A DNA stretch of 33,524 bases from positions 1-33,524 of the IMG/VR virus record IMGVR_UViG_3300021197_001832; one strand, 5' to 3'. The number at the start of each line of letters is the position of its first letter. Within the stretch, counting starts at the first letter, position 1. Under the pieces are notes generated by a model. That model was given only the letters and a program-made list of their open reading frames with translations, was not told the origin of the DNA and ran no database searches. Made by a program: the position numbers and the translations under genes. The stretch comes from a virus. This document shows positions 1 through 33,524 of this stretch, one piece after another.

Positions 1-8
1 GGTGACAA

Positions 9-1037
9 ATGGGTAATAGAACAATGGCGTTAAACAAGGCGAAAGAATTAGCATGGGCAATAATGGTAGATAGGGGTATGGACTTTGATTCATGTAGACA
101 CAAAATGAGAGGATTCTACAGCAGGTCCCGTTCGATTAACGATGAGGAAATGAAAGACCATGTGTCTCGAATACCTGCCGTGGGGGATCTACTTTATGAT
201 GACAATATCATCTCCAGATTTGAAAAATCCTTCGCAGGTTGGATACAGAGTAACGATCTTAATTCCTGCAGTGGACTTGAAAATTTTCAACCAGACATAA
301 GTCAAGGTGCCACACAGGCCTTTGACAGTTTCTATCTGAGACACCGTGGTCGTAAACTGAGGATGTTCGCGGGTGAGTATCTGTATCACATAGTTGTAGC
401 AAAACAATTAGGGATAGAATGGTCATTCCTTGACAGTGCAGACCAATTAGGTGAGGACGACGCCCTGATTCTCAGTATCCCATTCTGTGACACAGGAAAT
501 TTAGATAATGAGCTGGATCAAATACTCCGGACCTGTGAGGACAAAGGAGTGCCGGTGCTTTTGGACTGTGCTTACTACACTATCTCTAAAGACATACACC
601 TCGACGTAAACTTCAAATGCATTGACACAGTGACCTTCAGTCTAAGTAAAACTTTTCCAATAGCCCATGCGAGAATAGGAATGAGATATACTAGACCAGA
701 AATACAGGATGGACAGAAACTGCACAGCAATATCAACTACGACAACAGGATCAGTGCTGGCATAGGTCTGCACTTTATCGATAGATTCCGAAGTGATCAC
801 GTGTACAAGAAATATCAGTCATTATACAAAGCAGTGACAGACTACCTAGAGTTGGAGCCCAGCCAGACCATTATATTCGCGGAGGGCGATAATGAATGGG
901 AACAGTATGGAAGACGTGACATCCTGCAGGCGTACGGGCTGGATCATGACCAATCCATGTACAGAAACAGAATTTGTGTCACGGAACTGTTGGAAAACGA
1001 GATATTAACAAGAAGGATGATAGATGAAACAAATTGA
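9..1037 (+). CDS. PLP-dependent fold-type I (aminotransferase-like) protein, paralogue 1
   Basis: Probably a pyridoxal-phosphate enzyme of 342 aa. The segment SLSKTFPIAHARIG (about 211-224) matches the class I/II aminotransferase pattern S-x-S-K-x7-R-x-G, so Lys214 would carry PLP and Arg222 would bind its phosphate. Asp186 in LLDCAYY fits the aspartate that pairs with the pyridine nitrogen, and SQGATQAF (99-106) fits the substrate or phosphate loop. The reaction is unknown; I see no feature naming a substrate. It is paralogous to the protein at 1485-2570 along most of its length. The chosen ATG follows GGTGA; an in-frame ATG at 24 is an alternative and fits the paralogue alignment. Its end overlaps the next gene by 14 nt, implying coupled translation. 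Fold assignment fairly sure, activity not. Confidence 0.72.
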   Translation: MGNRTMALNKAKELAWAIMVDRGMDFDSCRHKMRGFYSRSRSINDEEMKDHVSRIPAVGDLLYDDNIISRFEKSFAGWIQSNDLNSCSGLENFQPDISQGATQAFDSFYLRHRGRKLRMFAGEYLYHIVVAKQLGIEWSFLDSADQLGEDDALILSIPFCDTGNLDNELDQILRTCEDKGVPVLLDCAYYTISKDIHLDVNFKCIDTVTFSLSKTFPIAHARIGMRYTRPEIQDGQKLHSNINYDNRISAGIGLHFIDRFRSDHVYKKYQSLYKAVTDYLELEPSQTIIFAEGDNEWEQYGRRDILQAYGLDHDQSMYRNRICVTELLENEILTRRMIDETN

Positions 1038-1509
1038 TTTTAAATTTAAAAATATTAACACTAGCACTGAAAAGAAGCCAACGTTGGCAGTGGTTATAAA
1101 CGATGTAAAATTATTAGAGGCAGAAGTTAAAACAAGCATGAGCACCCAGTTCACAGAGAGGTCGGGTAACAATCTGTTGCAAGTATATTTCGTGAACAAA
1201 CAGGACAGTGACACGATCACAGATGACCAGCAAAACATTATGAAGGACATGAACTTTGAATTGGAAAGTGTCGTAATAGATGGTGTGGACATCAAGGAAT
1301 TGGTATGGGGAGGAACATACGTTACTGCTAAAGAGAAAATAGACTCATGTCTGTTCTTTGGCCCAAAGGGACACTTCGAGCTCCAATTCGAAATGCCGGT
1401 ACTTAGGTGGACGTTAGAGCAGAACCATCTCAAAAACGGCAATGATCCAAACTGGCAGGAGGACTATAACAATTACACAGAAGCATGGAAAAGACTGAAC
1501 CAAAACTAG
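1024..1509 (+). CDS. Hypothetical beta-rich protein, paralogue of 32565-33047
   Basis: Function not recognised. The 161 aa protein reads as alternating beta-strands (KFKNI, LAVVIND, LLQVYF, FELESVVIDGVDI, HFELQFEMP) ending in RWTLEQN. It shares layout with the protein at 32565-33047: a short strand with I-N-D near residue 30, the I-D-x-[VI]-D-I-x-x-L-V core near 90, and G-x-[FW]-x-[LF]-x-F...P...W-x-L-E near the end. That pattern would fit a jelly-roll or carbohydrate-binding-like sandwich, but this is inference. It lies between two PLP-like paralogues, overlapping both (14 nt upstream, 25 nt downstream), so the three are probably made together. Confidence 0.7.
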   Translation: MKQIDFKFKNINTSTEKKPTLAVVINDVKLLEAEVKTSMSTQFTERSGNNLLQVYFVNKQDSDTITDDQQNIMKDMNFELESVVIDGVDIKELVWGGTYVTAKEKIDSCLFFGPKGHFELQFEMPVLRWTLEQNHLKNGNDPNWQEDYNNYTEAWKRLNQN

Positions 1510-2570
1510 ACAAGATAAGAAGCATAGCATGGACGCTGAGCATGGCCAGTGGCAAGAGGTGTCTGGATGTTCCTGGCGAGTATGTGTGGGCCTATCCAGG
1601 AAGTGTCGACAAGGTCAACATGGATTTTGATAATGTTAGGCAACGTTACAAGAGTATATTCAGCAGTGGGAACAGTATCAAGGATCCAGAATTAATTCAG
1701 TTCATACAAAAAATAAATTTAAACAAACACTTGCTGGATCCATGGATTGTTGAGAAATATGAACAGGGATGGATGGAGTGGATCAAAAGATCGAACGGGA
1801 AGAACTATGCCCTCAAGAACCTAGAACTGTTCAGCCACGCTTGTTACAGCCAAGGCACCCAGGAATCGTTCCTAAATTTCTACATGATGAACCGTAACAA
1901 GCGTTTCAGAGTTTTCAAGGGTGAATATTGGTGGCATATGGATATTTGGTCGAAATTGGATTACAGATGGTCATACATAGAAGATGATGACATACGAGAT
2001 GGCGATATCTGCATAGTTAGTTGTCCCTTTGCACTGTACGGAAGGAAACATAAGATGCTGGATGAACTGATAGAAAAATGTGAGAGGTTGGGAGTTGAAA
2101 TTTTATTAGACTTCATCTACTTGCCTAACAGCATGAACAAGACAGTGGATATGGACCTCTCTGCATCTTGTATCAAGCAGATAACTTTCAGCCTAAGCAA
2201 GACATTCCCAGTGCAGTGTGCCAAGATCGCTCTGAGACTGACCAAACACAAACTGAGTGATCCCATGCAGATGAGCAACGATGAGAACATCAGTAACAGG
2301 TTGGCGGCAGGATTGGGTTTTGAAATAATGAACAACTTTCCCCTGGACCACATGACAAACAAATACAGAGATCAACAGTCAAAATGGTGTGATATCATGG
2401 GACTTGAAAAGACTAATGTGGTACATTTCGCATACGGGCCACACTACCATAAAAAGACCAACACAGAAACCAACTTCTGTTCACCCTACAACGTGCAGGA
2501 TGGCAGGTATAACCTCGGAATGCTGTATGAGAATCATAAACTGCTTGAAAGGGTAGGCCTCGATGAATAA
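1485..2570 (+). CDS. PLP-dependent fold-type I (aminotransferase-like) protein, paralogue 2
   Basis: This 361 aa relative of the protein at 9-1037 shares FSLSKTFP (Lys239 would bind PLP), the Asp209 strand ILLDFIY, the SQGTQESF loop and the (N)MDFD N-terminal block. Compared with paralogue 1 it carries an insertion of about 22 residues (roughly 24-45). The phosphate-binding Arg eight residues after the lysine is Lys here (Lys247, in CAKIALR), and the following Gly is Ala, so PLP binding may be altered. It may have diverged in substrate or become a non-catalytic partner, for example in a heterodimer; this is inference. It begins inside the previous gene and overlaps the next by 8 nt. Confidence 0.68.
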   Translation: MEKTEPKLDKIRSIAWTLSMASGKRCLDVPGEYVWAYPGSVDKVNMDFDNVRQRYKSIFSSGNSIKDPELIQFIQKINLNKHLLDPWIVEKYEQGWMEWIKRSNGKNYALKNLELFSHACYSQGTQESFLNFYMMNRNKRFRVFKGEYWWHMDIWSKLDYRWSYIEDDDIRDGDICIVSCPFALYGRKHKMLDELIEKCERLGVEILLDFIYLPNSMNKTVDMDLSASCIKQITFSLSKTFPVQCAKIALRLTKHKLSDPMQMSNDENISNRLAAGLGFEIMNNFPLDHMTNKYRDQQSKWCDIMGLEKTNVVHFAYGPHYHKKTNTETNFCSPYNVQDGRYNLGMLYENHKLLERVGLDE

Positions 2571-2877
2571 GAAGTTTGGAAAAGTAAACATAAAGAGAGT
2601 ATCACCAAGTTTAGACACAGTACCAGATGACTGTGGATACATGCAAAGGTTCCAGTACAACGTTGACATGAACAGCAATGGTGTGATGAGCGAGTGCATA
2701 GATTGGTGCCAAAGGAACTGCGAAGGCAAGTGGGGTTGGTGGTTCGAGCCCGCGGGAGAGATTGAAAATCCCAATAACCACTGGGAGGACCAGAACGCCT
2801 ACATGAGTTTTGAAATCAAACGAGATGCGACTAGGTTCTGGATGTCGGTGGGAATACAAAACAGTGGTGGGAAATAA
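2563..2877 (+). CDS. Hypothetical 104 aa protein rich in Trp and Cys
   Basis: Not recognised. The protein has three cysteines (in DDCGY, SECIDWC and RNCEG there are four Cys in all) and a tryptophan cluster around GKWGWWFEP, with NHWEDQNAYMSFE and RFWMSVG following. The pattern suggests a small compact beta-containing domain in which aromatic residues pack or bind a ligand. There is no signal peptide or membrane segment. Its ATG overlaps the end of PLP-like paralogue 2, so it belongs to the same translational chain. Confidence 0.66.
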   Translation: MNKKFGKVNIKRVSPSLDTVPDDCGYMQRFQYNVDMNSNGVMSECIDWCQRNCEGKWGWWFEPAGEIENPNNHWEDQNAYMSFEIKRDATRFWMSVGIQNSGGK

Positions 2878-2891
2878 GCATAATTAATAGT

Positions 2892-3227
2892 ATGAAACCA
2901 TTTGAAATAACTGACAGTGCAAAAGCACAGATAGAGAGATTACTCGAGAAGAACACGGGCAAGTACGCCGTGAGCCTGGCGGTGCTGGGTGGAGGATGTG
3001 CAGGATTCAAATATGAGTGGGGATTCGCCGACACCAAAGAAAGTGTCGCTGAAGGCGATCACATTGAGGACTGGGGCACAGGCAGGTTCGTTGTGGACGA
3101 GACTTCACTGCTGTATGTCATGGGCACCAAGATCGACTGGGTGGAGGAGACCTTTGGGTCACAGTTTGAGATATCCAATCCCAACAGCTCAAGCTCGTGT
3201 GGTTGCGGAGAATCGTTTGGCATATAA
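2892..3227 (+). CDS. IscA/HesB-type iron-sulfur cluster assembly protein
   Basis: An A-type Fe-S carrier of 111 aa, close to the usual length (E. coli IscA has 107). It opens with ITDSAKAQIERLL, the typical A-type start, and has the three ligand cysteines in the right places: Cys36 in GGGCAGFKYEW, and Cys103 and Cys105 in SSCGCGESF. Such proteins bind Fe or [2Fe-2S]/[4Fe-4S] clusters and pass them to client enzymes in the cytoplasm. No client is evident in the window. The TAA shares one base with the next ATG (TAATG), so the downstream gene is coupled. Family call is secure; phage role is inferred (maintaining Fe-S loading during infection). Confidence 0.9.
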   Translation: MKPFEITDSAKAQIERLLEKNTGKYAVSLAVLGGGCAGFKYEWGFADTKESVAEGDHIEDWGTGRFVVDETSLLYVMGTKIDWVEETFGSQFEISNPNSSSSCGCGESFGI

Positions 3228-3970
3228 TGGATACCGCTTTCATAATAGGCAACGGTGAATCAAGAAATATTTTTCCAATAGATAAACTAAAAGGACACGG
3301 CGTGATATATGGTTGTAACGCCATATACCGAGACCATCCAATGCTGTGTGATCACATAGTGGCGGTGAATCCTCCCATGTACGAAGAACTGGCCCAGTGG
3401 CACAACAACGGCAAGGAGTCTCCACACATCCACGGTCCACAAGACATCAGCAAATGGAACTACATCTGTGAAGGCGACCATGAACATGATGTGCCAGATG
3501 GCCTAAAGATCTACAGGGTATGGCGTGGTGGTGACGTCAAGAAAGGTGGCAAGATTAAAACAAATGATTTCAGTAAGGCACGAGGTTCTGGTTGCAGTGC
3601 GATTTTGATGGCCGCGGAGTCTGGAATAAAGAACGTGGTGATAATGGCATTTGATATCATGGGTGCCCAGCAGTGGGAGATGGACACACCCAGCAGGACA
3701 CAGAACAACATATACAAGAATTCAATCAACTATCCAGACAGGGCCAGCATGAAGGCCTATCTCAAATACGAATGGATGTACCAACTGAGGCAAACATTCC
3801 GAAAGTTTCCTGGAACAAATTTCTATTTTATTAATCGCAAGGAATACCTCGAAGGCAATCCATTCCTGCGTTGGTACTTCGATCAGCCAAACATCAAGTG
3901 TGGCATATATGCTGACCTGCAGAGATGGATAACAGGATCACGTGATGACATCAAATGGAAACAGTTATAG
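3227..3970 (+). CDS. DUF115/MptE-like or sialyltransferase-like protein
   Basis: The N-terminus AFIIGNGESRN followed by GVIYGCNAIYRDHP resembles the nucleotide-binding start of DUF115/MptE-like and phage sialyltransferase-like proteins, which act in glycan or motility-related modification. GSGCSAILMAAESGIKNVVIMAFD (about 131-154 from this start) fits the second half of that fold. Length is 247 aa from ATG 3227; I prefer this start over the longer frame because it gives a TAATG junction with the IscA-like gene and begins directly with the conserved strand. The substrate is unknown. It could act with the glycosyltransferase-like protein at 30616-31809 on surface or virion glycans (inference). 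Confidence 0.55.
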   Translation: MDTAFIIGNGESRNIFPIDKLKGHGVIYGCNAIYRDHPMLCDHIVAVNPPMYEELAQWHNNGKESPHIHGPQDISKWNYICEGDHEHDVPDGLKIYRVWRGGDVKKGGKIKTNDFSKARGSGCSAILMAAESGIKNVVIMAFDIMGAQQWEMDTPSRTQNNIYKNSINYPDRASMKAYLKYEWMYQLRQTFRKFPGTNFYFINRKEYLEGNPFLRWYFDQPNIKCGIYADLQRWITGSRDDIKWKQL

Positions 3971-4243
3971 GGCCTTGGTACTGCTGGCGTCCAACTGGTA
4001 AACTTTACGCATCTTGACGCCCACGCTCTGTGCGAACTTCTTGGAATCACATTTGCTACACACGTGCTTGTATTCGTTTGAAGCACGATCTGGATCAACC
4101 TTTGACTTTGGTCTCATGAATGTCTCTGAACAGGCATCGCACTTGAACACATAGATCAGGTTCTTCCTGTGGTAGTTGTGCATGGTGCCTAGTTTGCTCT
4201 CCCTCTTGTACAACTTCATCGTCTTTAGGGTTTCTATGAACAT
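3965..4243 (-). CDS. Small zinc-ribbon protein on the minus strand
   Basis: 92 aa from the ATG at 4243. Two CxxC knuckles, Cys35/Cys38 (FKCDACSETF) and Cys62/Cys65 (HVCSKCDSK), 23 residues apart, give a likely zinc ribbon; flanks are basic, consistent with nucleic-acid contact. No HNH or other nuclease motif is visible, so I do not call a homing endonuclease. A longer frame runs upstream on this strand but it would lie antisense to the fibre gene and lacks character. The stop overlaps the + strand gene end by 6 nt (convergent). A late box at 4249-4256 sits 5 nt before the ATG, so the transcript should start at or next to the start codon. Confidence 0.72.
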   Translation of the reverse strand: MFIETLKTMKLYKRESKLGTMHNYHRKNLIYVFKCDACSETFMRPKSKVDPDRASNEYKHVCSKCDSKKFAQSVGVKMRKVYQLDASSTKAL

Positions 4244-4248
4244 ATTAC

Positions 4249-4256
4249 TATTTAAT
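4249..4256 (-). promoter_or_regulatory. Late-type promoter box (ATTAAATA) for the zinc-ribbon gene
   Basis: On the minus strand the box reads ATTAAATA, 6 of 8 matches to the T4 late consensus TATAAATA. By T4 geometry transcription would start about 6 nt downstream, at the ATG (4243) itself. It overlaps the plus-strand box at 4254-4261. Confidence 0.5.
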
Positions 4257-4261
4257 AAATA
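4254..4261 (+). promoter_or_regulatory. Late-type promoter box (AATAAATA) for the fibre block
   Basis: AATAAATA, 7 of 8 matches to the T4 late consensus, 13 nt before the ATG at 4275. Together with the minus-strand box it forms the 13-nt near-perfect dyad TATTTAATAAATA. Confidence 0.65.
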
Positions 4262-4274
4262 CGAATAACACATT

Positions 4275-4763
4275 ATGGCGAGAATTAACATAGACATAGG
4301 AACACTGGGCAATCCGGCCACGGGCGATACTTTACGTACCGCTATGACCAAGATCAATACGAATTTCGAAGAGGTATTCCAACTAGTAGGTGATGGTGAC
4401 ACAGGTCTATTGACGACAAGTGTAACAAACGGTGATTTAAAGATACAGGCCAACGGTACGGGTATCATTGAAATAGATCAATTACAAATCAACAACACTG
4501 CGATCACACCAATAGTAACCAATAGTGACTTGACGTTAACAGCAAATGGCACAGGCAACATTGTTTTAGGTGCCGTGACCGTATCAGATAATAAAATAAC
4601 ATCTAATGAATCCAATGCAAACTTACAAATTGACGCCTCAGGTACTGGAGCAGTTGAAATCTTAACAGCAAAAGTCATTATGGCCAATCTACCTACAAGT
4701 GATCCAAGTGTTGCTGGACAGTTGTTCCGAAGCGGTAACGATCTTAGAGTAAGCACAGGCTAA
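4275..4763 (+). CDS. Short fibre-like repeat protein
   Basis: 162 aa, the shortest of four paralogous fibre-like proteins. The N-terminus INIDIGTLGNPATGDTLRTA with INTNFEEVFQL matches the shared head motif of this family. The rest is a tandem repeat of about 33 residues with the core N-x-[DN]-L-x-[IL]-x-A-x-G-T-G-x-[IV]-x-[IL] (near residues 55, 80 and 115), of the kind expected for a beta-helical or trimeric shaft. It ends with QLFRSGNDLRVSTG rather than a C-terminal tip domain, so it may be an adaptor or truncated fibre. Virion location is inferred from family and context. Confidence 0.72.
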   Translation: MARINIDIGTLGNPATGDTLRTAMTKINTNFEEVFQLVGDGDTGLLTTSVTNGDLKIQANGTGIIEIDQLQINNTAITPIVTNSDLTLTANGTGNIVLGAVTVSDNKITSNESNANLQIDASGTGAVEILTAKVIMANLPTSDPSVAGQLFRSGNDLRVSTG

Positions 4764-4792
4764 TAGCCGCTAGACGCATACACACAAAATAC

Positions 4793-4800
4793 GCTAAATA
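4793..4800 (+). promoter_or_regulatory. Late-type promoter box (GCTAAATA)
   Basis: GCTAAATA, 6 of 8 matches to the late consensus, 9 nt before the ATG at 4810. Confidence 0.45.
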
Positions 4801-4809
4801 TTAGTCGAT

Positions 4810-7419
4810 ATGGCACAAGAACTAATAAACATAGGCGCACAGGCCAATGATGGGACCGGTGATACTATCAGGAACGCTGGTCGTAAGATAAACGTTAACT
4901 TCACAGAATTTTTCGCGTTGCCTGTCGTAGCGTCTGATATAAGATTCGAGCAAAACAACATCGTGTCAAAGTCTTCAAACGCCGACATAGTGCTTAAAAC
5001 TGCAGGAACAGGAAATATATCGTTCCCGGCCCTCACAGTTGAAGACAACAACATCAAACTGACGAGGTCAAATGATGACTTGAAAATCACGGCCAACGGA
5101 TCAGGCAAGGTTGTCATAGGCGGGATAGGTTTCGCAGGCACGTCTATAGTGGCCACAGACTCCACAATAATAAACATAAATGAAAACTTGATAGTTGACG
5201 GAGATTTTGGAAACAACTCTAACACAATAAACACAGGCACCATGAGTGCAGGATCAGGCTCACAGGTGGGTAACCTAACACTGGCCAATGGATCCATAAC
5301 GGACTCATCGGGAGCCATCAGTTTCGGCAACGAGAACCTTACCACCACAGGAACACTGGTCGGGGCCACAGGATCTACAATCGGGAACCTAACGCTGGCC
5401 AATGGATCCATAACGGACTCATCCGGGGACATCAGTTTTGGCAACGAGAACATCACGACCACGGGAAATTTTAATGCAGGAGTAACAACACTCGGAAGCC
5501 TCACAGTATCCGGTGCGTCTTCATTCGTGGGAACAACCACAGTGGACAACCTCACATTCAACGACAACATCATAAGCACCAGTTCCAATGCAGACCTTAA
5601 CCTTACCCCAGGAGGCACGGGTGTGGTCAATGTGTCTAACTTGACGATAGATTCAAGTATAAATTTAAAAGACAACGTGATCAAGGTCACACGTTCCGAC
5701 GATGATCTTGTTCTTTCAGCAAATGGCACAGGTTCCGTACAAATGTCAAAAATCGATATGAACGAAGGAACAGTGGACAATGTTGTCATTGGTGGCACAA
5801 CACCGGCGGCAGGAACTTTCACTACATTGGCATTCTCGGGCACATCAATCGTGGCGGACGGTGTAACCATAACTGATAACACCATCACTGCGAATAGATC
5901 GAATGATAACCTGGAACTCGAGGCCAATGGATCAGGATATGTGAACATCAACGGGGTTTTGAACTTTCCAAACTCAGACGGTACCGTGGGACAACTTATC
6001 CAGACCAACGGAAGTGGACAGTTGTCGTGGCAGACTTCTCCGATCTTGTTCAGTGTGTCTACCATTGCGGACAATTCCAATACAATTTCATTCTCAACAA
6101 GTACTGAAATCGATCATGTGACATCGACGGGTTCACACAACAGGATAGAATCTGGCACAGTGGTGCAAGACAGTTTTGCAACTTCAAAGTATGACAGTGC
6201 ATGGTATTTGGCAGTCAACCGAGATGATATCAGTGATGAATTCGAGGTAACAAAACACTCCGTGGTGCACAACAATTCAGATGCTTTCTTAACGACTTCT
6301 ATCCAAGCCAAGACAGGAACCAACAATCATGTGATTACTTCGGCAGACATAAACAGCGGTCTTATAAGAGTGCTAGGCACAGGTAGTTCCCCTGAGAACT
6401 CCATGTCCTACTACAGGATCGGATTGGGAGATGATGACTCCACAGGATATTCCGGTGAAGACGAGGCGGCCGTCGTGATCAACGCGGACGTGGACAGTGC
6501 CAGCGAAGTAATTGACTCATGGGCACATGCATCATTTAGAGGCGCCAAGTATTACATATCTGTGAACAACGCATCCAAGACCGAATTGAGTAATATTGAG
6601 TGTTCAGTGGTCCACAACGGAACAACTGCTTTCATATCAACCTACAACATAGTGAACACAGGCAACAACGACCTTGTAACCTTGACTGCGGCCATAAACG
6701 GTAGTAACGTTGAGGTCAAGGCGGCCGGTCTTGAACCTAACCTAAGGATACACGCATACAGGATCATACTGGCCGACAACGAGGCAGACAGGAGTTCAAC
6801 AAACATAAACGTGATAGGAGATGTCACAGTTTCAAGTTCGACAACGACTCTGGACACTTTCAGCACTGGCACATACCAAGCGGCACATTACGTGATAGTT
6901 TCTCACAATGCTTCAGAAGGGCATTCAGCGATCTGTGAGGCGGCAGTGGTCAGTGATGGCACAAACGCATTCGTGACACAGTACGCACTTACGTCAACGA
7001 AAGGCACAGATCAGATCATATTGTCAGTCGGCCATGCAGGTAGCACCACAACACTGTCGGCAACTTCAACATCGGGCGGTTCTACAAAAGTTAACGCATA
7101 CAGGGTAAACTTATCAAGGGGTGCGGGCACGTCCTCCGCCTCGGCAACACTCGATTCGGTGAGTGCATCCAATATTAGATCTGCGAAATACAATGTTCAG
7201 GTGGTGGATGCCACAGGCGGGAACTATGAATTATTTGAAGCCAACGTAACCCATGATGGATCTAATGCGTATGTCAGCACATTCGGAAACGTGGGCAGTA
7301 CAACCGGTTTGATCACTGTCACAGCAGATATCGATAGCGGCAATTTAAGACTGTTAGGCACTATAAATAACACTAACGATCACGTGGTCAAAGTAATTAG
7401 AAGGGAAATGAACGTATAG
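4810..7419 (+). CDS. Large fibre-like protein with four C-terminal repeat domains
   Basis: 869 aa. It has the family head (INIGAQANDGTGDTIRNA, INVNFTEFF), then about 370 residues of shaft repeats built on S-N-[AD]-D-[LI]-x-L-x-x-x-G-T-G-x-[VI]. From about residue 430 there are four related domains of roughly 105-110 aa, each with a helix-strand opening (SAWYLAV, GAKYYISV, AAHYVIV, SAKYNVQV), a V-[VT]-[HS]-[DN]-G strand and a final Y/V-x-[VI]-x-[RL] strand. One such domain closes the next gene's protein. The architecture fits a tail or accessory fibre whose distal region was extended by domain duplication. Receptor binding is inference. Two 69-bp DNA repeats (5269-5337, 5383-5451) lie in the shaft. 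Confidence 0.75.
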   Translation: MAQELINIGAQANDGTGDTIRNAGRKINVNFTEFFALPVVASDIRFEQNNIVSKSSNADIVLKTAGTGNISFPALTVEDNNIKLTRSNDDLKITANGSGKVVIGGIGFAGTSIVATDSTIININENLIVDGDFGNNSNTINTGTMSAGSGSQVGNLTLANGSITDSSGAISFGNENLTTTGTLVGATGSTIGNLTLANGSITDSSGDISFGNENITTTGNFNAGVTTLGSLTVSGASSFVGTTTVDNLTFNDNIISTSSNADLNLTPGGTGVVNVSNLTIDSSINLKDNVIKVTRSDDDLVLSANGTGSVQMSKIDMNEGTVDNVVIGGTTPAAGTFTTLAFSGTSIVADGVTITDNTITANRSNDNLELEANGSGYVNINGVLNFPNSDGTVGQLIQTNGSGQLSWQTSPILFSVSTIADNSNTISFSTSTEIDHVTSTGSHNRIESGTVVQDSFATSKYDSAWYLAVNRDDISDEFEVTKHSVVHNNSDAFLTTSIQAKTGTNNHVITSADINSGLIRVLGTGSSPENSMSYYRIGLGDDDSTGYSGEDEAAVVINADVDSASEVIDSWAHASFRGAKYYISVNNASKTELSNIECSVVHNGTTAFISTYNIVNTGNNDLVTLTAAINGSNVEVKAAGLEPNLRIHAYRIILADNEADRSSTNINVIGDVTVSSSTTTLDTFSTGTYQAAHYVIVSHNASEGHSAICEAAVVSDGTNAFVTQYALTSTKGTDQIILSVGHAGSTTTLSATSTSGGSTKVNAYRVNLSRGAGTSSASATLDSVSASNIRSAKYNVQVVDATGGNYELFEANVTHDGSNAYVSTFGNVGSTTGLITVTADIDSGNLRLLGTINNTNDHVVKVIRREMNV
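5269..5337 (+). repeat. 69-bp coding repeat, copy 1
   Basis: Encodes a GNLTLANGSITDSSGAISFGNEN shaft turn. By eye it is identical over all 69 bases to copy 3 at 7881-7949 in the next gene. Confidence 0.85.
5383..5451 (+). repeat. 69-bp coding repeat, copy 2
   Basis: Starts 114 bp after copy 1 and differs from it at about six positions, including a GAC for GCC change (Asp for Ala). Confidence 0.8.
7362..7369 (+). promoter_or_regulatory. Possible late promoter (TATAAATA) inside the upstream gene's 3' end
   Basis: A perfect 8/8 late box, 52 nt before the ATG at 7422. It could serve the next fibre gene, but a chance match in AT-rich coding sequence is possible. Confidence 0.4.
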
Positions 7420-7421
7420 GC

Positions 7422-8990
7422 ATGACACAACAGACACTTAACATAGGGTCAAATGCAAACGACGGAACGGGCGATAATCTAAGAACCGCCATGACCAAGG
7501 TGAATGAGAATTTCACTGAAGTTTATTCTGCTCCAGGCTTTAGTTTAGATGCAATAACAATCTCCGGCAATGAAATAAGTGCCGTTAGATCCAACGATGA
7601 CCTTGTTTTCAACCCAGCGGGCACTGGTGTAGTCCAATTCCCTGCCATAAAGATCGACGACAACAATATTGTAGGAACAAGATCAAATGAGGACATCAAC
7701 CTTCTACCTAGCGGGACAGGTTCGGTGGTGTTTGGTGCAATCAAGATAACAGGCACGAGCCTATCATCCGATGACTCAACAGCGATAAACATCAACGAGA
7801 ATTTAATCGTAGATGGAACTGCTAGTGTCACAGGTACAGCAACCGTCGGCACCCTAAATGCTAGTACGGGATCCACTATAGGTAACCTAACACTGGCCAA
7901 TGGATCCATAACGGACTCATCGGGAGCCATCAGTTTCGGCAACGAGAACATCACCACAACCGGAACAGTTAGTGCAGGAACAGGATCTACAATCGGGAAC
8001 CTAACACTGGCCAATGGATCCATAACGGACTCATCGGGGGCCATCAGTTTCGGCAACGAGAACATCACCACAACCGGAACACTGGACGTGGGTGGACTAA
8101 CGACTCTTTCAACTCTGGCTGTCACCAGCACTACAGGGTTAGTGGGAACGACTACCATAGACAACTTGACCTTCAATGACAACACAATTGGATCAAGTTC
8201 AAATGCGGACATCAACCTGACCCCGGGAGGAACAGGAAGTGTTGTAATCTCTAATTTGACTGTTGACTCCAACATCAACCTCACAGACAACGAAATTACA
8301 ACAACACAGTCCAACTCGGATCTTGTAATTGCCCCAGCAGGTACAGGACAGGTTGTCATCGCCAAAGCGGACATCAATGGCGGTGCCATAGATAATACAA
8401 CCATCGGAGGAGCAACTCCTGCCGCTGGAACTTTTACATCGTTGGCCACCACTGCATCTTTGGCCATTGATGGAGTTACGATTTCAGACAACACAGTTTC
8501 AACAAATTCATCAAATGCCAATCTAGAGTTGACCGGTAACGGATCAGGTGGTGTGACAATAAGTGGGTTCACCATGCCAACTTCTGACGACAGTGCGGGC
8601 AAATTTTTAACCACGAACGGACTTGGAGTGCTTTCATTTGCAACGGCGGGTGTGTCATTAAGCCATTCAGATTTGGCAGACGCCTCAACAACAGTTGCAA
8701 GTTCGGCCACTAGTGTGATAAACACATTTGACAAGACTGTGCATAGAAGTGCAAAATACTTTATATCTGCCTCAGATGCCACAAACAGTAGATTTGAATT
8801 TGTAGAAGCAAACGTGATACACGACGGTACAACAGCATACATTTCAACCTTTGGGTCGGTAAGTGATCACACAGTAGGATTAGCGACCTACTCAGTTGGG
8901 ATTAGTGGTAACAACGTACAACTAAAAGTTACAAATATCACTGACAATAGCACAGTGTTCAAAATCCAGCGTATAGCAATAGACGTATAA
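7422..8990 (+). CDS. Fibre-like repeat protein with one C-terminal repeat domain
   Basis: 522 aa. Head motif LNIGSNANDGTGDNLRTA with VNENFTEVY, then shaft repeats (NLTPGGTGSV, VIAPAGTGQV, LTGNGSGGV types) and an ATPAAGTFTSL segment also found in the 4810 protein. The last ~105 residues (SAKYFIS, ANVIHDGTTAYISTFG, ending KIQRIAIDV) are one copy of the domain that occurs four times in the upstream protein. It contains 69-bp DNA repeats at 7881-7949 and 7995-8063. It is a close paralogue of its upstream neighbour, three bases away, and probably a structural virion protein. Confidence 0.74.
   Translation: MTQQTLNIGSNANDGTGDNLRTAMTKVNENFTEVYSAPGFSLDAITISGNEISAVRSNDDLVFNPAGTGVVQFPAIKIDDNNIVGTRSNEDINLLPSGTGSVVFGAIKITGTSLSSDDSTAININENLIVDGTASVTGTATVGTLNASTGSTIGNLTLANGSITDSSGAISFGNENITTTGTVSAGTGSTIGNLTLANGSITDSSGAISFGNENITTTGTLDVGGLTTLSTLAVTSTTGLVGTTTIDNLTFNDNTIGSSSNADINLTPGGTGSVVISNLTVDSNINLTDNEITTTQSNSDLVIAPAGTGQVVIAKADINGGAIDNTTIGGATPAAGTFTSLATTASLAIDGVTISDNTVSTNSSNANLELTGNGSGGVTISGFTMPTSDDSAGKFLTTNGLGVLSFATAGVSLSHSDLADASTTVASSATSVINTFDKTVHRSAKYFISASDATNSRFEFVEANVIHDGTTAYISTFGSVSDHTVGLATYSVGISGNNVQLKVTNITDNSTVFKIQRIAIDV
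7881..7949 (+). repeat. 69-bp coding repeat, copy 3
   Basis: Identical by eye to copy 1 in the preceding gene, 2.6 kb away. Confidence 0.85.
7995..8063 (+). repeat. 69-bp coding repeat, copy 4
   Basis: Starts 114 bp after copy 3, the same spacing as copies 1 and 2; differs from copy 1 at about two positions. Confidence 0.85.
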
Positions 8991-9017
8991 TAATTACATT
9001 AGGTTTATAAAAAATTA

Positions 9018-9025
9018 TATAAATA
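9018..9025 (+). promoter_or_regulatory. Late promoter (TATAAATA)
   Basis: Perfect match to the T4 late consensus in the 60-nt gap before the ATG at 9051. The expected start near 9031 leaves a leader carrying AAAAGGA as ribosome site. Confidence 0.75.
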
Positions 9026-9050
9026 CTCTTAACAAAAGGAATTTTAAAAC

Positions 9051-10799
9051 ATGGCAAGACAAGCAATCAACATTGGATCAAGTGCAAACGACGGCACGGG
9101 TGATCCGCTAAGAACAGCATTTGACAAGATAAACGACAACTTCGTGGAACTTTACGGTGGTGACAACGACATCAACACACTTGATGCAAATCTAAATGTT
9201 AACAACTTCGCTATAACAACGGGTGTCACAAATGGCGACATCACAGTAACTCCAAACGGAACAGGAAGCATCAAACTGGGTTCAATGAAATTCAATGGCA
9301 CAACTTTGAGTTCAGATGACTCAACAATTATCAACATCAACGAAGGATTGGTTGTTGATGGCACAGCAAATATTTCAGGTGCGGCAACACTGGCAACAAG
9401 TTTAAAACTGGCGACAGGCGCAACAGTGACTGGCATCCTAGATGAGGACAACTTAGGCACAAACAGTGACACACAATTAGCGACACAACAATCAATCAAG
9501 GCATATGTTGACGCACAGGTCACAGCACAGGACTTGGACTTTGCATGTGATGACTCGACAACACTTTCAATTGATTTAGATTCTGAAAGTTTGCAGTTCT
9601 CTGGTGGTACTGGTATCACAACAGCAGGTACAGGTAACACTGTTACTGTTGCAATAGATTCAACAGTGGCAACACTGACTGGTTCACAGACTTTGACTAA
9701 CAAAGTTCTAACCAACCCAACGATAAACGCGGCGACCATGACAGGTGCTGTTGCCATCAATGGGATAACACTAAACGACAACACTATAATAGCCAACGCC
9801 TCAGATGAAGATTTAGAATTAGATGGCAGTGGCTCAGGAGCAGTCAAGATACTAGCAAACGCCACAGTGGTAGGAACATTGACCACTGCTGATGTTAGCA
9901 CAACGGGTAACACGACTGTGTCAGGATCATTGACAACAGGAAGTTTTGCAGTCGGTGACTTGAATATTATCGCAGACGGTACTATTACTTCTGACACAAA
10001 CGGAGACATAGCAATTGATCCGGCAGGAACAGGTGCGATTGTGTTGACAGGACCAATTACCCACACAGGAACACAGACGACAACAGGACAACTAAATGTA
10101 GACAACTTGAGATTGGACGGAAACACTATTTCTGCTCCATCATCAGGTGGTATTACATTAACACCGGCGGCAGGACAGAACGTTACAGTCGGTGGTACAA
10201 ACACCAACTTAACAGCCGCAGAGGCAAACTTCACATTGTGTGAAGCAACAACTTTGAGAACAAACGCATTACAGAACGATACATCAGATGGTGACCTTGC
10301 AATTTCAACACAGGGTACTGGTGCGGTAACAGTTGCTTCGCAACTTACATTGACAGGATCATTCCTGCCAGCGATACACACATTCGTGGCAACGGACGCA
10401 GTTACGATCACAGAACACGCAGGTAGAACATTATTACTTGGCGAAGTTGGTGGTAACGCATTGGTGACACTAACACTGCCAGATGCAACAGGTAGCGGTG
10501 CAACATACAAATTTATAGTTACTGTTGCAAACACATCAAACTATGTTATCAAGGTACCGGATGCAAACAACACAATAGATGGTATAATGATGTACCTAGA
10601 CGAAGATGGTACAGCGGTTTCGGCTTTCCCAACAGTGGCGGCCTCGGACACAATCACACTAAACGGTGGTACAACGGGCGGTCTAATTGGTGATTATCTC
10701 GAGATAGTTGACATAGCGGCTGACCAATATCACGTAAGGGGTGTGATGAGGGTGGCGGCAGGTGCCAACCCAGCGACACCATTTAGTGCTACAGTTTAA
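9051..10799 (+). CDS. Fibre-like structural protein
   Basis: 582 aa. Head motif INIGSSANDGTGDPLRTAFDKINDNFVELYG is the cleanest example of the family. Residues ~130-215 include DTQLATQQSIKAYVDAQV and TLTGSQTLTNKVLTNP, motifs common in phage tail fibres next to trimeric shafts. Shaft repeats (ITVTPNGTGSI, IAIDPAGTGAIVL, LAISTQGTGAVTV) follow. The C-terminal ~140 residues (from HTFVATDAVTITEHAGRT) form a distinct beta-rich tip, unlike the tips of the two upstream paralogues. It has its own perfect late promoter and a good ribosome site, which suggests abundant expression. Virion role is inferred. Confidence 0.78.
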   Translation: MARQAINIGSSANDGTGDPLRTAFDKINDNFVELYGGDNDINTLDANLNVNNFAITTGVTNGDITVTPNGTGSIKLGSMKFNGTTLSSDDSTIININEGLVVDGTANISGAATLATSLKLATGATVTGILDEDNLGTNSDTQLATQQSIKAYVDAQVTAQDLDFACDDSTTLSIDLDSESLQFSGGTGITTAGTGNTVTVAIDSTVATLTGSQTLTNKVLTNPTINAATMTGAVAINGITLNDNTIIANASDEDLELDGSGSGAVKILANATVVGTLTTADVSTTGNTTVSGSLTTGSFAVGDLNIIADGTITSDTNGDIAIDPAGTGAIVLTGPITHTGTQTTTGQLNVDNLRLDGNTISAPSSGGITLTPAAGQNVTVGGTNTNLTAAEANFTLCEATTLRTNALQNDTSDGDLAISTQGTGAVTVASQLTLTGSFLPAIHTFVATDAVTITEHAGRTLLLGEVGGNALVTLTLPDATGSGATYKFIVTVANTSNYVIKVPDANNTIDGIMMYLDEDGTAVSAFPTVAASDTITLNGGTTGGLIGDYLEIVDIAADQYHVRGVMRVAAGANPATPFSATV

Positions 10800-10808
10800 T
10801 AGTTAACT

Positions 10809-10816
10809 TTTAAATA
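10809..10816 (+). promoter_or_regulatory. Possible late promoter box (TTTAAATA)
   Basis: 7 of 8 matches to the late consensus, 25 nt before the small ORF at 10842. Confidence 0.4.
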
Positions 10817-10841
10817 AAACTAGTCTTTCAACGACACAAGA

Positions 10842-11000
10842 ATGAAGAGACATTATAGTAGACAAAAACAGTATAGGTCTCCACAATCTGAGATAAAACG
10901 CTTGGAGGAGGCCATACGGCGTGAGCAAGACAAGATCGCACGTGAAGGACTACGACAGAACCTAGAACACTGGATCCGTACACAGAATAATCATCAGTAA
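10842..11000 (+). CDS. Small basic helical protein (52 aa)
   Basis: A short frame beginning MKRHYSRQKQYRSP and continuing as a charged helix (EIKRLEEAIRREQDKIAREG) to LEHWIRTQNNHQ. It fills the only sizeable gap between two structural genes. The charge pattern and possible late box suggest it is real. It resembles in size, charge and helix content the protein at 14121-14372, which also sits beside fibre genes; both could be small assembly factors, but that is speculation. Confidence 0.6.
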   Translation: MKRHYSRQKQYRSPQSEIKRLEEAIRREQDKIAREGLRQNLEHWIRTQNNHQ

Positions 11001-11005
11001 TTGCC

Positions 11006-11013
11006 AATAAATA
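11006..11013 (+). promoter_or_regulatory. Late promoter box (AATAAATA)
   Basis: 7 of 8 matches; expected start near 11019 just precedes AAGGAGT (11020-11026), the ribosome site for the ATG at 11034. Confidence 0.65.
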
Positions 11014-11033
11014 CCGTGTAAGGAGTAAGATTA

Positions 11034-13538
11034 ATGGCAACACCAGTGTGGACAACCACGGCAGGTAAAATAGCAACTATCGAAGAACAAGCATCATTTT
11101 CGCTACAACTAGATGCTACCAATGCCACGACTTACTCCGTGATAGCAGGAAGCCTACCCGCAGGAATGCAGGTCACATCTACAGGCTTACTCACAGGTAT
11201 TCCGGCTGAGGTTGCCAAAAGAACTCTTTACACCTTCGTCGTGCGAGCCACGGCCGGAGATGCCACTATCACAGACAGAACATTCTCACTAGATGTTAAC
11301 GGTGCAGATGCCCCAGTGTTTACTACGGCGACAGGACAATTACAACTAGACGATAGCACTAGCGTTGGACTTTATTGGGTCATAGACGGATCCAGTGTTT
11401 CATTGCAAATGCAGGCCACAGATTCAGATACTAGGGCAGGACAGACTCTGGTTTATGAAATTTCAAAAGGATCATTACCCCCAGGAATAACAATGAGCAA
11501 AACAGGTTTGATCTCTGGTATTGTAGAACTAACGGACGATCAAAAGTCCGGAGTGCGTGGAGGGTATGACGGGACAGGCACAGAAGATAATTTCAACGGC
11601 ATCTATGACAGGACTGTTACTTCAAAGAGTATCAGCAAAAATTTTGACTTTATAGTTAGGGTATCAGACGGGACAAGTTTCGTTGAACAAAACAATTCTA
11701 TATTAGTATATTCAGCAGACTTCTGGAGAGTTTCCAACACTGCTATAACCATAGACGCAACAGAGATAGACGGATCACCACTGACCATGGACCTCAGTGC
11801 AAACAGGAGACCGGTGTTCAGGACAGGATCAGATCTTGGTACGTTCAGACACGATAATGCTTTGGTTATTAAAATCGATGTGGAAGACTTTGATCCATTA
11901 CAAAGCGACCTAGAATATTCCATACAGGAAGGATCATTGCCTCCAGGAGTGTCTATTGACATCATTTCCGGCGAACTCTATGGACAACTTGCAAGGCAAA
12001 CAGCCGTGGAAGTCGACTATACTTTTACCGTTAGAGCGAATAGAGTTGTCACAACAGGTTTGAACGTTTTCACAGATCAACAGTTTACCATGAAAGTGAT
12101 AGGTGAGTTGGACATAGGAATAGCATTCACCACACCAACAGTTATCGGTACATTGACCGCAGGCGTACCAAGTTTATTATCCATAGACGCAGTGGCAGAA
12201 GAAACCGACAGGGTACTAGGTTACACAAAAACATCTGGGTCACTTCCGCCAGGAATCACACTTTCGAGTCAAGGCAATTTAGTGGGCACGATAGATCCGA
12301 GTGACTTCACTGACTCCACTAGGGCGTACACATTCACAGTAACAGTTAGTGACCAATACCAAGCGGTGGCCACCTCTAAAGAATTCACAGTCAACATTGA
12401 CATACCATACACGCAGACCGAGTATGGTAATATGTCAGGACACGCTACGTCTTTCATTGACCAGAACATATTCTATAGCATAGCACAGGATCCAAACATA
12501 AATTCAGTCAATAACATTTTTAGACCCGAGGATGAAAATTTTGGTATGAGGCTTAAACCTGATATGTTGATGATGTCGGGATTGGAATCGCAGACACTTA
12601 CAGCATTCCAAAAACAAATGGAGCAGAACCATGCTCCTAAAACCCTTTACTTCGGTGACCTAAAAACGGCCGTGGCCAAGGAAGGAACCACGATCAAGTA
12701 TGAAGTGGTGTACATAGAGATCAAAGATGACATGGTAAACAAAGACGGCGTTGCTGTTCCCAGCTCAATAAGACTGAGAGATGCTGTAACCAAACCCATG
12801 TTAGGTCCAAGAGCATCCAGCATGAATGCCACTACAGACTACATGGACTATGAAGTGACAACGGATGGAGGACTGTCGTTCAGCACATCAGGATCTAAAG
12901 TGAGGTATGCAAACCAACTGAGTGCGGACCTGGGATTCATAGAAACACTATACCCAAATGCCGTGGCCAATATGAGGTCGAGAATGAAGAGCCTCGGACA
13001 CAAGGAATGGGACTACCTACCAACATGGATGAAAACAACACAAAGTGGCGATCTCGCACCATTGGGATATGTCATGGCCGTTCCTGTATGTTATTGCAAA
13101 CCAGGAACATCGGCATTGGTCAAGAAAAGGATTGAGGACAAAGCATTAAATTTTAAAAACATAGCGTTCACTATAGACAGGTATGTGGTCAGCAATAGCA
13201 AAGCGGCTACAGAAACATTCACTGCTGACGGCACTACAACAAGTTTTGTGGTCGACGAACTCATACACGAAGAGGATATATTAGTTAAAGAAGGAACAAA
13301 TATCGTATTTGTAGGTCAAGGTGTAACAGCAGATAACAATATAAAACCAACCTACCTTACAGCAGATGGCACACTTAGATCTGCAGATCATGAACTAGGT
13401 ATTACTCTTTCACATAACACAACAACACTGAAAACAACCATAACATTTACCAAGGAAACACCTTCGGCAGGCACAATTATCAAGGTGGAGAGAAGCAACG
13501 ATAAATATCTTAAATTTAGAGACAAAGGAATACAATAA
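11034..13538 (+). CDS. Large structural protein with Ig-like (He_PIG type) repeats
   Basis: 834 aa. Four putative Ig/cadherin-like repeats can be read from the signature G-S-L-P-x-G-[MIV]-x-[IV]...G-x-[LI]-x-G: GSLPAGMQV (~42), GSLPPGITM (~146), GSLPPGVSI (~304) and GSLPPGITL (~405). After about residue 455 the sequence changes to a mixed domain (AFQKQMEQNHAPKTLYFGDLKTAV and so on), and near 720-820 to a beta segment (TADGTTTSFVVDE, LKTTITFTKETPSAGTIIKVERS). Such Ig-like repeats decorate phage tails, baseplates and fibres and can bind cell-surface glycans. Likely a baseplate or fibre component; exact position unknown. Strong ribosome site and late promoter. Confidence 0.75.
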   Translation: MATPVWTTTAGKIATIEEQASFSLQLDATNATTYSVIAGSLPAGMQVTSTGLLTGIPAEVAKRTLYTFVVRATAGDATITDRTFSLDVNGADAPVFTTATGQLQLDDSTSVGLYWVIDGSSVSLQMQATDSDTRAGQTLVYEISKGSLPPGITMSKTGLISGIVELTDDQKSGVRGGYDGTGTEDNFNGIYDRTVTSKSISKNFDFIVRVSDGTSFVEQNNSILVYSADFWRVSNTAITIDATEIDGSPLTMDLSANRRPVFRTGSDLGTFRHDNALVIKIDVEDFDPLQSDLEYSIQEGSLPPGVSIDIISGELYGQLARQTAVEVDYTFTVRANRVVTTGLNVFTDQQFTMKVIGELDIGIAFTTPTVIGTLTAGVPSLLSIDAVAEETDRVLGYTKTSGSLPPGITLSSQGNLVGTIDPSDFTDSTRAYTFTVTVSDQYQAVATSKEFTVNIDIPYTQTEYGNMSGHATSFIDQNIFYSIAQDPNINSVNNIFRPEDENFGMRLKPDMLMMSGLESQTLTAFQKQMEQNHAPKTLYFGDLKTAVAKEGTTIKYEVVYIEIKDDMVNKDGVAVPSSIRLRDAVTKPMLGPRASSMNATTDYMDYEVTTDGGLSFSTSGSKVRYANQLSADLGFIETLYPNAVANMRSRMKSLGHKEWDYLPTWMKTTQSGDLAPLGYVMAVPVCYCKPGTSALVKKRIEDKALNFKNIAFTIDRYVVSNSKAATETFTADGTTTSFVVDELIHEEDILVKEGTNIVFVGQGVTADNNIKPTYLTADGTLRSADHELGITLSHNTTTLKTTITFTKETPSAGTIIKVERSNDKYLKFRDKGIQ
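13500..13507 (+). promoter_or_regulatory. Possible late promoter (GATAAATA) within the upstream gene
   Basis: 7 of 8 matches, 30 nt before the ATG at 13538; AAAGGA lies between as ribosome site. Confidence 0.45.
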
Positions 13539-14104
13539 TGGCTAGTAAGATAGTACCAGGCAACATAGACGGAACATATCCTAAAGCAGGACAGGATAAC
13601 AGTTCTCAGGGATTCAGAGACAACTTTAGTGCGATAAACACAAACTTCACAGAAGCAAAATCTGAGATCGAAGACCTGCAGACTAACAAAGCAAGTAAAG
13701 ATGCCGCAAGTAACTTCGCTGATAACGAAGTTTCGAGAGCCAAATTTAAAGACACTTCTGAAACTGTGTATGCACATGGAACAGTTTCAAGTGGATCAGT
13801 CATACTTAATCATGAGAACGGACATTACCAGACGGTAACCATCACAGCAGATACCACTTTTGCATTTATAAACTTTCCACCAACAGGAGCATTGGGTAGA
13901 ATTATTTTAGATATCACGGTCGCCCCAACGTCAACAGGTATCCTGACTTTCCCAAGTGCGGTGATCAAAGCAGACAATGTATTTGGATCTGATGGAACGT
14001 CAGATCAGATAACCACGGGAATTGGCAGAACTCTGTTGGAATTCATGTCACCAGACGGCGGCACGACCGTACTGATGAACCAACTGGGCAAACAGTACGC
14101 ATAA
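13538..14104 (+). CDS. Short fibre-like protein
   Basis: 188 aa. The head GNIDGTYPKAGQDNSSQGFRDNFSAINTNFTEAKSEIEDL is a diverged form of the family head, keeping the FRDNF...IN-x-NF spacing. A helical linker follows (residues ~35-70), then a beta domain (VILNHENGHYQTVTI, FINFPPTGALGRIILDI, TFPSAVIKADNVFG) that resembles tips seen in marine phage structural proteins. Its ATG shares one base with the stop of the Ig-like protein, so the two are likely co-produced. Confidence 0.68.
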   Translation: MASKIVPGNIDGTYPKAGQDNSSQGFRDNFSAINTNFTEAKSEIEDLQTNKASKDAASNFADNEVSRAKFKDTSETVYAHGTVSSGSVILNHENGHYQTVTITADTTFAFINFPPTGALGRIILDITVAPTSTGILTFPSAVIKADNVFGSDGTSDQITTGIGRTLLEFMSPDGGTTVLMNQLGKQYA

Positions 14105-14120
14105 CAACTAAAGGAGTATA

Positions 14121-14372
14121 ATGTACTTCCATCCACTACAAGAAGAGATAGGCAACATGTCCGAAGAGGACATCTCAAAAAGGATCAAGGAGTTGAACAG
14201 GAAAGTAGCCATTGCGAGACGTGGCAGGAATCCAGAATTATTATACAATCTCCAACAGGCATTACGGACATATCAAGACGCCATCAGACAGAGACGTATC
14301 GAGGAATGGCACAAGAACAACAAGAAGTTGAGGAACGAACCAGACCTAGGTGACCTGGTCAACATCGACTAG
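14121..14372 (+). CDS. Small charged coiled-coil protein (83 aa)
   Basis: Not recognised. After MYFHPLQEEIGNMSEEDI the chain is a long charged helix (KRIKELNRKVAIARRG, LLYNLQQALRTYQDAIRQRRIEEWHKNNKK) with an acidic tail (EPDLGDLVNID). AAAGGAG sits 6-7 nt before the ATG. Position at the end of the fibre block suggests a structural or assembly role, without direct proof. Confidence 0.65.
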   Translation: MYFHPLQEEIGNMSEEDISKRIKELNRKVAIARRGRNPELLYNLQQALRTYQDAIRQRRIEEWHKNNKKLRNEPDLGDLVNID

Positions 14373-14378
14373 TAAATA
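14371..14378 (+). promoter_or_regulatory. Late-type promoter box (AGTAAATA)
   Basis: 6 of 8 matches, 6 nt before the ATG at 14385; predicted transcript begins 1 nt before the start codon. Confidence 0.5.
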
Positions 14379-14384
14379 GTTTCG

Positions 14385-15020
14385 ATGTCAAACACATTCA
14401 CTTGGAAGATAAAATTCAAATCGATAATCATAGTTGACGGTGAACTGTTCGCCAACGAGTACAAACTGAACGTATCACTGACCCCACACACTGCGAGCCT
14501 AAAGGAGCAAACACAATATTTCGAGAGATTGAAAAATCTCTTCGAACAGGTTTTCGCAAACACCATAACAACGTGGAGGGATGAACCTCTCTACCACACG
14601 TTGAAGAAAAGCACCACGAACAGATTCATTGAATTACCAAAGCCGCCCTATGACCAGATCATGGCCGCGGTGTGTTTCTGCAAAGCCAACAGCATATTGG
14701 ACAGCAAGATAATCATTAACCACATTGAACTTTCATCATGGCAGGGCGATGGTATTACCTACACGGTTGACAAAGACAGCAAAGAGCTTATACTGTTAGA
14801 TAGACCCGATTGGTTCTCAGCGAAGTTCAGCAAATTTGATCCATGGTGGTTGAGGGCGGACACGGCAACATATGACCAAGAACTCGACAAAGGCATCTAT
14901 ACAGGACACTTCAGTTGGAACAATCAAGAGATTCCTGTTGACAAGAAGCACGAGTATCATGCTAAAATATTTGAGTTCCAACCAAAGGTACTAGATGGCG
15001 GCAAAGACAAAGATAAATGA
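14385..15020 (+). CDS. Hypothetical protein (211 aa)
   Basis: Not recognised. A soluble mixed alpha/beta protein: beta start (FTWKIKFKSIIIVDGELF), amphipathic helix (SLKEQTQYFERLKNLFEQVFANTITTW), then KPPYDQIMAAVCFCKANSILDSKIII and a Trp-rich segment (DPWWLRAD, GHFSWNNQEI). No signal peptide or membrane span. The near-leaderless late box suggests late expression. Its end overlaps the polymerase-like fragment by 26 nt. Confidence 0.66.
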   Translation: MSNTFTWKIKFKSIIIVDGELFANEYKLNVSLTPHTASLKEQTQYFERLKNLFEQVFANTITTWRDEPLYHTLKKSTTNRFIELPKPPYDQIMAAVCFCKANSILDSKIIINHIELSSWQGDGITYTVDKDSKELILLDRPDWFSAKFSKFDPWWLRADTATYDQELDKGIYTGHFSWNNQEIPVDKKHEYHAKIFEFQPKVLDGGKDKDK

Positions 15021-15516
15021 CCACGGTGATGTGATATTCTCTGAAGAGGATGTCATCGAGTTACTTTACACGAATCCGGATTTCGACATATCTAAACTTT
15101 ACCTCGACAGCATAGGCAAGTATTCAGCAAGTTTGAAAGAGCTGGGCGTAGACCTGCCTGTGATCAACACAGCACCCAAGAGACCCAAGCCGGAGATATT
15201 TGACAAGGCAAACTGTGATAACTGGCACATGCCTGACAAGTATTACCAAATAAATGTGCTACAATGGTTACTGGACAAATGTCAGAATGACGAAGAGAAA
15301 CTGAGAGTGCAAATGGAGTATGATCTGTTTGAAAAAAAACAGTTCATACGTGTGCTACAATTCCTGATATACTTCGTAGACACACTGAGGGCTAACAACA
15401 TGGTGTGGGGTGTAGGCAGGGGATCCAGCGTGGCCAGTTTCTGCTTGTTCTTGATAGGAGTACACAAGATCAATCCCATGCTGTACAATTTAGATATCAC
15501 CGAATTTTTGAGATGA
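14995..15516 (+). CDS. Fragment related to bacterial DNA polymerase III alpha (C-family palm start)
   Basis: 173 aa. The C-terminal third matches the start of the C-family polymerase palm: KLRVQMEYDL (~102-111) parallels the R-L-x-Y-E-L helix of DnaE, and GVGRGSSVAS (139-148) followed by IGVHKINPMLYNLDITEFLR parallels the DnaE pattern VGPGRGS-x-x-GS...IT-x-x-DPL-x-x-x-LLFERFL. The protein stops exactly there, before the PDxDxD aspartates would come, so it cannot polymerise DNA by itself. The first ~100 residues are unlike DnaE's PHP domain to my eye. It may be a repurposed palm fragment binding DNA or dNTP phosphate, or modulating host pol III; both are inference. Confidence 0.6.
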   Translation: MAAKTKINDHGDVIFSEEDVIELLYTNPDFDISKLYLDSIGKYSASLKELGVDLPVINTAPKRPKPEIFDKANCDNWHMPDKYYQINVLQWLLDKCQNDEEKLRVQMEYDLFEKKQFIRVLQFLIYFVDTLRANNMVWGVGRGSSVASFCLFLIGVHKINPMLYNLDITEFLR

Positions 15517-15543
15517 TAAGTAATAGTAATAGGAGCATATAAC

Positions 15544-15924
15544 ATGGTAGCAAGAGCACCCAGAAAAAGAATGTATAGAACCATGCAAGGACGCATGGTA
15601 GACATAGAAAAACTACGAGCGGCCAACGAATCAGTACAGGCAGTTGGTAACATGAATGTCAATGCGAGGGGAGATGTGTTAGGAGCAGGTGGACAAGTTG
15701 TCACACCAAAGGAACAGATAATCAAGAAGTACTATGAACAGCCAAAAGGCATGGTTAGTGATGCCCCAACCAAAGGCAAACCTATGCCGGCGCCAGTGAA
15801 GACAGTACAGAAGATGACACCCGTAGCGGCCAAACCAGCACCAAAGAAAACGGTAGCAGTGAAACCAAAAATAGAGAGTACGGCCAAAAAAGGCATAGAC
15901 GCGGCACTTGACGGATTAGAATAA
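15544..15924 (+). CDS. Hypothetical basic protein with Ala/Pro/Lys-rich tail
   Basis: 126 aa, function unknown. An ordered N-terminal part (RKRMYRTMQGRMVDIEKLRAANESVQAVGNMNVNARGDVLG, then VTPKEQIIKKYYEQPKG to ~73) precedes a low-complexity tail of K, P, A and V (APVKTVQKMTPVAAKPAPKK) ending DAALDGLE. TAGGAG lies upstream as ribosome site. Such basic disordered tails occur in small virion or scaffold-type proteins, but no family is recognised. Confidence 0.68.
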   Translation: MVARAPRKRMYRTMQGRMVDIEKLRAANESVQAVGNMNVNARGDVLGAGGQVVTPKEQIIKKYYEQPKGMVSDAPTKGKPMPAPVKTVQKMTPVAAKPAPKKTVAVKPKIESTAKKGIDAALDGLE

Positions 15925-15945
15925 ATCTGTTAAACTATTCCTATA

Positions 15946-16389
15946 ATGGGACAACTAGAAGACTTACAAGCAAAAGGATTTGGATCACACGGTGGCAAGG
16001 AATACACTGTTGATTACGACATAACGCCACTCAAGAAGAGAGTGCTAGTTTCAGACATGCACTTCGGTGAGACAAAGACCAAGGGCGGAATCATACTCAC
16101 AGACGACGACGGATCAGAATCAGGAATACATCCTAGATGGGGTAAAGTTTATGCCATCGGTGACCAACAGGAAGACGTCAAAGTCGGAGAGTGGGTCATG
16201 GTGTCACATGGACGTTGGAGCAGAGGATTCAAGATCAAGAAAAAAGGTGTTGAACTGGAAGTGAGAATGATTGACGAGAATGACATCCTGTTGGTGTCAG
16301 AAGACGAACCGGTTCAGAACAGAACGCAGGCGGGTTATGTCAACACGGGTGGTATGCAACAGATGACCAAACTACCTGGCAATGACTAA
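15946..16389 (+). CDS. GroES-like co-chaperonin (gp31-like role)
   Basis: 147 aa. Residues ~28-125 follow the Cpn10 fold: KKRVLVSDM, ETKTKGGIILTDD (the mobile loop region with its hydrophobic GGI-[IL]-L), HPRWGKVYAIGD, VKVGEWVMV, and IDENDILLV, equal to the closing beta-strand of GroES. It should cap host GroEL during folding of phage proteins, as T4 gp31 does for the capsid protein. It is longer than GroES (97 aa), with an N-terminal extension and a polar C-terminal tail (~120-147) whose role is unclear. The 8-nt overlap with the next gene implies coupling. Confidence 0.82.
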   Translation: MGQLEDLQAKGFGSHGGKEYTVDYDITPLKKRVLVSDMHFGETKTKGGIILTDDDGSESGIHPRWGKVYAIGDQQEDVKVGEWVMVSHGRWSRGFKIKKKGVELEVRMIDENDILLVSEDEPVQNRTQAGYVNTGGMQQMTKLPGND

Positions 16390-16627
16390 ACTACACACCT
16401 GTTTCGTCTGCAACAAACAATTCTTAAACGCAATATACTGGTATGACAGTCTACACGACACAAAGTACGACAAAAGAATAATAAGACCATTCTGTGGTCC
16501 ACCTTGTGCAAACAAGTACAGAGAGATGTCAGACGAGAATGATTATCCACAGAGAAAACCATTGCCCAAAGGTCCAGAGTGGCAGATAATACAGGACATC
16601 AACAACATTGATTATGAAACCAATTAA
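16382..16627 (+). CDS. Small zinc-finger protein (81 aa)
   Basis: Cys7/Cys10 (HTCFVCNKQF) and Cys38/Cys42 (PFCGPPCANKY) form a CxxC-x27-CxxxC site, a likely treble-clef or FYVE-like zinc knuckle of the kind seen in small phage nucleic-acid-binding proteins. The C-terminus (PLPKGPEWQIIQDINNIDYE) is helical. It overlaps the GroES-like gene upstream and the ParB-like gene downstream. Specific role unknown. Confidence 0.68.
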   Translation: MTKLHTCFVCNKQFLNAIYWYDSLHDTKYDKRIIRPFCGPPCANKYREMSDENDYPQRKPLPKGPEWQIIQDINNIDYETN

Positions 16628-17006
16628 GATCAAAAAAGTAAAAGTAGAAATAAGCAAACTAGTCACGATGGCTGAGATGGGATTGGGAGTCGAACGACCA
16701 CTAAACAAAGAGAAGAGGACATGGATCAACATGTTGAAGAAGGACGGTGCTTGGGATCCTATACTGGTCACTCCTATTAAGGATAGCGGGTACTATCTAC
16801 TAACAGATGGATGGCACAGGGTACAGGCCGCGACAGCACTCAAAAGGAAAACAATCAACGCATTGCAATTACCAGCCAACGCAGGATTGAGCATGGCAAA
16901 GGCCAACAAGATCTTGCGTGACATAGACAGAGAGTTTGGCTTTAAATTAGAATGTAGCAACATCATAGGACACTGGGCCATGATGCAGACACTGTTAGAA
17001 GACTAG
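16614..17006 (+). CDS. ParB/Srx-fold protein
   Basis: 130 aa from ATG 16614 (a TTG two codons earlier is less likely). WDPILVTP-(x)-GYYLLTDGWHRVQAATAL-(x)-INAL is the ParB-N/sulfiredoxin-like core; DGWHR (65-69) corresponds to the family's G-x-H-R nucleotide-binding box. Family members bind CTP or act as small nucleases or kinases. Only the N-terminal-type domain and a short helical tail are present, with no helix-turn-helix that I can see, so plasmid-type partition is unlikely. Phage role unknown; possibly a nuclease or DNA-modification regulator. Confidence 0.68.
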   Translation: MKPIKIKKVKVEISKLVTMAEMGLGVERPLNKEKRTWINMLKKDGAWDPILVTPIKDSGYYLLTDGWHRVQAATALKRKTINALQLPANAGLSMAKANKILRDIDREFGFKLECSNIIGHWAMMQTLLED

Positions 17007-17034
17007 TTGACAAATATCCAATAACTGTTACAAT
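17007..17034 (+). promoter_or_regulatory. Sigma70-type promoter, leaderless geometry
   Basis: TTGACA (17007-17012), 16-bp spacer, TACAAT (17029-17034). Counting 7 nt from the -10 end places the start at 17041, the A of the uvdE-like ATG. No Shine-Dalgarno sequence precedes that ATG. Confidence 0.75.
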
Positions 17035-17040
17035 ATACTC

Positions 17041-18081
17041 ATGACACAACGTTTCGGTTTCTGTTGCAAATGGCTTAATGACACCAGCGAGTTTGGTGGC
17101 ATGAAAGTGAACGCTAAGGACAGGGAACTCAACGGCAGAAGTACAACCATGCGTTGGCTTCGTGAACACAAGGACGAAGCAGAGCAAAGACAGTGGGACA
17201 TCATGACCCACAACACACTCGCCGCACGTAGGTTGATACAACGTGTTGGTACACTGCCACCCGAACGCAGGATGGTGAGGCTGGGTAGCGAGATGCTACA
17301 GGGCTACACAGAGAAGGACTGGAAGTCATGGTGGCAACAACCTGACATACAGAGTCATTTAGAGAATCTATTCGCACCCGTTGGTGAGATGGCGAGGAAA
17401 CTAGATGTCAAGATCAGTTTCCATCCAGGACAATTCTGTGTGCTGTCGAGTGCAACACCAGACATAGTGGAACGTAGCATAGAAGAATTTGAATACCATG
17501 CGGACATGGCAAGATGGATGGGATTTGGCAAGAGCTTCCAAGATGGTTGCAAGATAAACGTACACATCTCAGGCAAGCAAGGACCAGATGGTATTATAAA
17601 GGCACTGCCTAGGTTATCGCCTGAAGCAAGGAACCTTATCACCATAGAGAATGACGAGATGAGTCATGGACTAGATCAGTCGTTGATGTTGGAAAAACAT
17701 CTAGCATTGGTACTAGACATACACCACCATTGGATCAGAGATGAGGAATACATTGAAGCAACAGATGACAGGGTAAAACGTGTGATAGATTCGTGGCGTG
17801 GTGTGAGACCCAGTATGCACTATTCATATTCAAGGGACGAACACCTTGCAGTGGCAGGACTAGGTGATAAAACACACACGGAGATGCATGACATCAAGAT
17901 GTTGCTGGAGCGTGGTTGCAAGAAACAGAAACTGCGGGCACACTCGGACCTATTACCAAACACAAAAGTAAATGACTGGGCATTGAGTTTCTCAGAAAAC
18001 TTTGACATACAGGTAGAGGCCAAAGGAAAAAACATGGCCACAGAACAATTATATAGACAATACCTAGAAAATTCTGTATAA
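17041..18081 (+). CDS. uvdE: UV DNA damage endonuclease (UvdE/UvsE family)
   Basis: 346 aa, full length for the bacterial family. It nicks DNA 5' to UV photoproducts and other distortions, starting alternative excision repair. The TIM-barrel metal site is visible: N-terminal RFGFCCKW, HPGQF (His128), NVHISG (His175), TIENDE (Glu203, Asp205), LVLDIHHH (Asp226, His228, His229) and MHYSYSRD (His260). The conserved SxxxxD and C-terminal EAKGKNMA also fit. It is transcribed from its own host-type promoter, which argues for early expression; UV repair of phage DNA at the sea surface is a reasonable role. T4 instead uses the unrelated DenV. Confidence 0.9.
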   Translation: MTQRFGFCCKWLNDTSEFGGMKVNAKDRELNGRSTTMRWLREHKDEAEQRQWDIMTHNTLAARRLIQRVGTLPPERRMVRLGSEMLQGYTEKDWKSWWQQPDIQSHLENLFAPVGEMARKLDVKISFHPGQFCVLSSATPDIVERSIEEFEYHADMARWMGFGKSFQDGCKINVHISGKQGPDGIIKALPRLSPEARNLITIENDEMSHGLDQSLMLEKHLALVLDIHHHWIRDEEYIEATDDRVKRVIDSWRGVRPSMHYSYSRDEHLAVAGLGDKTHTEMHDIKMLLERGCKKQKLRAHSDLLPNTKVNDWALSFSENFDIQVEAKGKNMATEQLYRQYLENSV

Positions 18082-18082
18082 T
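18054..18082 (+). promoter_or_regulatory. Sigma70-type promoter for formate dehydrogenase
   Basis: TAGACA (18054-18059), 17-bp spacer, TATAAT (18077-18082): 11 of 12 consensus matches, lying in the last codons of the uvdE-like gene. Predicted start near 18089 leaves a leader with AGGAG at about 18096-18100 ahead of ATG 18106. Confidence 0.7.
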
Positions 18083-18105
18083 CAAAAGCACTAACAGGAG
18101 ATAAA

Positions 18106-19302
18106 ATGAAAATACTATGCGTATTATACGACGACCCCAAAGGCGGAATGCCTGAGAGTTATCCACTTACGGATCTACCCAAGTTAGAAAAGTATCCAGA
18201 CGGTATGACACTACCATCACCAAAAGGCAGAGATTTTAATGCGGGTGAACTGTTAGGTTGTGTATCTGGCGAACTTGGACTAAGAAAGTTTCTAGAAGAT
18301 GCAGGACATGAACTTGTTGTGACTTCTAGCAAAGATGGTGACGACTGCGAAGCAGACAAAGAGCTGGTAGATGCAGACGTTGTTATTTCTCAACCGTTTT
18401 TTCCTTACTATCTGACAAGAGAAAAAATGGAGAAAGCAAAGAACCTTAAGATGGCAATCACGGCAGGTATCGGATCTGATCACGTGGACTTACAAGCGGC
18501 TATGGATCACAAGATTGATGTTGTAGAAGTGACTTACTGTAATTCAAGATCAGTTGCTGAACACATCGTGATGATGATAGTTTCTATGGTCAGAGATTAT
18601 CACACCCAACACGCAATCGTTAACGCAGGTGGTTGGAATATTGCTGACGCAGTACAAAGATCATATGACGTTGAAGGTATGCACATAGGTACAGTTGCGG
18701 CTGGACGTATTGGCTTGGACGCACTGAGAAAAATGAAACCATTTGATGTACATCTACATTACTTTGACAGACACAGACTACCTGAAGCAATAGAGCAAGA
18801 GTTGAATCTTACTTTCCATGAGTCAGTGGAGTCAATGGTCAAGGTATGTGACGTTGTGACAATCAACTGTCCACTACACCCAGAGACGGAAAACTTATTT
18901 GATGCTGAAATGATAAGCAAGATGAAAAAAGGTGCTTACATTGTCAACACTGCGAGAGGCAAGATCTGTAACAGAGAAGCCATCGCAGATGCATTGAAAA
19001 GCGGACAACTGTCTGGTTATGCAGGAGACGTTTGGTTCCCACAACCAGCACCAAATGATCACGTTTGGAGATCAATGCCAAATCATGGTATGACACCACA
19101 CACATCAGGAACATCACTATCAGCACAGACAAGATATGCTGACGGTGTTAGAGAGATACTGGAATGTATGTTCGATAACACACCAATCAGGGATCAATAC
19201 CTAATTGTACAGAACGGTGAACTTGCTGGCATGGGTGCCCACAGTTACAGTAAAGGAACTGCAACAGGTGGATCTGAAGAGGCGGCAAAATATAAAAAAT
19301 AA
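18106..19302 (+). CDS. fdh: NAD-dependent formate dehydrogenase
   Basis: 398 aa, nearly the length of Pseudomonas sp. 101 enzyme and alignable without a large gap. It oxidises formate to CO2 and reduces NAD+. All residues I can check sit at the expected numbers: Ile122 and Asn146 (formate site), the AAGRIG turn (198-203), Asp221 (selects NAD over NADP), Arg284 (NTARGK), Asp308, Gln313 (WFPQPAP), His332 and Ser334 (TPHTSGT). The long N-terminal loop (DDPKGG, YPDGMTLP) and the terminal GAHSYSKG-T-ATGGSEEA are specific to formate dehydrogenase rather than generic D-2-hydroxyacid dehydrogenases. Metal-free and cytosolic. Own promoter and ribosome site suggest a moron-type metabolic gene. Confidence 0.93.
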   Translation: MKILCVLYDDPKGGMPESYPLTDLPKLEKYPDGMTLPSPKGRDFNAGELLGCVSGELGLRKFLEDAGHELVVTSSKDGDDCEADKELVDADVVISQPFFPYYLTREKMEKAKNLKMAITAGIGSDHVDLQAAMDHKIDVVEVTYCNSRSVAEHIVMMIVSMVRDYHTQHAIVNAGGWNIADAVQRSYDVEGMHIGTVAAGRIGLDALRKMKPFDVHLHYFDRHRLPEAIEQELNLTFHESVESMVKVCDVVTINCPLHPETENLFDAEMISKMKKGAYIVNTARGKICNREAIADALKSGQLSGYAGDVWFPQPAPNDHVWRSMPNHGMTPHTSGTSLSAQTRYADGVREILECMFDNTPIRDQYLIVQNGELAGMGAHSYSKGTATGGSEEAAKYKK

Positions 19303-19307
19303 TATAG

Positions 19308-19399
19308 TAGGCTTTGTGATGACTAAAAAGGAAATTGAAGAATTACATAAGAAGATTGATAAACTTCAAACCACCGTTGACAAATTATCACAAAGCCTA
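19308..19399 (+). repeat. 13-nt perfect inverted repeat enclosing a start codon
   Basis: Arms 19308-19320 and 19387-19399 are perfect reverse complements (TAGGCTTTGTGAT and ATCACAAAGCCTA) and extend by wobble and one more pair on the inner side. The start codon at 19319-19321 is inside the stem. Confidence 0.7.
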
Positions 19400-19483
19400 T
19401 ATAAACATATTAAGTTCATAGATTCAACATACGACGGATTGAAAAATCCAATCGAAGCGGCAAGGAAATGGTTACGTAGATGA
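19319..19483 (+). CDS. Small coiled-coil protein (54 aa)
   Basis: Starts MTKKEIEELHKKIDKLQTT and keeps a heptad-like I/L pattern (IEELHKKIDKLQTTVDKLSQSL) before a short tail (NPIEAARKWLRR). No family recognised. I chose ATG 19319 over a longer frame that would begin inside formate dehydrogenase. It overlaps the next gene by 4 nt (ATGA). An inverted repeat covers its start. Confidence 0.6.
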   Translation: MTKKEIEELHKKIDKLQTTVDKLSQSLYKHIKFIDSTYDGLKNPIEAARKWLRR

Positions 19484-19698
19484 AAGAGTTCAAACTTGTT
19501 GTGAAGGTTGGTGACCTTATAGAAGTGGGCAGGTTCAGGAATGTATCTACCAAGATCAAAAAAATAGAGTTGGATGAATACGGACAACCTGTTATAATAA
19601 CAAGCAAGGGTGCTAAAAAGTTATTAAGTTGTAGATTGTCAAAACTACATCCAGGTAGCAAGACACCAAAACAAATACTAATGGAAAAACGTAAATGA
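19480..19698 (+). CDS. Small basic protein (72 aa)
   Basis: Not recognised. Beta-strand pattern (KLVVKVGDLIEVGRF, STKIKKIEL, PVIITSKGAKKLL) suggests a small SH3-like barrel, with a basic tail (TPKQILMEKRK). It overlaps both neighbours by 4 nt and is locked to the clamp loader by ATGA, so it is probably made with the replication protein. Confidence 0.65.
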   Translation: MKEFKLVVKVGDLIEVGRFRNVSTKIKKIELDEYGQPVIITSKGAKKLLSCRLSKLHPGSKTPKQILMEKRK

Positions 19699-20621
19699 AA
19701 GAACTTTGGGTAGAAAAATACAGACCTAAGACATTGAAAGAATATGTTGTAAGGGACGAAGCACAGCGAAGTCAGATACAATCATGGATCACGGACAAAG
19801 CGATCCCGCATTTGCTATTGAGTGGTGCACCTGGTGTGGGCAAGACCACACTGGCAAAAGTATTGTTTGCAGAACTAGATGTCAGCAGTTATGACATACT
19901 GGAAATAAATGCTTCGAGAGAGAATTCAGTGGACACAGTTAGGGAGAAGATCAACAACTTTGTACAGATAATGCCATTCGGTGATTACAAATACGTATTA
20001 CTGGATGAGGCTGACTACATGAGTCCAAATGGACAGGCGGCACTGCGTGGCGTTATGGAGATGTATCACACATCAGCGAGATTCATATTGACTTGCAACT
20101 ATCCCAACAGAGTCATCCCTGCACTGCACAGCAGGTGCCAAGGCTTCCACATGGAAACTATTGACAAAACAGAATACACTGCAAGGGCTTGTGAAATTCT
20201 TATCACAGAGAGTGTGACCCCGGACATAGAAGTCCTGGACACTTATGTAAAAGCATCATATCCTGATCTAAGAAAATGCATCAACATGCTACAACAGAAT
20301 TGTAGAGATGGCAAACTGCAACCACCGGCAACAGGTGATTCAGGACAGCAGGATTACAGACTGCAAATGGTTGATCTGTTTAAACAAGGCAAAATAAATG
20401 AAGCAAGAAAACTTGTATGTGCCCAGGCGAGACCAGAAGAGTGTGAAGAGATATACAGATGGCTGTATGATAACCTAGACATCATAAGCAAGGAGGATGA
20501 ACTGCAAGACAAAGCAGTGCTGATAATCAAACAAGGGTTGGTTGATCATTCATTCGTGGCTGATCCAGAAATAAACCTAGCAAGTGTGATGATCAAACTA
20601 GCAAGGTTAGGTAATGGGTAG
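19695..20621 (+). CDS. 44: Sliding-clamp loader ATPase (T4 gp44-like)
   Basis: 308 aa; T4 gp44 has 319. It is an AAA+ protein that opens and loads the polymerase clamp on primed DNA. Start ELWVEKYRPKTLKEYV is the RFC-type opening. Walker A GAPGVGKT (44-51), Walker B LLDEAD (102-107), sensor 1 ILTCN (131-135) and the arginine-finger box SRC (146-148) are all present. In T4 the order is 45-44-62-regA-43; neither the clamp nor polymerase is recognisable here, so the replication genes are split relative to T4. The following 90 aa protein is not convincing as gp62. Confidence 0.88.
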   Translation: MKELWVEKYRPKTLKEYVVRDEAQRSQIQSWITDKAIPHLLLSGAPGVGKTTLAKVLFAELDVSSYDILEINASRENSVDTVREKINNFVQIMPFGDYKYVLLDEADYMSPNGQAALRGVMEMYHTSARFILTCNYPNRVIPALHSRCQGFHMETIDKTEYTARACEILITESVTPDIEVLDTYVKASYPDLRKCINMLQQNCRDGKLQPPATGDSGQQDYRLQMVDLFKQGKINEARKLVCAQARPEECEEIYRWLYDNLDIISKEDELQDKAVLIIKQGLVDHSFVADPEINLASVMIKLARLGNG

Positions 20622-20886
20622 TAAGCACAACAAAAAAAGATTCCTAATTGTAAAGTACAGTCTTAATATGAAAGGCACCTACGATGAACTTGTAGAACTA
20701 TCAAAGAAGAACGTAGGTCCGGGAAAGTTGGTACAATCGGGGGTGGTTTTAGATCTTGTCAACGAAGAAGTTTTGAAATGCGTGGTACCCGGTCAGCCAA
20801 ATTTAGTTGACCATATTTCTTATGACACTCTGTACAAACATTTCTACAAAGCGTATGGAAGTATGCTAGATCAGTTTATCAAATAG
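20614..20886 (+). CDS. Hypothetical 90 aa protein after the clamp loader
   Basis: Overlaps the clamp-loader gene by 8 nt. It reads MGSKHNKKRFLIVKYSLNMKGTYDELVELS, then GPGKLVQSGVVLDLVNEEVLKC and a C-terminal helix (YKHFYKAYGSMLDQF). Position invites gp62 (small clamp-loader subunit, 187 aa in T4), but length and sequence give no support. It converges with the minus-strand ORF, ends overlapping by 8 nt. Confidence 0.62.
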   Translation: MGSKHNKKRFLIVKYSLNMKGTYDELVELSKKNVGPGKLVQSGVVLDLVNEEVLKCVVPGQPNLVDHISYDTLYKHFYKAYGSMLDQFIK

Positions 20887-21001
20887 CATTACTGTACATA
20901 CGTCTAAGCATGGCCAACTGGCTTGCTTTCCATAGTCTAGTGAGTACTCTACGTCTTCTTCTGTCCTTCTGTTTCCTAATCTTCAGCCAATTTTGATTCA
21001 T
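20879..21001 (-). CDS. Very basic 40 aa minus-strand ORF
   Basis: MNQNWLKIRKQKDRRRRRVLTRLWKASQ and so on: 12-13 Arg/Lys in 40 residues, possibly RNA- or DNA-binding. Its start overlaps the end of the upstream minus-strand ORF by 26 nt, consistent with coupling. The composition could also arise from chance, so support is modest. Confidence 0.4.
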   Translation of the reverse strand: MNQNWLKIRKQKDRRRRRVLTRLWKASQLAMLRRMYSNAI

Positions 21002-21158
21002 TGTGTACAACTTTACTCGCTTGTCGTACACGGTCTTTTTCCTCATTAGTTTCCATAATTTCCGTTGAAATAAAGGTCGCAGTTGTAGGCTTTGATACAG
21101 CATAAGATTCCCCGTGGTTGATTGTGTTGGATTTGATGTGTCTATGTTTCCGACTCAT
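20976..21158 (-). CDS. Small charged 60 aa minus-strand ORF
   Basis: MSRKHRHIKSNTINHGESYAVSKPTTATFISTEIMETNEEKDRVRQAS and onward; no family recognised. The ATG at 21158 lies 7 nt downstream of a minus-strand late-type box (21166-21173), the same geometry as the clear late genes. With the next ORF it explains the only gap over 300 nt (20887-21235) without a plus-strand gene. Confidence 0.48.
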   Translation of the reverse strand: MSRKHRHIKSNTINHGESYAVSKPTTATFISTEIMETNEEKDRVRQASKVVHNESKLAED

Positions 21159-21165
21159 GTACAAA

Positions 21166-21173
21166 TATTTAAT
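21166..21173 (-). promoter_or_regulatory. Late-type promoter box (ATTAAATA), minus strand
   Basis: 6 of 8 matches to the late consensus; same octamer as the box before the zinc-ribbon gene at 4249-4256. Predicted start 2 nt before ATG 21158. Confidence 0.42.
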
Positions 21174-21221
21174 GTGGTAATCGTTCAATAACTGTGCATA
21201 TATTTGTCGCCCAAAATTTAT

Positions 21222-21229
21222 CATAAATA
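21222..21229 (+). promoter_or_regulatory. Late promoter box (CATAAATA)
   Basis: 7 of 8 matches, 6 nt before ATG 21236; it lies in the dyad ATTTATCATAAAT (21216-21228). Confidence 0.65.
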
Positions 21230-21235
21230 AGCACT

Positions 21236-21706
21236 ATGCATGATGTACTAGACATAATCAGAAATGTACAAACCTTATACGCAGTAGGTCCTACACTGGG
21301 AATATTAAAAGATTTCGAAAGAGTCGTGGACGAACTGGATGTGTATGTTTTTACCAATTGGGAAGACGGTGAATTACTATCCGGACCTGTAGATTCTAGA
21401 CATTTCGTCACGTGTTCATTCATGTGGCCTCTAGACAAGATGCCTGACCCGGTTGGCGGAAAGAGACTGACTGACAAGGGTTGCAAAGTCACATTCAAGA
21501 AAGATGAATTGTTAAAACCAAGAGCAATCAAGAGTCCGGAGGATTACAGACCCGGAACTACTAAAGGTAAGATCGATGCACATGACATTTGGGTAGTCGA
21601 GATCAGGATGCCGAAACAGTTGATCGGAAATATCAAGCACGGCAACGATGAGATAGAGAGACAGGAAGACATGGACATGGCTCCTGAAACTGGATTAGAA
21701 ATCTAA
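21236..21706 (+). CDS. Hypothetical late protein (156 aa)
   Basis: No function recognised, though sequence of this type (LKDFERVVDELDVYVFTNWEDGEL, VTCSFMWPLDKMPDP-x-GGKRL) looks familiar from marine T4-like phages. The C-terminal part (IDAHDIWVVEIRMPKQLIGNIKHG) is followed by an acidic tail. No signal or membrane segment. Near-leaderless late promoter and a one-base overlap with the next gene suggest co-expression with it late in infection. Structural role possible but unproved. Confidence 0.72.
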   Translation: MHDVLDIIRNVQTLYAVGPTLGILKDFERVVDELDVYVFTNWEDGELLSGPVDSRHFVTCSFMWPLDKMPDPVGGKRLTDKGCKVTFKKDELLKPRAIKSPEDYRPGTTKGKIDAHDIWVVEIRMPKQLIGNIKHGNDEIERQEDMDMAPETGLEI

Positions 21707-22446
21707 TGAACATACAAGAAGGACTTAAAGCAGGAGACCTAGAAGGCGTTGTAAACAAACGTTTCTCAGTGGATCAATTCAAATCCAAGATGGGTGATGA
21801 CAAGAACATTTTGGTTCTTAGTTTCACTGTTGACGGACAGGCACCGGCAAAGGACCTTGAACGTTTTGCTGAAGTGGGCTACAAGAGTGTGCTTGATGCA
21901 GACGCCACTCCAGGAACAATGGAAGACGGCAAACACAAAGTATTCATAGAGTTCGCAAGAGACTCATCAGTTGTCAAAAGCATAATGGCATTCCTGGAGG
22001 ACCTAAAAAAACTTACGAACATAGAAGAGTTTGAATACACGTACCACAAGGGCATAGACTCAACAATGGTTTCAGCAGAGACACTGGAAGCATCTATCCC
22101 GACCACACCAGAAGCATACGAAATGAGAGTTAATGAAATGAGAGTCAGCGAAGCCAGACACTTCTTTGACAAGTATGACATGATGGAATGCAAGATAAAC
22201 GAGAACACGATGTCTGTTAAAAAAACAGGTGCGGGACACGAACTAAAATTTGAGATACACAAATTTGGATCGACAGATGATATAATGAAAGAGACCAAGG
22301 CATTCAAGATAGACATGGATTCTATTGCAGAATGTACACATCTTACAAAGTATTTTGGCACATACGATATTACCAAAACAAACGAAAACCAATTCATTTT
22401 CACCAAGGGTGACCAGTCTGCACTTTTAAGTAAAAGCGGTTGGTAA
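21706..22446 (+). CDS. Hypothetical late protein (246 aa)
   Basis: N-terminal half with VVNKRFSVDQFKSKMGDDKNILVLSF, SVLDADATPGTMEDGKHKVFIEFARD and FLEDLKKLTNIEEFEYTYHKG; C-terminal half helical then beta (AYEMRVNEMRVSEARHFFDKYDM, TKYFGTYDITKTNENQFIFTKGDQ). I considered the gp45 clamp because of length and the nearby clamp loader, but see no sequence support. Acidic and soluble. Probably late, with the upstream gene; function unknown. Confidence 0.7.
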   Translation: MNIQEGLKAGDLEGVVNKRFSVDQFKSKMGDDKNILVLSFTVDGQAPAKDLERFAEVGYKSVLDADATPGTMEDGKHKVFIEFARDSSVVKSIMAFLEDLKKLTNIEEFEYTYHKGIDSTMVSAETLEASIPTTPEAYEMRVNEMRVSEARHFFDKYDMMECKINENTMSVKKTGAGHELKFEIHKFGSTDDIMKETKAFKIDMDSIAECTHLTKYFGTYDITKTNENQFIFTKGDQSALLSKSGW

Positions 22447-22457
22447 TATAATACACG

Positions 22458-22477
22458 CACTTATTGATAAATAAGTG
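22458..22477 (+). promoter_or_regulatory. Hairpin overlapping the endolysin late promoter
   Basis: Perfect 8-bp arms CACTTATT (22458-22465) and AATAAGTG (22470-22477) around the loop GATA. The late box lies across loop and right arm, and the arm ends one base before the endolysin ATG (22479). Confidence 0.65.
22466..22473 (+). promoter_or_regulatory. Late promoter box (GATAAATA) of the endolysin
   Basis: 7 of 8 matches; predicted start at 22479, the ATG itself. Confidence 0.65.
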
Positions 22478-22478
22478 T

Positions 22479-22940
22479 ATGAGACTAAGCACAAACTTCA
22501 CACTAGCAGAATTCACAAAGAGTCAGACAGCCACAAGGAAAGGTCTTGACAACACTCCAGGCGATGAACACCTATCAAATGCAAAAGAACTGTTTGCCAA
22601 TGTTGTACAGAAGGTCAGAGAGAACTTTGGGGTCACAGTGATCAACTCAGGTTACAGGGGACCAGCACTTAATGAAGCAGTTGGTGGATCAAGCAATTCA
22701 CAACACTGCAAAGGCGAAGCAGTTGACATAGAATGCCCAGGCACAGGAAACTATGATGTGGCCAAATGGATCGAAGAGAACTGTGATTTCGATCAATTGA
22801 TATTAGAATTCTACACACCAGGCATACCTGATTCAGGTTGGGTTCATGTGAGCTACAAGACAGAAGGCAACAGGAAATCAATCCTTACGGCCATGAAAGA
22901 GAACGGCAAAACTGTTTACAAGCAAGGCCTTATTCAATAA
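22479..22940 (+). CDS. M15-family peptidase endolysin
   Basis: 153 aa. A zinc peptidase of the M15A/D-Ala-D-Ala-carboxypeptidase type that cuts peptidoglycan stem peptides. Start LSTNFTLAEFTKSQTA is the usual M15A opening; INSGYRGPALN (55-65), SQHCKGEAVD (74-83, ligands His76 and Asp83) and GWVHVS (120-125, third ligand His123) complete the site. ATG 22479 is chosen: the alternative TTG at 22464 would lie inside the promoter hairpin. No signal peptide, so it needs a holin. Followed directly by a spanin pair, it is the likely lysis enzyme. Confidence 0.87.
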   Translation: MRLSTNFTLAEFTKSQTATRKGLDNTPGDEHLSNAKELFANVVQKVRENFGVTVINSGYRGPALNEAVGGSSNSQHCKGEAVDIECPGTGNYDVAKWIEENCDFDQLILEFYTPGIPDSGWVHVSYKTEGNRKSILTAMKENGKTVYKQGLIQ

Positions 22941-22943
22941 ATA
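22936..22943 (+). promoter_or_regulatory. Late promoter box (AATAAATA) of the spanin pair
   Basis: 7 of 8 matches, overlapping the endolysin stop codon (22938-22940); 8 nt before ATG 22952. Confidence 0.62.
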
Positions 22944-22951
22944 CGTACATT

Positions 22952-23425
22952 ATGTTCGGACAAATTAAAATGGTAATCACAATAGTACTCATCGCGGGTA
23001 TAGCCGGTGCAGGAATGTATGTGATGAAATTGAGAGCTGACAATGCCACACTCAAGGCAAATCAAATACAACTAGAAACTGCCATCACTGAACAGAACAA
23101 AGTGTTAGAACAACAAAAAGAAGACTTCACAGCAATATTAGAAAGCAATAAAAAACTTAATGTGTTGATCAACACATTCAAAAAAGATTTACAAGACCTA
23201 GACAAAAGATTCACAAAGAAGAACAGAGACATTGGCAAACTAGCAATCGAGAGAACAAAAGCGATTGAAAGAATCATTAACAAAGCTTCAGCCAATGCGG
23301 CAAGATGTGTTGAGTTGGCATCAGGCGCAGAACACACAGAAGAAGAATTAAAAGCAACATTAAAATCGGAGATAAACCCGGAATGCCCGAGTTTAGCAAA
23401 CCCAAACTATGTACCATATCAATAA
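22952..23425 (+). CDS. i-spanin-like inner-membrane protein
   Basis: 157 aa from ATG 22952. One N-terminal membrane segment (MVITIVLIAGIAGAGMYVM, ~7-25) then a long charged coiled coil (LRADNATLKANQIQLETAI, LEQQKEDFTAILESNKKLN and onward) and a short C-terminal end with two Cys. This is the Rz (i-spanin) layout. The lipoprotein gene begins inside its 3' end in another frame (17-nt overlap), as in many Rz/Rz1 pairs. Together they would fuse inner and outer membranes at lysis. Call rests on topology and context, since spanins share little sequence. Confidence 0.72.
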   Translation: MFGQIKMVITIVLIAGIAGAGMYVMKLRADNATLKANQIQLETAITEQNKVLEQQKEDFTAILESNKKLNVLINTFKKDLQDLDKRFTKKNRDIGKLAIERTKAIERIINKASANAARCVELASGAEHTEEELKATLKSEINPECPSLANPNYVPYQ

Positions 23426-23777
23426 AATATTAGCATTAGCATTTATCGTATTACTAACAGGTTGTAGCATTGGTGGCGAAAAGAAGATTAAAATATTCTC
23501 AGTTGAGAAACCAAGAGAGAAATTGGACTACCCCATGCCAACTGCACTTCAACTGGAAGAACTTAAATGGATAATCATCACAAGTGAGAACGCACAAGAA
23601 GTTTTTGCCAAACTAGAAGAGGCAGGCATAGATCCTGTGCTGTTCGGAATAACAGACAAAGACTATCAAGTACTTGCTAGAAACTTTGCACAGATAAGAC
23701 AAAAATTACAAGAAACAAATAATCTTCTTGAGGAATATAAGAAATACTATGAACCAAAAGAAGAGGAGAAAAAATAA
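23409..23777 (+). CDS. o-spanin-like lipoprotein
   Basis: 122 aa with a lipoprotein signal: MYHINKILALAFIVLLTGCS, lipobox LTGC with Cys19. The mature part has KIFSVEKPREKLDYPMP, then helix and coiled coil (NFAQIRQKLQETNNLLEEYKKYYEPK). Overlap with the i-spanin-like gene and endolysin context support an outer-membrane spanin partner, although it is larger than lambda Rz1 (60 aa) and lacks a Pro-rich middle. A host-surface lipoprotein with another role is the alternative. Its stop overlaps the next ATG (TAATG). Confidence 0.68.
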   Translation: MYHINKILALAFIVLLTGCSIGGEKKIKIFSVEKPREKLDYPMPTALQLEELKWIIITSENAQEVFAKLEEAGIDPVLFGITDKDYQVLARNFAQIRQKLQETNNLLEEYKKYYEPKEEEKK

Positions 23778-24211
23778 TGTGGACCTATAGAGCAAAAGTT
23801 GTCAGAGTCATAGATGGCGACACAGTTGATGTCGACATCGATCTAGGGTTTGGAATTTGGCAGAAGAATGAACGTGTGAGGATCATGGGCATAGACACTC
23901 CCGAATCAAGAACAAGAAACAAGATTGAAAAGAAATTTGGGTTGGCGGCAAAAGCCAAACTGAAATCAATACTAGGAAAAATAACCGTGCTTAAGACCAC
24001 AATCAACAAGAAAGGCGTGGACATGAAGGGCAAGTTCGGCAGAGTGCTGGGAGACTTTCTACAGGATGATAAATCTGTTGCAAAAATAATGTGTGAAACA
24101 GGACACGCAGTACCATACTTTGGTGGTGCAAAAGCAAACACACAGAAACAACACATAAAGAACAGGAAGAAACTAGTGGCACAAGGTGTTGTTAAAGGAG
24201 CCATCGAATAA
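23777..24211 (+). CDS. Staphylococcal-nuclease-like (thermonuclease) protein
   Basis: 144 aa. RVIDGDTVDVDIDLGF (Asp13/Asp15), ERVRIMGIDTPE (Arg35, Asp40, Glu43) and GKFGRVLG (Arg89) match the calcium-dependent SNase active site D21/R35/D40/E43/R87. It should cut DNA or RNA non-specifically. No signal peptide, so it would act in the cytoplasm unless released at lysis. Placement inside the lysis region is unusual; use after lysis or in host-DNA breakdown is inference. Confidence 0.87.
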   Translation: MWTYRAKVVRVIDGDTVDVDIDLGFGIWQKNERVRIMGIDTPESRTRNKIEKKFGLAAKAKLKSILGKITVLKTTINKKGVDMKGKFGRVLGDFLQDDKSVAKIMCETGHAVPYFGGAKANTQKQHIKNRKKLVAQGVVKGAIE

Positions 24212-24214
24212 ATA
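24207..24214 (+). promoter_or_regulatory. Late promoter box (AATAAATA)
   Basis: 7 of 8 matches; predicted start near 24220 leaves a short leader with GAGGAG before ATG 24237. Confidence 0.62.
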
Positions 24215-24236
24215 TGCATATTAAACGAGGAGAATT

Positions 24237-24827
24237 ATGGAACTTATAATAGGATTAGCAATGAAATTTTGGCAATGGACAGTATTGATCGCTGTCGTTA
24301 TTGTTGCCGCGATAATCAACTTCACAGACAAGAGAGCAAAGACAAAATTAAAATTCTACTACAAAGGAATGCCAAAGTTACAACCTGTACCGATCGCAAC
24401 AAAGGGCAAAGGTTTTTGGAAAGGTATTGTGATGTGGTTACTTTCAACAAGGAACTGGGTGTTGACAGAAGATTGGAAATACAACATAGACGGTACTGAA
24501 TACGTGATACCAGCAGGATTCCAATTTGATGGTGCAAGTATTCCTAAGTTTTTAAGAACTTTCTTCTCACCGGTTGGTGTGTTGTTGATGGGTGGACTGG
24601 TGCATGACTATGCATACAAGTACAAAACACTTTTAAAAGTAGACAAGAAAGACACAATGGGTGAACTTACACAGAAAAAAGCAGATGAGATCTTCAGAGA
24701 CATCAACATCATCGTAAACGGATTCTACACAATGAACAGACTTGCATACTGGTCATTGAGAATAGGTGGATTCGTTGCATGGAATGGTCACAGAAAAAGA
24801 GATGCAAAGATTGAAGGTGTGAAATAA
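24237..24827 (+). CDS. DUF1353-type membrane-anchored protein
   Basis: 196 aa. One N-terminal membrane segment (FWQWTVLIAVVIVAAIINF, ~11-29), then the DUF1353 core: VIPAGFQFDGASIPKFLRTFFSP (~90-112), GLVHDYAYKY (~120-129), KADEIFRDINI and YWSLRIGGFVAW. DUF1353 proteins are common in phage lysis and tail neighbourhoods but lack a proven activity; the conserved D-G-A-S-[IV]-P and H-D-Y suggest an enzymatic site. It shares a base with the next start (TAATG), pairing it with the holin candidate. Confidence 0.78.
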   Translation: MELIIGLAMKFWQWTVLIAVVIVAAIINFTDKRAKTKLKFYYKGMPKLQPVPIATKGKGFWKGIVMWLLSTRNWVLTEDWKYNIDGTEYVIPAGFQFDGASIPKFLRTFFSPVGVLLMGGLVHDYAYKYKTLLKVDKKDTMGELTQKKADEIFRDINIIVNGFYTMNRLAYWSLRIGGFVAWNGHRKRDAKIEGVK

Positions 24828-25147
24828 TGGCTGAATTAAAAGAAGACAAACTGATTGTAAAGAACGACAACATAGTCAAACGTGGAGCCAAAGACGGTTG
24901 GGAGTTGATCAAAACTGTCTGGGTTTTCTTGAGAGACGAATTACCACAGTTCCTATCTAACTGGAGAACTGTTCCAAGAATAATGATGGGATTGTATGGC
25001 CTAGTGTTCTACAACACAATGCAATGGTTCATGTCATTACCAGAACCAAACAACGCACAGGCTGGTTTCGTTTCAGTTGTTGTTGGTGCGGGTGCGGCCT
25101 GGTTCGGCCTTTACGTAAACGGCAAGAAGACAGACATCAAGAAATAA
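24827..25147 (+). CDS. Two-TM protein, holin candidate
   Basis: 106 aa. A soluble charged N-terminus (~1-45, including GWELIKTVWVFLRDELPQFL) and two membrane segments (RIMMGLYGLVFYNTMQWFMS, ~51-70; FVSVVVGAGAAWFGLYV, ~81-97) with a basic C-terminus (NGKKTDIKK). Size, topology and position after endolysin and spanins suit a class II-like holin that releases the endolysin. Small phage membrane proteins of other function look the same, so this is a contextual call. Confidence 0.58.
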   Translation: MAELKEDKLIVKNDNIVKRGAKDGWELIKTVWVFLRDELPQFLSNWRTVPRIMMGLYGLVFYNTMQWFMSLPEPNNAQAGFVSVVVGAGAAWFGLYVNGKKTDIKK

Positions 25148-25156
25148 TACCAACTG

Positions 25157-25184
25157 TTGACAAATCGTCAATCTGTTATACAAT
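25157..25184 (+). promoter_or_regulatory. Sigma70-type promoter of the proteostasis operon
   Basis: TTGACA (25157-25162), 16-bp spacer, TACAAT (25179-25184). Predicted start 25191, one base before the DnaJ-like ATG (25192). Same hexamers and spacing as the uvdE promoter. Confidence 0.72.
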
Positions 25185-25191
25185 ATAGCTA

Positions 25192-26055
25192 ATGAAAGAT
25201 TATTACAAGGTCCTAGGTGTAGGCGAGACCGCCACCACAGAGCAGATAAAGAAAGCATTCAAGGACATAGCCAAGAAAGAACACCCAGACAGGGGTGGCA
25301 ACAAGGACAGGTTCCAAGAGGCCAGTGAAGCACACGACACACTGAAAAATTCACAGAAACGACACGACTACGACACACAAAGAAAGTTTGGTGGCAGTGG
25401 ACAGGGACAGCACCCGTTCTTTAATGAAGACATATTTGGAGATTTCTTCTCAGGATTCAGTGGCGGAGACATGGACTTCAATGGAAGATTTAACTTCCAG
25501 GGAAATCCAAACATGCAAACAAAGACTTTTAGATCAAGACCACAAGCAAATCGTAATATACAGGTAAGGATGGCCATATCAATCAAAGAGGCCATGATGA
25601 ACAACGAGAAGACCATCAACTACAAACTTCCTTCGGGTAGAGAAGAGTTCGCAACAGTCAAAATACCGGCAGGTGTGCAACACGGAGTGACATTCAAGTT
25701 CGCTGGCATGGGAGATGACTCGATTAAAAATGTACCTCGTGGTGATCTACTTGTACAAATGAGTGTGTTGGATTCAGATGGATACACAAGGAAAGTTAAT
25801 GATCTATACACCGACAAGACCATCGACTGTTTCCAGGCCATAAGGGGTCATGAGTTAAAATTAAAGACACTGGAGGACAGTGTGATAACGGTCAAGGTGC
25901 CTGCAGGCACACAGCATGGAACATTATTGAGTGTAAAAGGTAAAGGAATGCCAGTCCACAGGACATTAAATATAAGAGGAAATCTTTACATTAGAGTTTT
26001 GGTACTGATACCACAATTATCAACAGCAGACCTAAAAAAGATAAAGGACTTATAA
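25192..26055 (+). CDS. DnaJ/CbpA-like co-chaperone (type II J-protein)
   Basis: 287 aa. J domain DYYKVLGVGETATTEQIKKAFKDIAKKEHPDRGG with the HPD tripeptide at 31-33, a Gly/Phe-rich linker (FNEDIFGDFFSGFSGGDMDF), and two beta substrate-binding domains (KIPAGVQHGVTFKFAGMGDD; VKVPAGTQHGTLLSVKGKGMPV). There is no CxxCxGxG zinc finger, so it is of CbpA type. It would stimulate host DnaK ATPase and deliver clients. The stop shares one base with the deformylase start, and ClpA-like follows, giving a folding/proteolysis operon from one host-type promoter. Confidence 0.9.
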   Translation: MKDYYKVLGVGETATTEQIKKAFKDIAKKEHPDRGGNKDRFQEASEAHDTLKNSQKRHDYDTQRKFGGSGQGQHPFFNEDIFGDFFSGFSGGDMDFNGRFNFQGNPNMQTKTFRSRPQANRNIQVRMAISIKEAMMNNEKTINYKLPSGREEFATVKIPAGVQHGVTFKFAGMGDDSIKNVPRGDLLVQMSVLDSDGYTRKVNDLYTDKTIDCFQAIRGHELKLKTLEDSVITVKVPAGTQHGTLLSVKGKGMPVHRTLNIRGNLYIRVLVLIPQLSTADLKKIKDL

Positions 26056-26564
26056 TGATAGAATTGTTTTCATACCCACACCACACACTAGAAACAGTCA
26101 GTACACCGTGGGACTGGAAGACAGATACCATAGAACATCACGCAGACCTCAACAAGTTTGAACATGAGATGATACAGTTCATGAAGGATGAGAGGGGCTT
26201 AGGACTTGCCGCTAACCAGATAGGCATTACCAAAAGATTCTTTGCTATAGGACACGAGTCGTTTGACACAATCTCAAAACCTGCTATAATATGGAACCCA
26301 AAGATAATAAAGTCAAGCAAAGAAAAAGTCATAGATGTAGAAGGTTGCTTGAGCTTTATGGATGTTTGGATAAAAGTGGAGAGACCAAGAAAAGTTGAAG
26401 TGCAATATGAATTATCAAATGGACAACTACACATGGCAGAGCTTGACGGCATGGAGTCGAAGTGTTTCCAACACGAGCTTGATCACTTGGACGGTATCAC
26501 TTTTAACAAGCGAGTCTCAAAACTGAAATGGGACATGGCAAAGAAAAAAGCACGAAAAAATTAA
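26055..26564 (+). CDS. def: Peptide deformylase
   Basis: 169 aa, usual bacterial length. It removes the formyl group from new N-terminal methionines. Motif 1 GLGLAANQ (48-55), motif 2 EGCLS (96-100, Cys98 metal ligand) and motif 3 QHELDHLDG (139-147; His140, Glu141, His144) are intact. Unlike the very short deformylases of some marine cyanophages, the C-terminal part is present (KRVSKLKWDMAKKKARKN). In the same operon as the DnaJ-like and ClpA-like genes. Confidence 0.93.
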   Translation: MIELFSYPHHTLETVSTPWDWKTDTIEHHADLNKFEHEMIQFMKDERGLGLAANQIGITKRFFAIGHESFDTISKPAIIWNPKIIKSSKEKVIDVEGCLSFMDVWIKVERPRKVEVQYELSNGQLHMAELDGMESKCFQHELDHLDGITFNKRVSKLKWDMAKKKARKN

Positions 26565-26791
26565 AAAAAGGGAAAAGGACTAAAGTATGGAAGATATTAA
26601 ACGGAACCTACAACAAGCAGACTCCAATACAGAAGGACGTGGAGAGATTAATTTGTGCAATACAACAGGAATTAGAATGGGACAAGAAGGACATAGCAAC
26701 ATATATAAAGATACAACAAGGCAACATAGATTGGAGTGGAGATGTTAGAAGCAAACGAAGGACTAGAAAAAATATTCGAAGACGCAGTTAA
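26528..26791 (+). CDS. Small basic ORF between deformylase and ClpA-like gene
   Basis: 87 aa, very basic at both ends, with VERLICAIQQELEWDKKDIATYIKIQQGNIDW as a plausible folded middle. It overlaps the upstream gene by 37 nt and the ClpA-like gene by 50 nt. The 177-nt gap between the flanking genes would otherwise be empty. No family recognised; the exact start is uncertain, and the overlap is larger than elsewhere in the window. Confidence 0.45.
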   Translation: MGHGKEKSTKKLKKGKRTKVWKILNGTYNKQTPIQKDVERLICAIQQELEWDKKDIATYIKIQQGNIDWSGDVRSKRRTRKNIRRRS

Positions 26792-29093
26792 AGAGGCGGA
26801 AAAGAGAAAACACGAATACGTGACCATAGAACACGTTCTACTTTCATTGGTCAAAGACAAAGTAATAGGAACCACACTAACAGAATTCAAAATTAATGTT
26901 GGGGCATTGATTAAAGACATAGAAGATTATCTTGATACAAAATGCAATGACATAGTGTCCAAGGGTGAAAATCCAGTAGTCCCAAGAAAGACCGCGTCAC
27001 TGGAGAGACTAATGAACCGAGCATTCACACAGGCACTGTTCCAAGGTAGACAAGATGTGACTTCGATTGACATACTGATCAGCATATTCGCAGAGAAGAA
27101 AAGCTATGGTGCATTCTTCCTTAAGAAACATAAAGTGGACAAACAGGATCTAATGGATCTCGTATCTACAGAGACCATACTGGACGAGGGAATGGCATCA
27201 ATGGGTGGACCACAGCAACCCGGTGGTGAACAAAAATTAAGACCCAATCAAGCAGATAGAATATTAAATGCTTATTGTGAGAACTTGAATCAAAAATATC
27301 TTGACAAGAAGATTGATCCAGTGATAGGTCGAGAAGAAGAAACAAACAATTTAAAACAGATATTAGCAAGAAGAAACAAGAACAATGTACTGATAGTGGG
27401 TGATCCTGGTGTTGGTAAGACAGCAGTTGTGGAAGGACTTGCTAGAAGGATTGCAAAGAACAAAAAGGATATACCCGAATATTTGAAGGATCATATTGTA
27501 TTCAGTTTAGACGTCAACAGCTTGATTGCAGGAAGTAAATTTAGAGGTGACTTTGAGGAGAGATTGAAAATGATCGTTAACGCATTAGATCAAAAAGGCA
27601 AAACAATATTATTCATTGACGAAGCACACATGATCGTTGGTGCTGGCGCAACAGGACAAGGCAATAACATGGACATGGCAAACATGTTAAAACCTGCATT
27701 ATTAAAAGGATCGATCAAAGTTGTTGCTTCTACCACTTGGGAAGAATACAGAAAGTATTTCGAGAAGGATAGAGCATTGATGAGGAGATTCCAAAGACTG
27801 CAAGTTGGAGAACCTTCGAAGGAAACATCTATTAAGATTCTGAAAGGTGTGAAACAATATTATGAATCATTTCATAAATGCACTATAACCGATGAGGCCT
27901 GTGAGGACGCAGTAGATTATTCAAGCAAGTTTATAGCAGACAAGAAACTGCCGGACAAGGCGATTGACATCATAGATGTTGCCTGTGCAAGACTGAGATT
28001 GAATGGCACCAAGGACGGTGTAATTGATCATGACGAAATCATACATGAGTTAAGTGTTATGACAGGTATCAGTATAGAGCAATTGAGTCAGAAACAAGCA
28101 AGTAATTTGAAAACTCTGGAAGAGAAGATGAAATTACAGGTGTTTGGACAGGACAAAGCAATAAACACAATCACAGACAAGATACTTGTTGCAAGGGCAG
28201 GACTTAAAAACCTAAACAAGCCAGTTGGATCATTCCTATTCCTTGGACCAACAGGTTGTGGTAAGACCGAGACTGCAAGACAACTGGCGAAAACACTAGG
28301 TGTAGAACTTGTAAGATTTGATATGTCAGAATATCAAGAGAAACATTCTATTGCAAAACTGATTGGATCACCTCCGGGCTATGTAGGCTATGAAGATTCT
28401 AACATGGGTGGTGGTATGTTTATTAACGAAGTTGAAAAGAATCCACACGCAGTTGTGTTGTTTGATGAGATAGAGAAAGCACACAGAGATGTATCTAACA
28501 TGTTGCTACAAGTAATGGACTACGGAACAGTTACAGGAAGTAATGGCAAGAAAGCAGACTGCAGAAACATCACACTTATAATGACATCTAACCTAGGTGC
28601 AGAAGCTATGGAAAGAAACAACATAGGGTTTGGTAAGAGCGAAAGAGAAGGCGAGGACGACAATGCACTTAAGAAGTTCTTCCCACCAGAGTTTAGGAAC
28701 AGACTGGACGCAGTGATCAAGTTTGATAAACTAGGTGAGAAAACAATGAAATCTATTGTCAAGAAGTTCTTGCAAGAACTTAACACAATGACCATGGAGA
28801 AAGATGTTGAGGTAAATGCAACAGATCCAGCACTTGACTACTTGGTCAAGAAAGGGTTTGATGCTAAACTGGGTGCGAGACCCTTACAGAGAATCATAGA
28901 CGAAGAGATCAAGAATCCTCTGTCCAAGATGATATTGTTCGGGGAACTTAACGAAGGTGGAATGGTAGAAGTCACGCTATCAGAAGATGTTGTTCCAAAA
29001 CTTACAGTAGAATTCAAAGCAAACAAGATCAGTGCAAAAATAACCAATAAAGAGAAAAAAAAATCCAAAGTAAAAAATGAGAAAACATCATAA
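26742..29093 (+). CDS. ClpA-like AAA+ unfoldase
   Basis: 783 aa from ATG 26742 (a GTG two codons earlier is possible). Clp N domain with EKRKHEYVTIEHVLLSLV; AAA domain 1 with Walker A GDPGVGKT (~220-227) and Walker B ILFIDEAH (~289-296); AAA domain 2 with GPTGCGKT (~502-509) and VVLFDEIEKAH (~571-581); FFPPEFRNRLD near 650. No long ClpB-type middle coiled coil. NNIGFGKS (~626-633) holds an IGF tripeptide where ClpA has its ClpP-docking IGL loop, so it could feed substrates to host ClpP. No ClpP is encoded here. Last in the proteostasis operon. Confidence 0.9.
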   Translation: MLEANEGLEKIFEDAVKEAEKRKHEYVTIEHVLLSLVKDKVIGTTLTEFKINVGALIKDIEDYLDTKCNDIVSKGENPVVPRKTASLERLMNRAFTQALFQGRQDVTSIDILISIFAEKKSYGAFFLKKHKVDKQDLMDLVSTETILDEGMASMGGPQQPGGEQKLRPNQADRILNAYCENLNQKYLDKKIDPVIGREEETNNLKQILARRNKNNVLIVGDPGVGKTAVVEGLARRIAKNKKDIPEYLKDHIVFSLDVNSLIAGSKFRGDFEERLKMIVNALDQKGKTILFIDEAHMIVGAGATGQGNNMDMANMLKPALLKGSIKVVASTTWEEYRKYFEKDRALMRRFQRLQVGEPSKETSIKILKGVKQYYESFHKCTITDEACEDAVDYSSKFIADKKLPDKAIDIIDVACARLRLNGTKDGVIDHDEIIHELSVMTGISIEQLSQKQASNLKTLEEKMKLQVFGQDKAINTITDKILVARAGLKNLNKPVGSFLFLGPTGCGKTETARQLAKTLGVELVRFDMSEYQEKHSIAKLIGSPPGYVGYEDSNMGGGMFINEVEKNPHAVVLFDEIEKAHRDVSNMLLQVMDYGTVTGSNGKKADCRNITLIMTSNLGAEAMERNNIGFGKSEREGEDDNALKKFFPPEFRNRLDAVIKFDKLGEKTMKSIVKKFLQELNTMTMEKDVEVNATDPALDYLVKKGFDAKLGARPLQRIIDEEIKNPLSKMILFGELNEGGMVEVTLSEDVVPKLTVEFKANKISAKITNKEKKKSKVKNEKTS

Positions 29094-29694
29094 CAAGTTA
29101 TTCTACGGCAAGTATCGTTACAAGACGGTATTCGAGATGCCAGGTAGCTTAATGTTCTATCCAACAACGGATCAGTACCTTACCAATCTCAAGGAAAAGA
29201 ACGTGGGGTTGAGGGACTTGAATAATTTGGCAGACTTCATAATGCAACACAGGAACAGCATGAGATTTCGTATGCAAGACAAGAAAGCAATATTCTACAC
29301 AAACGAAGGTATGTCAAAAGACTTGATAGGGTCATTCACAAATTACCATGTCAAAACAGAGATTGTGGATCCTAAATTTGGCCTGCTAGATAAAGATTCT
29401 GTGGGGTGTGATAGATTGCCATATGACAAGTACAAGTACCAAGTGCATTTGAGAAAAGATGTACACAAACACGTCAATGAAACAGAAAGAGAAGCACTTC
29501 GAGAATTCATTGAGAGAAACACAAACAACTGCCTAATCACTAACAAATTCGTACTAGACTTCCTGGAAGACAGATCTCCACACTGTTACCATGGATACTT
29601 CTATGTAAAGGACGAAAAATTCTTAACACCAATATACATGATAGCACAGAAAGGAATAGACAAAGTAATTAAATTTGTCAAGGTAAAAAAATGA
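29077..29694 (+). CDS. Hypothetical protein (205 aa)
   Basis: Not recognised. It begins MRKHHNKLFYGKYRYKTVFEMPGSLMFYPTTDQYLTNL and has a charged alpha/beta middle (DFIMQHRNSMRFRMQDKKAIFYT, KYQVHLRKDVHKH) and a C-terminal RSPHCYHGYFYVKDEKFL. It is rich in His, Tyr and Lys and has no membrane segments. Overlap of 17 nt with the ClpA-like gene and 4 nt with the next suggests it extends that operon. Confidence 0.67.
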   Translation: MRKHHNKLFYGKYRYKTVFEMPGSLMFYPTTDQYLTNLKEKNVGLRDLNNLADFIMQHRNSMRFRMQDKKAIFYTNEGMSKDLIGSFTNYHVKTEIVDPKFGLLDKDSVGCDRLPYDKYKYQVHLRKDVHKHVNETEREALREFIERNTNNCLITNKFVLDFLEDRSPHCYHGYFYVKDEKFLTPIYMIAQKGIDKVIKFVKVKK

Positions 29695-29987
29695 ATGCAA
29701 TAAAAAAACTACAAGAGCACAACATATTCAAGAGGGATTCTATTGTAGAGTCTACAATAATGAAGGACTGGATGGGATCACCTGTTGAGAAGAAGGTACA
29801 CCTTATAGTGAGGAAAGTCAGAGAAAACGATTGCCTTTGTGAGGAGTATGGAGAAGCAGACGGCAAGGCATACAAGATCAAGTACTTAGACATATCGACA
29901 ATAGACGGACAGGAACCAAATGAACTGGCCGCTGTGTACGGACTTGGTCCAAAAACAGCAAGGTTCAAGAGACGTAAAGAACAATAA
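29691..29987 (+). CDS. Hypothetical protein (98 aa)
   Basis: Not recognised. Small soluble protein with beta-strands (KVHLIVRKVRENDCLCEEYG, KAYKIKYLDISTIDG) and a C-terminal GLGPKTARFKRRKE, which looks like a basic nucleic-acid contact but is too short for a helix-hairpin-helix call. It is coupled to the gene upstream by ATGA. Confidence 0.62.
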   Translation: MNAIKKLQEHNIFKRDSIVESTIMKDWMGSPVEKKVHLIVRKVRENDCLCEEYGEADGKAYKIKYLDISTIDGQEPNELAAVYGLGPKTARFKRRKEQ

Positions 29988-29990
29988 ATA
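29983..29990 (+). promoter_or_regulatory. Late promoter box (AATAAATA)
   Basis: 7 of 8 matches, 6 nt before ATG 29997; it overlaps the preceding stop codon. Confidence 0.65.
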
Positions 29991-29996
29991 ACAACG

Positions 29997-30611
29997 ATGG
30001 CACAAACAAGCACAACATTATCAGGAGCAAAGTCTCACGTAGTAGATATATCAGGAGCAGATATCAGTTTCACGTCTACTAGCGGAGTATACACTATCAA
30101 GTCAGATGGTACAGTTTTAACTGGAGCAGGAAAACTTGCGGCACTTGATCTAGTAACTGTAACTAATTCAACAAACAACAATTCAACGTTCACAGTGAAA
30201 GCGGTTGTATCAACTACAGAATTCACTGTTGAAGAAATCGTAACAACAGAGACAGCAGATGGTTCTACATCAGTCACACTAGATCACACAGGATTTGTGA
30301 CAGACAAAGCAAAGGGTGACGGATACTATTCGCAACCAGATGGTGTTCACACTGTTGCATATCAGATTGTAAACCTGGGCGACAGCACAGATGATTTCAA
30401 TGGTACAATAAAAATGCAAGGCACACTTGCCACAACACCAACAGAAGATGATTGGTTCGACATATCAGGAACAACACTTACTTCTGACCAAAGCACTACC
30501 AATCATGCATACAACTTTACAGGAAACTTTGTATGGGTAAGGGCAAAGACCGAAACTACCAATCTATCAAGTAACCCTTCCATGGTTACTTCAATACTAT
30601 TAAACAACTAA
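29997..30611 (+). CDS. Probable beta-rich structural protein
   Basis: 204 aa, Thr/Ser/Val-rich and low in Lys/Cys, like virion proteins. N-terminal domain (HVVDISGADISFTSTSGVYTI, LVTVTNSTNNNSTFTV) then a second beta domain (DGVHTVAYQIVNLGDSTDDFNGTIKMQGTL to FVWVRAKTETTNLSSNPSMVTSILLNN) that resembles small decoration or fibre-tip domains. It starts a fresh late transcript (near-leaderless). The specific virion location is unknown. Confidence 0.66.
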   Translation: MAQTSTTLSGAKSHVVDISGADISFTSTSGVYTIKSDGTVLTGAGKLAALDLVTVTNSTNNNSTFTVKAVVSTTEFTVEEIVTTETADGSTSVTLDHTGFVTDKAKGDGYYSQPDGVHTVAYQIVNLGDSTDDFNGTIKMQGTLATTPTEDDWFDISGTTLTSDQSTTNHAYNFTGNFVWVRAKTETTNLSSNPSMVTSILLNN

Positions 30612-30615
30612 TCAC

Positions 30616-31809
30616 ATGTTTCTTACAGAAGTAAGAAGGCACAACGATGATGAGCTCTATGCATGGGCCATCTCATTACTCACTGACTTAAAGGATGCCG
30701 GTAGCACGTTTACTGCACATTACATCGGCTACGGACAATGGACATTCAGTGACGAGAATAAATACAAAGATAATATTATTAATTTGAAAAATCTAATTAC
30801 GAAACCTGGAAAAACAATAATTTTCTGTTTTGACTTCACTCTCCAAGATAACAGGAAAGAGATTATTCAAATAATGGAAGAAAATAAAGATGCAGAACTT
30901 TTGTGGATAGGAGCAGAAAAAGATCCATTTGATCATCCTAGGATCGATTGTGTGTTTTGGCCCGCAGATATGTTGTTGCAAAACAAAGAATATAGAAAAT
31001 TTGATGACGTTGAAAAAGAGCCATCAAAACAAAGACACTGGATCAGCACTTCTTTAGGCATTCGTCCACACAGAATTTATGCGGCGTCGTTGCTCAAAGG
31101 ATTAGGATTAGACGAAACCGGTGACATACGAATAAAAACAGTATCACGTAGTGGTAAAAAATCTCCACTAGTATCTGAGGCGTTGGCACAAGGAAATGGT
31201 AATGCTCCCGACGGCATTACGACCCTTCCATTGTATGTAGAAAACAAATGGAAACTGTCCAAAGAGATCAAGGACATATCAGAGGAATCTAACAAAGGGT
31301 ATGAGAAACTTATACAACGGAAATGGTGGGGTAGTTCTTTATTCCTGTTCAGTCACTACATGGCACTGGGCTTCAATCAAAACAACAATGCCGCCAACTT
31401 TGATAAAAATTTGAGGCACTTGTATAAAGACAAAACCCTAGAAGTAGTGAACGAAACAAGTCATGGTTATGATCCTGTCTTTGTAACAGAAAAGTTCATG
31501 AATGCAGTAATTGGATTGAACCTGATAATTATGAACGGTCCTGCCGGAACTGTGAGATTGCTAGAAGATCTGGGGTGGAACAGTTGCAGGCACGTGATAA
31601 ACCACGACTACGATGGTATTGAAAATCCCATAGTGCGTTGTGAAGAAGCTATACGTCTAAATTTTAAACTGTTCAGTGATTCCGAGTATTGCAACAATGT
31701 GTGGAAGGAAAATATTGGAATACTTAAAGACAACAGTGTATGGGCACGTGAGCATCTGTACAATAAAATTTTAAAGAACTGCCAAGATCGTATCAAAGAA
31801 CTGGCATAA
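30616..31809 (+). CDS. Glycosyltransferase-like protein
   Basis: 397 aa. The C-terminal section EVVNETSHGYDPVFVTEKFMNAVIGLNLIIMNGPAGTVRLLEDLGW (about 275-320) follows the pattern E-T-S-x(n)-[VF]-[FV]-[ST]-E-K-x(n)-G-x(n)-G-x(n)-L-x-x-L-G-[WF] seen in GT10/exostosin-related and phage glycosyltransferase-like proteins, where it binds the nucleotide sugar. The N-terminal half looks like a degraded Rossmann domain (KTIIFCFDF, AELLWIGAEKDPFD). It may modify host surface glycans or virion proteins. Four bases after a structural gene, thus probably co-transcribed with it. Confidence 0.55.
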   Translation: MFLTEVRRHNDDELYAWAISLLTDLKDAGSTFTAHYIGYGQWTFSDENKYKDNIINLKNLITKPGKTIIFCFDFTLQDNRKEIIQIMEENKDAELLWIGAEKDPFDHPRIDCVFWPADMLLQNKEYRKFDDVEKEPSKQRHWISTSLGIRPHRIYAASLLKGLGLDETGDIRIKTVSRSGKKSPLVSEALAQGNGNAPDGITTLPLYVENKWKLSKEIKDISEESNKGYEKLIQRKWWGSSLFLFSHYMALGFNQNNNAANFDKNLRHLYKDKTLEVVNETSHGYDPVFVTEKFMNAVIGLNLIIMNGPAGTVRLLEDLGWNSCRHVINHDYDGIENPIVRCEEAIRLNFKLFSDSEYCNNVWKENIGILKDNSVWAREHLYNKILKNCQDRIKELA

Positions 31810-31811
31810 AC

Positions 31812-31834
31812 AGTAGGTCTTTTAAAGACCAACT
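31812..31834 (+). promoter_or_regulatory. Intergenic hairpin upstream of a promoter
   Basis: The core GGTCTTTTAAAGACC (31816-31830) is self-complementary, and outer AGT/ACT arms add three pairs across an A-A mismatch. No T-run follows. It may be a weak terminator or an operator for the promoter that starts 4 bp later. Confidence 0.45.
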
Positions 31835-31837
31835 AGG

Positions 31838-31865
31838 TTGACAAATACCTATTTTGTAGTACAAT
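31838..31865 (+). promoter_or_regulatory. Sigma70-type promoter, leaderless geometry
   Basis: TTGACA (31838-31843), 16-bp spacer, TACAAT (31860-31865); predicted start 31872 is the ATG of the next gene. Third member of the TTGACA-N16-TACAAT set. Confidence 0.72.
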
Positions 31866-31871
31866 TAAAAC

Positions 31872-32057
31872 ATGACAGACAATGACTTAGAACAGATACA
31901 AACAGTAGATGTTAACATTACAGCGGAATCAATTGACGCCCATGTAATTTGCCTTAGGAGGAACGGATACAAAGTTCTCAAAAAATCATCAGCATACACG
32001 CACTATCTATTATCGTTCTTGATAGGTGCTACCATTATAGGCAATATTTTACAATAA
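31872..32057 (+). CDS. Small single-TM protein (61 aa)
   Basis: Soluble acidic N-terminus (MTDNDLEQIQTVDVNITAESIDAHVI) and one C-terminal membrane segment (YLLSFLIGATIIGNIL, ~45-60) after a basic patch (RRNGYKVLKKSS), so the N-terminus probably faces the cytoplasm. An early phage membrane protein, for example in exclusion or host takeover, is possible; nothing specific shows it. Its stop overlaps the next start. Confidence 0.65.
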   Translation: MTDNDLEQIQTVDVNITAESIDAHVICLRRNGYKVLKKSSAYTHYLLSFLIGATIIGNILQ

Positions 32058-32401
32058 TGCAAAAAGAAATATTCAAAGAAGATTACTTTGGAACGCTGAT
32101 GTGTATACTGGTTGATGAATCACGTAGGATGATGCCAACATTCAATCCCACAAAAGAATCACACAAGATCCAGAACGATATGTGCAAGGCAGGAACTTGG
32201 TTGGACCTTATGACAGCAAACACAATAATACAATCTGACCCACAGCAATCAATAAAGAACTTACAAGCAGATGTGCTACCGGAATACAGAAGATTGGCGG
32301 CAAAATTGATAGAACATTTTATAAAAGAATTCAAGACACAGGGTGGAGATGACGCCAAAATAAGGGAACATTTTGAAAGGATGTACAAATGGACACAATA
32401 A
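32057..32401 (+). CDS. Hypothetical helical protein (114 aa)
   Basis: Not recognised. Nearly all-alpha in pattern: KEDYFGTLMCILVDESRRM, MCKAGTWLDLMTANTIIQ, LPEYRRLAAKLIEHFIKEFK, AKIREHFERMYKW. No membrane span or metal motif. Second gene of the transcript starting at 31872, coupled to both neighbours (1-nt and 13-nt overlaps). Confidence 0.65.
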   Translation: MQKEIFKEDYFGTLMCILVDESRRMMPTFNPTKESHKIQNDMCKAGTWLDLMTANTIIQSDPQQSIKNLQADVLPEYRRLAAKLIEHFIKEFKTQGGDDAKIREHFERMYKWTQ

Positions 32402-32583
32402 AATTAGTCTGCACAAAAAATGGCATGACAAAAACTGCAGATGTTATGCAACACGATGACAAGTACATCAAGTGTGTAGTGGAAGGAACTCAGATCGCTA
32501 TAGAGCTGTTCCGGGATGACGTAAATATTCCATATACAGGACACGCAGTAGGATTGGAATTTGAATGGCAACCGAAAAACTAA
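32389..32583 (+). CDS. Hypothetical small protein (64 aa)
   Basis: MDTIKLVCTKNGMTKTADVMQHDDKYIKCVVEGTQIAIELFRDDV and onward reads as a small beta-barrel (short strands with turns). No family recognised. It overlaps the genes on both sides (13 and 19 nt), continuing the coupled chain. Confidence 0.6.
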   Translation: MDTIKLVCTKNGMTKTADVMQHDDKYIKCVVEGTQIAIELFRDDVNIPYTGHAVGLEFEWQPKN

Positions 32584-33047
32584 AATTTAAACTAGAACTA
32601 TACGCCACAATGTGGGACAAATCACCGCATGTGGAGATCTTGATCAACGACAAGAGCTATTTCAAAGGAGATGTCACAAGCACAAACGACAAATCACAGT
32701 TGATAGAGTTCGAACATGAGTGTGAAGAGGGCAAGGATCACGAGCTGACCATTAAAAGATCAGGCAAAGACAAAGGGCAAACAGTGATCAATGACAAAGG
32801 CGATATTTTAAAGGATCAACTGCTACACATCAAGAACATAGAAATAGACGAGATCGATATCGGGGCACTGGTGTACGAGGGCGTCTACACACCGGAATAC
32901 CCAGAACCATGGGCCACACAGCAAAGAGAATCGGGTGCAAAGTTACAAGAATCATTCAAGAATGTCACTGCTATGGGTCATAACGGCACATGGCAATTCA
33001 AATTCACATCACCTTTCTACATGTGGTTGCTTGAGAACCTTTATTAA
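32565..33047 (+). CDS. Hypothetical beta-rich protein, paralogue of 1024-1509
   Basis: 160 aa, acidic. Strands LKFKLELYATMW, HVEILINDKSYFKGDV, LIEFEHECEEGKDHELTIKRSGKDK, QLLHIKNIEIDEIDIGALVYEG and GTWQFKFTSPFYMWLLENLY. The H-x-L-x-I-x-x-x-G-K-[DN] hairpin followed by a D-x-x-L-x-I-x-x-I-x-I-D-[ED]-[IV]-[DN]-I strand is typical of small carbohydrate-binding-like sandwiches, but binding is unproved. The 1024-1509 protein shares the second half of this layout. Confidence 0.67.
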   Translation: MATEKLKFKLELYATMWDKSPHVEILINDKSYFKGDVTSTNDKSQLIEFEHECEEGKDHELTIKRSGKDKGQTVINDKGDILKDQLLHIKNIEIDEIDIGALVYEGVYTPEYPEPWATQQRESGAKLQESFKNVTAMGHNGTWQFKFTSPFYMWLLENLY

Positions 33048-33055
33048 TATAAATA
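33048..33055 (+). promoter_or_regulatory. Late promoter (TATAAATA)
   Basis: Perfect match to the late consensus, 7 nt before ATG 33063. Confidence 0.72.
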
Positions 33056-33062
33056 TGCTTGT

Positions 33063-33419
33063 ATGAGAGCATCACAATTCATAAACGAAGCAGTAGACTC
33101 GGACGCAGTAAACGAGCTGGATTCATACATCAATAACAATGAGGATCTTTACAGAAGAAGATTCATGCCAATCATTTCAAACATCAGGAGAAAGATGAAA
33201 CGTGGTGTATACGATCACGAAAAAGTAATCAAACTTTGGATGTACCTTGTAGATGACGCCGCAAAAGCATATGTCGATGAACACGGGTCTATAGACCAAG
33301 ATGTCAAAGACATATTTCCAAAAGAAACTAGACTGCAAGTGGCACAGGTAATAGCAGACAGAGAAAAAGAAAACATAGAACAAGGCGAATACGATGTATC
33401 TAAGGGAACTGTTTCTTAA
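33063..33419 (+). CDS. Hypothetical helical protein (118 aa)
   Basis: Not recognised. The opening MRASQFINEAVDSDAV resembles the short head seen on several marine-phage proteins; the remainder is helical (LYRRRFMPIISNIRRKMKRG, VIKLWMYLVDDAAKAYVDEHG, ETRLQVAQVIADREKENIEQG). Perfect late promoter just upstream. It overlaps the next gene by 26 nt. Confidence 0.67.
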   Translation: MRASQFINEAVDSDAVNELDSYINNNEDLYRRRFMPIISNIRRKMKRGVYDHEKVIKLWMYLVDDAAKAYVDEHGSIDQDVKDIFPKETRLQVAQVIADREKENIEQGEYDVSKGTVS

Positions 33420-33524
33420 CGAGGACGATAGGTCCACAGCAGTCTTTGCCTTTGGCCGATTCAATCCTCCCACAATAGGACACCAAAAATTATTAGACAA
33501 AGTCATTTCCATGACTAAACAAGT
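33394..33524 (+). CDS. Nucleotidyltransferase (NadM/cytidylyltransferase-like), 5' part only
   Basis: Open to the window edge; 43 codons are visible. MYLRELFLNEDD is followed by AVFAFGRFNPPTIGHQKLL, the start of an HIGH-superfamily nucleotidylyltransferase fold: the strand [FL]-G-R-F-N-P-P and the T-x-G-H nucleotide-binding motif at about residues 27-30. Family members include NMN adenylyltransferase and cytidylyltransferases; the substrate cannot be told from this part. Coupled by overlap to the gene at 33063. Confidence 0.75.
   Translation, partial: MYLRELFLNEDDRSTAVFAFGRFNPPTIGHQKLLDKVISMTKQ

Follow-up and report, generated by a model that had tools for sequence, protein, structure and literature searches.

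What do two diverged PLP-enzyme paralogues, set on either side of a gene for a small protein, do in a phage? The question arises at the very start of a 33,524-base IMG/VR virus record (the window, meaning the whole stretch of DNA analysed), where the cluster P1-beta-P2 lies on the + strand. The features of the window that bear on it are the following.

P1, 9..1037, + strand: compact fold-type-I PLP enzyme of 342 aa (pLDDT 87.8; structure matches to fold-type-I enzymes of class I/II)
beta, 1024..1509, + strand: partner protein of 161 aa, overlapping both P1 and P2
P2, 1485..2570, + strand: paralogue of P1, 361 aa
f22, 2563..2877, + strand: conserved downstream neighbour of 104 aa that differs between cassette types
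IscA-like gene, 2892..3227, + strand: A-type iron-sulphur carrier (PF01521, E 3e-14), flanking the exchangeable cassette on its right
f5, 3230..3970, + strand: weak sialyltransferase-like match (phrog_4603), right-hand flank, preceding tail-fibre-like repeat genes
beta'', 32565..33047, + strand: second beta-family gene, 160 aa, homologous to beta

P1 and beta overlap by 14 nt and beta and P2 by 25 nt, and overlaps are also seen in relatives. The start of P1 is ambiguous, as a second ATG at 24 suits the starts of its homologues equally well as the ATG at 9; an in-frame stop occupies positions 3-5 upstream of P1, and the contig itself begins at base 1. In the window's group of contigs, a glycosyltransferase-like gene borders the trio on one side and, on the other, one small gene separates it from the IscA-like gene; tail-fibre-like repeats adjoin. 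Elsewhere in the window, the same phage encodes an NAD-dependent formate dehydrogenase (18106-19302; 659 bits to NF005750, cut-off 329) and a peptide deformylase (26055-26564), which releases formate. Family matches also identified a ClpA-like ATPase (26736-29093) and a UvsE-like endonuclease (25192-26055), while DnaJ-like (15946-16389) and GroES-like (17041-18081) proteins were recognised by eye.

Predicted fold and active sites of P1 and P2

The alignment of P1 with P2 spans 301 residues at 33% identity (167 bits, E 2e-53), so that their paralogy is certain. As the original prediction had pointed out, the SLSKTFP motif is common to both proteins, with the lysine at K214 in P1 and K239 in P2. 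Its phosphate-site residues were also named correctly, R222-I-G224 of P1 being aligned opposite K247-I-A249 of P2. AlphaFold2 models of P1 and P2 as single chains, each made from a 24-sequence alignment, reached mean pLDDT values of 87.8 and 73.2, respectively. For both models, the best solved-structure matches listed by Foldseek were class I/II PLP enzymes of fold type I, and the top VIA-align Z scores were 22.6 over 287 residues for P1 and 20.2 over 307 residues for P2. The proposed fold-type-I PLP fold is thus present in both models when compared with the PDB, and the lysine is invariant among the homologues. The structure names no reaction, because approximately 50 PDB entries were nearly tied, within Z ~1; for this reason, naming the reaction after the top fold matches (Pad-1, RohP and OvoB) was abandoned.

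Searches of Pfam, PHROG and NCBIfam with P1 returned weak generic matches only (valine-pyruvate transaminase, CobD, HisC and SepSecS), all of them below cut-off. P1 scored 15.6 bits against PF00155, where the gathering cut-off is 19.7 (E 0.009), and the best relative reached E 2.5e-6. P2 did not match PF00155, and nothing of interest was found for it in Pfam or PHROG. The first impression that neither protein resembles a specific known aminotransferase therefore held, since no such family was matched above cut-off. Since P1 has a PLP fold, its match to an 'endonuclease' family (phrog_8420, E 5e-4) was disregarded.

Alignment with HisC and between the paralogues assigned K214 of P1 as the Schiff-base Lys, together with D186, Y189, the phosphate Arg R222 and R321 at the carboxylate-Arg position. 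In P2, K239, D209, Y212 and R341 are kept, and K247 replaces the phosphate Arg. The named Lys, Asp, Tyr, phosphate-site and C-terminal Arg residues are invariant within each of the two 24-member alignments, and P2 additionally conserves the motifs SNDEN..NR and RYNLG..EN. An Arg in the phosphate-binding position after the Lys occurs in P1 (R222), in P2-type proteins that lack a neighbouring P1 and in a family of shorter PLP enzymes described below; the P2 of the window has K247 there. Because the Lys, the Asp and the carboxylate-type Arg are conserved in P1 and P2, it can be argued from the sequences that both sites would be chemically competent, and both proteins presumably bind PLP. By sequence alignment, the Asn that contacts PLP-O3' is replaced in every branch, by C160 in P1, A183 in P2 and an aromatic residue in the short family, so that the reaction need not be that of an ordinary aminotransferase.

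Among the closest known kinds are the class I/II aminotransferases and their relatives (PF00155; HisC, OvoB, RohP, Plu4 and C-S lyases), whose fold resembles that of P1 and P2 with Z scores of 19-23 over ~280-310 residues. The S-x-S-K Schiff-base Lys, the pyridine-site Asp, the Tyr (in P1 and P2), the phosphate Arg (in P1) and, in the position that binds the carboxylate, a C-terminal RI/RYN Arg are shared with this kind. By contrast, P1 and P2 are only ~8-18% identical to the listed structures, compact and linked to beta, and have the O3' Asn replaced. Fold and residues belong to a superfamily that is already known. What appears to be new is that the enzymes are constantly paired with beta, that P1 and P2 are arranged together with a residue change tied to the partner, and that the distribution in the collections searched is confined to viruses. 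Open-access literature on heterodimeric aminotransferases, PLP hypermodification and phage aminotransferase islands contained nothing on the cassette, although it may have been mentioned earlier elsewhere.

P2 conservation and its association with P1

P2 had been regarded as the modified member of a pair with one active copy. This view was not upheld as it was phrased, since mean column identity in the same 24 phages is 73% for P2 and 54% for P1 and the Lys, Asp, Tyr and C-terminal Arg are retained in P2; its conservation rules out a decaying copy. A related proposal, that P2 has given up PLP chemistry and now serves P1 and beta as a scaffold with a structural or regulatory role, would fit the change of the phosphate Arg to K247, the loss of the next Gly and the lack of any meaningful Pfam match for P2. 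However, P2 is the more conserved of the two proteins, Lys239, Asp209, Tyr212 and Arg341 are invariant, and related single-copy enzymes retain the same residues plus the Arg, so we regard this proposal as improbable.

Homologues with a single copy plus beta exist, and the P1/P2 pair is therefore not obligatory. In 16 contigs (L036-L051, with 12 distinct proteins), beta is accompanied by a P2-type gene and P1 is not adjacent. P1 was not found in the six whole records of this group that were searched; most such contigs are fragments, so P1 could lie elsewhere in the group. The largest P1-less contig (117.8 kb; L119) had a distant PLP-like protein, and P1 was not found in it. The position of K247 is occupied by Lys in all 36 distinct P2 proteins that occur with P1 and by Arg in all 12 that occur without it. 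Two further positions follow the same division: position 244 is Gln in 36/36 and Ala or Gly in 12/12, and position 184 is Leu or Met in the 36 and Arg in the 12. The P1-less P2-type proteins form one clade (support 100/89), so the Lys/Arg association represents a single evolutionary change. AU test p values of 0.085 and 0.27 did not separate gain from loss of P1, and rooting of the P1/P2 tree with proteins of Pelagibacter phage Mosig and L119 was unsuccessful, the end branches exceeding 6 changes per site.

Since the change in the P2 phosphate site accompanies the second copy, we read it as a sign of co-adaptation between P1 and P2. The association favours coupling of the two enzymes, yet it amounts to one evolutionary change. 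Heterodimeric fold-type-I enzymes are known from the serine palmitoyltransferase type, in which one subunit is Lys-less. P1 and P2 are likewise two paralogous PLP-fold subunits in one genome, and the defining feature of that type is missing here because both keep the lysine. Judged from the sequences, a P1/P2 heterodimer is the arrangement that we tentatively put forward as probable, ahead of two independent homodimers. The latter, a less likely but serious contender, would split substrates or successive steps between them and share beta, and K247 would then reflect an adjustment of specificity or cofactor affinity and not pairing. Such an arrangement would agree with the presence of the Lys, Asp, Tyr and C-terminal Arg in both proteins, each of which is strongly conserved in its own way, and with the O3' Asn being replaced differently in the two, by Cys in P1 and by Ala in P2. 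In addition, a single-copy P2-like enzyme occurs in 12 distinct relatives, suggesting that the P2 type functions without P1. On the other hand, the strict link of K247 and Q244 to P1 and the fixed, overlapping P1-beta-P2 order would be more natural for a complex.

The beta family and its partner enzymes

Beta, previously passed over as a bystander, turned out to be a constant partner, occurring with the P2 type, with the short PLP family and with a B12-binding radical SAM enzyme. In the first set of loci, each beta overlaps P2. A second set of small proteins, beta', is homologous to beta (hhalign 99.7%, E 2e-26) at only ~20% identity, and about a dozen contigs have beta' overlapping the B12-binding radical SAM gene. 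Exceptions to the overlap with an enzyme gene are the second copy of the window (32565-33047) and another copy, located where its contig ends. K59 of beta is conserved in 52 of the 53 representatives of the beta superfamily (<70% identity); the sole representative with Asn at this position is L198:3567-4001. An additional divergent beta-like gene, L164:1788-2168, keeps the conserved Lys and has a helicase-like gene downstream. Relatives of beta'' with 62-76% identity are present in about 25 other contigs. The beta'' of the window has no PLP or radical-SAM neighbour, and in the one contig inspected fully such a gene lies between genes for proteins of 114 and 118 aa. Some beta'' genes stand alone, which counts against a substrate-presenting unit. 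No convincing sequence match of beta to solved structures was obtained.

A scan with the second beta copy of the window led to the shorter PLP family (270-297 aa), which profile comparison relates to P1 and P2 (99.5% and 99.1%). Beta is directly upstream of 35 of the 36 complete short PLP genes, mostly overlapping them, and Lys176, Arg183 and Asp148 are invariant (36/36). The recurring unit is thus beta plus one PLP enzyme. An amidinotransferase-like gene directly follows the short PLP gene in 20/36 cases and is within the locus in 24/36. Its product gave profile matches to HsvA (3e-7) and arginine:glycine amidinotransferase (AGAT; 3e-6), and combines the GATM/StrB1 profile with the catalytic His-Asp and Cys, H204, D206 and C335 being invariant. 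By an approximate motif count, a gene for a 150-260-aa protein containing an HxD motif is no more than 2.5 kb away from the short PLP gene in 22/36; the label Fe/2OG-oxygenase-like is based on HTD...H...R-x-S motifs. Judging by these neighbouring genes, a group with an amino or guanidino function would be tailored step by step.

Because the beta family also pairs with an unrelated enzyme, the B12-binding radical SAM protein, the most likely role of beta is to hold the substrate or present it, which is a guess from the pairing pattern. Our preferred reading of the whole locus, held with reservation, is an exchangeable cassette in which beta would present a substrate to compact PLP enzymes and the P1/P2 pair would most likely be a heterodimer. 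Its core unit would be beta plus one compact fold-type-I PLP enzyme, and P1-beta-P2 would be one allele of this unit. The PLP gene would have been duplicated in the lineage of the window, P1 retaining the standard phosphate Arg and P2 exchanging it for Lys while keeping the catalytic Lys, the Asp and the carboxylate Arg. P1 and P2 would work together, most likely as a heterodimer, on the beta-bound substrate. An amino-acid-like group would probably undergo amine transfer or elimination, and the product may feed later tailoring (guanidinylation, hydroxylation, methylation and glycosylation) in the cassettes that have such genes. That a complex forms, what beta does, and which reaction and substrate are involved are all inferred from these patterns.

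Alternatively, beta could itself be the substrate or carrier, K59 bearing a group that is modified in turn by the PLP, radical-SAM, amidinotransferase and oxygenase enzymes. The presence of K59 in nearly all representatives despite the low beta/beta' identity, and the pairing of beta with two unrelated enzyme types, would be expected of a carrier. However, a conserved Lys may be structural, and a separate beta copy for each enzyme would fit a dedicated subunit equally well, so we consider this reading unlikely. Slightly less likely still is its broadest form, in which beta, with its conserved lysine, would be a carrier or target peculiar to phages. Swappable enzymes would build a modified group on it, as a virus-only biosynthetic system exchanged as cassettes. 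The swappable set would then comprise a PLP enzyme or P1/P2 heterodimer, B12-radical SAM, amidinotransferase, Fe/2OG oxygenase, and glycosyl- and carbamoyltransferases.

Exchange and distribution of the cassette

The order P1-beta-P2 is identical in every IMG/VR contig with P1, including contigs of 148 and 354 kb, and the pair order is thus conserved in related phages, a comparison that the original prediction had proposed. In many T4-like contigs, the trio follows families read as gp47 and gp46, the identity of gp46 being separately supported. It was not found behind gp46 in PA5oct, which is among the nearest cultured phages by gp46. A Rieske-type oxygenase-like ORF (L015:601-1869, by eye) lies upstream of gp46 in a trio-bearing phage.

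In the window's group, the flanking genes on both sides are much more alike between contigs than the cassette is. Between L088 and L005, identities on the left are 99% for f18, 97% for f13, 71% for f8 and 87% for f9; they fall to 55% for P1, 49% for beta, 52% for P2 and 66% for f22, and then rise to 97% for f23 and 96% for f5. L048, which is without P1, gave a similar profile against L005 (f9 88%, beta 48%, P2 50%, f23 96% and f5 96%). The pattern is reversed between L048 and L046, where f18, f9 and f5 are 72%, 71% and 67% identical, yet P2 is 92% identical. The IscA-like flank is mostly 77-98% identical to that of relatives whose cassette is ~50% identical. At the same site, the 117.8-kb contig carries the distant PLP-like gene together with an IscA-like gene and a radical-SAM gene paired with beta', and its beta-P2 is located elsewhere, adjoining carbamoyltransferase-like and sugar-aminotransferase-like genes. 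This contig also has an ORF resembling glutamine amidophosphoribosyltransferase (L119:11348-12802), which begins MCGIVGIYN (by eye). By sequence comparison, then, the cassette is swapped between phage genomes that are otherwise very similar.

An en masse exchange of a gene cluster between otherwise nearly identical phages has been described for CP220 and CPt10, T4-like Campylobacter phages, whose module contains radical-SAM genes, an amidinotransferase and sugar-transferase-like genes (PMC2853527). The amidinotransferase profile made from cassette relatives matches CPT_0086 of CP220 at 5e-20, and no beta or P homologue was detectable in the CP220 stretch searched. The phage collection yielded a single distant match for P1, in Pelagibacter phage Mosig EXVC030M, and nothing for P2, the distant PLP-like protein of L119, the short family or the flanking gene f8. 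The Mosig protein, the 'putative aminotransferase' Mosig_00079 (tblastn E 6e-3, 27%; profile 1.7e-17), is P1-like, and its gene is clustered with others of the oxygenase-like, FMN-reductase and tail-fibre kinds. It differs in being short (262 aa), and no beta was recognised in the stretch examined. Aquatic phages also encode the PLP enzyme AlaS (5-aminolevulinate synthase; PMC11480375), a metabolic enzyme that is recognisably bacterial and whose product is known, unlike the cassette described here, for which no bacterial homologue was detected. Two scans of GTDB with P2-type and short-P profiles, which used short peptide patterns and may miss distant homologues, returned none. So far, within the collections searched, the cassette occurs only in uncultured aquatic viruses of bacteria.

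That this block is swapped next to tail-fibre genes may point to a part in the contest or interaction with the host. Two odd 'aminotransferase-like' genes thereby become part of a system, so far virus-only, that is present in many uncultured aquatic phages. They also offer a testable case of a duplicated PLP enzyme that became a two-gene system, for which natural single-copy controls with the Arg form exist.

Follow-up and report, generated by a model that had tools for sequence, protein, structure and literature searches.

A stand-alone DnaE palm segment in a marine T4-like phage as the probable N-terminal half of a split minimal DNA polymerase III alpha

Why should a T4-like phage encode, as a separate protein, a piece of the C-family replicase DNA polymerase III alpha? 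The window analyzed here, meaning the whole stretch of 33,524 nucleotides that makes up virus record IMGVR_UViG_3300021197_001832, contains a 173-aa open reading frame, opening with ATG and closing with TGA, that resembles the first part of the DnaE palm and stops before the catalytic aspartates. An earlier note, made from the sequence alone, described this gene as an orphan fragment, unexpected in a phage type that uses a family-B polymerase, and proposed a repurposed module serving as a decoy or inhibitor of host Pol III or as a nucleotide-binding protein. Our analysis favors a different answer. With a probability that we put at roughly 0.88, the gene encodes the N half of a split minimal C-family (DnaE) polymerase whose active site is completed non-covalently by a distant protein of ~190-215 aa, with nucleotide addition being secondary to that of the PolB replicase. 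The features on which the argument draws are collected in Table 1.

Table 1. The putative split-polymerase gene of the window and its neighbors.
Feature	Coordinates	Strand	Evidence or remark
Upstream gene, 211 aa, function not assigned	14385..15020	+	Overlaps the start of the N half by 26 bp
Probable N-terminal half of split minimal DNA Pol III alpha, 173 aa	14995..15516	+	PF07733, phrog_11127, AF2/Foldseek, dN/dS
G-V-G-R-G-S-S motif, residues 139-145, dNTP-triphosphate-binding GS loop of Pol-beta-like palms	15409..15429	+	Read from sequence; conserved in homologues
Downstream neighbor phrog_14844, 126 aa, no assigned function	15544..15924	+	PHROG E 4e-10
GroES-like co-chaperonin (gp31-like)	15946..16389	+	PF00166 E 1.8e-9; phrog_931, phrog_3188
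T4 gp44-like clamp loader	19695..20621	+	phrog_168 E 2.6e-78; AAA PF00004 E 1.4e-14; weak Gp44_lid

The relationship of the protein to Pol III alpha emerges from profile searches and from structure prediction alike. PF07733 matches it with an E-value of 5.8e-10 over profile positions 16-94 of 260, so that the catalytic part of the profile is absent from the match, and the NCBIfam DnaE models match the same stretch, while phrog_11127, a 171-aa family labeled 'DNA polymerase', aligns with the entire protein (E 2.6e-45). A profile of the N-half family (79 relatives) aligns with residues 320-392 of E. coli Pol III alpha and ends ~9 residues short of D401, which we take, together with D403, to be a catalytic aspartate of that enzyme. 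The protein therefore corresponds to the first palm segment, complete with its GRGS loop, as a free-standing product in the 170-180 aa range that ends ahead of the catalytic DxD. The catalytic Asp triad that a full DnaE or PolC would possess is absent from the polypeptide, and no Pfam match to PHP, thumb, fingers, or C-terminal domains was obtained within its 173 residues. An AlphaFold2 model of the N half (pLDDT 88.8) was compared with the PDB by Foldseek, and the top 12 matches were all Pol III alpha chains (best E 3.7e-3), with 5lew superposing at 3.1 A over 107 columns. E-values of this order, here and for the second half described below, are modest because the models represent a small part of large chains.

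Comparison with relatives indicates that the gene is complete in this form. Eighty relatives among viral contigs, 65-92% identical to it, nearly all have the same length and the same end; the N-half profile returned at least 600 matches among viral contigs, and same-length homologues occur in hundreds of them. The N half likewise measures ~169-181 aa in eight named phage genomes from several genera (MIJ3, 121Q, Phosso, SCTP-2, Atu_ph07, GAP32, XaC1, and Slicko01). Across close relatives with usable dS, dN/dS is 0.04-0.07, and the gene is thus under strong purifying selection. Much of the earlier note is borne out by these results: the C-family palm homology, the palm-like fold, the natural stop before the catalytic aspartates, the constancy of length in other phages, and a natural overlap with the upstream gene. 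Its statement that the last ~70 residues track DnaE was right about the homology and slightly short on extent, the homologous part covering ~80-95 residues.

The part of the enzyme that is missing from this protein was sought elsewhere in the same phage genomes. At its default threshold, PF17657 (fingers) did not find a second half in seven jumbo phages, and at a relaxed threshold it gave weak matches in 5/7 of them, to ORFs of 191-216 aa that begin at a D-I-D-I-D motif ('..TDIDIDF..'). These ORFs align as one family, phrog_11778, with conserved DxDxD, H..G, KxDxL, RPxK, and FKKxH motifs, of which DxDxD, KxDxL, and FKKxH are invariant in the alignment of the initial set. With a dedicated second-half profile, MIJ3, SCTP-2, and Slicko01 also proved to contain the partner. 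Judged by its motifs, the phrog_11778 gene (~190-215 aa) carries what the N half lacks, with D-x-D-x-D at its start, the finger motifs, and the third Asp of the catalytic site. The second-half profile also matches mycobacterial DnaE, weakly and in a colinear fashion (PDIDIDF at 413, KMDFL, ..RP at 664, FNKSHA at 773), and an AlphaFold2 model of the second half (pLDDT 91.5) has only DnaE and PolC among its top 14 Foldseek matches in the PDB (best E 4.2e-4). No match to PHP or C-terminal domains was obtained in the second half either. Furthermore, the distance from the third Asp of DxDxD to HxxG is 27 residues, compared with ~80 in an unsplit 563-aa mini-DnaE from a related marine contig, and the thumb is therefore essentially absent. 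Just upstream of the second half we also observed a conserved protein of ~230 aa with an N-terminal C2H2-like zinc finger (L210:592-1275 in our contig labels, with equivalents in L211, L142, L175, L105, L107, and L109). The L210 copy belongs to phrog_11058, a family with no assigned function, and this protein is a candidate partner of the split polymerase.

The same mini-DnaE allows the position of the cut to be placed with some precision. Its natural order is ...ARFLN-PNRDD-LPDVDIDF..., with residue 95 as the last one covered by the N-half profile and ~102 as the first of the PDVDIDF motif. Second halves start at the position equivalent to LPDVDIDF, so that no more than ~5 residues of linker are lost in the split. 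On either side of this cut the active site is almost perfectly preserved. Among 140 distinct N halves, G139, G141, R142, G143, and S144 (window numbering) are kept in 139-140, with G139, R142, G143, and S144 invariant in all 140, and in the second half D3, D5, and D7 occur in 134/134 and D68 in 135/135 distinct sequences, while the RPxK and FKKxHAxxY finger motifs are kept in 130-135 of 134-135. Residue conservation of this kind in both halves reads as the pattern of a working active site and not of a decoy.

The two halves also occur together. Every one of the eight full-length phage records with a short N half contains the second half as well. In the numbering of each record, the distance between the two is 11 kb (Slicko01), ~31-44 kb (121Q, GAP32, XaC1, and MIJ3), 116 kb (SCTP-2), 182 kb (Atu_ph07), or 224 kb (Phosso). 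Nine metagenomic contigs of at least 200 kb were examined with both profiles, and seven have both halves (G019, G022, G026, G042, G044, G045, and G058). The partner was not found in the other two, a 289 kb contig with the N half only and a 278 kb contig with the second half only; both are linear and without end repeats, and are therefore probably incomplete. Across 19 genomes or bins, the distance matrices of the N half and the second half are correlated (Mantel r 0.757, with 0/5000 permutations as high), which shows joint vertical inheritance and not contact, because any pair of genes passed on vertically in the same genome should behave in this way. PolB is present in 7/7 named phages, such that the split enzyme coexists with a family-B polymerase.

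For the phage of the window itself the pairing has to be approached through relatives. The window belongs to an uncultured marine group whose N half is ~22-36% identical to that of the named phages. The second half was not found in the 33.5 kb window, in 16 contigs of the same group (30-67 kb), or in a 103 kb contig of the group. Two MAG bins, labeled Candidatus Pelagibacter and Rickettsiales, contain close relatives of the window N half (93% and 61%, respectively), and each of them also holds a family-B polymerase and a second half, with 73% identity between the two second halves. The bin labels are a hint, and no proof, of SAR11-type hosts. PolB (887-922 aa) and the N half lie on one contig in four contigs of the group, in keeping with the expectation of the earlier note that a T4-like phage would have a family-B polymerase; the gp44-type clamp loader is within the window and PolB outside it. 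Contigs with the second half contain UvsW-, primase-, and DnaB-type genes, on our reading of their ORFs. A search for common genes bridging the N-half and second-half contigs gave only weak paralogue or tail-fiber matches and no physical link. The two sets of contigs therefore represent different genome regions; they have no replication genes in common, which is what separate portions of a single genome should show. Taken with the co-binning and with the situation in relatives, this constitutes good but indirect evidence for pairing in the window's phage.

The unsplit mini-DnaE is itself found within this group (L380:91-1782, minus strand, equivalent to 3609-5297, minus strand, of contig G067; its start is also present in L381). 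It matches PF07733 (E 8.9e-44), PF17657 (E 5.9e-15), and phrog_405, with no PHP match, and its neighbors in some phages of the window group are a DnaB-type helicase and endonuclease III, with the second half of the split enzyme ~5 kb away. It was not found in other second-half contigs spanning the corresponding region.

The surroundings of the N half are also similar between the window and its relatives. The upstream gene has no Pfam or PHROG match below 1e-2, and a gene overlaps the start of the N half from upstream in 121Q, XaC1, GAP32, and MIJ3 too, a likeness of position and not necessarily of descent. In 121Q, MIJ3, Phosso, Atu_ph07, SCTP-2, GAP32, and XaC1 the next gene after the N half measures ~340-460 bp, a GroES-like gene occupies the equivalent position in MIJ3, 121Q, Phosso, and Atu_ph07, and the gp44 clamp loader lies conserved a few genes 3' of the N half in related phages. 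The order of N half, short gene, GroES-like gene, and later gp44 clamp loader is thus common to the window and most of the named phages. An ORF at 21706-22446 was considered as a gp45 clamp and rejected, as it matches the virion structural family phrog_13138.

Several other genes of the window merit brief description. A UV-damage endonuclease, UvdE, is encoded near the Pol III half (17041-18081, plus strand; PF03851 E 1.7e-29), and in addition to the GroES-like gene there is a chaperone and protease cluster at 25192-29093 (plus strand) with DnaJ, peptide deformylase, and a ClpA/ClpB-like double AAA ATPase. Four consecutive ORFs on the plus strand between 4275 and 10799, starting at 4275, 4810, 7422, and 9051, have internal repeats and a common N-terminal motif (..INIG..ANDGTGDxLRxAxxKIN.NFxE..) and look like tandem paralogues; the ORF at 4275 matches the T4 gp10-type family of baseplate wedge and tail-fiber connector proteins. 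A small protein at 2892-3227 (plus strand) has a C-terminal CGCG and resembles, by eye, A-type iron-sulfur scaffold proteins, and its sole family match is to the unnamed PHROG phrog_17776.

These observations enable us to propose how the two proteins may work together. The N half would supply the first part of a Pol-beta-like palm, with its GxGRGS loop holding the triphosphate of the incoming nucleotide, and the second half, encoded tens to hundreds of kb away, would supply the finger helices together with D-x-D-x-D and the third Asp needed for catalysis. In cyanobacteria, too, DnaE is encoded by two distant genes, and there the halves carry trans-splicing inteins. Unlike the cyanobacterial proteins, neither phage half is flanked by an intein, the N half ending in EFLR-stop and the second half beginning with MPDVDIDF; we therefore rejected a split intein, and the association would have to be non-covalent. 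In this model the chain break falls just before the catalytic aspartates, one active site is rebuilt from two chains, and the rebuilt site may add nucleotides beside the T4-type family-B replicase in gap filling, repair, or short lagging-strand synthesis. We infer the physical assembly of the halves, their polymerase activity, and their cellular role from the evidence set out above, having found no experiment in the literature searched on whether the two can form an active enzyme. As far as sequence allows us to judge, the two halves together would constitute a thumb-less, PHP-less Pol III core cut just before the catalytic aspartates. That such an enzyme acts as a processive polymerase is doubtful, because it is minimal and lacks a thumb, a PHP domain, and a recognized clamp- or tau-binding region.

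The absence of thumb and clamp contacts is also the reason for considering that the enzyme is split as we propose, yet is a nucleotidyltransferase other than a polymerase, engaged in terminal transfer, nucleotide sensing, or the modification of RNA or protein. The Pol-beta-like fold is common to many non-polymerase nucleotidyltransferases, the thumb is missing, and a family-B replicase is already at hand. However, the retention of finger motifs typical of DnaE in nearly all second halves, together with the fact that every significant structural match is a DNA polymerase, makes this explanation unlikely, although less so than the alternatives that follow.

Far less probable is the idea, raised in the earlier note, that the protein works on its own as a decoy or inhibitor by imitating the palm of host Pol III. 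The protein alone has no catalytic residues, and phages are generally known to mimic replication proteins of their hosts. The loop residues invariant in 140 homologues fit catalysis and not mimicry, however, the hosts of the homologues are very different (Enterobacteria, Pseudomonas, Agrobacterium, and Sinorhizobium), and a matching second half is present in every full-length genome tested. With the missing half recovered in related phage genomes as a separate conserved gene that starts where the N half stops, the description as an orphan is not supported. The notion of a nucleotide-binding protein came closer, as it is the GRGS loop of the active site that binds the triphosphate, but the protein is better seen as half of a split enzyme than as a repurposed module that stands alone. 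Finally, gene decay, or a frameshift or misassembly in a full-length DnaE, would account for a truncated profile match and for nothing else, and can be dismissed given the length and end kept in nearly all of the 80 viral contigs and in the eight named phages, the low dN/dS, and a second-half profile search of all 33.5 kb of the window that found no downstream continuation of DnaE, so that the ORF is not a frameshifted full-length gene.

The split polymerase interpretation has a clear precedent. A split minimal DNA Pol III alpha was reported from sequence for group 2.2 jumbo phages and proposed there to be a relic that stands close to early Pol III (Iyer et al. 2021, Viruses 13:63, PMC7824862). 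The system described there and ours agree in having the N-terminal palm subdomain that binds the NTP as a protein by itself (phrog_11127), in the accompanying family-B polymerase and gp44-type clamp loader, and, probably, in a second gene far away that encodes the subdomain binding Mg and template (phrog_11778). The passages of that paper drawn on here do not name the window group, which differs from those phages in being uncultured, marine, and divergent (~22-36% identity), with the second half seen only in co-binned contigs. Two genome reports had also recorded the N half, that of phage CBB (CBB_328; PMC5259590) calling it a truncated Pol III alpha and that of Atu_ph07 (gp316; PMC6102473) a Pol III alpha subunit, and the portions of these two reports used here make no mention of a second half. 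In the Rak2-like phages (CBB_328, Atu_ph07 gp316, GAP32_323, and 121Q gp56) the N half has the same end point, a length of 170-180 aa, and a similar neighborhood, at ~30-36% identity to that of the window. PF07733 has been recorded in 51.9% of the phages of one marine jumbo cluster (PMC9123017). Bacterial DnaE and PolC have the same first palm segment with its GxGRGS loop, whereas the window polypeptide is without their PHP, thumb, fingers, clamp-binding, OB, and tau-binding regions and their catalytic Asp. The split enzyme and the truncated N half were thus known already; the present work adds the marine group to which the window belongs, the precise position of the cut, the nearly universal conservation of active-site residues in both halves, the pairing test, and the sporadic extra unsplit mini-DnaE.

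A wider picture, which we offer tentatively and at less than even odds, is that the phages of the marine T4-like window group combine a family-B replicase with a non-covalent, two-piece, thumb-less Pol III core and, in some members, with the unsplit mini-DnaE as a third polymerase. The split enzyme could then be an active second polymerase for gap filling or the lagging strand, or a relic near early Pol III along the lines proposed by Iyer et al.

Labels such as 'truncated' or 'hypothetical' for the genes of the two halves are misleading, and the system is abundant in marine metagenomes and not confined to the cultured jumbo phages. It is unusual for an enzyme to have its palm domain cut just before the catalytic aspartates and to be kept in that form by phages of great diversity, and at ~370 residues in two chains it would be the smallest Pol III core met in the present analysis. 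Why phages with a good family-B replicase keep a split Pol III core is a question that lends itself to direct testing, given two small proteins with known active-site residues.

Follow-up and report, generated by a model that had tools for sequence, protein, structure and literature searches.

Metabolic genes carried by phages are well known. SAR11 bacteria, which are among the commonest bacteria of the sea, burn one-carbon compounds for energy, and the NAD-dependent formate dehydrogenases (FDH) form a family encoded by one gene and devoid of metal cofactor. In the parts of the literature covered here, the closest described case is the pelagimyophage PMP-MAVG-4, for which a formate dehydrogenase is listed with a GMP reductase in two sentences (PMC7029224, 2020). 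On the bacterial side, the sections consulted for SAR11 strain HTCC1062 describe a tetrahydrofolate-linked oxidation of C1 units that ends with formate dehydrogenase, the enzyme being of the Mo type; formate alone gave no rise in ATP in this strain, and the authors suspect a lack of uptake (PMC3160333). According to the portions covered of other papers, an FdnN beta-subunit-like protein occurs in Citromicrobium phage RXM (PMC8953757), fdnI in viral metagenomes (PMC4022391) and fwdH in digester viruses (PMC13394424), and further reports concern host or community genes (PMC12753301, PMC3686209, PMC10994693, PMC10683058, PMC9402790). Genes for C1 oxidation do have precedent in phages, as the covered part of the Lake Baikal study indicates (PMC7678222). 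In the sections consulted of the open PMC literature on formate dehydrogenase and phages, a formate dehydrogenase of a pelagic phage is named only in PMC7029224, and we found no account of NAD-FDH in phages, of repeated FDH capture from SAR11 or of FDH cassette exchange.

The stretch that we analysed, hereafter the window, is a virus record of 33,524 bases, a linear fragment, and it encodes an FDH (Table 1). The initial annotation had claimed an intact enzyme of the Pseudomonas type, and the first part of this claim is borne out: the NCBIfam profile NF005750 scores 659.1 bits against a curated cut-off of 329 (E = 2e-198) and matches residues 2-384 of 398 (profile positions 3-385 of 386). The second-best NCBIfam family, phosphoglycerate dehydrogenase, reaches 158 bits, where its own cut-off is 454. 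In the PDB the best E-value is 5e-195, and 30 FDH sequences rank at E <= 1e-82 before the next family at 7e-37. A chance resemblance to FDHs is excluded by the two best E-values. The alignment to the solved bacterial FDHs 2gsd, 3fn4 and 2go1 runs without gap over residues 2-398, so that both family-specific termini are indeed present; 2nac aligns over residues 2-393 with no offset in numbering, and plant and yeast-type FDHs align with the window protein only from residue 47-48. As between FDHs and other D-2-hydroxyacid dehydrogenases, the protein groups with FDHs by score, which is far above that of the other dehydrogenase families, and it falls inside an FDH-only tree.

Table 1. Position of the FDH gene and of neighbouring or related features in the window.
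Feature	Position	Strand	Remark
UvdE-type UV endonuclease (uvdE)	17041..18081	+	left flank of cargo slot
Promoter-like TAGACA-N17-TATAAT (11/12)	18054..18082	+	overlaps uvdE end
AGGAG ribosome-binding-like site	18096..18100	+	5 nt before FDH ATG
NAD-dependent formate dehydrogenase (FDH)	18106..19302	+	398 aa, intact, ATG start
54-aa ORF	19319..19483	+	coiled-coil-like by eye; just downstream of FDH
72-aa ORF	19480..19698	+	between FDH and gp44; presence varies among relatives
gp44-type clamp-loader ATPase	19695..20621	+	right flank of cargo slot
Peptide deformylase	26055..26564	+	formate-releasing enzyme, same phage

The catalytic and substrate set considered here (Phe98, Ile122, Asn146, Arg284, Asp308, Gln313, His332 and Ser334) is complete in the window protein. 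All eight residues named in the initial annotation, Asp221 among them, are thus confirmed in 2nac numbering, and 16 further positions match as well. The stretch GTVAAGRIG, around position 198, is common to the window protein and the aligned 2nac. The positions checked are invariant in 80/80 phage rows where sequence is present, Arg222 excepted. Asp221, the acidic residue that fixes NAD+ over NADP+, is kept in the same 80 phage rows and in all SAR11 rows, and from what is known of the family its invariance points to NAD+ as the cofactor. Position 222, an NAD-pocket residue, is changed from Arg to Lys in 52 of the 80 phage rows, all belonging to clades B and C, and in 0/127 cellular SAR11-order rows; this replacement may change cofactor affinity. 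The gene is best read as encoding a functional auxiliary enzyme, which would be expressed and active in SAR11-like hosts, to the benefit of the phage, converting formate to CO2 and NADH.

The phage nature of the surrounding DNA, also part of the initial annotation, is apparent both from the genes of the window and from the same gene order in relatives. Near FDH the window encodes a clamp loader, virion-family proteins, an endolysin, a Clp-type ATPase, DnaJ, a GroES-like protein and the peptide deformylase. FDH directly follows uvdE in ten other viral contigs (L001-L009, L071), and gp44 follows FDH in eight of them, the fetched stretches of L007 and L009 ending within or just after FDH. In an eleventh contig (G974), the last 55 FDH codons (residues 344-398, 95%) form the contig edge upstream of gp44. 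The relative L004, whose whole contig (G004) has 196,581 bases, encodes T4-type terminase, capsid, portal, sheath, neck, baseplate and polymerase genes. Among named phages the window gp44 is closest to those of Pseudomonas giant phages such as PA5oct (54%), and no named phage was matched when window positions 15001-25000 were compared with the phage collection by megablast.

Several other features of this family deserve mention in their own right. The fetched gp44-family loci range in GC from 0.31 to 0.48, and their groES-gp44 region (L258-L292, L002) is a variable cargo region in which many different ORFs come and go, a rubrerythrin being among those of L002. In G004 an IMPDH/GMP-reductase and a GTP cyclohydrolase I lie close together (G004:C1:140206-142250) near several radical-SAM genes, and a phosphoribosyltransferase and a Vut_1 transporter-like protein are also found near the cyclohydrolase; no QueC/QueD family match indicative of a 7-deazaguanine pathway was found in the 29 ORFs scanned of the 214 called. 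At positions 9-1037 and 1485-2570 the window encodes two related-looking proteins of 340-360 aa with an SLSKTFP motif, which in our view resembles the lysine site of PLP enzymes. Neither has a Pfam family; the former has a weak PHROG match only (20 bits), and the latter has no PHROG match and no convincing PDB relative. A weak relative (25-28%) lies beside groES in L004. A stand-alone 173-aa protein (14995-15516) matches Pfam PF07733, which covers the NTPase part of the alpha subunit of DNA polymerase III, and is 74-89% identical across ten family contigs. Finally, four tandem genes at 4275-10799, tail-type by guess, have in common an N-terminal motif seen by eye, INIG..ANDGTGD.LR.A..K.N.NF.E, and G004 has counterparts of three of the four.

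We then considered the position of FDH between uvdE and gp44. The sequence AACAGGAG precedes FDH in all seven clade loci of the leader comparison (L001, L002, L003, L004, L006, L007 and L009), which left out L005, L008 and L071. Promoter-like sites number 17 in the region against 16.3 expected by chance, and the function of the one upstream of FDH is therefore unproven. A similar promoter-like sequence and AACAGGAG leader stand before a different gene in the FDH-less locus L268, which suggests a cargo slot. The 54-aa ORF lies inside or at the edge of the tract of high identity described below, and similar ORFs occur in the FDH-less L262, L268 and L276. The uvdE-gp44 interval could be read in 15 of 80 gp44 loci: FDH occupies it in 4 (contigs already counted as FDH carriers), small or unrelated ORFs fill it in 6, and in 5 the gap is only 12-13 bases, without FDH; the interval of L269 was judged by its coordinates, which equal those of L268. 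No FDH was found elsewhere on the contigs of the 11 FDH-less loci, these contigs being fragments.

The genes of this region differ in their divergence. In comparison with the window, dS was 0.06 for FDH, 0.70 for uvdE and 0.62 for gp44 in L001; 0.11, 0.93 and 0.28 in L002; 0.52, 2.14 and 1.80 in L003; and 0.50, 1.59 and 1.35 in L006. In L009 it was 0.21 for FDH and 2.10 for uvdE, with no data for gp44, and in L004 it was 0.55 for FDH and at saturation for both flanking genes. The tail protein gave 1.87-3.20 in the same pairs. In each of these pairs FDH thus has the lowest dS (0.06-0.55), the flanking genes measured alongside it ranging from 0.28 to saturation. Moreover, nucleotide identity between L001 and the window is 75-94% in uvdE, climbs to 96-100% at about position 18141 and drops past about 19440; the 72-aa ORF is also absent from L001. 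Identity steps are seen on both sides in L004, mainly on the left in L002, and weakly in L003 and L006. Low FDH dS together with steps at the edges is the pattern expected from small-cassette recombination between otherwise diverged phages, and FDH seems to spread among family members by recombination into one uvdE-gp44 cargo slot. Judged from pN/pS, the gene is under strong purifying selection, with values of 0 to 0.071 in the window clade (15 pairs of six sequences) and 0.09-0.21 in clade B (78 pairs of 13 sequences).

As to the origin of the gene, the best 80 bacterial or archaeal matches listed are all titled Pelagibacteraceae or Pelagibacterales and are 89-92% identical to the window FDH. 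The initial annotation needs correction here: the nearest cellular relatives among the matches listed are SAR11 and not Pseudomonas. The NAD-FDH family is present in 125 of 197 Pelagibacterales genomes, in 53/147 genomes of the family to which the SAR11 genome G002 belongs, and in 5/398 genomes of the phylum, one of which is G002 itself, the query genome. When 90 rows (61 phage, 22 SAR11-order and 7 other) were placed in a maximum-likelihood tree, the window clade of 9 phage rows (100/84) fell within a SAR11 group (99/97; next node inwards 94/69). A second phage clade of 43 rows (100/100) groups with other SAR11-order sequences (93/94), and the placement of a third clade of 8 rows and of L041 is without resolution. 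Monophyly of all phage FDHs is rejected (p-AU 0.0027); a constraint uniting only the first two of the phage clades gives a borderline result (p-AU 0.057), and the second and third are compatible with a single clade (p-AU 0.33). Since the all-phage clade is rejected and the window clade lies inside SAR11, we conclude, with some caution, that FDH was captured at least twice. The best explanation is that the window phage family acquired the gene from Pelagibacterales, directly or via another phage. L010, a different phage with a locus GC of 0.31, carries the most basal FDH of the window clade, and the gene may have reached the window phage through such a phage. Three features of an auxiliary metabolic gene, namely location in a phage genome, derivation from a cellular gene and retention by selection, are thus combined here. 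In a separate observation, the alpha subunit of the Mo-type FDH was found in 39 of the 197 Pelagibacterales genomes and both enzymes in only 2 (Fisher p = 1.3e-17), where a single contig carries the two genes at a distance of about 3.4 kb (G866:C2, G930:C2); this suggests that NAD-FDH and Mo-FDH are alternative occupants of one chromosomal SAR11 locus.

FDH is not restricted to the window family. A scan of viral contigs gave 103 stretches that encode some FDH relative (pattern-based, E <= 1e-3), and the best 80 of these 103, 75-100% identical to the window FDH, make up the viral set used here. Insertion sites were judged by comparison with the gene set of the SAR11 phage Mosig. In Mosig-like phages, of which L045 and L048 are examples (large terminase 67%), the small and the large terminase gene enclose FDH. 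Elsewhere FDH lies near gp32 (L018, L019, L022, L024, L050), near primase and ribonucleotide reductase genes (L039, L064), or near nrd, glutaredoxin and mostly also thyX (L060, L065, L066, L069, L070, L072, L073); 26 of the 80 loci have no match to the Mosig set. The window gene is therefore no lone oddity: many contigs of various types of phage carry FDH, and an earlier paper already mentions a phage formate dehydrogenase (PMC7029224). In the phage collection, 80% coverage of the FDH query was reached nowhere. Matches of 48% in records named Staphylococcus phages were set aside: the record sets concerned lack annotation and contain several further dehydrogenases, and for this reason the matches are read as probable bacterial contamination.

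Other explanations of these data must be weighed. The window and its relatives are metagenome assemblies and the window FDH is about 90% identical to SAR11 genes, which might evoke a chimera of phage and SAR11 DNA. Against this, ten other contigs, each from a different IMG dataset, show the same uvdE-FDH junction, although some of these datasets may be re-assemblies of one sample. The ten encode seven different FDH proteins and differ further at the nucleotide level, with nine FDH sequences, so that misassembly is very unlikely. FDH GC3 is 0.35 in the window against 0.18 in SAR11, and no other close SAR11 gene lies beside FDH; we regard a chimera as having a negligible chance. Chromosomal contamination of the 80 viral loci was likewise discarded: among ORFs of at least 70 aa, FDH is the sole gene that 76 of the 80 have in common with 80 SAR11 chromosomal loci, and L028, L042, L044 and L071 have one extra match each, at 26-44% identity. 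One could also imagine a host gene taken up by chance and drifting as a neutral passenger, in keeping with the patchy presence of FDH in the family (the 4 of 15 readable intervals). This view is already largely refuted, and very improbable, in light of the strong purifying selection, the more than one origin of the phage copies and the presence of FDH at several unrelated phage sites. A further proposal is that FDH serves mainly to remove formate released by phage enzymes and not to feed energy metabolism. Formate is released by both peptide deformylase and GTP cyclohydrolase I; the window encodes the former, and the 196.6-kb relative encodes both. However, a specific link does not emerge, with no association across 35 contigs: GTP cyclohydrolase I is found in 5/20 FDH-carrying contigs against 10/15 family contigs without FDH, and deformylase in 12/20 against 12/15, the 20 carriers including other phage types and many fragments, so that their lower figures are not evidence of absence. 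Because most FDH-less family contigs have these enzymes too, they fail to explain the presence of FDH, and a clean-up role appears improbable.

The identity of the host is a distinct matter. The same enzyme could play the same role in a bacterium outside SAR11, FDH having been obtained from a SAR11 phage. The window has a GC of 0.42 against 0.31 for SAR11 loci, its FDH has a raised GC3, its nearest named phages by gp44 are the Pseudomonas giant phages, and the most basal FDH of its clade is that of L010, the different, low-GC phage mentioned above. In addition, a gp44 relative was found in 0/397 Pelagibacterales genomes at E <= 1e-30, in a search without positive control. In view of the GC difference and of this count, SAR11 is not proven as the host of the window phage. 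On the other side, the FDH locus of the family member L004 has a GC of 0.335, similar to the 0.33 of the SAR11 phage Mosig, and the rubrerythrin of L002 is 87% identical to that of Mosig; together with the ancestry of FDH, these observations favour a SAR11 host. We hold a host outside SAR11 to be less likely than not, though clearly more probable than the alternatives above; it is compatible with the enzyme reading, and the two probabilities overlap.

We thus return to a working enzyme, and consider it likely that the window encodes an active, metal-free, NAD+-dependent FDH from SAR11, held in an exchangeable cargo slot with its own leader and turning formate into NADH in the course of infection; its expression, activity, timing, benefit and host we infer. 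In the scenario that we propose, FDH would sit between uvdE and gp44 behind its own ribosome-binding-like leader and spread by recombination at that place. Formate would be supplied as the end product of the tetrahydrofolate-linked one-carbon oxidation of the host, with further formate coming from the deformylation of proteins and, at least in part of the family, from GTP cyclohydrolase. The enzyme would oxidise it to CO2 with one NADH per formate, and this NADH could keep respiration and reductive nucleotide synthesis going while the host enzyme is lost or limiting. The most likely role of the phage FDH would then be to provide additional NADH from formate during infection. The place of formate dehydrogenase in SAR11 C1 oxidation speaks for this reading, and the missing ATP response of HTCC1062 to formate speaks against it (PMC3160333). 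Since the Mo-type and NAD enzymes are near-exclusive in SAR11, the phages would carry the simpler of two alternative host FDHs. A broader idea, which we advance tentatively and rate slightly short of an even chance, is that phages infecting SAR11-like hosts convergently meet a bottleneck at formate oxidation: the metal-free FDH would have been captured at least twice, placed at several unrelated sites and moved as a cassette of about 1.3 kb by allele exchange at one slot in a giant-phage family, making formate-to-NADH conversion independent of the host Mo enzyme. These results point to formate-derived reducing power as something that marine viruses compete for, and infection may tap the one-carbon energy supply of SAR11. 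With the phage FDH, the way in which infection alters carbon oxidation in the sea could be tested cleanly through a single gene.

How does this locus compare with known systems? Relative to the bacterial NAD-FDHs (NF005750; 2nac/2gsd), the window copy has the same length, both termini and the checked catalytic and NAD-binding positions; it differs in being carried by a phage. Its closest cellular counterparts among the matches listed are from SAR11, at 84-92% identity. The Mo-dependent FDH of SAR11 Ia, as presented in the part of the source covered here, performs the same reaction at the same pathway step in the host group, whereas it has several subunits and a Mo cofactor and belongs to another protein family (PMC3160333). 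PMP-MAVG-4 likewise has a formate dehydrogenase in a putative SAR11 myophage; however, the covered text of that paper refers to FDH-H, a Mo/Se enzyme, and puts forward a proton gradient, a comparison that is by description only (PMC7029224). The GMP reductase listed there parallels the IMPDH/GMP-reductase of G004 (PMC7029224). The methanol dehydrogenase of the Lake Baikal methylotroph phages, as given in the covered part of its source, is likewise a gene for one-carbon oxidation carried by T4-like phages, and one of these phages encodes a peptide deformylase too, as the window does; it is, however, a different enzyme, acting at the first and not the last step of one-carbon oxidation (PMC7678222).
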